From assembly GCA_949358305.1 (NCBI GenBank), contig OX442318.1, positions 3,768,501-3,832,500 on the forward strand: a stretch of DNA of 64,000 bases, read 5' to 3'. A program made the translations under genes and the position numbers. The DNA is from Strigamia acuminata. Taxonomy: Eukaryota; Arthropoda; Chilopoda; Geophilomorpha; Linotaeniidae. Below the pieces are notes generated by a model. The model did no database searches, was not told where the DNA came from, and saw nothing but the letters and a program-made list of their open reading frames with translations. Position 1 is the stretch's first letter. Every line of letters starts with the position of its first letter. Below, in pieces: positions 1-64,000 of the stretch.

Positions 1-642
1 TTAACCCACTGAATCCAAACAAACAAAGATAAACTAGTGGCTGTAGACGAGCCATGTTTGATTTTGATATTTGAGTTTTTGGAGTTTTAATGGTTTGCAT
101 GTTAGCTTCAATTCTTCTGGTTATGTCGCCTTTGGGAGTTAAACGCTTTGCCATGTACCACTGAGCAATAACCAAAATTAGGTTGATGAAAGAGAGAAGA
201 GAGAGTCCTAACCAAAGTCCAAGATTGCCACCAAAGTCAGCCACCAGGCTGATGAAGTCGTAGATTAAGCGTTCTTTCAAAGTTGTCACGTGGTTGTCAA
301 GCAGGCCTATATTATATGAGGATGTGTCACTTTCGCTACGTTCTATCCGAAATGACGTATCAGCATGTGTAATTTCACAACTCCTGGTACAACCACAATC
401 AGGTTCAGGTGTTGGTGCTACCATATCATTCATGTTTTGTTTATACATTTTTAACGTTTGTTCAGAATTATTGCAGAGCTCAAGGTGATGTCCTCTGGAA
501 AATCTTTGCATGTAGGGTAACCTGTCAAATTAAGATTATTAAGATTATTAAGATACCACACGAAGATTTTTAAAGAAAATTATGACAGTGTGCAATGTTA
601 CAGTCATTTTGATCATAGTCTTAGGATGGAGGAACGTAAGGC

Positions 643-1721
643 CTATACTCAGACTCACCATTTGTCGTGATTCGACTTTGCGGTTAAAGATAATAAATAA
701 TAGTACTCGGGAATATGATATATGTTGCAATACTGCTTTATTAACGCGCTTACTAATACAGTAATGGTTTAGATGATTCCAGTGATGGTCCTCGGATTCT
801 TCTGCGAATACGAGTCGCCGCTAAACAATGGCGGATCCTATTGTTTAGTCCTACGCGTGGTCTGTGTTGTTGTCTAGGGTTAATTTCCACGTGTTATAAT
901 GAACACGCGAGAATTCGCTTTCTCGTGCGAATTAAACGAATATCGCTTGGATATTTATTCTGGCGTAGTTTGGCTACGCTAAATAAATGTGGCTGTTGTA
1001 CAGTTGAATGGTCAGCGGGCACCGGTCCTCGATCAATCCGTGAAACGGCCTGAAAGGTGAGGTAAATGGTGCTCTTGCTGAAATGTGGTAACTGTAGTGT
1101 CGTTTCCGGTCAAGCTTCGATCTTATATATCAACCGGAAATGACGTCATATGCAAATCGTCGTGATTATGCAGGTTCGCAGAAACTAAGGACTAGTCAGT
1201 CTAGTCACCGTTTCTGGCGCACTCTAGTGTCAAGAATCAATAATAATATAATTAACCCCTAATTATATCTTCAGGTGATGCCGAATCACCACACATTAAA
1301 GACACACCACTAACACCAGTTCCTATTGGCCGAGCCTATTCACTGGTGTAGGGCTACATAAAAGTAGGCCAAAATACAAACGCTTGAGTTACGGGAAGCC
1401 ATTTTGTGTCCAGACATAACAATCAATCATACATTTGAAAACAACCAGCTGGAGAAAGCAACTGATAAATTTAACGAACTAAACAATCATGTATTTTGAA
1501 GTTAAAACATAAAACATTGCTTCCAGACTTTTTAAAATATTTTATTATCACATACAAGACAATTCACATCATTACAAATACCTAAAATAATCAAAGAAAT
1601 TAAAATCACAACAAACCTACTTTTCCTGGTAGAATAATACAGGCAACAGTAAGGAGTAAATAGGCTCGGCCAATAGGAACTGGTGTTAGTGGTGTGTCTT
1701 TAATGGTGAGTCTGAGTATAG
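643..1721. mobile_element. Foldback element in G1 intron 5, split by a solo LTR
   Basis: The left arm is 643-662 continued at 1298-1341, and the right arm is 1652-1721 in inverted orientation (the shared core includes TTAGTGGTGTGTC and GGCCAATAGGAACTGG). The left arm is contiguous only if 663-1297 is removed, which shows nested insertion. No coding potential is seen. Confidence 0.6.
663..1293. mobile_element. Candidate solo LTR (631 bp)
   Basis: Starts TGTCGTGATTCG and ends CGAATCACCACA, a TG...CA pair with inverted ends. It is flanked by the 4-bp direct repeat CATT (659-662 and 1294-1297). The uninterrupted sequence ACTCACCATTAAAG is present in the opposite arm of the host foldback element, which acts as an empty site. 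It holds a TATATA box near 1123, a TGACGTCA site and an ATGCAAAT octamer, as expected for an LTR promoter. No partner LTR or internal region is seen. Orientation is not determined. Confidence 0.55.
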
Positions 1722-1869
1722 TTTGTCCTTTCGAGTAACAATTGTGTTAAATGCTATAAATTGTATTGTTTTTCTATGCAGTGCTATTGTTTTAGCCTAA
1801 TTGTTGGAAACTTATAAAATAAGCCTTTTTGACCGTGAATCTGGTCTTTCATTGTTTGCAATAAATGTA

Positions 1870-2712
1870 CCAGGTGGCCCACATAAAGGCGGCCCGACAA
1901 TGCGAGGAGGGTTACCACGGGAGTCTAAAAAAATGTATGTATTGTTCAATTAAATATATATTAATCGTTAGTTATGTGTAATATTTGTTTCATTAATGTT
2001 TCTGGTGCAGTTTTTTCCACTCTTTCGTTTGGTGTTTAGGTTTTGACGATCCGAGCCTGCGTTCTCGAGATGTTTGCGATTTTAATCAATTTTTGTCCCA
2101 ATTCACCATGTTTGATTGCACTAGTCATTCCTGAATTTCAGATTGTGGTACTTTTTGAATTTTTTCAGCTAGATTTTGCAAGGTTTTGTGCAATTTTGCT
2201 AGATTTTTTAAAATTTTGCTAGGTGTTGTAAAATTTTGCTAGGTTTTGTAAAATTTTGCTAGATTATGTAAATTTTTCCAAAGTTTTGTAAAATTTTGTT
2301 AGATTTTGTAAAACTTTTGCTAGATTTTGTAAAATTTTGCTACATTTAAGAAATTTAATCTATAGTAAAGTGGTATGGTACGAAAAGTACTGTGTATCTG
2401 TACCAGTACCGCTGCAGAAATCCACATAATCTGAAATTCTGGTATGATTACAGTAGTGCAATCAAACTTGGCAAATTGGGACAAACATTTATTTAAAACG
2501 CAAATATCTCGAAAATGAAAGCTTGGATCGTTAAAAACTAAACACCAAACGAAAGAGCGGAAAAAACTGCACTAGAAACATTAATGAAACAATACTACCC
2601 GCCACTAATGATTAATATACTTGTATATTTAATTGAACAATACATACATTTTTTTAGACTCCCGTGGTAACCCTCCTCGCATTGTCGGGCCGCTTTTATG
2701 TGGGCCACCCGG
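1870..2712. mobile_element. Foldback DNA transposon, 843 bp, TA-flanked
   Basis: Ends CC[A/G]GGTGGCCCACATAAA in inverted orientation, with TA at 1868-1869 and 2713-2714. The arms extend about 380 bp inward with moderate divergence, around a centre of tandem repeats. It lies in G1 intron 5, 19 bp from the E5 donor. It has no transposase and is non-autonomous. Confidence 0.7.
2160..2345. repeat. About 20-bp degenerate tandem repeat
   Basis: Units of roughly AAAATTTTGCTAGATTTTGT repeat eight to nine times in the centre of the foldback element at 1870-2712. Confidence 0.7.
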
Positions 2713-3875
2713 TATTTTGTATTTGACTTGCCAGCAATGATTTTGGCCCAATAATGATTCGGTGCATCTATTCCCACATTCTACGTATTCCTCGAGTGGT
2801 ACACAGGGCTGACTTCTGGTGTTTATTAAATGATGCTGAAACATAAATATTTAGTAAGTCAACAGCAGAATCCACCTGAACAAATTTAAGCTTAATAGGC
2901 AAAGTGTATTGTAGAACTCACTTTTTTAAAACGAACTCCAACTTTGATATTCGTTGCTGATGTTATCCCATATCCATATTGGAAATCAAATGGGTACGTC
3001 AGTCCTATCTGAAATTAAGCATATTGAAATCGTCAGTTCTCAATTCACTAAAATAATTCCCTTTTTGTCATTGGCTAGTTGTTTTGCCAGGTTGTTTTTG
3101 GTCACATCAACCCACTCTTACATGCTAGAGTGGGTGTGGGGCAGGGAATTTGGACGAAGTTTTTCCTTTTCTTACTTTTGGAAATTTTGGATTCATGATT
3201 TAGAATTGATGTTGAGGATATGGGGAGGGGTGGATTAAACCTTTTTGGGACCTCAGACATTTTTTTCTGGGCTCCTCGTAGTAAAAAATTAAAACTGTAT
3301 AATTATTTTTTAACCTAAGATTTGATTTTCTGGCCTAAAATTGAGTTTCATTGCCCAAAGAATGGGTTTTCTGGCCTAAATGAATTTTTTTGGTCTATGG
3401 TCTAACTGAAACAAGCAGTCATTAATATTCACAATAAGGAGGGGCCAATATTGGAACTTGGATGGAAGAATATTTACTAGAGTTAGGGATTGTCCTTGCA
3501 TCAATTCTGGTACTTTAAAATCATGCTGAAGTCTTGCATGCATTTCAGAACCATGCAGTATATTTCTCACTGTAATTGAGATATGAAGGTAACTTATTTA
3601 AAAATGGCTACAATTAATTCTGGCAACTGACCTTTCAATCTGGTACAAGTACCTCTTGGCATTAATTCTAATGTCAGAGTGTAGTTCAGAGTAGAGGTTG
3701 TCTGAGATTTAATAGAAGACATTTACTTTAATTATTAAGGAATAGTCATGAACTGAGAAGGATTTACTTGGAGTTTTGTGGCCAAACAGTTATCCATAAA
3801 CATATACAGTAAATAACTTACTTTGATTTGTGTTTCTGCATATGCAAATACACGCTGAGTTATATGGAAACTGTA

Positions 3876-5045
3876 CCGTAAAGTCGGGTGAATGTGGCCG
3901 ATTTTTTTAGTAAATTGTTAATAGTGCCTTCAATTTAATAACTACAGAACTGTTAACTATGTGTTTAGGTGGGTCTTAGGTAGAGTTACAATACCCATAT
4001 CAAACATTTTGATTTTTTGTCACACATTTCCTGTTTTTTAAAAAAAACCATGGTGGCCACATTCAACTTCAGGGGCGGGTGCTATTGGCCACCTCGTTTT
4101 TTTTAGCTGAAATGACACATTCAGCTTCTGAAATGATACATTCAGCATTGTAGAAGGTTAATGTGGCCTATAAAAATGTTTTTAAAAAATTCTATGTGCA
4201 AAAAAATAAATTTTAAATTTTTTTTTTTAGTTTTTTTAGTTAAAAAAAGACAAAATTTGTCATTTTTTTAAAAATTATCGCATATTTGTATAAAAAAACT
4301 ACTACAGAATTATATTCAAAACTACTACAGATTTATGTAAAAAAAATATTCACAGATTTTTGAAAAAATTTCAAATTTCAAAAAAAATTTCTCAAATTTT
4401 TAAAAAAAATTTCACAGATTTTTTAAAAATTTTCACAGATTTTTTAAAAATTTTTAGATTTTTAGAAAATTGTGTTTTATTTCATCTTGCACCAAGTTTT
4501 GGTGTGTAATGTGTTGGCATTCTTAACTTACAATACATTATATTGCCAAATTCATTTAATTAATTAGTAAAATGGCATAAACAAACCTCAATTGTGAGCT
4601 CATTGTGACTACTTCCGGTTGGGGTTGAATGTGGCCATGTGTGGCCACATTCAACTCCCAATGAGTGAGTTGTCTTTCTAACATCACTGTACCAAAACTA
4701 TTAAAGGTAGCAGCATTATTATTTTTTTGTAACATTATAACACATTGAAGAATAAGTACTTAAAATTTCAATCAGCAGTTAGCAATACTTTTTTTTTTAC
4801 AGACCTCTTTTTTCAGGCTCATTTTTCACTAGTTTTACATGACATGCTTAAGAAATGTGTACATTTTTTAAAATTGATTACAAAAATGTGGAATATTTTT
4901 TTTAAGCAAGCTGAAACCTTGATAGATTAATAAAAAATAACAACTAAATGATACATGGCCCAGCAGAAAATGAGCGATTTTTTTTCTACAAGTTTTATTT
5001 TTGGCCACATTCACCTGCTGGGGCCACAATCACCCGACTTTACGG
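3876..5045. mobile_element. Non-autonomous DNA transposon inserted in G1 exon 1
   Basis: Terminal inverted repeats of 24 bp with one mismatch begin CCGTAAAGTCGGGTGA and continue into TGTGGCC. TA is duplicated at 3874-3875 and 5046-5047. Paralogues G3 and G4 carry the uninterrupted exon sequence (AAACTGTAGTT), so the insertion site is exact. The interior is very AT-rich with homopolymers, and the motif GGCCACATTCAAC recurs internally in both orientations. No transposase frame is seen. Confidence 0.85.
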
Positions 5046-5914
5046 TAGTTTAAATTCCACAATTTAGTGAGATCAACATCTGGTCGTGTTATTAATTTAT
5101 CCAAAGGGTTCAGAGCATCTGTCTGAAGTATGTCCATTCCGAGCGTTTCGTAGTAATCCACAACATACTTATTTAGTGGTATACATGTGTGTGAATCAGG
5201 AACTGGCGACTCTTCAATTTCACTTTCGTAGACGTCGACACCTTTTGGACTGGACAGATAATGAGAAATGCGGTCATGCATTTGGTACGAATAGATGAGA
5301 ATGCAGATGACGACAAGAAGAGCCCAAAAAACATGAAATAGAATATTGCGTTTCTTATCGATCATTGGGTGAAATTCTTGAGGAAATGTCGCTCTTCGGT
5401 CTTCTTCTGCCATTAAACGTTTTATGATTGAGCGAAGTCTTTTTCTCATTTGAATTGTAGCCATTACACTGTAAAATATTATTCTTATTATTTGCTGAGC
5501 TAAATATTAGAGTTTTTGGTTTCCTGCTAAACTTTAAATTGCACCCATTCTTATCTAACATACATGTGACAATATAGAAATATATTGTGGTACAAATAAG
5601 TTTCTTCTTACAGCGTACACTGTTAAAAGGTTCTATCTCAATGTGTTGAAACTAACTGATTATTTATAAATGTGTTTATGGCATTATTGGCACTTCATCA
5701 TAAATACCACGTGCTGGTGGTGCCACGAAGACACGCCACACCAGCAACACTGAGCAACAGACTCGTCATACACAGGGAGGTTATTCCCATGTATGACGTG
5801 GTTGGTTTGCCTTTACTTTTATGCCGCACTTCTCTACGGCTCATGCAACTGCTTATGGAGGCTGTGGTGGATTCGACATCTCACCACTAATGTAGCACCG
5901 GTTATACTAGTAGT

Positions 5915-6326
5915 CACTTTAGCGATGCTCGTTTTAGCGGTTTTTACAAAAAAAAAACCATTTTTAGCGATTACGTTTTAGCGACAATACGGTAATTTTC
6001 CTGTAGTGACGCCACACGATTTTTCGCGACAACAATGTACCGCCCAAAAAAATGGTGTTGCATCAAAAAAGCAGTAAGGTTAGGTTCGTGGGGGGTCAAG
6101 GGAGGGCGTAGCCCCCCCCCTCGTTAGCCCTTTTTAGGAATTAAACATAAAATATATGTAGTTGCGGTTTCCAAAGTCGCGGTGGATTCTAATACAATTA
6201 ACATTGTATTAGTGCCGTTTTAGCGACCATCACTTTAGCGAACATGTCATTTTAGCGATTTTGTGTCGCTAAAATGACGTGGTTGCTAAAATGAAATCGC
6301 TGAAATGAGATCGCTAAAATAAAGTA
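5915..6326. mobile_element. MITE-like element rich in TTTTAGCGA motifs
   Basis: The ends are inverted (CACTTTAGCGAT on the left, ATCGCTAAAATAAAGT on the right), and TTTTAGCGA/TCGCTAAAA recurs several times inside. It lies upstream of G1. A second copy of the right end is at 6835-6896. Exact boundaries and target duplication are unclear. Confidence 0.45.
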
Positions 6327-6834
6327 CTTCCGTTTTTATCTCTTTCTGGTTGTTTGCAAAAATCTTTTACAGTTTGTCTAAGCCTCCTGCAAGATCTGTG
6401 GTCAATTCTCATTGTCCTGTACATGATAAAAGTGGAAATGAGTTTGTCATTATTACGAGAGAGAGAGTATTTTTATTTCCTTACCATTATACAAGTTACT
6501 TATTAAGAACTCCAAATGTACTTGCTAGTCGATCCGCTGCACTCAAAACTATTCAGGAAATTTTACTGCAATGCAGATGTATTTTCTAGATTTAATTATC
6601 CTAAATAATTAATTAGATGTGAAATGCAAAATGAAGAAATTAATTAACTTGAGAATAAATTACAGAATTGATCAACCATGATTCATAATTTCAAACGTGT
6701 TTTACAATTGATTTACTAGTCTAGAGTTCTACATTAAATTGTGGATTCAGAGTGAGATAGAAATTTGTTCAGCATATTATGGAAACATTTTGTAAATTGT
6801 TTTAACTTTTCGACAATCTAAGTAAAGCTGGAGC

Positions 6835-6896
6835 GATTTTTGTGTCACTAAAATGACGTGGTCGCTAAAATGAGATCGCTAAAATAAAGTATGTCC
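6835..6896. repeat. Truncated copy of the TCGCTAAAATGA repeat
   Basis: Matches the right end of the element at 5915-6326, including ATGACGTGGTCGCTAAAATG and ATCGCTAAAATAAAGTA. Confidence 0.5.
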
Positions 6897-6956
6897 TGTA
6901 GCACAGCCACAGCTTAGTTATTCCGCCAAGTTTTTTCCACCAAACTATTTCCGCCA

Positions 6957-7310
6957 ATGCGGTACAGCAAACTCACAACCGCAAATGTAAGGGGCGCCAA
7001 TGGAAACGATCGAAAATGTTCCGCAAATGACCAAAAAACATTCGAAAATGACCAAAAAAGACCGAAAATGACCAAAATGACTCAAAAAGACCGAAAATGT
7101 CCAAAAAACGATCGAAAATATTCCGAAAACGATCAGAAAATAATGAAAATTAACGAAAACATTACGAAAACATTACGAAAACGTTACGAAAATGACCAGA
7201 AATTAATGAAAAATAACGAAAACTGAATGAATAAAAATTATTTTCGATCTTTTTCATTATTTTTTGGTCATTTTTGGTTTTCTTCATTGTTTTTTTAGTC
7301 ATTTTCGGTA
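6957..7310. repeat. Degenerate GACCGAAAATGACCAAAA tandem repeat
   Basis: A low-complexity array of GACCAAAA/CGAAAATG units; the last 100 bp read as the inverted complement (TTTTTGGTCATTTT). Open frames across it are artefacts of repeat composition. Confidence 0.6.
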
Positions 7311-7329
7311 TTTGGTAGAAAAAACTAGG

Positions 7330-7770
7330 CTGTGGTCTCACCACTAAGCGTCACAGTGGTGAATAGGGAGGAGGAACCGCGCAGGGCACGACTGCTCTTT
7401 CTGGCTTCACAACAACTTCTCTTACACGTCCGTTTCGGTTGAGACCCACCGCTCCTCTCTACTCCCCACACTACTCAGTTCCCTCCTTCCCCTCACTAGG
7501 TCATACCACTCCGCGATAGAGGGATCACCTCGGGGCCATTAAGCAGTGTGTGACAGTGATGAAGGTCATCCTTTAGAGATGAACTACATCCCTAAGTGGA
7601 TTAAGCTCTTCTTTAAGTTAGGTAAACACCTAATCCTAAAAGTGCCGTGAGTATCTAGATCTGCTTGATCAGGATTTAATGGTTTATTTACCCCTTGAAT
7701 AAAATATAACTACAGTCACAATATAATGATTGTTGACAGGAGAAATTACACTTTTATGTTCGGTGAATTA
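7330..7770. repeat. Dispersed repeat, copy 1
   Basis: The segment with CAGTGTGTGACAGTGATGAAGGT and the following 250 bp recurs at 30345-30540 and 30740-30860. A diverged inverted copy is at 44715-44960. Both direct copies are followed by a relic of a DEG/ENaC last exon, so they belong to one duplicated block. Function unknown. Confidence 0.55.
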
Positions 7771-7957
7771 TTAAACATAGATATGAAGCTCAAGTTTCCA
7801 ATTTTAAAAGTAATTTAGAAACAGTAATATTGCGAACATTTGAAATATTTCTTAAGACAAGTTCAATCCAAATACGTGCTATAATGTGGAAGTTAGACAT
7901 TGTTGTGAAGTTAAGAATTATTATTTCCAAGCAGTGTGTTTCTGCTTTAATTTTTTT

Positions 7958-8036
7958 TGACAAATAAAAATTAATAATAACACACAAAATGTACTGCTGC
8001 TACCACAGAGAGGTCAAGCGTGAGACTAACGGCATT
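7958..8036 (-). pseudogene. Relic of a DEG/ENaC last exon (TM2)
   Basis: Minus-strand translation reads GNAVSLTLDLSVVAAVHF, matching TM2 of domain 2 in G2 (GNAVSVTLGLSVLAAIHF). Only the C-terminal part of exon 11 survives. The selectivity Gly-x-Ser is changed to Asp-Leu-Ser. It lies downstream of G2 and marks a lost gene copy. Confidence 0.7.
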
Positions 8037-8158
8037 ACCGTCTGTGGAAATTAAACAATAATATCGGCATCTTATCTACAATTGGTAGCAGAGGATGGTT
8101 AACAGTCCGTTGATCATCCTGGGTAACTATTTTTGTCATTTTTCGTGTTAGTTTTCTT

Positions 8159-8520
8159 CAATAATAATAATAAGAGTTTATTGAGATTACCAAAGTAAAT
8201 CCTGTCCCTCCCAACAGCATAAGCCTACAAGGGGAGATACAGGACAAAGTAAGACAAAAAAAGAGAAACAAACAATATCACCATGCTCAAAAACAAAAGT
8301 AAATTACAAAGTAGAGACAAAACACAAAAACTACAGTACTGGGCAAAAAAATCAAACAAGGCTCGCTTAAATTCATTAAATGACAATTTAAATATATCAA
8401 TAGTAACCGGCAAGTTATTAACATTTAGACACAAACGGTAAGTGAAGTCGACAGGTAAAGACACAAAAGTCAAATCCGCACGTGTAAAGTCATGGATGGC
8501 AGAATTATAAACCTAAACAA
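8159..8520 (-). mobile_element. 5'-truncated non-LTR retrotransposon (LINE) 3' end
   Basis: On the minus strand, a reading frame with DFTYRLCLNVNNLP and SFNEFKRALFDF resembles the extreme C terminus of CR1/L2-type LINE ORF2. It is followed by a 3' UTR ending CTCAATAAACTC and an (ATT)n tail. That order fits a 5'-truncated LINE copy. The family call is by resemblance only. Confidence 0.55.
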
Positions 8521-8676
8521 GAGATTAAATTATATTAAATTATATTATTTACAAAACAGTAATTATTCTCTTTAATCTTACCAACAAGTAATGAAGAAGC
8601 AATGCTTATGGAGGCATCCATTATAAGAAGTGGAAATGATGTCATTAAACTTCCTGGATGACCATGTGACCAGAAA

Positions 8677-8735
8677 ACAACTCCAGAAAAAATAGTTCTG
8701 GATCAGTGATCCAGAACTACTTTCCTGGAGTTGTT
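8677..8735. repeat. Imperfect palindrome / hairpin
   Basis: AACAACTCCAG and CTGGAGTTGTT flank an inner GTTCTGGATC/GATCCAGAAC stem. It is probably a decayed foldback element. Confidence 0.5.
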
Positions 8736-8984
8736 GCTCAGCAACCAGTTGTTTACCATATCCGTACATACAGCTTTTTCACTCAAAATGTCTACTAGGA
8801 CCCAAAAGGAGTACAGATTTGGGGCAATTACCATGGTTAATCAGCTGACCGTGGAGGCTTATAATTTTAGACAATTATTAAGCTCACTTTAGACATCATT
8901 TGGCCAAAATATGGTCAAAATCTAAAATGACTTATTTATGTGGTTTCCTTCTAAGTGTAGACATAGTGAGCCAGTGTATTTTGT

Positions 8985-9216
8985 TTTAATAAACACTTGT
9001 AATTGAGTTGAGTGTTCGTTTGAACATTAAATAGGTTTCCGGAAAATTGAGTCTGCAATTTTTAAAACGAGGAAAAATTGGGTTTCAAATGGTAGATATT
9101 GACAGGAGTAAATGAAGTTAGTTACTAGTGATTTGATTAAGCTGGAGCTTAAAGGTTTTTACATACGGTAAGTTATTTCCCATAGTGTGGTTACATTTAA
9201 TCCTCTCCAATAACAA
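8985..9216 (-). pseudogene. Relic of DEG/ENaC exons 7 and 6 (3' end)
   Basis: The segment matches G4 33175-33380: a decayed exon 7 (TTCCGG, then an in-frame TAA), its intron, and the last codons of exon 6 (GGATTAAATGTAACCA, as in G3). Together with 7958-8036 it shows that a whole two-domain copy once lay between G2 and G1. Confidence 0.65.
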
Positions 9217-9329
9217 TGTAAACATTATTTAAAATAATGTATGTTCAATTCAAACACGTCCTGTAAAGTGGCAGTTGTGCATAAGCTATTCTGGACTTAG
9301 AATAATTATTATCAAGCAGTATTTCTACT

Positions 9330-12300
9330 CTACTTTTTTTGGACAAAGAACTCTTTACAATTACAAACGAAATGTATTGCGGCGAGTACAGAAAGGCCAA
9401 GCGTTACGCTGACGGCATTGCCAATTTCAGAAACCAATGCAACGAATGAATATTGTAGATTCTCAGCAAAAGTTTCTATTTTATTTGCAGGAAAAACAAC
9501 CGTCACTATTGTTGATTCCTCATAAAATGTAGTGTAACTGTACTCGCTCATTTTATAGAATGGTTGTTTACAAGGTCGAATGCACATACATTCCTTTTCA
9601 ACATCGGTATTTGTATGCATTTCATAGTACAGGGTTCGAACTGCTTTGGCTGTTTCTGGAGAATCGCAGAAAGGTACGTCTTTCTTAACAGCAAACGGCA
9701 TACTATTGTATAAATAAAAGGAGAAATTTTTTAATGCAAAGTTTCTGTTAATTTTTTACAATTACTTACCTGCACAATTGTTTGCTTTTTATCTTATTGT
9801 TAAAGCATTGGTTTTTACAGTTGTAATAGTTTGTTAAATTTTTGTTGCACGGTTTACGAATGGTGTTGAGATATTGTATCTATACCAAAAAATGTGCTTT
9901 ACAATACAGCCGAGCCTCCTTATAATTAGACCTGGGATATTTATGCAAAATAAAATTTTGTTTTATGCGCATAAAATATGCAACAAAAAATCTATTTTAT
10001 GCAACAAAAAATCCATTTTATGCAACAAAAAATCCATTTTATGCAACAAACAATCAATTTTATGCAACAAAAAATCCATTTTATGCAACAAAAAATCCAT
10101 TTTATGCAACAAAAAATCCATTTTATGCAACAAAAAATCCATTTTATGCAACAAAAAATCCATTTTATGTAAAATAAAAATAAAAATGTGCAAAATAAAA
10201 ATAAAAATGTGCAAAATAAAAATAAAAATGTGCAAAATAAAAATAAAAATGTGCAAAATAAAAATAAAAATGTGCAAAATAAAAATAAAAATGTGCAAAA
10301 TAAAAATAAAAATGTGCAAAATAAAAATAAAAATGTGCAAAATAAAAATAAAAATGTGCAAAATAAAAATAAAAATGTGCAAAATAAAAATAAAAATGTG
10401 CAAAATAAAAATAAAAATGTGCAAAATAAAAATAAAAATGTGCAAAATAAAAATAAAAATGTGAAATCAGGTGTTAAATAACAACTTAATGCAATTTCCA
10501 AGTGTTCTTGATGTAAATGAATTATAATTAGTTATTACAATTCATTTGTTTTGTTATAATTCTTTATAACCAGGATCAACTGTATTCTAGAGGAGTAACT
10601 CGCCATGTAGTGATCACTACAATACTACCCATCAATTGTTCCAATGTTAGAATTTATTGGGCGTTCAGTTAGTGTGCAATAATCACCAGACCAATATGTA
10701 CTGGATGTTTAAACAATTAAATACGGAACTGGTGTATGCTGAATAATTATAGAATAAACATACATTTTGTGTAGAAAGTAAAGCAGTAGTCGTCATTGAA
10801 GATGGAAAAACTCCATTTAAAGTGTATGAAAACTCGGGATTTTCAACTGGAGTGATATAAACCTAAAATTGAAAAAATTTTACTAACAAAAATGGAAATA
10901 ATATTTGCGTATACTCACATTTGTAAACTCTGGTTTACATTTGTGTTGTATTTCCTGGAAAGCGTCAAGGAAGAAGGTGAATAATCGGTATTTTATTGGA
11001 CCTGCATGTATGGTTTGTTAATCTTTTTATTTGTTTGTTTTAGAAGTTTAATAAATACCGAAGGCATGTTTAACACAAATTCCGTGTGGATTTGGCAGCC
11101 TCGTGATGGTTCGAACGTCAAATAGTATTCCGGGAAATGGATTCTGAAAATTTAAGGTGCGTTCAGACTTGAGATTTAATTGTTATTATAGTTCACTTGC
11201 TATTGATTGGATGATTTCAGGTAATATCGGTTTCACATAAGATATATTCCAAAGAGTAGTTACGTTATATCCTTTCCAGTTGACGAGATCCAACAAATCT
11301 ACATTGCATTTTGAAGTATTCCGTGTCTGCTGTTTTAAATATTTGGCTTTCGCATACAGAAGTCTTGGATTATGTGGCCCTGAACAGATGATAATGTTTG
11401 GAAAAGTCACATTAGCCGGGTTTTCTATGGATACAGTTTTTTGAACCGGTTCAGTCATATATAGTTGAATTCTATCTTGGACTACAAATATGCCAAATGC
11501 AAACAAGCAGAGATAAATTACATAAAACAAGGTTTTTACATTAAGCTTGCTATTGGTTTGCATTTTGGTTGTCGTTGGTGTTTGAGGTTTTCTCAAATAC
11601 GTTTTAATCTGTCTAGTAAGCTGTTTGTGATTGGTGGGCTTTACATTGTGCCATTTTGCAACATCCCAAATCAAGTTGATGAAGGAAAGTAGAGAGAGTC
11701 CCAACCAAAGACCCAGATTTCCACCAAAGTCAGCTAGGAGACTGATGACATCATAGATCAAGCGTTCTTTAAAAACTCTGATGTGATCATCACGTAAGAA
11801 TAAAGTAGCTGTAGATAAATCATTATCTGTCGGTTCTAATTCAAATTCAGGGTCAATCTCATCAAGTTCACAGCTTCTTGTACAATCACAATCAACTTGA
11901 GGCGTTGGTCCCATAATGTTGTGCGTGTTTTCTTTATACATTTCTGAAGTAGCATCAGAATTATTGCAGGGTTCAAGGAGACGCCCATTGGAATATCTTG
12001 GCATGTAGGAAAGCCTATTTGAAAAGTGAAGGCAAAGAATATTAAGTATTTCAAAACTTTGTAAATTCACTTACCAGCATTCATTTTTGTCCAAAAAACT
12101 TTCTATGCATTTTTTACCGCATTTGATGTACTCCGTTTTATCGACACAAGGATTCTTCTTTGTGTTTATGAACTGGTTCTGAAACAAATCATTATTTCCT
12201 TTTTTAGACAAACTTTACTATTATTGTGACTTGTCACCAGTAATATAAAGATGTTCTGAACATATGAGTGAAAACATTTGAAGATGCGCCATTGCTGCCA

Positions 12301-14977
12301 GTGAGACACAAATCAAAAGTTGATTGTTGTGCATGTGCACAATGGCAGTGATTGGTTTATTGTTTCATTTCGATTCATTGTCTGATAAATGAAACTCACA
12401 AAAATTGTCTGTTTGAATTGTATTCAACTGAGGTAAATTTTAGATTGTGCACATATGTAACAGACTATAAAAGACAATTAATTTTAAACTTTTTTTCTTT
12501 TTTGAGGTGAATACAATAAGGGGTTTCATAATCATAATAATCACAATCGCTCTATTATTGAAGACCCACGCCAGGTTCAATTGATTATACTACTGTCACA
12601 TGACTTCCGGTTATGTTATGTTATGTTTTAAGCATGAAAAGCTTCTTTTTCAGTGATTATAAATAAGCGCTGAAACGCTGAAGCGATTATTCATGTGATT
12701 GGCCCACGCAAGTCACATGATAATCGCTTCAGCAGAATAATCGTCATAATCGCTTCAGCGCCTTCAGCGCATCATTTATGAAACCCCCTAATGTACAATC
12801 ATTTTCACAGAAAGTGTTCATGCATTTTTGTGACTCATGTAAAAATAAGCATGATTTGCCATAGAAGTTCTATTTGTTTGCCAAAAGGTATTTTAAGTGA
12901 AGATACTGTATGCGTTTAGTGGTGGTTTAGGAGTCATATAAAATAACATTACTCTAAAACTAAACTTTACCTTTTTAAGACGTAATCCACATTCTGCTCT
13001 CGTTGCTGAAGTGAGGCCGAATCCATATTGCAAATCCAATGGATATGTTAATCCTACCTAAAATTAAACTCAATAATTTCAACTGTAATGTCTGACTGAA
13101 AGCATGGAAATTTGCTGTATTGTATTATACAGGGTGTTTCACCAAAGGGTTTGGAGTAAAATATTTCAGTCAATAAAAAACTATCACAGATTCATGAAAA
13201 CAATCTGTGATAGTTTTTTATTTACTGAAATATTCTACTGAAATACATTAGTGAAATACAGAAAAGCAGAAGTAATTAAATACAATTCAGAAGTAAAGAC
13301 TACTATATTTGTTAATGTTTTGCATTGCATAGGTTAAAGGTTACTCTACTTGTACATGCCCCGTTTAAACGCCCGGGCGTTTAATTCTTTTTTTGAGCTG
13401 CTTCTCCCGGCGCCAATATGAAACCCGGCGCAAAAAAAGCGATTTTTCTGCAAGAATTACCGATTTTTTGCAAAAAAACGGTGATTTTGGGGGGATCTGG
13501 CGCTTATTCGGGGCCGGCGTCAATTTAGTAAATCGCCGATGACTGGCCGGCGCTAAAACGGGGCCGGCGCTTTATTGAACCCGGGCGTTTAAACGGGGCG
13601 GTACGGTATATTTGTTAATGTTTTGCATTGCATAGGTTAAAGGTTACTCTACTTGTACATGCCGTGTGCTAGAGTTTGTTTTAAAGTTAGCACCGGTTTA
13701 TATACAAGTAGTTAAATGCTAATGGATAATCGGTAAACACATAACCAGAACTTCTGCCTGTATCTTGATAGCTTAATTACAGCAATAAAGTAAAAAAAAC
13801 TTTGGGATATACTAGTGTTAAGGATTGTCCTGTTACCAATTCTGCTACTTTTACCACTACACCAAGTTTTCTATAAATTTCAGAGCCACGTAATGTCCGT
13901 CCATCTACAATTGTAAGTTAAAATCAAATTATATCAAAATTAACGAAAAATTAAACATTTTTTAGACTCGCATTTCACTCTGGTGCAAGTGCCCCGTGGA
14001 TGTATTTCTTTTATTAAAGACACAGCCAACGGTGATAATCTCTGCAATTACAAAACAAGAAAAGACAGACATGGAAATATCATATGTAAACTATTAATAC
14101 TACAGTATGTTTACATGCAGGGAATATTTAGAGCGAGATGAAATATTCCGTGTGCACAACTGTCATGTAAACAGGGATGACAAGGATTACTCGAGTAGTG
14201 AATAATCCCTCGCAGAAGGTTGTTTAATTCAAGTGAACTCAAACTATTTTTATTCCGCATGCGTGCATCGCTTCCGACACCCCCATTGGTCGAAAACCGA
14301 AAGTGATCACGAATTATATTCTGCTGTAAACAACAGTTTGATTTTTTCACCACTCGAATTATTCACTACTCGAATTATTCGGTGCATGTAAACTTACAAG
14401 TTAGTATTAGTGTAGACTATTTGAGAATATTTTTATGCTAGACTTCTGTTACATCTTTTAATTAGAAACTTACCTTGAGTTGATGGCTGACATCGATTAT
14501 GAATGCCTTTTGAATAATATTGTAACTGTAGTTTAAATTCCACAATTTAGTAAGATCAACACCGTCTGTTTTTATAAGTCTATCTAGTGGGTTTAGGGAA
14601 TCTAACTGTCCTGCTTCCATTTTAGGTGGCTGATAGCAATCCCATGCATACTTATTTAGTGCCACGCATAATTGGATATCAGGAAAGTCAAACGCTTCAA
14701 TCTTTTCTTCAGTGACATCAACAGTTGTCGGGGTTGTCAGATAATAAGAAATGCGGTCGTACATTTGGTAAGAATAGATGAGAATGCAGGCCACAACTAG
14801 AAGTGCCCAAAACATACGGAACGCTAGAGACTTTTGTCTATTAATCGTCGGTTTAAATTCTTGCGGAATGTTGTTTTCTATGTCTACTGCTGTGAGGCAA
14901 TCTTTCACCACAAGACGAAGTCTTCGATGAACCTTGTGATAAAGTCTATTTTCAGTTCGGTGCTTAATTTTCATCAT
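9330..14977 (-). CDS. G2: two-domain DEG/ENaC channel subunit
   Basis: Exons: 14977-14474, 14041-13972, 13904-13813, 13057-12971, 12178-12075, 12014-11201, 11143-11059, 11001-10919, 10862-10764, 9879-9770, 9702-9330, giving about 806 residues. Domain 1 has TM1 in E1 (ILIYSYQMYDR), CDCTRSCE and GGNLGLWLGLSLLS in E6. Domain 2 has TM1 late in E6 (FYVIYLCLFAFGIFVV), FPNIIICSG, then ECMCIRPC and VTLGLSVLAAIHF in E11. Intron phases are 0,1,0,0,2,0,1,0,0,2. The start is the first ATG after the E1 acceptor (TTTGTAG, T, ATG ATG). The E2 and E6 donors read GCGAGT and GCAAGT, so two introns are probably GC-AG; unspliced E6 would end at ASEL. No internal stop is seen. Expected to be a plasma-membrane cation channel subunit; ligand unknown. 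It is the most divergent member of the array. Confidence 0.88.
9981..10463. repeat. Two abutting 21-bp minisatellites in G2 intron 9
   Basis: 9981-10169 is nine copies of CAACAAAAAATCCATTTTATG. 10170-10463 is fourteen copies of CAAAATAAAAATAAAAATGTG. Both units are 21 bp and join in register, so every frame without a stop in one unit stays open for the whole array. The array sits inside the 884-bp intron between exons 10 and 9 of G2. Confidence 0.95.
12520..12788. mobile_element. PIF/Harbinger-like MITE in G2 intron 4
   Basis: Inverted ends GGGGTTTCATAA and TTATGAAACCCCC, flanked by the 3-bp direct repeat TAA (12517-12519, 12789-12791), the target type of PIF/Harbinger elements. The inside has AATCGCTTCAGC repeats in both orientations. 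269 bp, no coding capacity. Confidence 0.65.
13130..13250. mobile_element. Truncated CAGGGTG foldback element
   Basis: Begins TACAGGGTGTTTCACC, like the ends of the elements at 22217 and 23558. It then folds into a hairpin (AACTATCACAGATT against AATCTGTGATAGTT). It lies in G2 intron 3. Confidence 0.5.
13304..13663. repeat. 57-bp direct repeats around a GC-rich inverted-repeat insert
   Basis: 13304-13360 and 13607-13663 are identical. Between them is a GC-rich block with perfect terminal inverted repeats CCCCGTTTAAACGCCCGGG and many GCCGGCGC motifs, unlike the AT-rich surroundings. In G2 intron 3. Confidence 0.75.
14107..14393. mobile_element. MITE-like element in G2 intron 1
   Basis: Inverted ends GTTTACATGCA and TGCATGTAAAC, with subterminal CACTCGAATTATTC repeats. 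No coding capacity. The target duplication is not clear. Confidence 0.45.
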
Positions 14978-15341
14978 ACTACAAAGAAATATCAAAAATT
15001 TCAAACAGGTTTGCTCGCACAATGCGATCGGAACAATACTGAAAGCATGAAGGAGGGTTTGGTTTGTTTATTTAAATGTGGTTGTGTAAGTGTTGTGTTG
15101 TCTGTATTTGCTGTGAGCATTGGTTTGTGGCGTCAGCGGAAGGCACGGCTGCATACTACAAGTAGTACGTTGTGTCGCATTGTTTGTTTGCGTTGCAACC
15201 CGTCTGTTTTACCGCCTAGTACGGAGAACGGCGTAGTTTTACGTCAAATGTAAAATTTGTGTTTGTTGTGATGATTATCTAAGGATTGATGTGGATGTGA
15301 AGAAAAGGGACAAAGTGTTAGCGTTAGTGTAAACCGGAAGT

Positions 15342-15917
15342 GTGTCTGTTAAGTTCATTTACGGTATATGCACAGTCGCCAGGTGGCGCTTGTACATTAA
15401 TGAAAGACATAATGATCGTATTGAAATATTTACTACCGGTGCTTTAAGTGTTTTTGGTGACTTAACCTGTAATGTTAGTTCGGAATGTGACATGAATATT
15501 GCGCAAAAGTCCACTAATCAAAAGAATAAGGGGAAAAGTAGTAATAAGCGTGAATCTAAAAGCGCAAATCAAGTTAAACGTTCTGATAAAATGAGATTAT
15601 GGCATTCCAGATTGGCTCATATGAATGTCAAATCAATTAAGAAACTTTCAGAAAATCCCTAAGTGCTTGGTGTCGACAATTGTGATTTAGATAAAAAGTT
15701 TTCGTGTAATTCTTGTTCACGTTTGAAATCAACGAGAGCCTCATTTCCACTAAATGACGACCATGTTGCCTCAGATTCCTTGGAACTGCTACATATGGAT
15801 GTTTGGGGTCCAAGTCGAGCGACATTAAGTGGTGGAGCCAAGTACTTATTAACCATTATCGATGATGCTACGAGATATGCTTGGGTATTCCCAATGACAA
15901 AGCAAAATGAAGTTTAA
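15342..15917 (+). pseudogene. Ty1/copia pol fragment (gag-pre-integrase and integrase start)
   Basis: The plus-strand reading contains LWHSRLAHMN and FSCNSC (the HHCC zinc-binding region of the copia pre-integrase). It continues with LLHMDVWGP and IIDDATRYAWVF, carrying the first integrase aspartates. A single in-frame TAA at 15660-15662 and another at 15915-15917 break it. The rest of integrase, RT and RNase H are missing; about 200 bp beyond may be decayed remains. No LTRs were identified. Confidence 0.8.
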
Positions 15918-16184
15918 CCTAGGGTATTCATGTTACAGTTCGAATATATTCAAAAGCTTTGTAAACGATTTAACATTGTTCCTAATTATTTAGTTAAAGT
16001 GCCTGTTACCCCCGCTACTACCTTAGTGCGAAATGCAAACGTGGAACCAAATGAATACGAACTTAAATGCGTTTCGATTGTTTCAATAGAGTGGAAATAA
16101 GATCGTGCATTTTTGTTTCGGCCACAAAATTGTCAACTTTTAATGCGGAAAACAAATTAAAAAAATATGGATTGCTATTAATGA

Positions 16185-17095
16185 CCCCCCTGAATTAACG
16201 GATTTCCCCCCCCCCGAATATATATGTTTGGCCCCCCAAATAAAAATAATAAGGAAAATCTACTTAGTCCCCAAAAAACATTTTTGGGCCCCCTAAAAAC
16301 TGAATTTTTCCCCCAAACAGAAATATCAAAAATAACTCAATTACCCTCTAAAATGAGCATAATATGTTGCAGTTATTGCACTACAAGTGCCTTTTTAGCC
16401 TTAGACGGCCTGCCACGTTTCCTTTTTTTTCCTAGAGGAACATTTTGCGCCTCAAACGAAACAGAGTATAGCTTCTCACCAATTGCTATACCTAAAATGT
16501 GTTTACACATGTAGGTCTTAAAAAAAATTGGACCTGTGCAAGTCCCTTTGTCCCATTCGTTATTTCCTATGATAACAAGCCATAAACTGTTCTTCGACTG
16601 TATGTAGGTATCGAAGTGGCGCCAATTTTTAAGGTCAACCTGTCGTATGTACGTACTTGTCGATGTCATTTTCGGGCAGTGCCTTTTTCATAGCAGGAAC
16701 AACGAAACACCGCTCACTGTCTTCTTCAATCCTGATTTTAATTACTGGCATCGAGCGCTTCCAGTTACAAGCCTTCGTGATCTGTTTTAGAGTAAGCGTA
16801 GGGGTGCAGGCAAACAGTTTGGCATTTACACAATCGGGTTTTCGCTCACTAGACCAATTGCGGACCATTTCTAGCTAGTTTATATATTCAAACAGACATG
16901 TACGTCGCACGAACGTTACTGCAAATACATACATGACTTAACGAGGCGAAAATACCTTGTTTTGGGGGTTTAGGAAAATGGGGGGAACTAACTTTAAAGG
17001 TGGTGAAGTAGATATTTTTGGGGGGTTCAAAAAGTGGGGGGCATTTCATTTTATTTTGCGGGGGAATTCATAGTTTTTGGGGGGCGTTTTATTAT
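16185..17095 (-). mobile_element. Mutator-like element remnant with poly-C/poly-G ends
   Basis: Left end 16185-16320 has C-runs (5-10 C) every 20-30 bp. Right end 16955-17095 has matching G-runs, so the two ends are roughly inverted. Between them lies a transposase fragment with a SWIM zinc finger (16373-16868). Size and content suggest an internally deleted MULE. No clear target duplication was found. Confidence 0.5.
16373..16868 (-). pseudogene. MULE-type transposase C-terminal fragment with SWIM zinc finger
   Basis: Two overlapping minus-strand frames (16868-16635 and 16669-16373) join across a frameshift near 16655, where GTAC is duplicated. The second frame has GTCTGPIFFKTYMCKHILGI, fitting the SWIM pattern CxC...CxH, followed by the basic tail KKRKRGRPSKAKKA. 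The same architecture occurs at the C terminus of MULE-like transposases and domesticated SWIM proteins. The catalytic DDE part is absent. Confidence 0.7.
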
Positions 17096-17636
17096 TGGCC
17101 AAAAAAATATGTCGGTTTACCAAACTGGCACCCGTCTTTCTTTTTAAAAAAAAGTAGACGTTTCCATCTTTAATGGATCATTAGCTACAAGTAGAAAAGC
17201 GAACCCCTGCCTTTTAGTGGACAACATTTTTCCAGACTCAAATAATCAGTTTTTCTAAAGGGGCATTAGTCACTCCAAGTTAAAAACGTCATTGATTTCT
17301 ACAAAACTAATCCATAAGCATGAATGGTCTTACACTTGTAGAAAAACTTCTACATAAGTGGGTCAAGTGTGAACTAGGCATTCGTAGACTGGTTTAAAAA
17401 TAATAAACAAGCATAAATGACTTTATCAATGCGCCTGTTGTAAATACGTAGCTGTTCCTGTGCGCACCTAGCTTCAAATTCATTGTAAACTAAAAACTTG
17501 ATTGCCATTACCGAAAATAGATTTGTACGGAGTACTTTATATTGAAGTGAGTGATGAAGCATGTCTAGGGACTCAGGAAGGTAAAGATAGAAAGTTGTAT
17601 GTGTAATAAGTTTCTTACCTGACAACTGGTGTAATG

Positions 17637-18662
17637 AAGTTGTTTGTGCTTTATTGATCTTCCACGCTGGCGTGTTTAAACTCCATTGGTCAATACTAAC
17701 CATTCACCATTTTGTATTACGCTGATCGCCAGCAGCGGCTCCTCTGTTTTTCCGTATTCACTTATGCTAATTCTTGCATCCAAGATGTCCGCGTACTTAT
17801 TTCGTGCTTGACCAAAACTTCTAGAAATCATACAAAAATAGCACACGCTTTTTATAACAGCCAATTATTCTCTAAAGTGTATAATCTTCTGTTAATACTG
17901 AACTGCCCACTCCACCGACACTTGTCATCATTGATTCTATGCTGACAACATTGTATGATTGAAATTGAGTGAGTGGTAGGAGGAGAATTTAGTAGACATG
18001 TATTGGCCGTTTCTCTTACCGTGTAGAAATGAAAATTTCTACTTACATAACTCATAAACAGGACTTGTAATTGGTTTTTCAATCTATAAAACATAAAGAT
18101 GTAATTTTGGCGATTAGTTGGAAGGGGTTATAAAATGCTTTTATTTCTTTTTTATTGCAGCTTACGTACTTTATACACAACCACTCTGAATTTATTAGTG
18201 GTAATGGTCCAAATTACAATTTTTATTACGTTTCGTGTCGAATGAAACGATAACGTCCTTTTTTTAATTGAAACACGAAATGACTATAAAATGTGTATTT
18301 TCAGCTAATAGTATCTCTTTCCTCCTAGATAGAACTCACACAAGCAATTTCTTTTATACAATGTTGCCAGCACAGAATCAATGATAAGTGGAGTGAGCAC
18401 CTCAGTATTAACAGAAGATTATACACGTAAGAGATAATCCACTGTTACAAAAAGCGTGTGCTATGTTTGTTGTCTGGAAGTTCTGATCAAGCAAGAAATA
18501 AGTACGGGTACATCTTGGATACAGGAATTAGCATAAGTGAATACGGAAAAACACAGGGGTCGCTGCTGGCGATCAGCATAATACAAAATGGTGAATGGTC
18601 AGTATTAACCAATGGAATTTAAACACGCCAGTGTGGAAGATCAATAAAGCGCAGACAACTTT
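17637..18662. repeat. Inverted duplication, about 310-bp arms
   Basis: 17637-17957 and 18357-18662 are inverted copies with roughly 85-90% identity by eye. The spacer and parts of the arms align with the 5' flank of G3 (29720-30180), so this is gene-flank DNA duplicated in inverted orientation, not a clear transposon. Both arms keep an open frame ending in NGEW(L/S)VLTNG(V/I) and stop. Confidence 0.6.
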
Positions 18663-18693
18663 ATTACTAACTTTATTACTTAACGTAGCAAGT

Positions 18694-19077
18694 TGTGACG
18701 ATGACTACCCGGGATAGGAATTATTGCTAAAAGTACAAGTGAAACTGCAGAGTGTGTGTAAAGTGCAAAGAATGAGGCGTTTATGTTTACCAAAACATAG
18801 AACATTTATTAAGCCGGAATAAAGTTATATAATAACTATGGCCGACAAATGGCCAGTAAATAAATGAATTTAAACTATACAAGTTATTAGCTCGAAAGCC
18901 CTAAAAATAATGCGGAGATGTCGTTGTTTTCAGCCGTGAAATAAGATGTTTAACTTTCTTATTTCTCGTGGCGGAACAGATGTCATCGTAACAATCGGAC
19001 TGATTGTCGTCAGCTTCGGTTGGTTCTGTGTAACTAAATTATCCGAGAAGTGCGGTTGACTTTGCCGCATCGTCACA
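18694..19077. mobile_element. LTR-like segment, TGTGACGATG...CATCGTCACA
   Basis: A 384-bp stretch begins TG and ends CA with inverted ends; the inverted match extends outward to 14 bp (AAGTTGTGACGATG). No direct target duplication is visible, so it could also be a short inverted-repeat element. It abuts the inverted duplication at 17637-18662. Confidence 0.35.
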
Positions 19078-19099
19078 ACTTTGGGTGACCATTGGTTTA

Positions 19100-19160
19100 A
19101 ATATCTATTCGTAGATATTTACCAATTGGTCTATTTATGGTTATCAAAATAACCATAAAT
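19100..19160. repeat. Two adjacent perfect small hairpins
   Basis: AAATATCTATTCGTAGATATTT at 19100-19121 and ATTTATGGTTAT/ATAACCATAAAT at 19133-19160. Further weaker inverted repeats follow to about 19330. No gene is seen from 18700 to 20390. Confidence 0.5.
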
Positions 19161-19552
19161 ATGAGTTACTCAAAGTTAAACTTCAAATGAGTATTTGCGT
19201 ACGGATAAATTGGTTTACAACTTATCGTGTATCGCAATGAAACTTCTGGTTCCGTGAAAATATTAATTTGTAACTTATGAAAATAAATCACAAATTATAT
19301 TTGAACTTGGTTCTAAAACTCATCACGAAGGAACTCGAAATCATGTGGGATTTACAAATAAAACCGAGCATGCAAAGGTATGGATTGAGTTATTAAATTA
19401 CAAATAATCTAATAATCAAACATAACTAAAACCTGTATAAATAAAACGATTATGAAAAGACCCTGTCGATTCTGTTGCACCAAAGTACAACCAGCCCAGA
19501 ATTGAATCAATGGCGCTCACGTCAATCCAACACTAGGTTTGACCCTAATGTC

Positions 19553-19815
19553 TCGTTGGAAAAGGAATTGAGCACGGCATTTTACTGCACGTGCCCCTAC
19601 AACGGAATGTTGGCATGAAGTACGGGAAAAGGGGTTGAGCACGGCATTTTACTGCACGTGCCCCTACAACGGAATGTTGGCATGAAGTACGGGAAAAAGG
19701 ATTGAGCACGGAATCTAATGCACGTGCCCCTACAACGGAATGTTGGCATGTAGACAGGTAAATGGAATGAGCACGAAATTTAATGCACGTGCCCCTACAA
19801 CGGAATGTTGGCATG
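19553..19815. repeat. About 67-bp minisatellite, four units
   Basis: Units containing CACGTGCCCCTACAACGGAA start at 19570, 19637, 19704 and 19769 and end in short GCGAA repeats. The unit is GC-richer than the flanks. Confidence 0.9.
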
Positions 19816-20193
19816 AAGCGAAGCGAAGCGAAGCGCAGAATATGGGCTCAAGTAAGTATCAAACAGAAAACAAAAACAAGAGCCAGCTATTTCCGGTTTA
19901 CACCGGGTTATATACTCAGAGAGAAGAATGAGTGGCCATTGCTCCAATAGGAACACTGGTCACTCCAAACTGTCCAATCCTAGTAAATAGGAAGTGGATA
20001 CAGGGGACATAGTCTTCTACAAAGTCTGTCCCAGGAAGTGGATAAGGAGGACACATTTGCAATTAAGGCTATTGTCTTAATTCAAAGTGTATCTTCAAAC
20101 ACTGTGGGTGGTGAGGGGGAACTTAATCCTTTTGCCCAGGTGTTGTTATAATTTGTCTAAATCATAACACAACTGGAGGAATGAAGACTCAAA

Positions 20194-20215
20194 TATATCA
20201 TACTAGTATGATATA
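20194..20215. repeat. Perfect 22-bp palindrome
   Basis: Two 11-bp arms, TATATCATACT and AGTATGATATA, with no spacer. It may be a hairpin or chance in AT-rich DNA. Confidence 0.6.
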
Positions 20216-20397
20216 ATATCTAAGAATACTGTGGATTTATATAAAACCTTTAATTTTATATAAACATCACATAAATAAAATGTATATTCGAATTTCCCGC
20301 CGAAATGGGAAATAGCGCCATCTATCGGTGAATTTGGGACTAAATATGACGTCATGACCGTCACAAAGTAATAAAGCAAATAATAAAGTTGTTTGGA

Positions 20398-20618
20398 TAA
20401 GTCAAATTAGCCGGGTCTTTGATCGATACAGTTTTTTGGATCGGTTCACTCATACGGGTCCCATCGCTTCTTCGAATATCATCTCTTCACTTCTTAATGG
20501 TTTGCATTTTGGTTGTAATTGGTGTTTGAAGTTTTCTCACACATGTTTTAATCTGTCTAGCAAGCTTTTTGTGATTGACTCATTTTGCAACATCCAAAAT
20601 CAAGTTGAGGAAGGAAAG
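20398..20618 (-). pseudogene. Relic of DEG/ENaC exon 6 (linker and TM1 of domain 2)
   Basis: Matches G2 11406-11690 with gaps: TTAGCCGGGT, ACAGTTTTTTG, GTTTGCATTTTGGTTGT and CATCCAAAATCAAGTTGA are shared. The sodium-channel linker region is present, so the relic comes from a two-domain gene. Frames are destroyed. Confidence 0.65.
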
Positions 20619-21228
20619 TTCACAAACTCACCTGATCGTCAGCGTAACCATAAAGGATTGTAAACAGTTTCTTTTCTGTGAAAAGGTTGTTTGTTTTCGC
20701 GCATATAAAATTTATGTTTTTCTGTTGCTATTACAGGAATGGAAACAGCAGTTTATTGCCAATAAAAATGCAAAATTATAGCTATTGAATTTTATTATAA
20801 TTGCAGATATTAACAATTTCCGTCCTTGGAACTTTGCTGGGCAATTTGCTGGATGCGGTTTCAACTTCCGGTCAAGGGTCCACAGGATGCACATGCAGGC
20901 TGTTTGTTTACCACCAAGTATCGTATGCATTAATTAAATGCAATAAATAGAAGTTTTTTTCTCAAAGTTTGAAGATTAATTTTTGTTCCTAATTTTTATT
21001 TTGCGGCGACATCTACCGGTGGAATTTATAAAATTTATTTATGGTCGTATGATATAGTACTAGATATTACAAAGATATATCGTATAGTTTGTGGTTTGAA
21101 CATTTTGTACTTTATTGATTTCTCAACTAGTTTAAACATGATTTTAACAAGTATTAATTTGTTTTAAATATTTTCTTTCTAAATTTTAAGTAGTGAGACA
21201 TTTTGACGCCAGACGGTGCTCGGCTAAA

Positions 21229-21829
21229 ATGGCCGCTTGGACGAAGTTTGTTTATTTCTTGCTTCTTCCCGAAATAATTTCAATTTTCGTAGAAAACGAA
21301 GATTTACATTCACAATCCTTCAATGGGAAAATCGAGAAGATGAATTCGGCTATGTAAATTTTATATTCCGTATCGTATATCTGCGTCTCTCGGGTTGAAA
21401 AATCAAATTTCCCAACCTTCAAATTTTAATTTTTGTTTTGTTTCGTTTAATTTCAGCAAATTAAATTTGTTTTAGATCGAGATTGACCGTGAAAGAATCA
21501 CAATCGCAATATTCACAAGCTGCGTCGTCTGATGTAAGCGATGTTACGAAAATGAAACGTGCTACCGGTAAGTAATTTCAAACATCACCATGTTAAATTT
21601 CCTCTACTTTTCGTGATTTGTGGAATTACCACCCTCATTGGATGCATGAAAGTTGCAATAGTGATGGATTAACACATTCAGTGTCCACTACAGTAGCTTA
21701 GCACTAAATTGGGCTGGAAAATTTATTTCCAATTAATAATCTAATTTTTTTATTTATTTATTTATTTTTTTAAAAAGTAGGGAAAATGACTTGCAAATTC
21801 ATCTTTCAGGGTTGAGACGAATAAGATGA
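21229..21829 (+). CDS. Putative three-exon small gene, copy A (about 78 aa)
   Basis: Exons 21229-21353, 21476-21567 and 21810-21829 join in frame through GT-AG introns (donors GTAAATT and GTAAGTAA; acceptors TTTTAG and TTTCAG). The ATG lies in AAAATGGCCGC, a YY1-like start context. The product begins MAAWTKFVYFLLLPEIISIF, a possible signal or membrane segment, and contains SRLTVKE, SQYSQAASS, and ends KRATGLRRIR. Copy B at 46841-47371 keeps the same exon structure; the only exon 2 size change between them is 12 nt, in frame. No known domain is recognised. The plus orientation is opposite to the channel genes. It could also be the 5' part of a longer gene or a transcribed repeat. Confidence 0.4.
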
Positions 21830-22099
21830 AGTTACAAATGTTTTCACTGCAGTTATTAAAGGAAAACTGAGTTTTGGACCACTGTATCCAATGCTGTTAT
21901 TCCCGACAATTTTATGGTACCGAAATCCTGGGATTAAGGTGATCTGAATTCTGAATGCTGGGATTTTGATGCTAAAATTTTTTTCTCTAAAAATATGCTG
22001 AATTGATACGAAATGAGCTGAAAAATCAATTTCCGCCCTCGGAATTTTCATAGCCGAAAGATAAATTACAAATACATTTATTTTTGTGTTATCAACTTT

Positions 22100-22200
22100 A
22101 TTTTTCATTTCTTAATAATTTTACAATTTAAAATACAGAAGTACACAAGAAATGCGCGGATTAAAGGACAGATAGACACCGATTGTGAGACTAAAAGTTG
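22100..22200 (-). pseudogene. Faint relic of a DEG/ENaC last exon
   Basis: ACACAAGAAATG...GACAGATAG...GAGACTAA aligns with the TM2 part of exon 11 (for example G3 25190-25260). The same relic recurs at 47590-47720. Strongly decayed. Confidence 0.35.
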
Positions 22201-22216
22201 TTGTGTATTGTCAATA

Positions 22217-22781
22217 CAGGGTGTATCAGAATTTATGTTACACAGAAATAAGGGGTATAGAGGGGGACCAGGAGATCACATTTCCACTAATCAAAAATTC
22301 CAAAAAAAATTTCCCACTTTGTTACAACCCCAATAACAATGGAAGATTTCAAATATCGCGTCATGCATATCGCCCACATTTTCCAGGTTAAAGCGCAATT
22401 CTCAAATAAAAAGATACAACCTATCATTTTAATGTTAAAGAATCACAAAAAAAAACCCAAAAAACCGGGAAATCATTTACGTAAAAGATTAATTTTTTTA
22501 GATTATTTACCAAGCTCTGCATTTGAACATATACTGTAGAGCATTTCTTGTAATGAACTTCTGCTGTTGGCTACCGATTGTGTCTTTTTATTTGAGAATT
22601 ACGCTTTAACCTGGCAAATGTGGGCGATATGCGTGACACGCGATATTTGAAATCTTCTATTGTTTTTGGGTTGTAACAAAATGGGAAATTTTTTTTGGAA
22701 TTTTTGATTAGTGGAAACGTGACCTCCTGGTCCCTTTCTATACTCCCTATTTCTGTGTAACATGAATTCTGATACACCCTG
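22217..22781. mobile_element. CAGGGTG foldback MITE, TA-flanked (565 bp)
   Basis: Ends CAGGGTGTATCAGAATT in inverted orientation with TA at 22215-22216 and 22782-22783. Inverted arms are about 210 bp. A Tc1/mariner-like target; no transposase. Confidence 0.8.
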
Positions 22782-23557
22782 TATAACAAAAAGATATGTT
22801 GAAAATTTTCAACTTCAACGCAGCAATGAACTTTAGTTGCCAGAATATCCCGCTAGGTGATTCGGCGCTGCTACATATCACCATACATTGTCAACAAAAA
22901 TGGCGACAGCTACAAACAACCCGCTTATTCCTTTTTGTTTGTCAAAACAATGTCAACTTGTGAACTGGCATGCATTGTTTGTTGCTGCGATGACAATGCA
23001 CGATGACACATGCTTGCGCGTTCTGCTTCTTGCTTGCGCGTTGAAGCTGATGCAGCAATGCATCCATGTGAACTAGGCTTTACAGTAATAATTTACATGT
23101 TTACGCCGTCAAACCACAAATTACAAATTCAAATTGCAAAAAACTTACCGTGAGAAATAACAACTGGTACACTGTATGGACATTAATATATGATTTGGAA
23201 AAGTTATAATTTAAAAAAGTTGTAACAAGATATTACAAAATTGTAAGGATAAACAACACTAAAGGCCAAGAATGCCTGGTCGACGTTTAAGATGACCAAT
23301 AAAAAGAGTTCTTGAAGATTTCCCTATTGTCCCACCAAAGCTAAAACATCTTTAGGAATAGTGACATAACCTGACATTGTTTGGCTGAATTCTGTAGATG
23401 CTGATGGGGTGGTGTGCAAAGCCAATTTTATGTCACCAATGCATCTATTCCATTGATCATGTTCAGAGGTGATAATTTGGAACAGTTTTCTCTAAGATTA
23501 GTTTTAAGGTGTTACCAGGTTGTATCATGTATGCATTCTTATATAACTGCTCGTATA

Positions 23558-24323
23558 CAGGGTGGTTCAAAAAGTCTGGTTCACAGTAAATAATTCCCAA
23601 ACCGTTCTAGATGTTGATTCAGCAAAATTATTGTAAGGGTAGTATGTCGGGGGAAATCCATTTATGACATCCAATTTGACCTCTGAGGTCATCTTCAAGG
23701 TCATCCATATTGTAACTCGAGAACCGTGACAGTTAGAGCAAAAAAGTGAATTAGAAAGTTGTAGAGCATCATCCAATTAGTCTAGAACTGTTCTTAAAAA
23801 AATTATTTCTTAGGGAAAAGTTTTGAGAAAAAAGGTCTGAAACATTGGCCTACTCAGCATTATAACTCAGCTTTGTAACCTTAAACTATTGAGGCAACCA
23901 AGCTAATCCTCAATTAGGACACTTTATTGGGTCATACATGTAAGTGGAAGAGAGGAAATACAAAAGAAAGGAAATAATTTATTTTGGAAATACATTCCAG
24001 ATGATAGTTTTAGGTTACAAAGCTGAGTAGACTAACATTTCAAACCTTTTTTTCTCAAAACCTTTCCCTAAGAAATAATTTTTTTAAGAACAGTTCTAGA
24101 CTAATTGGATGATGCTCTACAACTTTCTAATTCACTTTTTTGCTCTAACTGTCACGGTTCTCGAGTTACAGTATGAATGACCTTGAAGATGACCACAGAG
24201 GTCAAATTGGATGTCATAATTGGATTTCCCTCGACATACTACCTTAACAGTCATTTTGCTGAATCAACATGTCAAACGGTTTGGAAATTATTTACTGTGA
24301 ACCAGACTTTTTTAACCACCCTG
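23558..24323. mobile_element. CAGGGTGGTT foldback MITE, TA-flanked (766 bp)
   Basis: Ends CAGGGTGGTTCAAAAAGTCTGG in inverted orientation, TA at 23556-23557 and 24324-24325, with arms of about 280 bp. Related by its ends to the element at 22217. No coding frame conserved between arms. Confidence 0.8.
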
Positions 24324-24418
24324 TATAACTGAGACGCATTGGGGGCCATTGCTGCTTTAAATAAAGCCAGTGTTGTGTACACGTTTGTATAATGCCAATA
24401 TATATTATTACCTGGGTG

Positions 24419-24549
24419 AGATAATGAAAATGAGATAGCGAAAATGAGATAGCGAAAATGAGATAGCAAAAATTAGATAGCGAAAATGAGATAGCGAAAA
24501 TTAGATAGCGAAAATGAGATAGCGAAAATGAGATAGTGAAAATGAGAAT
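24419..24549. repeat. 14-bp minisatellite GATAGCGAAAATGA
   Basis: About nine units with minor changes. No coding meaning. Confidence 0.85.
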
Positions 24550-24556
24550 TTACCTT

Positions 24557-24780
24557 GAGATTAGGCCTAACAAAACAACAATCGTTCTCCCACCAATCTC
24601 TGCATTTGATTCGTAAAGATCCCACCGGGGGGAGCCAGTTGCAAGAGAAAAAATTCCTGGGCATTATGCATGGCGAGAGGAATTTCTTCCCGGTAAGAAC
24701 TAATCAGACGTCATAATCGGTTTGTTATGTGCGTCGGGATTGGTCGGGAGAACGATTGTTGTTTTGTTACGCCTAATTTC
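24557..24780. mobile_element. MITE-like element with about 40-bp inverted ends
   Basis: Both ends carry TAACAAAACAACAATCGTTC in inverted orientation. 224 bp; nothing coding inside. Confidence 0.65.
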
Positions 24781-24988
24781 ATTTGTGGTTATTTATAGCC
24801 CTAGCTAGTGGTAAATTTTCATTCGTAATAAACGAATAGTACACCAAAAAAAAAGACAATTTTGGGTAAGATATTTTTTTCAATCGACCCAAATTATGAT
24901 TTTTTGCATACAAGTGACCAAAGGTCAATATGACGTCACTGGGCAGAAAATCATCTGATTGGCTGGTGGGGTTTTCTGCAGCAGAAAT

Positions 24989-25076
24989 AATAGGAATAGA
25001 GTATTTTTTCTGCTTCCTATTTTCTGCCCAAAATAGGAATAGAGTATTTTTTCTGCTTCCTATTTTCTGCCCAAAT
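24989..25076. repeat. 43-bp tandem duplication with CRE-like sites nearby
   Basis: TAGGAATAGAGTATTTTTTC and the following bases occur twice (24991 and 25034). GGGCAGAAAA motifs and TGACGTCA sites flank it. It lies just downstream of the G3 stop. Confidence 0.7.
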
Positions 25077-25138
25077 AACAGGAAGTGACGTCATAGCAGA
25101 AAATGTACTGGGCAGAAAACTGGATTTTCTGCTCTGTT

Positions 25139-28100
25139 TCAGTCGAGTGGGAACCCAGCATAAAGCTTATTGATAAATTTAGTAAGTGCAACTGCACAAT
25201 TACATGAAAAATGTATTGCCTGTAACACAGAGAGACCCAGCGTGAGGCCAAAAATGTTTGCAATGTCAGAAACCAACGCGATAAATGAATACTTAAATAC
25301 TTCAACAATAGTTTCTATCTTATTTGATGGAAAAGCAAAATTGAAAGCTGATACATTGGGTGCCACTGGTGCAAAACTGAATTCATTGATCTTGTAGATT
25401 GATTGCGTACAGGGCCGGTAACACAAACATTCTTTTTCAACGTCGGTTTTTGTGCGTACATCATAGTACAATGTTCGCACGTCTTTGGCCGTTGCTGAAG
25501 AGTTGCAGAAAGTGACGTTTTTCTTAATTGCAAATGGCATGCTATTGGATGAATAAATAGAGAAATTAAAATACAGTGGGAGTTGTTGATCCCATTGCAT
25601 CGCTACTGTTTTACCTGCACGATTGTTTGATCTTCATCTTATTGTCAAAACACTGACTTTTACAGTTGTAAAATTCTGTCACATTTGAATTGCAACGTTT
25701 GCTTTTGGTGTTGAGGTAATGTATCTGGTTATCAATACCAATATCAACATCAAGTTTATAACAACAACAAATTTGTATTTACAGGATTATGATATACATA
25801 CGTTTTGTCTGGTCATCACAACTGTAGTTGTCAATGAAGATGGTAAGCGAGCATGACAATCGTATGTAAAATTGGGATCTTCGATAGGAGTGATAAAAAC
25901 CTATATTTATTAGGATTTCAAAAATATGTACAAGAGTTTGCCATTTGTTTACATTGTCTACTCCTAACTTAATGCATACTTTGAACTTACGTCTGTAAAA
26001 TCCGGTTTGCACGAAGGTTCTGTCATTTCAAAGAACGATTCAAAAAACATTGTGAAAAATCAATACTTTATAGGACCTAATGCAAAGTTGTTTAATTACT
26101 GTTTTTATTGCTATAGAACAGACAATAATTACCAAATGAGTGTTCAACACAAGTACCGATTGGACTTGCAAATGGAGTGTACGATCGAAAATCAAGTAGA
26201 TCTCCGGTAAATGGATTCTGCAAAATGTGGACTTCACATTAGGCGCGTTCAATTTTAAATTGATAATCCGATTCTTTCGATTTTCCCTGGCGGAAATGAT
26301 GCAAAACGCGTCATATTTTTTAGAATCGGATTTTTGAAAAAATCGATTCTCATAATTCACGTATAGGGTGGATTCTTTGGATTTTGACCCGATTTCAACT
26401 CGTTTTTCTGGCGGCCATTTTAAAATCAAATAAATCGGCGGTTGAAGCACATTACAAAAAGTAAGTTTGTTTAATTTATTTTTATCATTATTATGCATTA
26501 AAGAACGATAAAATGCGGTCGATGTTCGGTTGCATTTGTTGGATCGAATGCGGCCGATGTTCGGCCGCGTTTGTGCGATTGAATGTAGCCGATGTTCGGC
26601 CGCAATAGTGCGATCGAATGCGGCCAATGTTTGGCCGATTTCCCGTTCTTAAATAAATAAATAATAATAATATTAATTTACATAAACTTAAATTTGTCTG
26701 TTCAGAACTAGTTCTGGGATCAAGAGAACTTGATACTAGAACACTTAAGTCATAACTGCGCATGCTCAAGATAATCAAACACTTGATTTTAGAATCGGTT
26801 TTTAACTTGTTCAAAGTTAAAAACCGATTTTATAATCAAGTTTTTGTAATCGGTTTTTCACATTTTGAAATTGAACGCACCTAGTCTAATAAAATCTCAA
26901 GTGCTATATACTGAAACTACTTACATTCAGTTCGATCACATATGGGTGTATTGGTTCAACATAGGCAATTTCCCATAGTCTGGTTACATTTAATCCTTCC
27001 CAGTTGATGAGATCCAATAAGTCTACATTGCATTTTGTGTTATTTTGATTCTGCTGTTTGAAATATTCGATTTTTGGTTCTATAAGGTCTGGATTATGCG
27101 ATCCAGCACAGATGATGATGTTCGGAAAAATTATATCTGCTTCCTCTTTAATTGTTACAATTGTTTGCATGGGTTTGTTCAAATAGAGTTTAATTTTTTG
27201 TTGGACTACAAACCCACTGAATGCAAACAAACAAAGATAAACCAGTGGCTGTAGGTAAGCCATAATTGATTTTGATGTTTGCCTTTTTCGTGTTTGAATA
27301 GTTTGGAATTTGGTTTCCATTTTTCTGGTCATGTGATGTTTGTGATTTATAGGCTTCGCTGTACTCCACTTTGAAATAACCAAAACTAAGTCGATGGTAG
27401 AAAGTGAAGAGAGTCCTAACCAAAGTCCAAGATTCCCACTAAAGTCAGATAGCAGACTGATGAGATCGTAGATTAATCGTTCTTTAAAAATAGTCACTTG
27501 ATCATCCAGTAAGTACATAGATTTAGTACTTATGTTGCTGTTACTAGGCTCTAGTTGAAACACAGGATCAACCAGTATACTTTCACAGCTCCTAGTACAG
27601 TTACAGTCAACTTCAGGGGTCGGTGACATTATATCATATGAGTTTTGCTTGTACATTTTCAAAGTAGCTTCAGAATTATTGCAGAGCTCAAAGCGATGTC
27701 CTTTGGAAAGTCTTGGCCTGTATGGTAACCTGTTAAATAATAAAAAGTATTTTTTTTAAATTGGCAATCTGTGCAACATGCAGGTAATGCTAAATGATAT
27801 ATTGTTACCAACACGGGTTTTTCTTTAATATTGTTTCAGTACATTTTCTTCCGCATTCTATGTATTTCTGCATTGGCACACAGGAAGCATCTGGTGTGCT
27901 TATTAAATGATGCTGAAACAAAAATATAGATAATGAAATACGATTGCTTGAAGGTGCCTTGTATCCAAGATATCCAAGATATCGGCAACAAATTCAGTTA
28001 AATTATGATCCAAATTTTTTTCCAAATTAGACTGTGCAAATTCAGCTTACTATGACAGCACACTGTTAGATTTGAATAATTTGCTTATTGTATGCACAAT

Positions 28101-29186
28101 GACATCACTTTTGATGTCATATTCTCTATTTAAAATAATTTCATTTTTAAATCACTGTCATCTAGGGCTCACTTACTCACCTCTTTAAAACGAAATCCAA
28201 CTTTGCTAATTGTTGCTGAACCAATGCAATATCCATATTGGAAATCAAAAGGGAACTTCAGTGCTATCTAAAATCAAGAACATTAAGAGTCTTATTTAAA
28301 CGTTTTATACATCAATGACTATCAAACATGAACAAACTGATTAGCATAATTGGTTAAACATTAATCTCAAGTGACACATGTATACTTATGTACAGTATTT
28401 ACTATTGTTAGGGATATTGCTGGTTTCAACTCTGGTATTTTTAAATCGTAGCCTACTCTTGTGTATATTTCAGAGCCGTACAGTGTTCTTCCAACTGTAA
28501 TTGAAATATTAAATTAAGTTCTTTTGAAACAGTTATAATTAATTTAGAGAAATGACCCTCTACTCTGGTACATGTACCCCTTGGATTTAATTCTTGTGTG
28601 AGAGTTTGATTCAAATCAACATGTTTCTGGAATTATAATGGAATGAATGCATCTATTAATAATGTAAATAGTAAAAAAAATCAAAATGTTTATGCATAAT
28701 TCGATATATTACTTTGCGATTATGTGTCTCGTCAATTGCAAATACCCTCTGAATAACTTGGAAACTGTAGTTCAAATTCCACATTTTTGTGAGATCAACA
28801 TCAGGTTTTGGTATTAATAAATCCAAAGGCTTAACAGCAACATTGTCATATATATCAATTTCATGCGAGTTGTAGTAGTTCTTCACATACTTGTTTAGTG
28901 GCACACACACGTGTGTATCAGGAATCGTGAATTCTTCCATCTTCTTTTCAGCGACATCGAGAGCTTTTGGGCAGGAGACATAGTAGGATATGCGGTCGTA
29001 CATTTGGTACGAATAAATGAGAATGCAGATGACGACAAGAAGAGTCCAAAAAACACGAAATAGAATATTGCGTTTCTTATCGATCATTGGGTAAAATTCT
29101 TGAGGAAATGCTCTTCTTCGGTCTTCTTCCGCTATTAAATGTTTTACTATTGCGCGAATTCTTTTTCGGATTCGATGATTAGCCAT
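25139..29186 (-). CDS. G3: two-domain DEG/ENaC channel gene with a premature TGA
   Basis: Exons: 29186-28713, 28626-28557, 28494-28403, 28267-28181, 27912-27809, 27729-26925, 26217-26133, 26076-25991, 25900-25802, 25724-25615, 25541-25139. Length would be 804 residues. E1 holds TM1 of domain 1 (LLVVICILIYSYQMYDR). E6 holds CNCTRSCE, FSGNLGLWLGLSSLS (Gly to Ser beside the usual GG), the linker, TM1 of domain 2 and FPNIIICAG. E11 holds ECLCYRPC, then FGLTLGLSVLQAIHF. All splice sites are GT-AG and the phases match the other copies. Exon 8 has TGA at 26062-26060, where G4 has GAA, which would end the protein after domain 1 and part of domain 2. The start follows the acceptor TTTTACAG. It is either a recent pseudogene or a truncated product that still contains a full first domain. 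Confidence 0.85.
26242..26881. mobile_element. TA-flanked inverted-repeat element in G3 intron 6 (640 bp)
   Basis: Ends GG[C/T]GCGTTCAATTT in inverted orientation, flanked by TA (26240-26241, 26882-26883). Inside are AATCGGTTTTT hairpin motifs and about four degenerate units around GCGGCCGATGTTCGGCCGC (26516-26632). A long open frame over it is fortuitous. Confidence 0.65.
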
Positions 29187-30340
29187 GACACTGTAAAACA
29201 TTATTATTATTAATTGTTGCTGAGCTAAACTTAAATTTTTGGATTTCTGCTAAACAGAAATATGCGTGGTACGAAGCATGGCAAATATAATGTTGCAATG
29301 ACACGGAAGTGTATTAAAGATATAAAAAAAATATTTATGGTATAAATTAAAGTTTTTCGTTTAAGTTGATCGATAATGCACACCTGCAATTCCTCAAATT
29401 AAATTATACATTCACGATTTTCAATTTAGATAATTACGTGGAAAATCGTTGATAATTATTGATTTTAAAATTAGGCAAGCGCTAATTCCAGAGAAATTCT
29501 CTGGAAATATGTGTGTGTTATTTCCAGAGAAATTCTGTGGGTTTAACCACTTCGTTAAAATTATTTCAAAGTCGACGATGCAGTTTATGGAATTTGAAAT
29601 AGTAGCTATTGCATCAGAAAAATTATTGTTAATTATACACAAAAAAAAGAAATAATAATTTCATTTTTTTAAGCTAAACAGAAATCTTTTGTTCTTAAAG
29701 TAAAAAGCGTACCTCTTCTCCAACTGCTGTGTACAATCTTGTGGTAATGCTGAAATGCTCTATCCACAATCAGTCGTCGTGATTGATCGTGTGTTGACAA
29801 CACTACGTGCAAGAAAGTACTTGTGTGGGGAATAATATGAGCATAAAACAGATGTTTGTAGGCCATGTAGAAGTACAATTTTCTAATTATAATTAAAGTA
29901 ACTCATAAACAGAACTTCTAAATTAGTTTTTTAATACATGAATGTTAAAGATGTATGAAATGGAAACAACAACTGCAATTTGGGTTATTATTTGGAAACT
30001 AAAAATGCTTTCATTTCTTTTTTATTACCAATTACTGGTAAATTATAGTGCACTCTAAAATTAGTGGCAATTCTCCAAATTACATTTTCGTTTTCAATTA
30101 AACATGTGTAAACAAGTTTTTTGGTTTTTAATTTAAAACGTGAACTTACAGCTAATAGTTTCTCGTATTTTTCTTGCTAATTAATCGATATTACACGCGT
30201 ATTATTGATCGTTACGAATTTTTCCCGCCAACAGAAGCCATCTAGCAGCGAATGCAGGTACGACTATGTATATTCTGAATCCAGCAACATGGTCCACGAA
30301 TAATTTAAGTGTGTAATTGTTAATTTATAATTATGTTAAA
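29187..30340. other. G3 5' flank, no gene recognised
   Basis: 29460-29700 is similar to the arms of the inverted duplication upstream of G4. 29720-30180 is similar to 17700-18330 upstream of G2. This shared DNA may include an untranslated first exon and promoter, because the E1 acceptor (TTTTACAG) implies an upstream non-coding exon. No TATA box could be assigned. Confidence 0.4.
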
Positions 30341-30344
30341 CATA

Positions 30345-30860
30345 GAAGGATGACCTCGGGGCCATTGGGCAGTGTGTGACAGTGATGAAGGTGACCCTTG
30401 GGTGGCCAAACGGTCACAGCATTTAGAGATGAACAACATTCGTAAGTGGATTACCGGTAAGCTCTTCTTTAAGTTAGGTAAACACCTAATCCTTAAAGTG
30501 CTGTGAATATCTAGACCTACTTGATCAGGATTCACATTTCTATTTGATTTTGTTAAGAAAAAAATCATACTTATCTCAATGCTTAGCTTCCCGAACTGAG
30601 TCACTTATTGCACGGGGCACCTTAATGTCTAATGTCTTTTGTTTTCTCTATAACAGTTCCCACAGAAATAACGGTTCTGTTTCTGGTGTCAGACCTGACT
30701 CAGGTCTGACAGTCCTTGTCTGCAGTTAATTCTACCTTTGCTGCTTTGCTAATGGTTTATTTACCCCTTGAATAAAATATAATTAGTCACAATATAATGA
30801 TCGTTGACAGGAGAAATTACATTTTTATGTTAGATAAATTGTTAAACTTAGATATCAAGC
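30345..30860. repeat. Dispersed repeat, copy 2
   Basis: Matches 7505-7770 in two blocks (30345-30540, 30740-30860) with about 200 extra bases between them. Same orientation and followed by the same type of exon-11 relic. Confidence 0.55.
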
Positions 30861-31084
30861 TCAAGTTTCCCATTGAATAACATTCCCATGTTATTCAATG
30901 GGAATGACGTCACGTACAGACACGAAACGAGTTTTGCATACGTTTTAGAGTTTTTGAATGCAGCTAGTAATATTGTGAACATTTGAAATATTTCTTAAGA
31001 CAAGTTCAATTCAAATACATGCTACAATGTGGAAGTTAGACATTGTTGTGAAGTTAAGAATAATTATTTCCAAGCAGTGTGTTT

Positions 31085-31245
31085 TTGTTTTAATTTTTTT
31101 GACAAATAAGAATTTATAATTACACATAAAATGTACTGCTGCTACCACAGGGAGGTTAAGCGTGAGACTAACGGCATTACCGATTTCAGAAACCAATGTG
31201 ATGGATGAATATTAAAACTTTTCAGCAAAGTTTTTTATTTTATAC
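31085..31245 (-). pseudogene. Relic of a DEG/ENaC last exon (TM2)
   Basis: Minus-strand reading VSEIGNAVSLTLNLP, then VVAAVHFMCNY, matches G2 exon 11. Upstream the frame is lost. It is the partner of the relic at 7958-8036. Confidence 0.7.
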
Positions 31246-31702
31246 AAAATGTTGCATGTGGAAAAAGATTATACACTAATTGCTGATTGAAGAGTGTCCT
31301 GGTATTTAAATTTTACCAAAGGAAATTGATCCTTTGGTGTTACTTAAAATTAATATGACCTTGGTACTTTTTTTTTCATATTGTAGTATTACAATTATTG
31401 CTACACAGTGCCAAAAAAATGACGACTAAGTTTGGCTACTTCTCTTTTTACAAACTATGACCAGGGTCTTACTGTAACAGGTTAAACTGTATTTATGCTC
31501 GACACACACCAGGCGCTATGCGCGAATCGCATTGCCACCATGTGACATGCGATCGCATTGCTAGAGTCGCCCAGATATTTGCCAGGCTAACACATCTGGC
31601 GATGCGAAATGGAAAGTGCTAATGTCTGTGGAAATGAAACAATAATATCTTTATATCGTTTTGTATCACTTGTGTAGTTAAAATGCATTATCGAATAATA
31701 TC

Positions 31703-31931
31703 GCTATACTCAAAACCACTCCAACGTTGACCTATGCCAGCCGGTTTACGCCTAACTGTGTACTGTGTTCTACTACGTGGAAAAGTAGTTCTGTACCTTT
31801 GACAATGTTGGTAATCGATCACATGGTCTGGAGTTTTTTACAAATATGGTGTTATGAGCTACTTTTTGTGCCACTACACCAGTGATACGGCTCGAACCAT
31901 AGGTCAACGTTGGAGTGGTTTTGAGTATAGC
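31703..31931. repeat. 34-bp perfect inverted repeat
   Basis: 31703-31736 and 31898-31931 are perfect inverted copies (core CCACTCCAACGTTGACC). The spacer is 161 bp. Probably the ends of a small transposon; no target duplication was identified. Confidence 0.75.
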
Positions 31932-32204
31932 AAAATCGATTAATACTGCCTCATTGTTATAATATCGAATAACAAAGAAAAATGAACTGCTCATTTGGAA
32001 CTGAGGCAGCCTGACAGCATATGAAGATTTTTTTGTCTAAAGGTGTATAAAGTTGTAGAGCAGCATTTATCTAGGTCTAAAAATATCTAAACATTAATAT
32101 GTTAAGGGAAATTATTTTGAGAAAAAGTGAAAAGAATGTTTCCTTAGTCTAATCAAAAGTGAAAATTGTTTAGGACAAAAATTAATTTTCAGATTTTAAA
32201 GTTA

Positions 32205-35200
32205 CTAGTAATGCTTATTGATATATTTAGTAAGTGCAACTGCACAATTACATGAAAAATGTATTGCCTTTAATATAGATAAACCCAGTGTGAGGCCAAA
32301 AGTGTTTGCAATGTCAGAGACCAATGCAACAAATGAATACTTAAATTTTTCTGAAATAGTTTCCACCTTATTTGATAGAAAAGCAAAGTTGACAGCAGTT
32401 GTATCAGATAGCAATGGTTTAGAACTGAATTCATTCATCTTGTAGGATGATTGTTTGCAGGGCTTATTGCACAAACATTCTTTTTCAACATCGGTTTTTG
32501 TGCGTATTTCATAGTACAATGTTCGCACGGCTTTGGCAGTTGCCGGAGAGTTGCAGAAAGTGACGTTTTTCTTAATTGCAAATGGCATGCTATTGGATGA
32601 ATAAATAGAGAAATAAATAGGGAGTTAGTTGCTGCATTGCTCCTGTTTCACCTGCACAATTGTTTGCTCTTCATCTTATTGTCAAAACAGAGGCTTTTAC
32701 ACTTGTAAAATTCTGTAGCATTTTGATTGCAGCGTTTGGTTTTAGTGTCGAGGTAATGCATTTGGTTATCAATATACTTGTCAAGTTTACAACAATAGAT
32801 TCAGTGGTAATTGGTGTTTACATACATTTTGTCTGGTGATCAGAGCTGTAGTTTTCGATGTAGATGGTAAAGGTGCATTACAATCGTATGAAAAATTGGG
32901 ATCTTTGACGGGAGTGATAAAAACCTATATTTGATAACATTTCAACGATGTGTACAAGAATTTGTATTTGTATACATTGTCTATTACCACTACAAATGCT
33001 CTTAACTTACGTTTGTAAAATCTGGTTTGCACGGAGAGTTTGGCCTTTCAACGATCATGTCAAAAAACATTGTGGAAAATTCAAACTTTATTGGATCTAA
33101 TATAAAAGTTATGTTTTTAAATTTTGCATTTTATCTTTTTAGAAGAATGAAAACTTACCAAAGGAGTGTTTAATACAAGTACCGTGTGGATTTGGGAGTA
33201 GAGTATACGTTCGAACATTAAGTAGGTCTCCGGAAAATGGAGCCTGCAATTTTTAGAGCCAGGGAAAAACGAGTTTCAAATGGTGAATATTGACTTGAGT
33301 AAATTACTTACTAGCGATTTGATTGTGCTGGAGCTAAAAGGTGCTACATAAGTCATTTTCCATAGTCTATTTACGTCCAATCTTTTCCACTTGATAAGAT
33401 CCATTAAGTCTACATTGCAATTTGTATTGTTTTGATTCTGCTGTTTTAAATATTTTATTTTGTAAGCTATAAGTCTTGGATTATGCGGCCCTGCACAGAT
33501 GATGATATTTGGAAAAGTTATAGTAGACTCCTCTCCAATTCTTACCATTGTTTGAATGGGTTTCTTTAAGTACAGTTGAATTTTTTGTTGGACTACAAAC
33601 CCACAGAGTCCAAACAAACAAAGATAAACCAGTGGCTGTAGATGAGCCATGTTTGATTTTGATGTGCGGGTATTTAGTGTCCGAATAATTTGTAAGTTGG
33701 CTTTGATTCTTCTAGTCATGTTACCTTTGTGATTTTTAGGATTTTTCCTACACCACTGCACAATAAGCCAAACCTGGTTGATTAAGGAAAGAAGAGAGAG
33801 TCCCAACCAAAGCCCAAGATTCCCACCAAGGTCACACAGTAGACTGATTAAATCGTAGATTAAATGCTCTTTAAGAATGGTCACTTGATCATCGAGCATG
33901 TACACGTAGTTTGTAGACATGTTATTGTTGTTAAGCTCTAGTTGAATCACAGGATCAACATGTATACTTCCACAACTCCTTTTACAGCCACAGTCAACTT
34001 CAGGTATGATTGACACAATGTCATTTAAGTTTTTTCTGTACATTCCTAAAGTGGCCGTAGAATGATTGCAGAGGTTAAGACGATGTCCATTGGAAAGTCT
34101 TGGTCTGTAAGGTAGCCTGTTAAAATATTAAAAAGGCTTTTTTTATATTGGCAGTTTTTGGAACATGCTGCTAATACAAAATGATATGTTACCAGCACAA
34201 GTTATTGTTTAATATCTTTTCAGTACATTTTCTCCTGCATTCTATGTGTATCTGCATTGATACACAGGGCGCATATTGTGTGTTTATTAAATGATGCTGG
34301 AACAAAAATGTAGTTAATGTATAGTAATAGAAATCAAATAAATAACCATTTTGTTGGGAAAAAATGATGAAAGAAATGACCAACAAAAAGATCACACACC
34401 AAGGAATCAGCAAAAAATCGAATTAAATTTGATGCCAATTTTCTTGCTAATCTGGAAATCAGACATACCAAATTACTGTATTACTGTACCTCGCTTTAAG
34501 CTATGTTCTACCGGCATGCCAGTAAACCCTGTCGTTTTAAGTGTGTATTGAAATACAAGATGCCCAAAAATGTCGGAAATTGGCCAAAGTTTTGTGACTG
34601 GTATATGGTCTCTCCCACGATAGTTTGGGGATTGACTGCCATGGGTGAGACGCATACTCAAGTAATGATTGAGACAGGGACTCCGGATTGTTTCATTATT
34701 GAACAATAAATTACTACCATCTAGAAATCACTTACTCACCTCTTTGAAACGAAATCCTACTTTGGCATTGGTTTCTGAAGTTACGTCATATCCATATTGG
34801 AAATTAAACGAAAACGTCATTGCAATCTAAAATTTAATAGTTTATACTTCATTTATCATGTTTACATGTGTAGCCTTGGACATGAAAATTGTCCCAGTCC
34901 AGCTTGAAGCTCACCTCCAGAATGAGCGTTTTCGACTATATCTACCAGGTAGTGTAAAAACTCACTGATAAGTAGTGACGTATTGATATTGAAATGATGA
35001 CACACAATCACCTTCACATCATGGGTTCAGATAATTATGTGACATCACTTAAAGGGGTGGCCGATGTTTCGCGAAAAAAGAAATTGCAAAATGAACGAAT
35101 TGCGAAATTCGGGATTCGTTGTTTCAAACGGAAGTGGGCGCATTGTGAGTTTTTGTACTACCTGATGGATACAGCCGCAAACGTTCATTCTGCAGGTGAG

Positions 35201-36874
35201 CTTCAAGCTGGACTGGGACGATTTTTATGTCCAAGTCTGTACTCAGTTATCTACAATAGATAAGTGAAAACTAAATTTTACATTTTGTGGAAAAGTGATC
35301 ATGGTAACAAATTAGTTTTCCAGAAAAGACACACTTATCCGGAAAACTAAATTCCTGTGTATGAGGCAGATTTTGGGAATTTTGCAAATTGAAAACTGCA
35401 GGTAAACACCCCTGCTTACAAAAATTAAAAACTTGTATTGGAATATCGTCAGTTTGTCGTGATAACGATACGCTAGACCGACATACCAACGACATTTAGT
35501 ACTGAAAACTATGTGAAATGATTTAAAAACGTGATTTCCGGAGTCGTGTTTACCAGAAAACTAACACAACGTAAATGCAACAAGGTTATACGGATAAAAG
35601 AAATCCTAATTTTTACTTAAATGGGAAACTGTGCCCAAGTAAAATGACTAGCAAACATGAATGAACTGATTAATGTAATTGCTGAAATACGAATCTCAAG
35701 TGACACAGGAATACTTATGGATGAATGTTTACTCGTGCTAGGGACCTTCCTGGTATCAACTCTGGTATTTTTAAATCGTAGCCTACTCTTGTGTAAATTC
35801 CAGAGCCGTAGAATGTTCTTTCAACTGTAATTGAAATTTTAAATTTACTTAAACAGTTCTACAGTCGAGCCTTGCTATAACGAATTGCAAAAATCGGTTT
35901 GTTAAAACGAAATTTTGTTATATCACAATTTTTTAACGTGGTGTTCTATGGCCAACCAACCACGCCATTTTTAAGTATTCGTTATTGGTGTGTTCTGTGG
36001 AATCGGATTGTATGGATGTGGCTGGATATCGTTGGATGGAGTTAGACACGAGGCATCACGTACGGGAATATTTGCATAAGTGAATTTATTACCATAAACA
36101 TACAGGTGGCGCTGTACGCGATCTCGTAATGTCACGAGAACGCGACGTGCGCCACAATTAAAGAATGAAGATGGAGTGCAAAACACTCCAGTTATATTGC
36201 TGTTTGGTATAACGAGGTTCGACTCTAATTAATTTTGAAAACTGACCTCCCACTTTAGTACAAGTACCCCTAGGATTTAATTCTTGTGTGATAGTATGTT
36301 TCAAATCAATATGTTTCTAGAAGTACAATGAATAAAGACTACAATTTCAAACAAGTGACAAACAATAAATTAGCCACATTCATCAAAAACTTACTTTGTG
36401 ATGATGAGTTTCGTCAATTACAAATACATTCTGAATAACATAGAAACTGTAGTTTAAATTCCACAATTTAGTGAGATCAACATCGGGTCTTAGTATTAGT
36501 TTATTCAAAGGGTTTACTGCATCAATCTGGCTTATTTCTGTTCTGGATAACTTGTAATAGTAATCCATAACATACTTATTTAGTGGTACACACACATCTG
36601 AATCTGGAATCTTGAACTTTTCTATCTTCTCTTCGAAGACGTCGAGAGCTCTTGGGCTGGACAGATAATAAGATGTGTGGTCATACATTTGGTATGAATA
36701 TATGATAATGCAGATGACAACAAGAAGAGTCCAAAAAACACGAAATACATTATTGCATTTCTTATCGATCATTGGGTGAAATTCTTGAGGAAATGCCGCT
36801 CTTTGGTCTTCTTCTGCCATTAAATGTTTTACCGTTAAGCGAAGTCTTTTACGAAATAGACGATTAGATTCCAT
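32205..36874 (-). CDS. G4: two-domain DEG/ENaC channel subunit
   Basis: Exons: 36874-36395, 36316-36247, 35824-35733, 34826-34740, 34296-34193, 34116-33312, 33243-33159, 33096-33011, 32924-32826, 32761-32652, 32589-32205; 800 residues, no internal stop. Domain 1: TM1 LLVVICIIIYSYQMYD, CGCKRSCG, GGNLGLWLGLSLLS. Domain 2: PLVYLCLFGLCGFVV, FPNIIICAG, ECLCNKPC, FGLTLGLSILKAIHF. The acceptor of exon 10 is AA instead of AG at 32763-32762; an upstream AG would start the exon at 32776, adding 15 nt in frame. The start is the first ATG in the exon (ESNRLF). It is closest to G3 by sequence. Introns hold a TA-flanked MITE and a foldback element. Predicted plasma-membrane sodium/cation channel; gating stimulus unknown. 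Confidence 0.87.
34873..35238. mobile_element. Foldback element in G4 intron 3
   Basis: About 54-bp inverted ends containing CTTGGACAT and AGCTTGAAGCTCACCT. A plus-strand frame of 89 residues crosses the right half and is not recognised. Confidence 0.65.
35862..36225. mobile_element. CAGTCGA MITE in G4 intron 2, TA-flanked
   Basis: Ends CAGTCGAGCCTTG and GAGGTTCGACTC, with TA at 35860-35861 and 36226-36227. G3 intron 2 has the empty site (ACAGTTATAATTAATT). Internal GTGTTCTATGGCC is shared with the pogo-like element at 45955, which likely belongs to the same family. Confidence 0.85.
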
Positions 36875-37540
36875 TCCTCTATGAAACTGAAAATTATTAT
36901 TTGCTGGAGCTAACCTTAACATTCTGAAGATCTGTAAAATACAAATACGTGTTTTAATAAAAAAAACTTCTACTTTTGTATGCTTCGCTTCTGCGATGTC
37001 GCGTATTGTATTTGTCACCTTGTGTTCTCAAACTACTTGTAATGATAGTTTTTTGTTGTATGCTGAGGATTTGCCTTACAGTCAGCAGTAACTGGCTTAA
37101 CCTAAAAGAGGGCCTAATCCCTTTGGAATGTGCGCAGAATATGTTATTCTTTATCTAAAATTTATTCCGCTAGAGAATATCAATTCTACAAGTCTAAATA
37201 CATTCAAATACATACTAGTATCGTTAAATGATATAAACATCATCTGTTTACCTGTGACTTTTAGTATTTCCTAATTGTTAACAGGTTGGATTAACTTTGT
37301 GCACCTTCTCACCGATGTTCCATCAGTTGCAACAGGCGGTCGAATGACCAGTTGAAATTACGAACGTGGCAGTTATACTGTGAACATTTCAACGTGACAT
37401 GTAAGTGTCAAGAAACGTGCAATTCTAAAGTAAACAGTTAGTCTACAACCTTGACAGTCGGAGAAGTATTTTTTTTTCTTTTTGAAGGCACCAAGTTTGT
37501 GATAATTTGACAAGAGCAAATACGACCATGTTCGTGTTTT
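36875..37540. other. G4 5' flank, no gene recognised
   Basis: AT-rich. It holds the acceptor of G4 exon 1 (TTTTCAG) and some similarity to the G3 5' flank. No other feature is supported. Confidence 0.4.
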
Positions 37541-37541
37541 C

Positions 37542-37987
37542 TGCACACACTTATGCATTTAGTTTGTTTGGAGAAATAAGCATGTAATTGATAATCTAAA
37601 TGTAAATAATTTAGTGATTTAAAAAAAAAATAGTAGCTACTGCATCAGAAAAATTATTCTTAATTATACACTAAGAAAAATAAATAATGAATTAATTTTT
37701 TTTAAGCTAAACAGAAATTTTTTGTTCATAAAGTAAAAAGTTTTATCTTAACACAATTAACACAATTAAGATAAAACTTAAGATAAAACTTTTTACTTTA
37801 TAAACAAAAAATTTCTGCTTAGCTTAAAAAAAATTAATTCATTATTTATTTTTCTAAGTGTATAATTAAGAATAATTTTTCTGATGCAGTAGCTACTATT
37901 TTTTTTTTAAATCACTAAATTATTTACATTTAGATTATCAATTACATGCTTATTTCTCCAAACAAACTAAATGCATAAGTGTGTGCA
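37542..37987. repeat. Near-perfect inverted duplication, about 209-bp arms
   Basis: The two arms meet at a 28-bp centre (37751-37778). The arms resemble the G3 5' flank at 29580-29710, so this is duplicated gene-flank DNA. The near identity of the arms suggests a recent event. Confidence 0.9.
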
Positions 37988-38267
37988 CACATGCTCGTCA
38001 CAATTACTAGTTTTGGTTGTCACGTGACATGTACTAGTATAAAGTTAACTCTAATTTTATAACTACGGTATAACCTAAAACTTCAACTGCAACCCACTTT
38101 TACCTTACACTAAATATAGTGTAAAAAATGTCATAATGTAAGGGAAAAGTACTTGCTGCAAACTGTGTAATGAGAACTAAAGTTAGTAAAAATAAAAAAT
38201 ATAAAAAATGATAATTTCATGCCCATGGCAAACACTTTACCATTGGGCTAACTGGGCTGCAGCCCAG

Positions 38268-38382
38268 GGGCGCCGGGCACAGGGGGCGCCGGGCACAGAG
38301 GCTCGATGAGGACAGAAGGGCGCCGGGCACAGGGGGCGCCGGGCACAGAGGCTCGATGAGGACAGAAGGGCGCCGGGCACAG
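38268..38382. repeat. 50-bp GC-rich tandem repeat
   Basis: Units with GGGCGCCGGGCACAG and GGCTCGATGAGGACAGAA start at 38268, 38318 and 38368. It lies in a segment ending GACGGCCCTG, which resembles a hAT-type terminus, so it may be inside a decayed element. Confidence 0.75.
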
Positions 38383-38532
38383 AAAAGTGCTGAGCAAAGG
38401 GCGCCTGAGTTTTATTAGCCCAGGACGCTGAAAAGTGTAAAGACGGCCCTGACCTTAAGTTAATATGACATAATTTTTAATTTTCTTAAAATATTTGAAA
38501 TGTCTATTTTTTGATTGGCTTTCTGTACTTAC

Positions 38533-38613
38533 GGTTTCGAAGTTGCATTTCGTGGAACCGCAGCACTCGATCTGCTCGTTTTGCCACTGCAATGCAGTAT
38601 ATTGATGTTGTGT
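38533..38613 (-). other. Exon-like 81-bp segment, copy 1
   Basis: Bounded by CAACAG on the 5' side and GTAAGT on the 3' side. It reads 27 codons without stop, including HQYTALQWQNEQIECCGSTK. The copy at 45062-45142 has identical length and both splice signals. Host gene not recognised. Confidence 0.35.
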
Positions 38614-38984
38614 CTGTTGGAAGAGTTTTTTAAAAATAAATGACAACTTAAATAAATGATCACAAAGATATGAGTCAAAATGATTTAATGTCAGAAAAGG
38701 TACTATTAAATATTATGAAAGACATTCGCCAGAAGGTATAATTATGTTTAATGACTACGGTCGTGGTTCTTCTCCAAACGTGCTGTTGAAAGTTTCTATT
38801 GACATTTTTAGATGTCAACAGAATATAAGACGCAGTACGCAAACAGCCATTTTTGACTGTTATGTTTTTGTGGAAATAAAGATGGTCAAGTTGTTTTGGA
38901 ATTTTATCACCGGAAGTTAATAAAAAGTGAGAATTTGGTTTCCCATGTTTACAACTGATTTGATTGACAAAACCTCGTGGCCAA

Positions 38985-39190
38985 TAAAAATGCAAAATTA
39001 TAGCTATTGAATTTTATTTTAATTGCAGATATTAACACTTTCCGTACTTGAACCTTTGCTGGGCAGTTTGCTGGATCCGGTTACAACTTCCGGTCAAGGG
39101 TCCACAGGATGCAGATGCAGGCTGTTTTTTTTTACCACCAAGTACCCTCTGCATTAACTAAATGCAATAGAGGTCTTTTAATCAAAGTTT
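38985..39190. repeat. Duplicated segment also at 20770-20940, 43855-44035 and 45600-45665
   Basis: Shares TAGCTATTGAATTTTAT, TTTGCTGGGCA and ACTTCCGGTCAAG with the other copies. No gene in this copy. Confidence 0.6.
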
Positions 39191-39414
39191 GAAGTTTAAT
39201 TTTTTGTTTTTAGCAAAGGTGGAAACACGAGGGAGCGGGTAAAATTCCAAAAGTTGCTAGTACAAGTTTTAAGAGGGAGTCATTTACAAGCTCACTTGAC
39301 CCGCTTTTGGCTTACCAGCTTGACTGGCAAACTCAAGCTAGTTAGGTAGCTAGCCAGAAATTCCAACCAAAACTGTATATTTTATTTCTTAATAACTTTT
39401 CATGTTGAGTTTTT

Positions 39415-39540
39415 ACTTTAAATGCACAACACAGAATTACACAAGAAATGTACAGATGTAAAGAGTAAAGAAAAAAAGGCAGAAAGAGAGGCTAAAAGAG
39501 TTTTTGATGTGAGAAAAAAATGAAATACAAAATTTCAATG
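39415..39540 (-). pseudogene. Faint relic of a DEG/ENaC last exon
   Basis: TTACACAAGAAATGTACAG and the following bases match 47945-48070 and more weakly exon 11. It lies just downstream of G5. Confidence 0.35.
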
Positions 39541-39653
39541 AGGTGGGATTTTATAAAGAATCAACAGTGAATTTCACATTTAATAAACGTTTTTGTATAT
39601 TTAAGTTGGATATTGTTAATATGATCTTTGATCTTACAAATTAAATATAAATC

Positions 39654-42600
39654 TTAGTTTTTGACACTATGTTGGTTTCTTTTGTGGACAAATGAGAGTG
39701 CATTAGAAAATACGAAATGGATTGCAGTTAAAACAGAAAGGCCAAGAGTGAGACCAAAAGTGTTGGCAATGTCAGAAACTAAAGCCACAAAAGAATATTT
39801 AAATTCTTCGGCAATAATTTCGATTTTATTGGTGGGGAAAACAACAATAATTAGTGTGTTATCTGGTAGAAAAGCAGGGTAACTGAATTCATTGATTTTG
39901 TAGAATGGTTGTTTACAAGGTGGTGCACACAAACATTCGTTTTCAACATCAGTTTTGAAGTGCATTTCATAATACAATGTTTGCACTGCTTTGGCTGTTG
40001 TTGAAGAGTTGCAGAAGGCGACATTTTCCTTGATTGCATATGGCATACTATTAAATAAAGAAAATGAATGATTTAAACAAGTCTACTGCCGTCCTTCTTT
40101 GTGTTTTCGAATTTACCTGCACAATTGATTTTTCTTTATCTTATTTTCTAGGCATTGGCCTTTACACTTGTAATATTCCGTTAAATTTGCATTGCACGGT
40201 TTGATTTTGGTGTTTAGTCGATTTATCTGAAAGTTTATTTTAAGAAAAAAACATTAAACATAATTTTTAGTTCACGTAAAGTTATAATTATTTTGCAAAT
40301 TTGTGAGGCAAGAATACAAAATAAACACATTTAGTCTTCTAATCATAGCAATTGTGGTCATATCAGATGGTACAACATAATTTAAATTATATGAAAAATT
40401 AGGATCTTCTGTAGGAGTGATGTAAACCTGAAATTAAAATGATAACAATATACAAGTAGCTGAAATCATTCACTCGAGGTACAGACATGTAAGAAATCTG
40501 GTGTGCAAGGATTTGGCTTAACGGAAATACCATCCATAAACAATGTGTACATTTGATATTTTAATGGACCTGTAGAGATAAATAGTTGGAATTTTTTATT
40601 TGTTTCTGGATGCTCAGTTATTAATTACGAAAGGAATGTTTAACGCAAGTTCCTTGTGGATTAGAGAGGCTTGTATATGTCCGAACATCAAATAGTGTGA
40701 GAGAAAATGGACTCTGAAAAATATGAAATGCATTCAAAAATTCAGAAATTTTCCAAAATAAAATTTAAGCAAAGATTTATATTTGCTTCTATAATCTCTG
40801 ATGATTATGTGTCAGAGGTAATCATTAATATAAGAATGTACTTACAACCCTCGAAAAAAATTGGTGAGGTGTTGGTTCTAGATAAGCTAATTTCCACAGT
40901 TTTTTAACAGTATAATTTTTCCAATTGACAAGCTCCAATAAGTCTACTTGGCATTTTGTATTGTTTTGCTTCTGCTCTTTGAAATACTTTGACTTCTGAA
41001 ATAGAAGTTTTGCATTATATGCTCCTGCACAAATGATAATATTAGGGAAAGTCACATTAACTGGATCTTCTATTGAAACAGTCATTTGAATAACTTGATT
41101 CATATATAGTGATATTTTTTCCTGAACCAAAAATACACTAAACCCAATCAAGCAAACGTATGACAAGAAATGTAACATTTGCTTCCAAGATCGGTTTTTG
41201 GGCATTTGACTTGTATCTGAGGTTCGACAGGTTTTGAAGCAAGCTTCAATTTTTCTTGTCAAGTTATCGTTCTTCTGTAATTTTACTCTATTCCAATTTG
41301 CAAGAGTCAAAACCAAATTAACGATAGAAAGTAAAGAGAGTCCCAACCAAAGTCCGAGATTTCCACCAAAGTCAGACAACAGACTGATCAAATCATAAAT
41401 CAAGCGTTCTTTCAGAACTGTTATATGATTGTTAATGTAAAAGGTGACTTCAGATAAGTTGTCCTTGTGTTTTTGGAATTCGAATTCAGGATTAAAATCT
41501 ATGTTTTCACAGCTTCTTGTACAACCACAGTCGAGTTGTGGAGTCGGCCCAATAACACTGTACGTGTTTTCTTTGTACATGTTTAAAGTTTCTCTTGAAT
41601 TGTTGCAGAGCTGAATGAGCTTTCCATAGGAATGTTTTGGCCTATAGGGTAGCCTGTTATTTATTAATACGAAAGAAATAACAAAATCATATTATTTTAT
41701 AAAATCATGTTCCTCCAACATCTTTCATTATGCACTTACCAACATGGGTTTTTGTTTAAAATTGTTTCCATGCATTTTTTACCGCAATCGATGTAATCTT
41801 TCATTTCTACGCAAGGATCTTTTCTTGTGTTAATAAACTGATGCTGAAAGAAAACTTACTTCATTTCAATTATTCAAAATTTAAAATATTACAGAAGAGT
41901 TGGTATTTGGCTGCCAAATTCCATTTTTTGCACACAAAAATACAAGAGTCTGAATTATTTGAGTTATTGCACAGAAGTGAAAGTGCTATTTATTGTCAAT
42001 TATTATTTTCATTTTTTGCGCTTATGAGTGTGTGCACAGAAAGTGATTTCTACAAGTAAGTTAGATTTTGGCATCTGGATACCATTCAGAGACTATAAAC
42101 ACTTGATTTACCATTGTATACTGCAGTCCCATTTTTACGTTGGTGGATGATGGTGTGGGAATTGCGTATTGAAAATCTAAAGGTAATGACAATGCTACCT
42201 ACAATTAAATTCATGAGGACATGAGTTTGCAAAAGGATACTAGTGGGTTATAAAAGTTAAAGTAATGAACTCATACTCTAATAACAATGGCGTATAATCA
42301 TAACTAAGGCCTCAATTATAACCTTATTTTATGAAATAAGTGGGTCAATTTACTGCAAGTATGGTTTTTTTTAATTTTGGTAAGATGGTCCTGATCTATT
42401 TTTTCATTCTGAGTTTAATATAATTTACATCGTATTAATCTCAGAGTTAAGTTAAGCTCTTTACTGTTACTGTCCCTTGTGAATGTATGTTTAGCTTGTG
42501 AATTCATTTCCTTCTATTTAAAAGTAGCTTACAAAGGTTTGAGATCTTCCTGGTAATATTTCTGGTATTTGCAAGAGTGCAGTAAATTTTGTATTTATTT

Positions 42601-43393
42601 TTGATCCACTCATTGCTCTGACAACTGAAATTGAAGGGCAATTTATTTTTTTTTTAGATGCAAAAGAAAAGTTTAGTTTTAGCTCACCTTCTATTTTTGT
42701 ACAAGTTCCCATAGGAAACAGTTGCTGATTGGTTCGTATGTCTGAAGGAATGTGTACCTAAATGACAACCGATGATATAAATTATACGTCATTGCTATAA
42801 GCTACTACGGTACCGGTAATGTTTAAACCCATTAAAAACTTACTTTTGTACGTCGTCTGGTATCATATGCAAATACGTTTTGAACAACATGATGACTGTA
42901 ATTTATGTTCCATACTTTATTAAGATCAGCATTCGAGTCTTCTATAAGTGTGTTCAATGGGAGCATAGCAGCATTTACATCTACACTTTCAGGGTGTGAT
43001 TTATAGTAATCCAACACGTACTCATTTAGTGGAACACATATGTGTACACCAGGGAACTTGTACGTTTCAAGCTTTTCCTCATAAACATCAACGGCTTTTG
43101 GGTTTTCCAGATAATAAGAAATACGTTCATAGGTTTGAAAAGTGCAGACGAGAATGCAGACAATGACAAGAAGAGTCCAAAAGATACGAAATGCAAACGA
43201 ATTATTTTTATCAATCATTGGTTGGAACTCTTGAGGGATTTTTTTTTCTCTTCCTAGTCGTTTGAGAACATTTTTTACTGCTCGTTTAAGCCTCACATGG
43301 GACCTTTGGTTACTTCTCGTTATCCTCTACATAAAGAAAAGTTGAAATGAGTTTGCCATATTTTGATACAGATTATTTTGATTTGCTTACCAT
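39654..43393 (-). CDS. G5: two-domain DEG/ENaC channel subunit
   Basis: Exons: 43326-42844, 42757-42688, 42624-42533, 42198-42112, 41843-41740, 41653-40846, 40713-40629, 40569-40487, 40427-40329, 40226-40117, 40047-39654. A preceding exon at 43393-43391 appears to be only ATG before donor GTAAGC, since the ATG inside the next exon is out of frame. That gives 805 residues. TM1 of domain 1 is LLVIVCILVCTFQTYE. E6 has CGCTRSCE, GGNLGLWLGLSLLS, then after a linker FLSYVCLIGFSVFLVQ and FPNIIICAG. E11 has ECLCAPPC and FGLTLGLSVLTAIHF. Phases 0,1,0,0,2 occur twice. The E8 and E9 donors (GTCTGT, GTGTTT) are weak but identical in G6. No stop is seen. Predicted membrane cation channel subunit. Confidence 0.9.
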
Positions 43394-43486
43394 TTTACAG
43401 TTTACTTTTTCAAGAATTGCGATAAATATTTTAAACTGCACTCTTGTTGAAGTTGTCCACTGCACTTAAAACTAAATTTCACTGAA

Positions 43487-43546
43487 AAAAATGAATTTTT
43501 GGTGCAAAAAATGAATTTTTGGTGCAAAAAATGAATTTTTGGTGCA
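43487..43546. repeat. 20-bp tandem repeat, three units
   Basis: AAAAAATGAATTTTTGGTGC three times, upstream of G5. Confidence 0.85.
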
Positions 43547-43724
43547 AATAATTGAATAACGAAATAACCAATTGTAGTGTGTAATAAAGGGTTCAATGTA
43601 TCATGTGTAACTTTACTGTTTTTGTGTAGTAATGTTATGAAAACGTTCACAGTTTCAATGAATACCTTCTGGATAAATAAATGGCAGGTGTGTGTCACTC
43701 GTTAAACACGATCTTGTGTTGACA

Positions 43725-44545
43725 AACTCACCTGATCGTCAGCGTAACCATAAAGGATTGTAAACAGTTTATTTTCGGTGAAAGGGGCGGATATAAATTT
43801 TATGTTTTTCTGTTGCTATTACAGGAATGGAAACAGCAGTTTATTGCCAATAAAAATGCAAAATTATAGCTATTGAATTTTATTTTAATTGCAGATATTA
43901 ACAACTTCCGTCCTTGGAACTTTGCTGGGCAATTTGCTGCATCCGGTTTCAACTTCCGGTCAAGAGCCCATAGGATGCAGATGCAGGCTGGTTGTTTACC
44001 ACCAAGTACCGTATGCATTAACTAAAGGCAATAGAGCTCTTTTTCTCAAAGTTTGAAGATTAATTTTTGTTCCTAACAATTTTCATTGGATGACGTTGAT
44101 TTTAGACAAGATTTAAATGCAGAGAGCCACTGATTGGGGGCCACCTAAGGTCAATTGATTACTAAGTTTGTTTTCGTATTTATTTAACCAAAACTATTTC
44201 TACAAAATACAAATAACAATGTATTAATACAAACTTCTTTCTAACTAGATGCCCAATTAATATCGTAATAAACCACTATAGACCAAATCGAGAATTTGTA
44301 TTTGGCGGCGATTCGTACACGACATCTAATGGTGGAATTTATAAAGTATATTTTTGGTCATATGATGTAGTACTAGATATTACAAAGACCTATGGTATAG
44401 TTTGTGGTTTGTGGTTTGAGCATTTTGTATTTTGTTGATTTCTAAACTAGTTTAAAAATGATTTTAACAAGTATTAATTCGTTTTAAATATTTTCCTTCT
44501 AAATTTTAAGTAGTGAAATATTTTGCCGCCATTTCGGTTGAAAAT
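43725..44545. repeat. Duplicated intergenic segment
   Basis: Aligns with 20620-21200 and, from 44040 on, with 45665-46740, which carries an inserted pogo-like element. The segment stops matching at 44545, where the other copies lead into the small three-exon gene. No coding region is seen here. Confidence 0.65.
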
Positions 44546-44555
44546 GTCGATGAAA

Positions 44556-44635
44556 TGACGTCATTTCACACAGCTCACGGATTGGCTGCGACATGAATCA
44601 CGGGCGAAGGAAATGACGTCATCTGCGCATGCGCA
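44556..44635. promoter_or_regulatory. CRE and NRF-1-like site cluster
   Basis: TGACGTCA palindromes lie at 44556-44563 and 44614-44621, and TGCGCATGCGCA at 44624-44635. These match CREB/ATF and NRF-1 consensus sites in animals. No coding exon could be joined to it, so promoter function is an inference. Confidence 0.35.
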
Positions 44636-44714
44636 ATGGCAACGCGATTGCGACACGATGCGTAATCGCGGTATGTGTGCGCCCAGCATTAAGGACGAAA
44701 TTACATGAAGTTTA

Positions 44715-44960
44715 CCAATTGAAAGCACCAGAATGGAAAGCCTCTTTTGTGACTGCTTGGCCACCCACCGTGACCCGTGTCACTGCCACACACCCCCAGT
44801 GGCCCTAAGGTCATCCCCCTTGCTGGTGGACTGACCCAGAGTAGGGAAAGGGGGAGCTGAGTGGTGTGGTGAGGAGAGAATGGAGCAGCGGCCTCCAACC
44901 ATGGTGCGAGACATAGGAAGAATTGAATTAGAAATGACCCTAGGTTGGCGCATGTAGTGT
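44715..44960 (-). repeat. Dispersed repeat, diverged inverted copy
   Basis: In reverse complement, GGGCCACTGGGGGTGTGTGG and nearby bases match 7530-7570 and 30350-30420. Confidence 0.45.
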
Positions 44961-45061
44961 TAATATGAACCATAGTGTCTTACACTATGATATGAACATT
45001 AATTTTAATTTTCTTAAAATATTTGAAATGTCTGTTTTTTTTATTGGCTTTCTGTACTTAC

Positions 45062-45142
45062 AGTTTCGAAGATGCATTTCGAGGAACCGCGGCACCCGAT
45101 CTGCTCGTATTGCCACTGCAATGCAGTATATTGATGTTGTGT
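45062..45142 (-). other. Exon-like 81-bp segment, copy 2
   Basis: Same boundaries and length as 38533-38613. It has five or six amino-acid changes and still no stop. The surrounding 600 bp is also duplicated. Confidence 0.35.
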
Positions 45143-45954
45143 CTGTTGGAAGAGTTTTTTAAAAATAAATGACAACTTAAATAAATGATCACAAAGACAC
45201 GAGTCAAAATCATTGAATGTCAGAAAAGCAACTATTAAATATTATGAAAGACATTCGCCAGAAGGTATAATTATGTTTAATGACTACGGTCGTGGTTCTT
45301 CTCCAAACGTGCGGTTGAAAGTTTCTATTGACATTTTTAGATGTCATTTTAGATGTCAACAGAATCTAACAAGTAAGACGTAGTACGCAAAGAGCCATTT
45401 ATGGCTGTTATGTTTTTGTGGTCCAGTTCTTTTAGAATTTTATCACCGGAAGATAATAAAAAGTGAGAATTTGGTTGTACATGTTTACAACTGATTTGAT
45501 TGACAAAAGCTCGTGGTTTTAACTTGTTTAGATGACTTGTTGACTCCACCCAGTTCAACATCCCTAACTGTGCATTATGTTCGAATTGATTCCTCTCATC
45601 ACGGGATGCAGATGCAGGCTGGTTGTTTACCACCAAGTACCGTATGCATTAACTAAAGGCAATAGAGCTCTTTTTCTCAAAGTTTGAAGATTAATTTTTG
45701 TTCCTAACAATTTTCATTGGATGACGTTGATTTTAGACAAGATTTAAATGCAGAGAGCCACTGATTGGGGGCCACCTTTGTTTTCACTCCAAAAAAAAAA
45801 AAAACAGTTGCTTGTTAAAACTAAGATCAATTGATTACTAAGTTTGTTTTCGTATTTATTTAACCAAAACTATTTCTACAAAATACAAATAACAATGTAT
45901 TAATACAAACTTCTTTCTGACTAGATGCCCAATTAATATCGTAATAAACCACTA

Positions 45955-46520
45955 CAGTCGAAACTCTTTAAAACGAATCGCAGGGAACCGGACGAATCGA
46001 TTCGTTATAACGATAATTCGTTAAAACAAATTAGGTGAAAAAATCAAATTTTAGCACCAAGCACTATTTTTTTGTAAACTTTTATCACCACTTGCAAGTT
46101 TCATGTTAATTTTATCCCGATTCCTTAAAATTGTTGAAATTGTAGAACGGGACAAATTAAACTCCTCTGCTACAATTGATGGCTTCTTGCCATTGTCAAT
46201 GGCATCAATAATGTTCAGCTTGTCGTAAATCAAAATTGCCTTTCATTTGGTAGCCATTTTCATTTTCCTTTGTTTTCTAAATATGAAAATCGGATGTTGT
46301 GAGTGATGTGATCAGTTTTGAAAATTCGTTGAACGAGAGCTTATGGATATTATAGTGTACCTGAAACTTGTTTGTTATAACGAATAATTCGTTATATCGA
46401 AATTCGTTATAACGAAAATATTTAACATGGTGTTCTATGGCTGGCCAACCAAGTCATTTTCAACAATTCGTTATAGTGATAATTCGTTATATCGCGATTC
46501 GTTATAAAGAGTTTCGACTG
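45955..46520 (-). mobile_element. pogo/Tigger-like element, internally deleted
   Basis: Inverted ends CAGTCGAAACTCTTTA, flanked by TA (45953-45954, 46521-46522). The paralogous segment at 44275-44290 has the empty site (ACCACTATAGACC). The minus frame 46233-46051 encodes a psq/CENP-B-type helix-turn-helix (KKPSIVAEEFNLSRSTISTI). The DDE domain is missing. An in-frame TGA lies just upstream of that frame. Confidence 0.88.
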
Positions 46521-46840
46521 TATAGACCAAATAGAGAATTTGTATTTGGCGGCGATTCGTACACGACATCTAATGGTGGAATTTATAAAGTGTAATTTTG
46601 GTCATATGATGTAGTACTAGATATTAAAAAGACCTATGGTACAGTTTGTAGTTTGTGGTTTGAGCATTTTGTATTTTGTGATTTCTAAACTAGTTTAAAA
46701 ATGATTTTAACAAGTATTAATTCGTTTTAAATATTTTCCTTCTAAATTTTAAGTAGTGAAACATTTTGGCGCCAGACGGTGCTCGGCTGAAATGGCCGCT
46801 GGACGAAGTTTGTTTCTTGCTCCTTCACGAAATAATTTCA

Positions 46841-47371
46841 ATGTTCGTAGAAAACGATGATTTCCATTCACAATCCTTCAATGAGAAAACCGAGAAGATG
46901 AATTCAGTTAGGTAAATTTTATATTCCGTATCGTGTATCTGTGTACCTCGGGTTGAAAAATCAAATTTTCCAACCTTCAAATTTTCGTTTTTGTTTTGTG
47001 TCGTTTAATTTTAGCAAATTTAATTTGTTTTAGATCGAGATTGACCGTGAAAGAATTTGATTCGCAATATTCTCAAGCTGCGTCGTCTGTTACGAAAATA
47101 AAACGTGCTACCGGTAAGTAATTTCAAACATCACCTTGTTAAATTTCCTCTACTCTTCGTGATTTGTGTAATTACCGTTCTCATTGAATGCATGTAAGTT
47201 GCAATAGTGGTGGATTAACACATTCAGTGTCCACTACAGTATCTTAGTACTATATTGGGTTGGAAAATTTATTTCCAATTACATAATCTAATTATTGTAT
47301 TTTTTTTTTTTTTTAAAAAGTAGGGAAAATGACTTGAAAATTCATCTACAGGGTTGAGACGAATAAGATGA
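46841..47371 (+). CDS. Putative three-exon small gene, copy B (about 56 aa)
   Basis: Exons 46841-46911, 47034-47113 and 47352-47371 with GT-AG introns. It shares FVEN, HSQSFN, EKMNS, SRLTVKE, SQYSQAASS and the tail KRATGLRRIR with copy A. It lacks four codons of copy A in exon 2 with no frame change. The upstream ATG of copy A is frameshifted here, so an internal ATG is used. No known domain. Confidence is limited because introns are conserved too, as expected for a young duplication. Confidence 0.38.
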
Positions 47372-47589
47372 AGTTACAAATGTTTTCACTGCAGTTATTA
47401 AACGAAAACTGACTTATGGACTACTGTATCCAATGCTGTTATTCCCGAAATTTTTTTGGAAAAATATGCTGAATCGATACGAAATGAGATGAAATATCAA
47501 TTTCCGCCCTCGGAATTTTCATAGCCGAAAAATAAATTACAAATACATTTATTTTTGTGTTATCAACTTTATTGTTCATTTCTTAATAA

Positions 47590-48075
47590 TTTTACAATTT
47601 AAAATATGAAGTACACAAGAAATGTGCGGATTAAAGGACAGATAGGGACCGATTGTGAGACTAAGTGTTTCAAATGTCATAAATTAATGCAACCAACAGT
47701 AAAGGTTTAATGAGGTGCGATTATATATAGTTTAATCGATAGTATTTAGATTTAGAATTTCTTATAATTAATAAATATTTCGGTAAATTTATGCGTGATA
47801 TTGATATAATGATTAATTTACAAATTAAATAAATTTTCCATTCTAGTTTTTAACATTCTTCTTGTTTTGTTCATGGACAAATGAAATTGGGAATACTTTA
47901 CTTTACGTGTTGAGTTTTTACTTTAAATACACTACCGGTATATAGAATTACACAAGAAATGTACAGATGTTAAGAGTAAAGAAAAAAAGGCTGAGTGAGG
48001 TTGAAAGTGTTTTTGATGTCAGAAAAAATTGCAATACAAATTTTCAATGAGGTGGGATTATAAATAGTTTAATTG
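47590..48075 (-). pseudogene. Cluster of decayed DEG/ENaC last-exon relics
   Basis: 47590-47720, 47855-47905 (TTTTGTTCATGGACAAATG, matching G6 48200-48225) and 47925-48075 each resemble pieces of exon 11. All lie just 3' of G6. Confidence 0.45.
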
Positions 48076-48184
48076 ATGTTATAAAGAATCAACAGTGAAA
48101 TTCACATTTAATAAAAGTTTTTTAAATTTGTGCTGGATATTGTTAGTGATTAGTCTATCTTACAAATTAAATTAAATATCCATC

Positions 48185-51100
48185 TTAGTTTTTGACACTC
48201 TTTTTGTTTCTTTTGTGGACAAATGGAAGTGCAGTAGAACATGTGAAATGGATTGCAGTTAAAACAGAAAGGCCAAGAGTGAGACTAAACGTGTTGGCAA
48301 TGTCAGAAACTAAAGCCACAAAAGAGTATTTGAATTCTTCGGCAATAGTTTCGATTTTATTGGTGGGAAAAACAACAATAATCACTATGTTATCTGGTAG
48401 ATAAGTAGGGTAGCTGAATTCATTGATTTTGTAGAATGGTTGTTCACAAGGTGGTACGCACAAACATTCCTTTTCAACATCAGTTTTGGTGTGTATTTCA
48501 TAATACAATGTTTGCACTGCTTTGGCTGTTGTTGAAGAGTTGCAGAAGGCAACATTGTCCTTGATTGCATATGGCATACTAGTAAATGAAGAAAATGAAT
48601 GATTTAAACAAGTCTACTGCCACCCTTTTTTGTATTTTCGAATTTACCTGCACAATTGTTTGCTCTTCACTTTATTTTCTAGGCATTGGCCTTTACACTT
48701 GTAATATACCGTTAAATTAGCATTGCACGGTTTGGTTTTGGTGTTTAGTCGATTTATCTGAAAGTTTATTTCAAGAAAAAAACATTCAACATAATTTCTA
48801 GTTTACGTAAAGTTATAATTATTTTGCAAATATGTGAAGCAAGAATACTAAATAAACACATTTAGTCTTCTAGTCATCGCAATTGTTGTCATATTATGTG
48901 GTACAGCAAAATTCAAATTATATGAAAAATTAGGGTCTTCTGTAGGAGTGATGTAAATCTGAAATTAAAATAATTACAACATACAAGTAGCTGAAATCGT
49001 TTCTTCGAAGTACAGACATGTAATAAATCTGGTGTGCAAGGATATTCTGGCTTAACGTAAATACTATCCATAAACAATGTGTACATTTGATATTTTATTG
49101 AACCTAGATATAAATAATTTAAGTTTTTATTTGATGTAGGTAGCTGAGATGTTAGTAAATTACCAAAGGCATGTTTCACACAAGTTTCTTGTGGATTAGA
49201 GAGATCAGTATATGTCCGAACATGAAATAGTGTATCAGGAAATGGACTCTGAAAAATATGAAATGCATTCAAAAATTCAGAAATTTTCCAAAATAAAATT
49301 TAAGCAAAGATTAATATTTGCTTTGATAATCTCTGATGATTATGTGTCAGAGGTAAACAATAATATAAGAATGTACTTACAACCATCGAGTAAATTTCTC
49401 GAGGTGTTGGTTCTACATAAGCTAATTTCCACAGTTTTTCTACAGTAAATTTTTTCCAATTGACAAGCTCTAATAAGTCTACATGGCACTTTGTATTGTT
49501 TTGATTCTGCTGTTTGAAATACTTTGACTTCAGAAATAGAAGTCTTGGATTATAAGCTCCGGCACAAATGATAATATTAGGGAAAGTCACATTAACTGGA
49601 TCTTCTATTGAAACAGTCATTTGAATAACTTTATTCATATATAGTGATATTTTTTCCTGAACCAAAAATACACTAAACCCAAACAAGCAAACGTATGACA
49701 AGAAATGTAACATTTGCTTCCAAGAAAGGTTTTTGGGCATTTGACTTGTATCTGAGGTTCGACAGGTTTCTAAGCAAGCTTCAATTCTTCTGGTGAAGTT
49801 ATCGTTCTTCGGTAATTTTACTCTATTCCAATTTGCAAGAGTCAAAACCAAATTAACGATAGAAAGTAAAGAGAGTCCCAACCAAAGTCCGAGATTTCCA
49901 CCAAAGTCAGACAGCAGACTGATTAAGTCATAAATCAAGCGTTCTTTCAGAACTGTTACATGATTGTTAAGGTAAACGTTGAATTCAGATAAGTTGTTGT
50001 TGTGTTTTTGAAATTCAAATTCAGGATAAATATCTTTGTTTTCACAGCTTCTTGTACAACCACAGTCGAGTTGTGGAGTCGGCCCAATAACACTGTAAGT
50101 GTTTTCTCTGTACATTGTTAAAGTTTCTTTTGAATTGTTGCAGAGCTGAAGGAGTTTTTCAGAGGAATGTTTTGGCCTATAGGGTAGCCTGTTATTTATT
50201 AATACGAAACAAATAAGAAAATTATATTATTTAATAAAATCAAGCTTCTTCTACTTCTTTCATTATTCACTTACCAACATGGGTTTTTGTCTAAAATTGT
50301 TTCCACGCATTTTTTACCGCAATCGATGTAATCTTTCATTTCTACGCAAGGATCTTTTCTTGTGTTAATAAACTGATGCTGAAAGAAAACTTACTTCAGT
50401 TCAAATATTCAAAATTTAAAATTTTACAGAAAAGTTGGTATTTGGCTGCCAAATTCCATTTCTTGCACACAAAAGTACATGAATCTGAATTATTTGAGTT
50501 ATTGCACAGAAGTGATTGTGCTATTTATTGTCAATTATTATTTTTACTTGTTGTGCTTATGAGTGTGTGCTCACACAGAGTGATTTCTCCGTTAGATTTT
50601 GGCATCTGGATACCAATTAGACTATAAAAACTTGTTTTACCATTCTTAAATTTAGTCCCATTTTTCCGTTGGTGGATGATGGTATGGGAATTGCGTATTG
50701 AAAATCTAATGGCAATGACAATGCTACCTACAATTAAATTAATGAGGACATGAGTTTGCGAAAGGATACTAGTGGGTGATAAACGTTAAAGTAATAACCT
50801 TATACTTTTACAATGGCATATAATTATAACTAAGGCCTGAATTATAACCTTATTTTATGAAATAAATGGGTCAATTCACTGCAAATCTAATTTTGCTAAA
50901 ATGGTGCCTGATCTATTTGTTCATTCTGAGTTTAATATAATTCACCTCACCTCGTATTAATCTCAGAGTTAAGTTAGGCTTTTTACTGTTACTGCCCCTT
51001 GTGAATGTAGGTTTAGTTTGTGAATTCATTTCCTTCTATTCAAAAGTAGCTTACAAGGGTTTGAGATTTTCCTGGCAATATTTCTGGTATTTGCACGAGT

Positions 51101-51809
51101 GCATTAAATTTTGTATTTATTTTTGAACCACTCATTGCTCTGACAACTGAAATTGAAAGGCAAATTTTTATTTTATTTTAGATGCAAAAGAAAACTTTAG
51201 TTTTAGCTCACCTTCTATTTTTGTACAAGTTCCCATAGGAAACAGTTGCTGATGGGTTCTTATGTCTAAAGGAATGTGTACCTAGATGACAACCGAGGAT
51301 ATAAATTATATGTCATTGCTATAGGCTGCTACTGTTTAAACCCATTAAAAACTTACTTTTCTATGTCGTCGTGTATCATATGCAAATACATTTTGAACAA
51401 CATGAAGACTGTAGTTTATATTCCACACTTTAGTAAGATCTGCATCAGTGGCAGTTATAAGTCTGTTCAATGGGAGCATAGCAGCAAACTCATCTAGACT
51501 TTCATCGTGTGATTTATAGTAATCCAACACATACTCATTTAGTGGCACACATATATGTAAACTGGGTAACTTAAACGTTTCAAGCTTTTCCTCATACACA
51601 TCAACGGCTTTTGGGTTTGCCAGATAATAAGAAATGCGGTCATAGGTTTGATAAGTGTAGACAAGAATGCAGACAATGACAAGAAGAATCCAAAAGAAAC
51701 GAAATGTAAACGAATTATTTTTATCAATCATTGGCTGGAACTCTTGAGGGATATTTTCTTCTCTTTCTAGTCGGTTGAGAACATTTTTTACTGCTCGTCT
51801 AAGCCTCAT
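48185..51809 (-). CDS. G6: two-domain DEG/ENaC channel subunit (best-resolved copy)
   Basis: Exons: 51809-51357, 51281-51212, 51146-51055, 50727-50641, 50378-50275, 50188-49381, 49248-49164, 49103-49018, 48958-48860, 48757-48648, 48578-48185. 2388 nt, 795 residues, no stop. Domain 1: TM1 about 38-56, post-TM1 LHICVPLN, CGCTRSCE near 312, TM2 about 364-388 with GGNLGLWLGLS. Cytosolic linker about 389-428. Domain 2: TM1 about 429-449, FPNIIICAG near 472, ECLCVPPCEQPFY near 703, TM2 about 755-776 with LTLGLSVLTAIHF. Phases run 0,1,0,0,2,0,1,0,0,2. A normal family member has one such unit of 500-700 residues. The HG motif before TM1 is absent. The start is the first in-frame ATG after the acceptor TTTTAG; an upstream exon is possible. 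Sister of G5. Confidence 0.92.
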
Positions 51810-52860
51810 GCGGGACTTGCGGTTAATTATAATTATTTTCTAAAAGTGGAAGTTGTTGATGGTTATTACATGTACAAGTAATATAACCAATCAGTGTTTA
51901 ATGTTTTTATTAGCTGGAAAATTACGTCATTGGACGTCATGTTTAGTTTCGTTTTGTTGTAACTCATGTGTAAACCTGACTCTCAGTGGTCTTGTAATTC
52001 AACGATCGAGTGTTTTATAAAACGAGTAAAAAAGTAATTAATTTAGTAATTAATTTGTGAATTAATATGAGAATTAATTACCATAACTAACTTGTAATTT
52101 ACACCATGTTTTATTAATGATTAAATAGTTTAAAGTTCCATATTATTACTCAGAGAGAGAACTTGTGAATTAGGGAAGCATTTTGCACATTTTTTAAAAC
52201 TTTTTGTAAGTAAACGTGCAGAAATATACAAGTTGCATGTAAAAAATGCATTTTCTAACATAAAAATACATAGTGTCCATTCCACCCTTTTTTTCCATCT
52301 GAAAATGCATTTATTTGAGAGACTCTAGCAGCAGAATTTAATCACAATCATCTAAACCTCGATCTAAACAGTCATCAGAACTTATTTAGATCAAGCAGTC
52401 TCACCCAATTGTGACGATTTTACCTTTGGCTGAAATACATTAGCCTTAAAGATAAACTTAACCTATGAGAGATAAGCTAAAATGTGCGCTAAGTGAATAA
52501 ATAACTGTTGACACTACCTAGTTCAACATCCCTACCATAGCTGTGCATTATGTTCAAATTGATTCCTCTCATCTTGTGGTGGAAAGAATCGATATTGCTA
52601 TTGGCTGCCACTGAATTATAGTAATTGATGGAGATTGTAGTATTAACCCTTCCAACCCGAAAGAATTTGCCTCCCATCTCTCCCTAAGATGGGCATTATA
52701 TGACCCAGATTCTGCGCATGAGCAAAATCCGGGTCTTAGGGAAATCCAAGGCCAACACGTGTTATTCACAACAACAAATATGGCCGCCGCAACACCTCGA
52801 CGCCTGTAGATTGCCTTTGCGATCAATTTTAAAGAACTTTTGATGTATTTAATATACATT
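51810..52860. other. G6 5' flank, nothing coding seen
   Basis: AT-rich. 52508-52572 repeats a 60-bp piece of 45538-45600. No promoter element can be assigned with confidence. Confidence 0.4.
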
Positions 52861-53017
52861 TTGATCAATTTAATATTTATATTGATTAATTTAATATTTA
52901 TATTGATTAATTTAATATTTATATTGATTAATTTAATATTTATATTGATTAATTTAATATTTATATTGATTAATTTAATATTTATATTGATTAATTTAAT
53001 ATTTATATTGATTAATT
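52861..53017. repeat. 21-bp AT-rich minisatellite interrupted by the gypsy element
   Basis: Seven full units of TTGATTAATTTAATATTTATA plus 10 bp, ending exactly where the LTR begins. Confidence 0.95.
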
Positions 53018-54148
53018 TGTGATGGATCGCGAGTCTAGGTGGTTTAGAAGCGTTTGAAAGACGCCGCGAAACAGTAAATTCACACCCCCGGTAGTTTCGT
53101 ACCTGCCGTAAATCGAATGTGCGCAGGAAGTGGCAGCTAACACACTCTCAGATACTGTGCACCACACTAATATTTATTTGTGGCCGGGTATCCCGAGCGG
53201 TAAAACTCGGGGACAGAATGTCCGGTAGTCGCGTCTGAACCAAAACCCAACGCGTGACCCGCCAACAATCGTGTTTTCACACGAAGGCAAACGAATGCAC
53301 GTCTCGTAGTGGCTCATAAGCAACTCCAAACTGTCGAGTTTGAACGAGGATGGGCAATTTACTCGTGCTTATACAACGCACGGGCCCTAAACCTAACTCT
53401 AAACCTGACTTAATGCTTAATTAAAGCTAAAGCCCAAATGGCAGGCGGCTAAACTAAGCTGATGCACGCGCACGCGGAATAAATGACACAAACTTCGAAC
53501 TTATGGCCAACAAATCCTGTTTGGCCTTGGATAACGCGTCACGGCGATAAAACATGAACAAAAAGGAGCAGGAAAACAAATGGTGAACGAGTGGTGTAAA
53601 ACCGTGAGTTAACACGCGAAATGAAATGAAAGCCTGAAACCGTGTTGCAGAATTCCAGGGCGAAAGCAAAGCTACGAGTGAGCTTCGGAGTTAAACCTCA
53701 GCCATGAGCACCGGCTCCAAAGGAGCACCTACGCGTTCGGGATACTGAGATCAACTGAAGCAAAAGAGGAAAAATAGGGTGAGAGGTAAACTTGGACTCA
53801 ACCAAGCCTGACCAATCACGGAAGAGTCAAGAGCCAATCACCACTGTCGGTGCATACTGATGAGTATGACTGATGACGACGCGTGATGACCAGAATAGAT
53901 ATGCAAATAGACTCGCATCGAAATTATAAACTAAAGAAGAAAAACTAGGAGTAGATAAGAGAAAAGTGAGAGAATGAAGAGAAAGTTAGGAGTGAGTAAG
54001 GGATAGGATAGAAGGAAAATGAGGAAAACTCACGTATCAAACATAAACAAAACAACAAAGGTAGGAAAATCACAAATTAGGTTTAATACAACACAAACAC
54101 GGGTTAACAATGCGTAAACTGTACGCGTAGGAAACACGGGCCGTGACA
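53018..54148 (-). repeat. 3' LTR of the gypsy element (1131 bp)
   Basis: On the minus strand it begins TGTCACGG and ends CCATCACA. The purine-rich GTGGGGGCG just upstream (54149-54157) fits a polypurine tract. No second LTR is in the window to confirm the ends. Five ACGCGT sites lie inside. Confidence 0.75.
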
Positions 54149-54754
54149 CGCCCCCACAGCCAGAGTTTTATTACTCTGTTTGATGAAGTAATGAAACGAT
54201 ACAATCAATCAAAATCAAGAACATAATCACTCGCAACATTAGCGAATTAAACACAATCAAAAATAAATCGAAATCAAAAATGAACATGATGCTAAATCAA
54301 ACAATCGCGTGAGACGCGTTAAAACATACACTCAAATCACAGTAAGGCAAATTGACACTTGGAATAAAGCTAAAACCAACACAAACTTACGCTTCCAAGC
54401 AATCGTTGATTGCTGGAACTCCTACGCTCATTGCACCCATCCACACGACCGAGAGGAAAATTTAGGGGGTCATCTCCACCGGCACATGATTCTCGGAGGA
54501 GGAATGAGGCGTCTCCCGGGCACGCGGATAGGTACAACAGGCGCGGAAAACACTGGAAAACAAGCAAAAATAAATTATATATCACAGTCGGGTAAAATAT
54601 AATGTTCACAAATATCACTTGAAATGCTAAACACAAACAATAAAACTAAACACGCGTCCTAATGGAGACTTATCCATTTGAACTTAAAAGTTGCGCACAA
54701 AACAAAAGTCACGTTCGAGAAACCGTTCACCAAGTTCGCAATGGTACTTCCTGG
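54149..54754 (-). other. Spacer between ORF3 and 3' LTR
   Basis: AT-richer, with no frame of note; polypurine tract at its LTR end. Two ACGCGT sites. Confidence 0.5.
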
Positions 54755-56761
54755 CTAGTCACTATCACTGGCACCGTCCGGGAACATCAGCTGGAGAAGC
54801 TCTTCCACGAGTCCGACGACGCGATAAACCAAAACGTCCTCCATCTGCTCCTCCGTACGCGGGTGGTAACGCGTAAGTACATCTGCGATGAGGCTTTCCA
54901 GGAAGAGGATTTGTCCATTTCGAAGCTCCAGAATGGCATGGGCCTGCGATTCAGGCCATCCGTGCTCTGTGCGGGCGATGGCGTAGAAAAACTGTCGCCA
55001 CAAATCCGGGTCCGCCTGAATATACGATGTCGCTCGTCGACGCGTTGGACACTGCCAGTCGAAGGTGCCGAAGGGGAAGATTTCGTTAAATCCCTTCCGC
55101 GCCCAAAATGTAGTGGGGAAGTCCTGGTAGTCCAGGAATCGCATCCGGTTTCCATCGGACCGCTGCCTCGCTGCCACGTGTCGTATAGCCGTCTCCCAGT
55201 CGGTGGCTCGAGGGATCGCAAGCATGTTAAAAGGTGACGCGTCTCCAAAACATCGTCGACGTGGGCCCGTCGCCACCAAATCGGGATGTCGGATGGGCAA
55301 CTGTGATTGGGGGCCCGACAAATCCGTTGACCAACCCAGCCGCCGGGACATCGCTCGGGCTTTGATCGATCCAGTAATGTTGCCAAGATATGGGTTATCC
55401 TCCGGATGGAACCAATCGATCGCGTCCAATTTCTCCAAAAGGGCTAACTCCTTCCCCCGAAGATCCTCAGCCTCCCCCTGGGCTCGCGCCTGCCGACGCG
55501 CACGCGTCGCAAAGCATCGTTTTCGGAAATCTTCCGCCGACTCCCCGGCACGTTGAGTGAAGCCGTGCATCACTGCCTTCTCGCTCTTTCGGGGGATGAG
55601 GGCTCCAACTCCTCTTCGGCTCCCTTCCGCAGCAGGTGGCCCCTCAATGGCTAGTTGTTCGTGTGCCCCTTCTCCCCACTCAGTGGTCTCTTCGTCCTCA
55701 CTCTGAGTCTGGTGAAACTCCAACGCCGGTCGTGGACGTATGGTTCTCGGGTCTCTCGCCCGAACCGGAACGATGGCCAATGCTTCGACTTCGCAGATCG
55801 GCGCCCCCTCGATCGCTGGCAAACTGGGGCGATCTCGCTCGGTGACAACCACCGTTGAATTCGGCGGAACGGCCTGACCACGAGCTCTCGCATCCAAATG
55901 AAGTCTTCGCAGTTGGGCGATTTCGTCCACAAGATGGTCGTTCCTCTCCTCGATGAGGCGGACGCGCTCTTGTTCCTCGGCCTCACGCGTCATTCCAGCC
56001 CTAACTACGGTCTGTGGCTCTTCCCGCTGACGCAACGCGGCAGAATGAAGTGGACGCGTAATGGTGGGAACGTCACTTTCCCGCGAATGTCGAATCACAT
56101 TTATTGTGCTCGTTCCAGTCGGAAAACTTCTCAAGAGGGCCGGCAGAGGGGGAGCACAGGCACCTGGGACCGGCATAATGGAATTGAGCGGAGGGTACTG
56201 CCAATTTAAAGGCTGTATTCCGGCCGCCGTGGCCTCCGCAATAGTGTTCCGCCAAAACGTCTCGTGCCTTCGCACAAAACGCGTAGTCGCACTAATGTCT
56301 CCTCGTATGACTTGGAAAACCGTCGGCCACTTATACTTTGACAAATCCCGCCTGTCCCAGCGCTTTTTCCGCAAGGCCATTGCTTGGAGCCTCCTCATCC
56401 AGATCTTAAATTTGCCACGGCGGAGCACGCCTTTCCCCAAACACGCGTTGCATTCTTTCGACATGTTTTCCAAATGGCCCCAGCCGGAGCACAAGGGGCA
56501 TATCTCGAAATTTGGAAATCCCCTTTCGCGCGGATGATCCGGATGATATGGTGGAATTAGGAGCGGTCCCTTCGCGTACAAATCGGGTACCGGGTATGGA
56601 GGGCGGTAAACGCCACGACGCGAAGCAGGTCGGCGTTGTCCCGCACTTGAGCATTGTTCCGCTCCTGCCATACTGCCTAGTCCTTCATCCTCATAAAGCT
56701 CCTCATCCGATGTAAAATCGAGTGATTCGTCCCCCTCGGAACTGCTGTCCTGGTCCGCCAT
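54755..56761 (-). CDS. Extra ORF3 of the gypsy element, unknown 668-aa protein with CxxCxGxG pair
   Basis: A long intact frame in the env position, but with no signal peptide or membrane segment. Acidic Ser-rich N terminus (1-30). Residues 88-95 (CPLCSGWG) and 104-111 (CNACLGKG) form a pair of CxxCxGxG motifs, as in half of a DnaJ-type zinc-binding domain. A basic stretch follows at 114-140. A Glu/Arg-rich probable coiled coil lies at about 263-300. The second half (about 400-660) is Trp/Arg-rich and not recognised. The start MADQDSSSEG is the first ATG of the frame. Orientation and base composition match pol, so it is very likely part of the element. A nucleic-acid-binding or chaperone-like accessory role is only a guess. 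It could be host DNA captured by the element. Confidence 0.75.
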   Translation of the reverse strand: MADQDSSSEGDESLDFTSDEELYEDEGLGSMAGAEQCSSAGQRRPASRRGVYRPPYPVPDLYAKGPLLIPPYHPDHPRERGFPNFEICPLCSGWGHLENMSKECNACLGKGVLRRGKFKIWMRRLQAMALRKKRWDRRDLSKYKWPTVFQVIRGDISATTRFVRRHETFWRNTIAEATAAGIQPLNWQYPPLNSIMPVPGACAPPLPALLRSFPTGTSTINVIRHSRESDVPTITRPLHSAALRQREEPQTVVRAGMTREAEEQERVRLIEERNDHLVDEIAQLRRLHLDARARGQAVPPNSTVVVTERDRPSLPAIEGAPICEVEALAIVPVRARDPRTIRPRPALEFHQTQSEDEETTEWGEGAHEQLAIEGPPAAEGSRRGVGALIPRKSEKAVMHGFTQRAGESAEDFRKRCFATRARRQARAQGEAEDLRGKELALLEKLDAIDWFHPEDNPYLGNITGSIKARAMSRRLGWSTDLSGPQSQLPIRHPDLVATGPRRRCFGDASPFNMLAIPRATDWETAIRHVAARQRSDGNRMRFLDYQDFPTTFWARKGFNEIFPFGTFDWQCPTRRRATSYIQADPDLWRQFFYAIARTEHGWPESQAHAILELRNGQILFLESLIADVLTRYHPRTEEQMEDVLVYRVVGLVEELLQLMFPDGASDSD

Positions 56762-58068
56762 GATAAGATCTCAAACTGAATGATGAAGAAAAAGTCACAA
56801 CAGTAAATTTACAAATCAAATAAAATATTCACTCGTGGGCAAACCACATCCAAACATGGCGAATAAACAAAAAATACACAGTGCTCAGAATAATAACGCT
56901 AGTCTTCACAAGAAAGCTCACATACGCATGTAACGCATAAATACAAATAATGATCACAAAAAACGCGTGTGCTTCAACATTCACTAACATATCTACGACT
57001 CATAACTTATCCACCAAGCCATGGCGCGATTAAGTCGAATTAAATACAGAAAGAACGCGTATGATGCCAGGTTTAGCAGTTCGAAAAATACACAAAAGCA
57101 TACAAATGACTCTCGTCTGCACTCCAAATAGATTCCGCTAACTATAATATAATACACCCAAAAACAGACGCATAAAACATGAATTGGCATTACGCGAACA
57201 GTAACTTGTACATAAATATCAAAATATGCAAAGTATAAATCACTAAATAGTAGCAAATTTCCTCTAAATAAAACGCAAACAAGAATACAAAGAGAGCGCA
57301 ATAAACTATCTCCAATCGCCTCGGCATTTTAAATACAAGTGAACAGATACGCGTGAGCACATGTGAATGACTAAACACGAAGAAAATTTTCTAAGTCCAA
57401 CAAAGATGGACGCTCGAGCCCGGGTTGAGGTTAGAAACCGACCACGTGACCCTCACACATTCCTAAGCTGGGGGAAAATTCGGCCATGTTGGATTTTCAA
57501 AAGCGAGAGTGACGAAGAATCCTAGCTCGGGCCGTTTTGACACCAAAAACACGTAGAAAACGCGTAAAAGTCAGATGAAATAGTTTGAACAATAAAATTA
57601 CTCATTAATCCTAACATGACAACGCGTAATAATTACATTATTGTCGGCGCGGCACGAGCATCGGCGTTCGCCACTCAAACTCTCAAAATGGTTCATAATT
57701 GTCCACGAAAACAAAATAAAGTTACTCACGGCTACCAGCACACTTAACAGGCTCAAATCTTCGACAGTCAGGCGCTCAAGTGTATCGCCTCGACGCGTTT
57801 TCAATCTCCGCCCGGTTACACGAGGCATACGCGTTGCTCAACAAGTGGAAAAACAATGGCGGTCACACACATGTGTGAAAACTGACTCATTGGTCAGCTG
57901 ACCAATGACGTTCAGCGCCACCACTTGAGCAAATTGCTTACTAGCAATCACAAATAGCGAACTTGAGTCCCGACATGCGCAGAATGAACATGAAAAGGTG
58001 CAATAACCGGAGAAAATAAACAAAATGCACTAAAAATTGTCAAAGAATAAACAAGAACATTGACACGA
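56762..58068 (-). other. Spacer between pol and ORF3
   Basis: 1.3 kb without a convincing frame. It carries seven ACGCGT sites. It could hold a promoter or splice acceptor for ORF3; none was pinned down. Confidence 0.4.
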
Positions 58069-61000
58069 TTAGGAGATGATTTCTGCCGCTAATTTCGATG
58101 TTTTGACGCGTTTATTCCTTTCTTCGAAGTCGACGCAAATACTACGGACTTCAGTTTGGAATTTAACGACGCGTGCAGAAATATCATCCAAATCTTCTTG
58201 GGGAATGTCCTCATCAATTTCCAACTCAGAATCCAATTCCTTGTCATCCTCCGCTCCACTAGCCACACTGGAGACATCGGAAACTTCAATTTCCGGCTCT
58301 TCAGCCCGGTACCAATGGCGAAGATCCGACACATGAATAGGTTGGGAAATTTTCCCGTCTTGATCCATCAAGAGCACGGTATTTGGTCCCAGGAGTCGAT
58401 GAATCATATAAACGCCTTCAGTCCGGTGTTGGAAACCCGAACTTATTTGTTTATCAGTTGATGACAAAACACGACTTTTGACGGTGACCCAATCCCCGGG
58501 TTTAAACGTATGGGGCCGCCGTTTTCGGTCATACCAACGCTTATGGCGTAGATGGGCGGCATCCAAGTTCTTCCTCGCCTCTTCACGGATGCGTAATAAG
58601 TATCGATGAAGAAAACGCGATTCATCTGGCGGTAAGGGTTCTCCGTCGTCAGTGTCAGAGTCGACATCTCCTGGAAAACGTGCTTCTTGTCCTGTGACCA
58701 TCATGTAAGGTGAAAATTTGAGTGAAGTCTGATAAGCCGTATTAATTGCTAAAATGAAAGAACCAATGTGCTTATCCCACCGCGTATGTTCGTCTATATA
58801 CGCGAGGATGCACGTTTTTAAAGATTGATTCAGTCTTTCCGCCAAGTTCCCTTGTGGATGATAGGCGGAAATATATTTATTTACCATTCCCATTTTGGCG
58901 CACTGTGCCTGGAACTTGGCAGAGCGAAAGGTTGGGGCATTATCACTTATTATAGTTTTTGGATAAGCCCATCTATAAGTGAACTTTTTAAGTTGTTTCA
59001 CTGTTGTAGAAACGTCTGCCTTTTCGGTGAGTCTAACGTCCACCCAGCGACTGGCTGCATCCACCATTACGAACGCGTAGCAGTGTCCGCCAGTGGACTT
59101 CAACTTTTTCCCGAAGTAGTCGACGTAAATGGTCCGAAACAACCGTCTCGGTTTCGCGGTCTCCATCTCGCCATACGGTAACCTCCGCTCGACCTTCGCC
59201 CTTTGACAAGGTTCACAAACTTTAATCCAATTTGCTACATCTTTTTTCATCCCCGGCCAAAACACACGGGTTTTTAGACGCATTAGTGTTTTCTCGATCC
59301 CGAGATGGCCAGAGGTTGGTGGGAAATGCAAGCAATGAAAATACTTGTAACGAAGGGATTGAGGGAGGTAAATACGACGCGTAGGAGCTCGTTGACCGAT
59401 CTTAGTTGGTGGAAACTTGCAGAGCAGACCACGGTGTAACGCCATGTCCACTGCTCGTCTCTTAAGTTCTGCAGCTTCCATCTCACCTGGCGGCAGAGAC
59501 CCTGAATTGAGATATAATATAAGTCCCTTAGACCATTCATCGGCTAGTTGAGCTTCTTTAACGGCTTTCTGTGTTGGGAGAATCTCAATTGTCGGATGAT
59601 CCGCCGGAAGTGAGTAGAAACTCTCGTCGGACGAGTGCTCAGAGTGGTCAAGCAACTCCGCATCGATAGAGGGTATTGGTGAAACCAAATCTCGCCGTGG
59701 TTGGGTCCTCGGTGACAAGTCCCGCGGAATCACAGGAATTTGAAACTCTTCGGAGTCCGTGTCTCCCGGCAGCTCCTCACCGTCCAAAGACATTTCACTG
59801 GCTTCCGAGCCCGTAGAGCGGTCGAGGATGATGGGAGTTTTCTTCTTCGGTCTTCCGACCGGTCGCTTCTCCACAACCTTTTTGGGTCGCCCCCGTTTTC
59901 TCTTCTCAGGAACGTCAATTGGTAAGGAAACTGCACCTGACTCTTCTTCCGAAGTTGGTGGAATAGGACGCATTACCGGTAAAGATTTAGGCTGCGTCAT
60001 GTCCCCGCTGGCCGGAGTCTTCCGCGGACGGCCTCTCTTCCTTTTCACAGGAACGTCTTCCTGGGGCAAAGACACCGCCACAGATTCTTCGTCCGACACA
60101 GGCAGAGTAGGCTGTGCTCCCGGCAAGGGTCCTGCCTGAGTCGGCCCCTTTGCAATGGGATTTTTCCGTGGACGTCCCCGTCCTCTTTTTGGAGGGGGCT
60201 CGTCCTCCACCGGACATACATCCACCGCCGTAGCCGACAAGGCGTTCAATCTCGCCAGGAACGCACGTTTCTGCTTACGCATTGTTACCGCTCTAACGAT
60301 CTTGCAGTTGGATGATTTCCAATGAGTCAACTCATCTAACTCTTCCATTTGGAGTACTGGCCAGTCGTTGAAATCATCGAAGTACGCACAGTAATACGCA
60401 TCATCCAACGCTGGACAGTCTTCGTCATCCAGCTCGATCGGCGGGTCAACTGGCGCCCGACTCAACGCATCGGCGACCCGATTCTTTGTCCCACTACAGT
60501 GGAGGAATGTGAATCGATATTCCGACAGCGAAAGAATCCATCTCGCCAGTCGGCCCTTTGGCTCGCGCTGGGCCCACAGCCATGTTAAAGACTTGTGATC
60601 ACTCTCAAGATAGAAATCCATCAACTCGAGGTATGCTCTAAAGCGTTTTACGGCCCAGACGGCGGCCAGGCACTCAATTTCCGTCGTCGTATAGTTTTTC
60701 TCTGCACTGTTTAAGGCCCGCGACGCAAAGGCAATTGGGACGCGTACGCCGTTATTGTTTATTTGCATCAACGCGGCTCCCAGACCAGAATAACTCGCAT
60801 CAGTTTGTAAGATGTAAGGCTTACTCCAGTCGGGGAAATTCCGGTGCAAAGTAGACAACGACACTTGGTTCTTGAGATACTCGAAAGCTGCCTGGTGTGC
60901 CGCCGTCCAGTTCCATGGCGCATTTTTACGCATAAGAACTCGAAAGACTTCACAGGTCTTGGAATATCCTGGAAAGAACGACGAGTAGTACCCGATCATA

Positions 61001-63105
61001 CCCTTGAAGCGTTGTAATTCCTTCAAGTTAGTGGGGGCCGGGTACCTGCTGATCGCGTCGGTCTTTTTTGGGTTAGGACGGATAAGTCCCTCCTCGACAA
61101 TATGTCCGAGCACCTCAAGACTTGTCTTGCACAACTTCGTTTTTCCCGCGTTCATTGTGAACCCCGCTTGGTCGAGCAAAGTGAGCACTTTTTGCAAGTG
61201 GGTCACGTGCTCTTCGAAGGTCTTACTAAACACGATTATGTCGTCGATGTACACAAAGACAAACTTGTAGAGATGCTCAGCTAGAGTCAAATTCATGGCC
61301 CTTTGTAATGTGGCAGGGCCATTGATCGGACCGAAGGGCATACGCGTATACTCAAAGAGTCCCCTGTGGGTGATAAATGCGAGATATCGTTCATCTCCAG
61401 GTCGGACCCCTATTTGGTGGAACGCTTCCCTTCCGTCGATGATGGAAAACCATTTTGCCCCACCCAGATATGCAAAGATGTTGTCGATATCTGGGAGGGG
61501 GTAAACATCAGGCAAAGTTTGGGAGTTGATCGGCCTAAAATCCATTGCGCAGCGCCAGCGTCCGTCCTTTTTGGGGACAACTACGGGCGCCACGGCGCAG
61601 TCGCTTTTGGAGCGCTTAATTACTCCTTGCGCCAACTTTTGGTCGATATAGGCATCGATTATTTCCCTTTTTGCCGGATTCACCGGACGTACCGGGACAT
61701 GAATAGGTCGGAAATCAGGCTTCAGATTCACCTCAAACTGTGTGTTATTACAGAGCCCCAATTCCTCACGAAAGATGTGAGCAACTGGTTTCAACGCATC
61801 CATTAAGTGATTAATGCGTTTTGGCTCCAACTGGTTACACAGCTGATCATACACCCAAGCGAGGTTGGTAGGATCTCTGTTCGGGATGTATTGGACAAAA
61901 TTAACATCATGCTGTCTTGGAGTACCTTCCGCCTTTTGACAAGCAGAAGAGGGCTCCACGTTGTCGACGACATTTCTCTCTCCACTCGGAGAATCTGCAG
62001 TCTCAACCAACGTTCGTTTAGCCACCGCTTTAATTCTTGCTTTACGCAACTTAATGGCTCGACGCATCTGACTCAAACACATGGCCTTTTTCCCAGGTTT
62101 ACGCGTAACTCGCACGATGCGCTTTCGTGCGGTTTTTTCCCGTCTCTTAGGTGACCATATGAATGTCCATTTTTGAGCGTCTTGCCCTCTCCGAGCGACA
62201 ACCACTTTGACAATACAAGGATTGTCTTCATGTGGAGGCTCAAATAACTCCACTTCAAAATCACGTTTGTTTAGCAAGACACAGTTAGCCTCACTAATTG
62301 GTGGTTTTGTGATGACCACAGGCTTCTCCTCTGCCTCCTCCTCCTTGGCAGGAATCTCGGGGGTCAGTTCCCGCTCCTTTTGGCCGGCAAGCTTGACGGG
62401 CACCGCCGTTTCCTCTGGCTTGGGGACCGGCGGATTTCGCAAAGCCGGAAGGTTGTAAAGAGGGGGCCCCTTAACCGCAATTCCCTCCGGAAGGGAAGGT
62501 TGTTCCTTTGTTAAAGGGAATAAGATCACTGGATCAGATGCCCTAGCTTGCTCTTCCGTGAGGAAGGGGTGCCTCGTGCCATCCCCTAAGAGGAACCAGT
62601 ATTCATTGGCGTGGTCTGTACAAAGACCAACTGCCTTGCAGAAATCCAGCCCCAAGAGGAGCTCTTGAGACCCCTCCTCTATGATGAGGCAAGTAAAGCA
62701 AACTACCGCCGTAGGAGCACGGACGGCTAGTTGTGCACAGCCAACCACTTTGGTAATATGATTGTCGGCTGTCCGGATGGTTTCGTCCAGTTTCACCATT
62801 TCTATGCCTATCTCTTTTGCGAGTTTTTCATACAATGCCATGGTCATTATGCACGTCTGTGCACCGCTGTCCATCATTGCAATGAACTCGATATTGATCC
62901 AGGCGATTTTAACAAAGGCCGCGTCTCGTCGACAACGGTCCTTCAACCCGATTATCAATTTCGGCTCTTTGGAAGCCACAAATTCGGGTGGTGACAACAT
63001 AATGAAATTTGTCATTTTCGGCTTAGCAGCCACTAGAGCGGTGGTACTGGTCTTCTGCAACGCAGGGGGCACCATCCAACCGCTTGTGCTATCCAAAGCC
63101 TCCAA
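58069..63105 (-). CDS. Gypsy pol polyprotein: protease, RT, RNase H, AT-hooks, integrase
   Basis: 1678 residues, intact. Aspartic protease DSGA at 79-82. RT with MDFRPIN near 521, SIIDGREAFHQI near 554, YIDD at 619-622. RNase H with TDAS near 768, TEIE near 808 and SDHKS near 835. A Pro/Ser-rich insert with four AT-hook cores (GRPRK near 977 and 1025; GRPKK near 1072 and 1084). Integrase zinc finger (HCLHF, then GHLG, CEPC) at 1257-1300, DDE acids near 1329, 1388 and 1423. It starts 8 bases past the gag stop in another frame, so it needs frameshifting or re-initiation. Domain order RT-RNase H-integrase is that of Ty3/gypsy. Confidence 0.95.
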   Translation of the reverse strand: MEALDSTSGWMVPPALQKTSTTALVAAKPKMTNFIMLSPPEFVASKEPKLIIGLKDRCRRDAAFVKIAWINIEFIAMMDSGAQTCIMTMALYEKLAKEIGIEMVKLDETIRTADNHITKVVGCAQLAVRAPTAVVCFTCLIIEEGSQELLLGLDFCKAVGLCTDHANEYWFLLGDGTRHPFLTEEQARASDPVILFPLTKEQPSLPEGIAVKGPPLYNLPALRNPPVPKPEETAVPVKLAGQKERELTPEIPAKEEEAEEKPVVITKPPISEANCVLLNKRDFEVELFEPPHEDNPCIVKVVVARRGQDAQKWTFIWSPKRREKTARKRIVRVTRKPGKKAMCLSQMRRAIKLRKARIKAVAKRTLVETADSPSGERNVVDNVEPSSACQKAEGTPRQHDVNFVQYIPNRDPTNLAWVYDQLCNQLEPKRINHLMDALKPVAHIFREELGLCNNTQFEVNLKPDFRPIHVPVRPVNPAKREIIDAYIDQKLAQGVIKRSKSDCAVAPVVVPKKDGRWRCAMDFRPINSQTLPDVYPLPDIDNIFAYLGGAKWFSIIDGREAFHQIGVRPGDERYLAFITHRGLFEYTRMPFGPINGPATLQRAMNLTLAEHLYKFVFVYIDDIIVFSKTFEEHVTHLQKVLTLLDQAGFTMNAGKTKLCKTSLEVLGHIVEEGLIRPNPKKTDAISRYPAPTNLKELQRFKGMIGYYSSFFPGYSKTCEVFRVLMRKNAPWNWTAAHQAAFEYLKNQVSLSTLHRNFPDWSKPYILQTDASYSGLGAALMQINNNGVRVPIAFASRALNSAEKNYTTTEIECLAAVWAVKRFRAYLELMDFYLESDHKSLTWLWAQREPKGRLARWILSLSEYRFTFLHCSGTKNRVADALSRAPVDPPIELDDEDCPALDDAYYCAYFDDFNDWPVLQMEELDELTHWKSSNCKIVRAVTMRKQKRAFLARLNALSATAVDVCPVEDEPPPKRGRGRPRKNPIAKGPTQAGPLPGAQPTLPVSDEESVAVSLPQEDVPVKRKRGRPRKTPASGDMTQPKSLPVMRPIPPTSEEESGAVSLPIDVPEKRKRGRPKKVVEKRPVGRPKKKTPIILDRSTGSEASEMSLDGEELPGDTDSEEFQIPVIPRDLSPRTQPRRDLVSPIPSIDAELLDHSEHSSDESFYSLPADHPTIEILPTQKAVKEAQLADEWSKGLILYLNSGSLPPGEMEAAELKRRAVDMALHRGLLCKFPPTKIGQRAPTRRIYLPQSLRYKYFHCLHFPPTSGHLGIEKTLMRLKTRVFWPGMKKDVANWIKVCEPCQRAKVERRLPYGEMETAKPRRLFRTIYVDYFGKKLKSTGGHCYAFVMVDAASRWVDVRLTEKADVSTTVKQLKKFTYRWAYPKTIISDNAPTFRSAKFQAQCAKMGMVNKYISAYHPQGNLAERLNQSLKTCILAYIDEHTRWDKHIGSFILAINTAYQTSLKFSPYMMVTGQEARFPGDVDSDTDDGEPLPPDESRFLHRYLLRIREEARKNLDAAHLRHKRWYDRKRRPHTFKPGDWVTVKSRVLSSTDKQISSGFQHRTEGVYMIHRLLGPNTVLLMDQDGKISQPIHVSDLRHWYRAEEPEIEVSDVSSVASGAEDDKELDSELEIDEDIPQEDLDDISARVVKFQTEVRSICVDFEERNKRVKTSKLAAEIIS

Positions 63106-63113
63106 CGTCCGAC

Positions 63114-64000
63114 TTATTTGGATTTCGGGTCCGCTGCCTTTCCGTTGGATGGTTTGGACAGTGGACCCTGGTCGTTTCCCGGAAACTGCCAGGGCTTAAA
63201 GCAGTGGGGACATAAAGCGATGCGCTTTTCAATATCACGCATGTACCATCTGTCCTTCCGATTGCGCACCCACTCAGCTCCGGGTGGCAACGGTGTCGTT
63301 GGAGGATTGGCCGTATTGGCGAAGGTATGGGCAGAATGTCCACATTGTGCCGCCCCCACAGCCGGAGTAGGTTTATTCTCCGAGACTTTTACAGACGCGT
63401 TTATTTGCGGCTCTGGCACTCTCGAAGGTGCAACACTAACAACGGACTGCCCAGCAACACTCTGCAGGTCCTCACTCGTAGCCCCAAACACTTCAGCCAA
63501 CGCAACCAATTTCCTTTTATCAAACTGGAAGCGACCAGGCGTAGGCTTTTCTGCCGCCTTTGTTTTGGCAGGCTCTGCCACCTTTTTGGTCGCCTTAACA
63601 GCTTGCTTATCCTTGTCCTTGGATTGAGGTCGAGGCACCGGACCTCTTCTCACTCCGCGCTCATCGAACTTATACTGCTGAAGAGAACGCAACGCCAATT
63701 CGCTGTCAGCCTCCTGCCCCATCTCTATGGCCTGTGACATGAAGCGGACTCCGTACCGAGTCATTGCATCCGTTATCTGCGGTTGGAGGCGATGTTTCGC
63801 CATATTCCATTGTTGCCTATCCCCCCGAATACCTATCATTTCGAGGTAACGACTGATCTCACACAGAAATTCGGCCGTATCATCCCCTACTTCCTGCCAG
63901 GCGTCCGTCAGGAGGACCGTTGCTTCGGCCTCCTTAAGGGAATAACGTTTCCGGAAACGCATAACAAATTCATCCCATGTTTTTGGTTTATGGCGTAAGT
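63114..64000 (-). CDS. Gypsy gag, C-terminal part
   Basis: Open to the window edge; the visible part begins RHKPKTWDEFVMRFRKRY, then TAEFLCEISRYLEMIG, typical of the capsid region of retrotransposon Gag. The tail is Lys/Pro-rich. No CCHC knuckle is present; a single CPHC pair lies near the C terminus (RIALCPHCFKPW). It ends 8 bases before the pol ATG. Confidence 0.85.
   Translation of the reverse strand, partial: LRHKPKTWDEFVMRFRKRYSLKEAEATVLLTDAWQEVGDDTAEFLCEISRYLEMIGIRGDRQQWNMAKHRLQPQITDAMTRYGVRFMSQAIEMGQEADSELALRSLQQYKFDERGVRRGPVPRPQSKDKDKQAVKATKKVAEPAKTKAAEKPTPGRFQFDKRKLVALAEVFGATSEDLQSVAGQSVVSVAPSRVPEPQINASVKVSENKPTPAVGAAQCGHSAHTFANTANPPTTPLPPGAEWVRNRKDRWYMRDIEKRIALCPHCFKPWQFPGNDQGPLSKPSNGKAADPKSK

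Follow-up and report, generated by a model that had tools for sequence, protein, structure and literature searches.

A gene of the centipede Strigamia acuminata codes for a DEG/ENaC channel protein with two complete units in one chain. It lies in a stretch of 64,000 nucleotides (the window) together with several copies of the same type. Taking all the evidence jointly, we consider it probable that we are dealing with a natural concatemer that originated in a single fusion, expanded to more than 100 loci, and works as a sensory cation channel in which one two-unit chain and a third unit make up the trimer.

Both the limits of the gene and the presence of two complete units in one spliced product had been proposed in an earlier note on this DNA. 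Our model reproduced the coordinates exactly (Table 1), and the two-unit product is borne out at the gene level, with a junction exon (exon 6) that is not interrupted. The first and second units (U1 and U2) measure ~375 to 405 aa each and have the same order of landmarks, that is, TM1, a KxWxxxY motif, a TC motif, a Cys-rich exon, a CxCxxxC cluster, and a TM2 with the GLS sequence. The halves also align from TM1 to TM2 in BLASTP, in a low-identity alignment, and with this the feature-by-feature correspondence described in that note is confirmed. The plan of two TM segments and a Cys-rich ectodomain is found once per unit and twice per protein, with the TM segments identified by alignment and the cysteines matched (nine corresponding U1/U2 pairs are invariant in alignment A1, by reading). 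When the halves were scanned alone against Pfam ASC, where two matches had been expected, U1 reached 77.9 bits (E 1.1e-21) and U2 reached 58.1 bits (E 1.1e-15), both above the cut-off of 23.6 bits, in a scan that used an early 793-aa model of the focal protein. One detail had to be amended, the GTC motif assigned to exons 2 and 7: it is present in exon 2 (as MGTC), whereas exon 7 of the focal copy has ETC and the GTC of exon 7 is seen in copy 41k.

All introns of the focal gene are of the GT..AG type, with weak donors in exons 8 and 9, and the phases of the spliced model are 0,1,0,0,2 in U1 and again 0,1,0,0,2 in U2, just as previously read. Both halves are six-exon units with this series of phases. 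The 3' end of exon 8 is probably at 49018, judging from the copies, which gives a protein of 782 aa; a version of the exon 33 bp longer (the 793-aa model) was discarded, as copy 41k would then have a stop and the other copies fit the shorter form. Adjoining the gene there is a simple repeat array (window positions ~52810 to 53147), which reads as ININIKL-like in one frame.

Table 1. Focal two-unit DEG/ENaC gene, its exons, and the other two-unit copies inside the window
Feature	Position	Strand	Size	End phase	Content and remarks
Two-unit gene 50k (focal)	ATG 51809 to stop 48185	-	782 aa		11 exons
Exon 1	51357..51809	-	453 bp	0	N-terminus, U1 TM1, first palm part
Exon 2	51212..51281	-	70 bp	1	MGTC motif
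Exon 3	50641..50723	-	83 bp	0	
Exon 4	50428..50484	-	57 bp	0	
Exon 5	50275..50378	-	104 bp	2	Cys-rich
Exon 6 (junction)	49381..50188	-	808 bp	0	Single open frame; in order, U1 CGCTRSC cluster, TM2 with GLS filter (GLWLGLS), 36-aa linker, U2 TM1, first palm part
Exon 7	49164..49248	-	85 bp	1	ETC motif
Exon 8	49018..49103	-	86 bp	0	Weak donor gtctgt; boundary inferred from copies
Exon 9	48860..48958	-	99 bp	0	Weak donor gtgttt
Exon 10	48648..48757	-	110 bp	2	Cys-rich
Exon 11	48185..48578	-	394 bp		U2 CLCVPPC cluster, TM2 with GLS filter, stop
Copy 41k	39657..43296	-	781 aa		Stop-free; phases 0,1,0,0,2 and 0,1,0,0,2
Copy 34k	32214..36847	-	775 aa		Model stop-free; small exons 2-4 of U1 uncertain
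Copy 27k	25166..29162	-			Two-unit, full-length; possible pseudogene, with a single in-frame stop (exon 8); small exons 2-4 of U1 uncertain
Copy 12k	9333..14923	-	773 aa		Model stop-free; small exons 2-4 of U1 uncertain
Sixth copy	8..5440	-			Cut by window start; exon 1 5440-5036; exon 6 from 520 to edge

The junction exon is the central piece of evidence. Because TM2 of U1, the linker, and TM1 of U2 share one open exon, the fusion of the units needs no guess about splicing, and the usual doubt over predicted fusions of tandem genes is removed, as no splice has to be assumed between them. When the protein of exon 6 was compared with the whole genome, we obtained at least 143 matches, and 130 of them cross the junction without a stop, at identities from 26% to 100%; the remaining ones either contain stops (10/143) or are stop-free without spanning the junction (three). 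These tallies were counted by reading the match table, the tool's own counts being lower bounds, and some matches are equal in score and identity, which could correspond to recent or assembly duplicates, so that the count may be slightly inflated. A set of 53 junction-exon rows (50 distinct), selected as stop-free and for which the unselected stop figure is therefore the 10/143 given above, has linkers of 32 to 45 aa, and the other two frames of the exon contain a mean of 18 and 20 stops, with a minimum of 9. Among 10 close copies of this set, the median dN/dS was 0.43 before the linker, 0.57 in the linker (95% range of 0.33 to 1.06 by column resampling, with 3.9% of the bootstraps at 1 or above), and 0.45 after it, and pooled values were similar. 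Constraint on the linker thus concerns its length and frame, and only modestly its sequence.

The family is concentrated in one region of the genome, as 25 of the 30 best junction matches belong to a single array on contig C6 (3.72 to 4.18 Mb), with other matches on C1, C3, C4, C8, C9, and C11 and one on C50. Inside the window, the claim that the two-unit product holds for every complete copy is slightly too strong: four of the five complete copies (50k, 41k, 34k, and 12k) have stop-free models, and the two-unit copy at 29162-25166 has the stop in exon 8. The spliced aligner recovered the complete series of phases for both units in the closest copies alone (50k, 41k, and the locus L014). The terminal run of the model, phase 2 followed by 0,1,0,0,2, appears in all five window copies and in 23 of the 30 loci L009 to L038; L009 and L011 correspond to 50k and 41k of the window and are counted in both sets. 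Between the complete copies, we also found short exon fragments of the family (8054-7953, 20453-20376, and 31241-31080), two of the three with stops, which appear to be decaying partial copies in the array.

The loci modeled comprise 30 taken with flanks of 1.5 kb and another 20, diverged, that span 7 to 8.5 kb. Of 25 places (five window copies together with the diverged loci), 18 gave a stop-free model with all four TM segments; among the seven failures, six lack a TM match at one end or at both, and the other has a stop. Among the loci with short flanks, 20/30 show U1 TM2, U2 TM1, and U2 TM2 free of stops, three have stops, and in seven the model ends before U2 TM2 or matches it incompletely. 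The GxS filter is present in U1 in 53/53 rows and in U2 in 39/40 rows (38 distinct), with GMC as the single exception. We rejected a pseudogene array in view of the open frames, the dN/dS below 1, and the retained filters, and an assembly artifact in view of the many diverged copies. A profile search of the genome with Pfam ASC yielded 93 matches to exons and, among 14 control genomes, exceeded the cut-off in one (Thermotoga maritima); these matches were used only for finding single-unit loci, and no count was drawn from them. Two more alignments of mixed exon fragments (A2 and A3) were dropped because their pieces of exons 1 and 11 had low identities, interpreted by us as misplacement.

The two-unit layout is not exclusive to this genome. 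An uncharacterized protein of Strigamia maritima (T1ITL7_STRMM, 805 aa) has 35% identity over 97% to the focal protein and, by reading and alignment, the same order of two units, and over the junction exon its identity with diverged copies of the present genome rises to 59 to 60%. The layout is thus common to proteins of two species. Our searches of protein databases with the focal protein, alignment A1, and a conserved region of T1ITL7 retrieved only T1ITL7, a result of little weight for other species, since ordinary DEG/ENaC proteins did not come up either and animal coverage, in the collection or through its word filter, is thin. We found no papers describing T1ITL7 as a two-unit protein, and the main text of the Strigamia genome paper (PMC4244043) has no occurrences of the terms ENaC, amiloride, degenerin, pickpocket, or sodium channel.

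Among channels of known structure, the closest chains by profile were BRTNaC1 (E 3.5e-35) and PDPNaC1 (E 9.5e-34), followed by FaNaC1 (E 1.8e-16), with the matches to the first two lying in the section of the profile that corresponds to U1. When each unit was searched singly, BRTNaC1 was first for both (E 1.8e-14 for U1 and 1.9e-11 for U2). BRTNaC1 (Scolopendra broad-range thermal receptor 1; PDB 8YMR, 8YMS, 8YMT, 8YMU, 8YMW, and 8YMX), described as a heat receptor (PMC12804983), is therefore the best solved relative, with 431 aa and one unit, in contrast to the two units of the focal protein. The second best, PDPNaC1 (PDB 9JF7), is also a short DEG/ENaC unit, with 421 aa, reported as a proton-gated homotrimer in antennal neurons of Scolopendra and coded by a gene of nine exons (PMC12714832), whereas the focal gene has two units and 11 exons. 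Both of these solved relatives are trimeric and belong to centipede antennae. Because of these nine exons, the six-exon pattern with phases 0,1,0,0,2 is not general to BRTNaC1/PDPNaC1-like channels, and because it has two units per protein, we consider the fused protein a variant of this type of channel rather than a plain member.

We found no natural two-domain or concatenated DEG/ENaC in the open-paper literature, which was partially covered and gives only weak evidence on this point; domain databases may contain two-ASC proteins that lack annotation. Concatemers of ENaC and ASIC have been engineered in the laboratory by joining units tail to head with a linker, so the arrangement of linker-joined units is alike, although the one described here is encoded in a genome. 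Gene duplication and fusion within a channel subunit are also seen in natural channels with duplicated domains, among them the two-pore channels. There, two repeats divide a four-fold channel evenly, whereas the two units of the focal protein do not divide a trimer evenly.

To trace the origin of the family, we built a tree with 16 two-unit genes split into halves, three channels of known structure, and, where available, five single-unit rows of the present genome, using 185 columns; two of the U2 rows were only 35% filled, and U2_L054 forms a long branch. All the U1 sequences form one clade (96/90) and all the U2 sequences another (81/94, not strongly supported), with similar branching inside both. 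Trees forcing U1 and U2 into one clade were rejected for the local array (p-AU 1e-5) and also when the Strigamia-like genes were added to it (p-AU 1.3e-5); for U1 and U2 overall, such a clade is absent from the best tree and was not rejected (p-AU 0.32). The base of the tree, including the point where the BRTNaC1/PDPNaC1 channels join U1 and U2, shows no resolution. The separate clades with similar branching lead us to conclude that there was one fusion followed by expansion in the sampled genes, and by the same topology the fusion would be older than the split from S. maritima and older than the expansion.

The single-unit genes of the present genome have a stop after TM2, and one locus, L006 (C6:3523627-3526974), contains two of them, both BRTNaC1-like and arranged head to tail, ~0.2 Mb from the fused array. 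They are separated by 366 bp, from the stop of the first gene (1891-1893) to the first in-frame ATG of the second (2260). Introns 2 to 5 of the first gene (its first exon was not found) have phases 1,0,0,2, and introns 1 to 4 of the second have 0,1,0,0, so combined, the two genes show 0,1,0,0,2. This tandem pair likely resembles the layout before the fusion, and the earlier proposal of a whole-gene duplication followed by fusion, here of tandem genes, is supported by the existence of BRTNaC1-like single-unit genes with a matching phase pattern. A diverged single-unit gene elsewhere (L004/L059, C5:5193328-5189887) has an N-terminus resembling that of the two-unit proteins and is a possible near single-unit relative of them. 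In an earlier tree, which included a piece with stops (L003), L004 was placed beside U2 (support of 78), a position that we dropped, as the tree rebuilt with fewer genes and without L003 gives no placement for it.

From all this we reconstruct an ancestor that would have consisted of two copies of a BRTNaC1/PDPNaC1-like gene with six exons, arranged head to tail. The stop of the first copy and the intergenic DNA would have been lost and its last exon merged with the first exon of the second copy, which accounts for the 11 exons (6+6-1). The fused gene, having arisen once in the sampled genes, would then have multiplied to its present number, and its product would carry two TM1-ectodomain-TM2 units with a short linker of 32 to 45 aa between them in the cytosol. 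We infer this order of events. By analogy with its antennal relatives, the fused family may form cation channels of sensory cells, and in this respect it would resemble the expanded chemoreceptor families.

DEG/ENaC channels are trimers of single TM1-ectodomain-TM2 subunits, and for this reason we infer a 2+1 assembly, in which one fused chain would fill two of the three positions and the third would be occupied by a single-unit subunit or by one unit of a second fused chain. Taken as a separate claim, this trimer of one fused chain and a third unit seems the most likely assembly, with a chance that we put somewhat short of even. An AlphaFold model (T1ITL7 with the junction exons) had low confidence (pLDDT of 46 and pTM of 0.28), with the helices near their expected places and no information on how the units pack. 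The main rival, which we rate as rather unlikely, is a double-barreled complex with two different pores, in which three fused chains would form a trimer of their U1 units linked to a trimer of their U2 units. A single gene product would then be enough to close the stoichiometry, U1 and U2 fall in separate clades with filters kept in both, and a linker of this length could reach an adjacent trimer; against this, the AlphaFold model provided no inter-unit information and we know of no double-barreled precedent in DEG/ENaC channels.

The remaining alternatives question whether the two units work together at all. The fused protein could be cut in the linker, or U2 could be produced from an internal start, so that the working subunits would be single units. 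The linker region does contain a Met in 43/53 rows, perhaps a relic of the start of the second gene, and possible poly(A) signals (AATAAA/ATTAAA) appear inside exon 6 in many rows, presumably by chance in AT-rich DNA. However, the length of the linker is narrow and its dN/dS tends to be below 1, a strong donor-like site was found in the linker in 0/53 rows, and a message terminating in U1 would lack a stop codon, as this unit has none, all of which makes this option improbable. We hold in equally low regard the idea that U2 is an attached regulatory domain that has lost its role in the pore: its Pfam ASC score is lower than that of U1 and its match to BRTNaC1 is weaker, but it retains TM1, TM2, the cysteines matching those of U1, and a nearly invariable GxS. 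Finally, mis-joined tandem genes are a common annotation error, and two adjacent single-unit genes could have been confused with one here; we give this practically no weight, since the units share one stop-free exon in 130/143 matches, the layout recurs in S. maritima, and the single-unit genes of this genome do have their stop after TM2.

Returning to the natural concatemer, the fused chains, with more than 100 genes, could be the tuning subunits of the centipede sensory repertoire, each with two different units, completed by a shared single-unit co-receptor or by the pairing of two pores in a three-chain complex, a proposal that we make tentatively. Orco, the shared co-receptor of insect odorant receptors, offers a parallel for such a single-unit partner. 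As a two-unit subunit cannot evenly fill a DEG/ENaC trimer, this family amounts to a concatemer experiment run by nature and retained, with the two-unit form kept at more than 100 loci in the present genome and shared by at least one further species, S. maritima. Stoichiometry, forced heteromerization, and the evolution of lineage-specific sensory channels become directly testable in this system, and the fused family adds a large set of candidate receptors.
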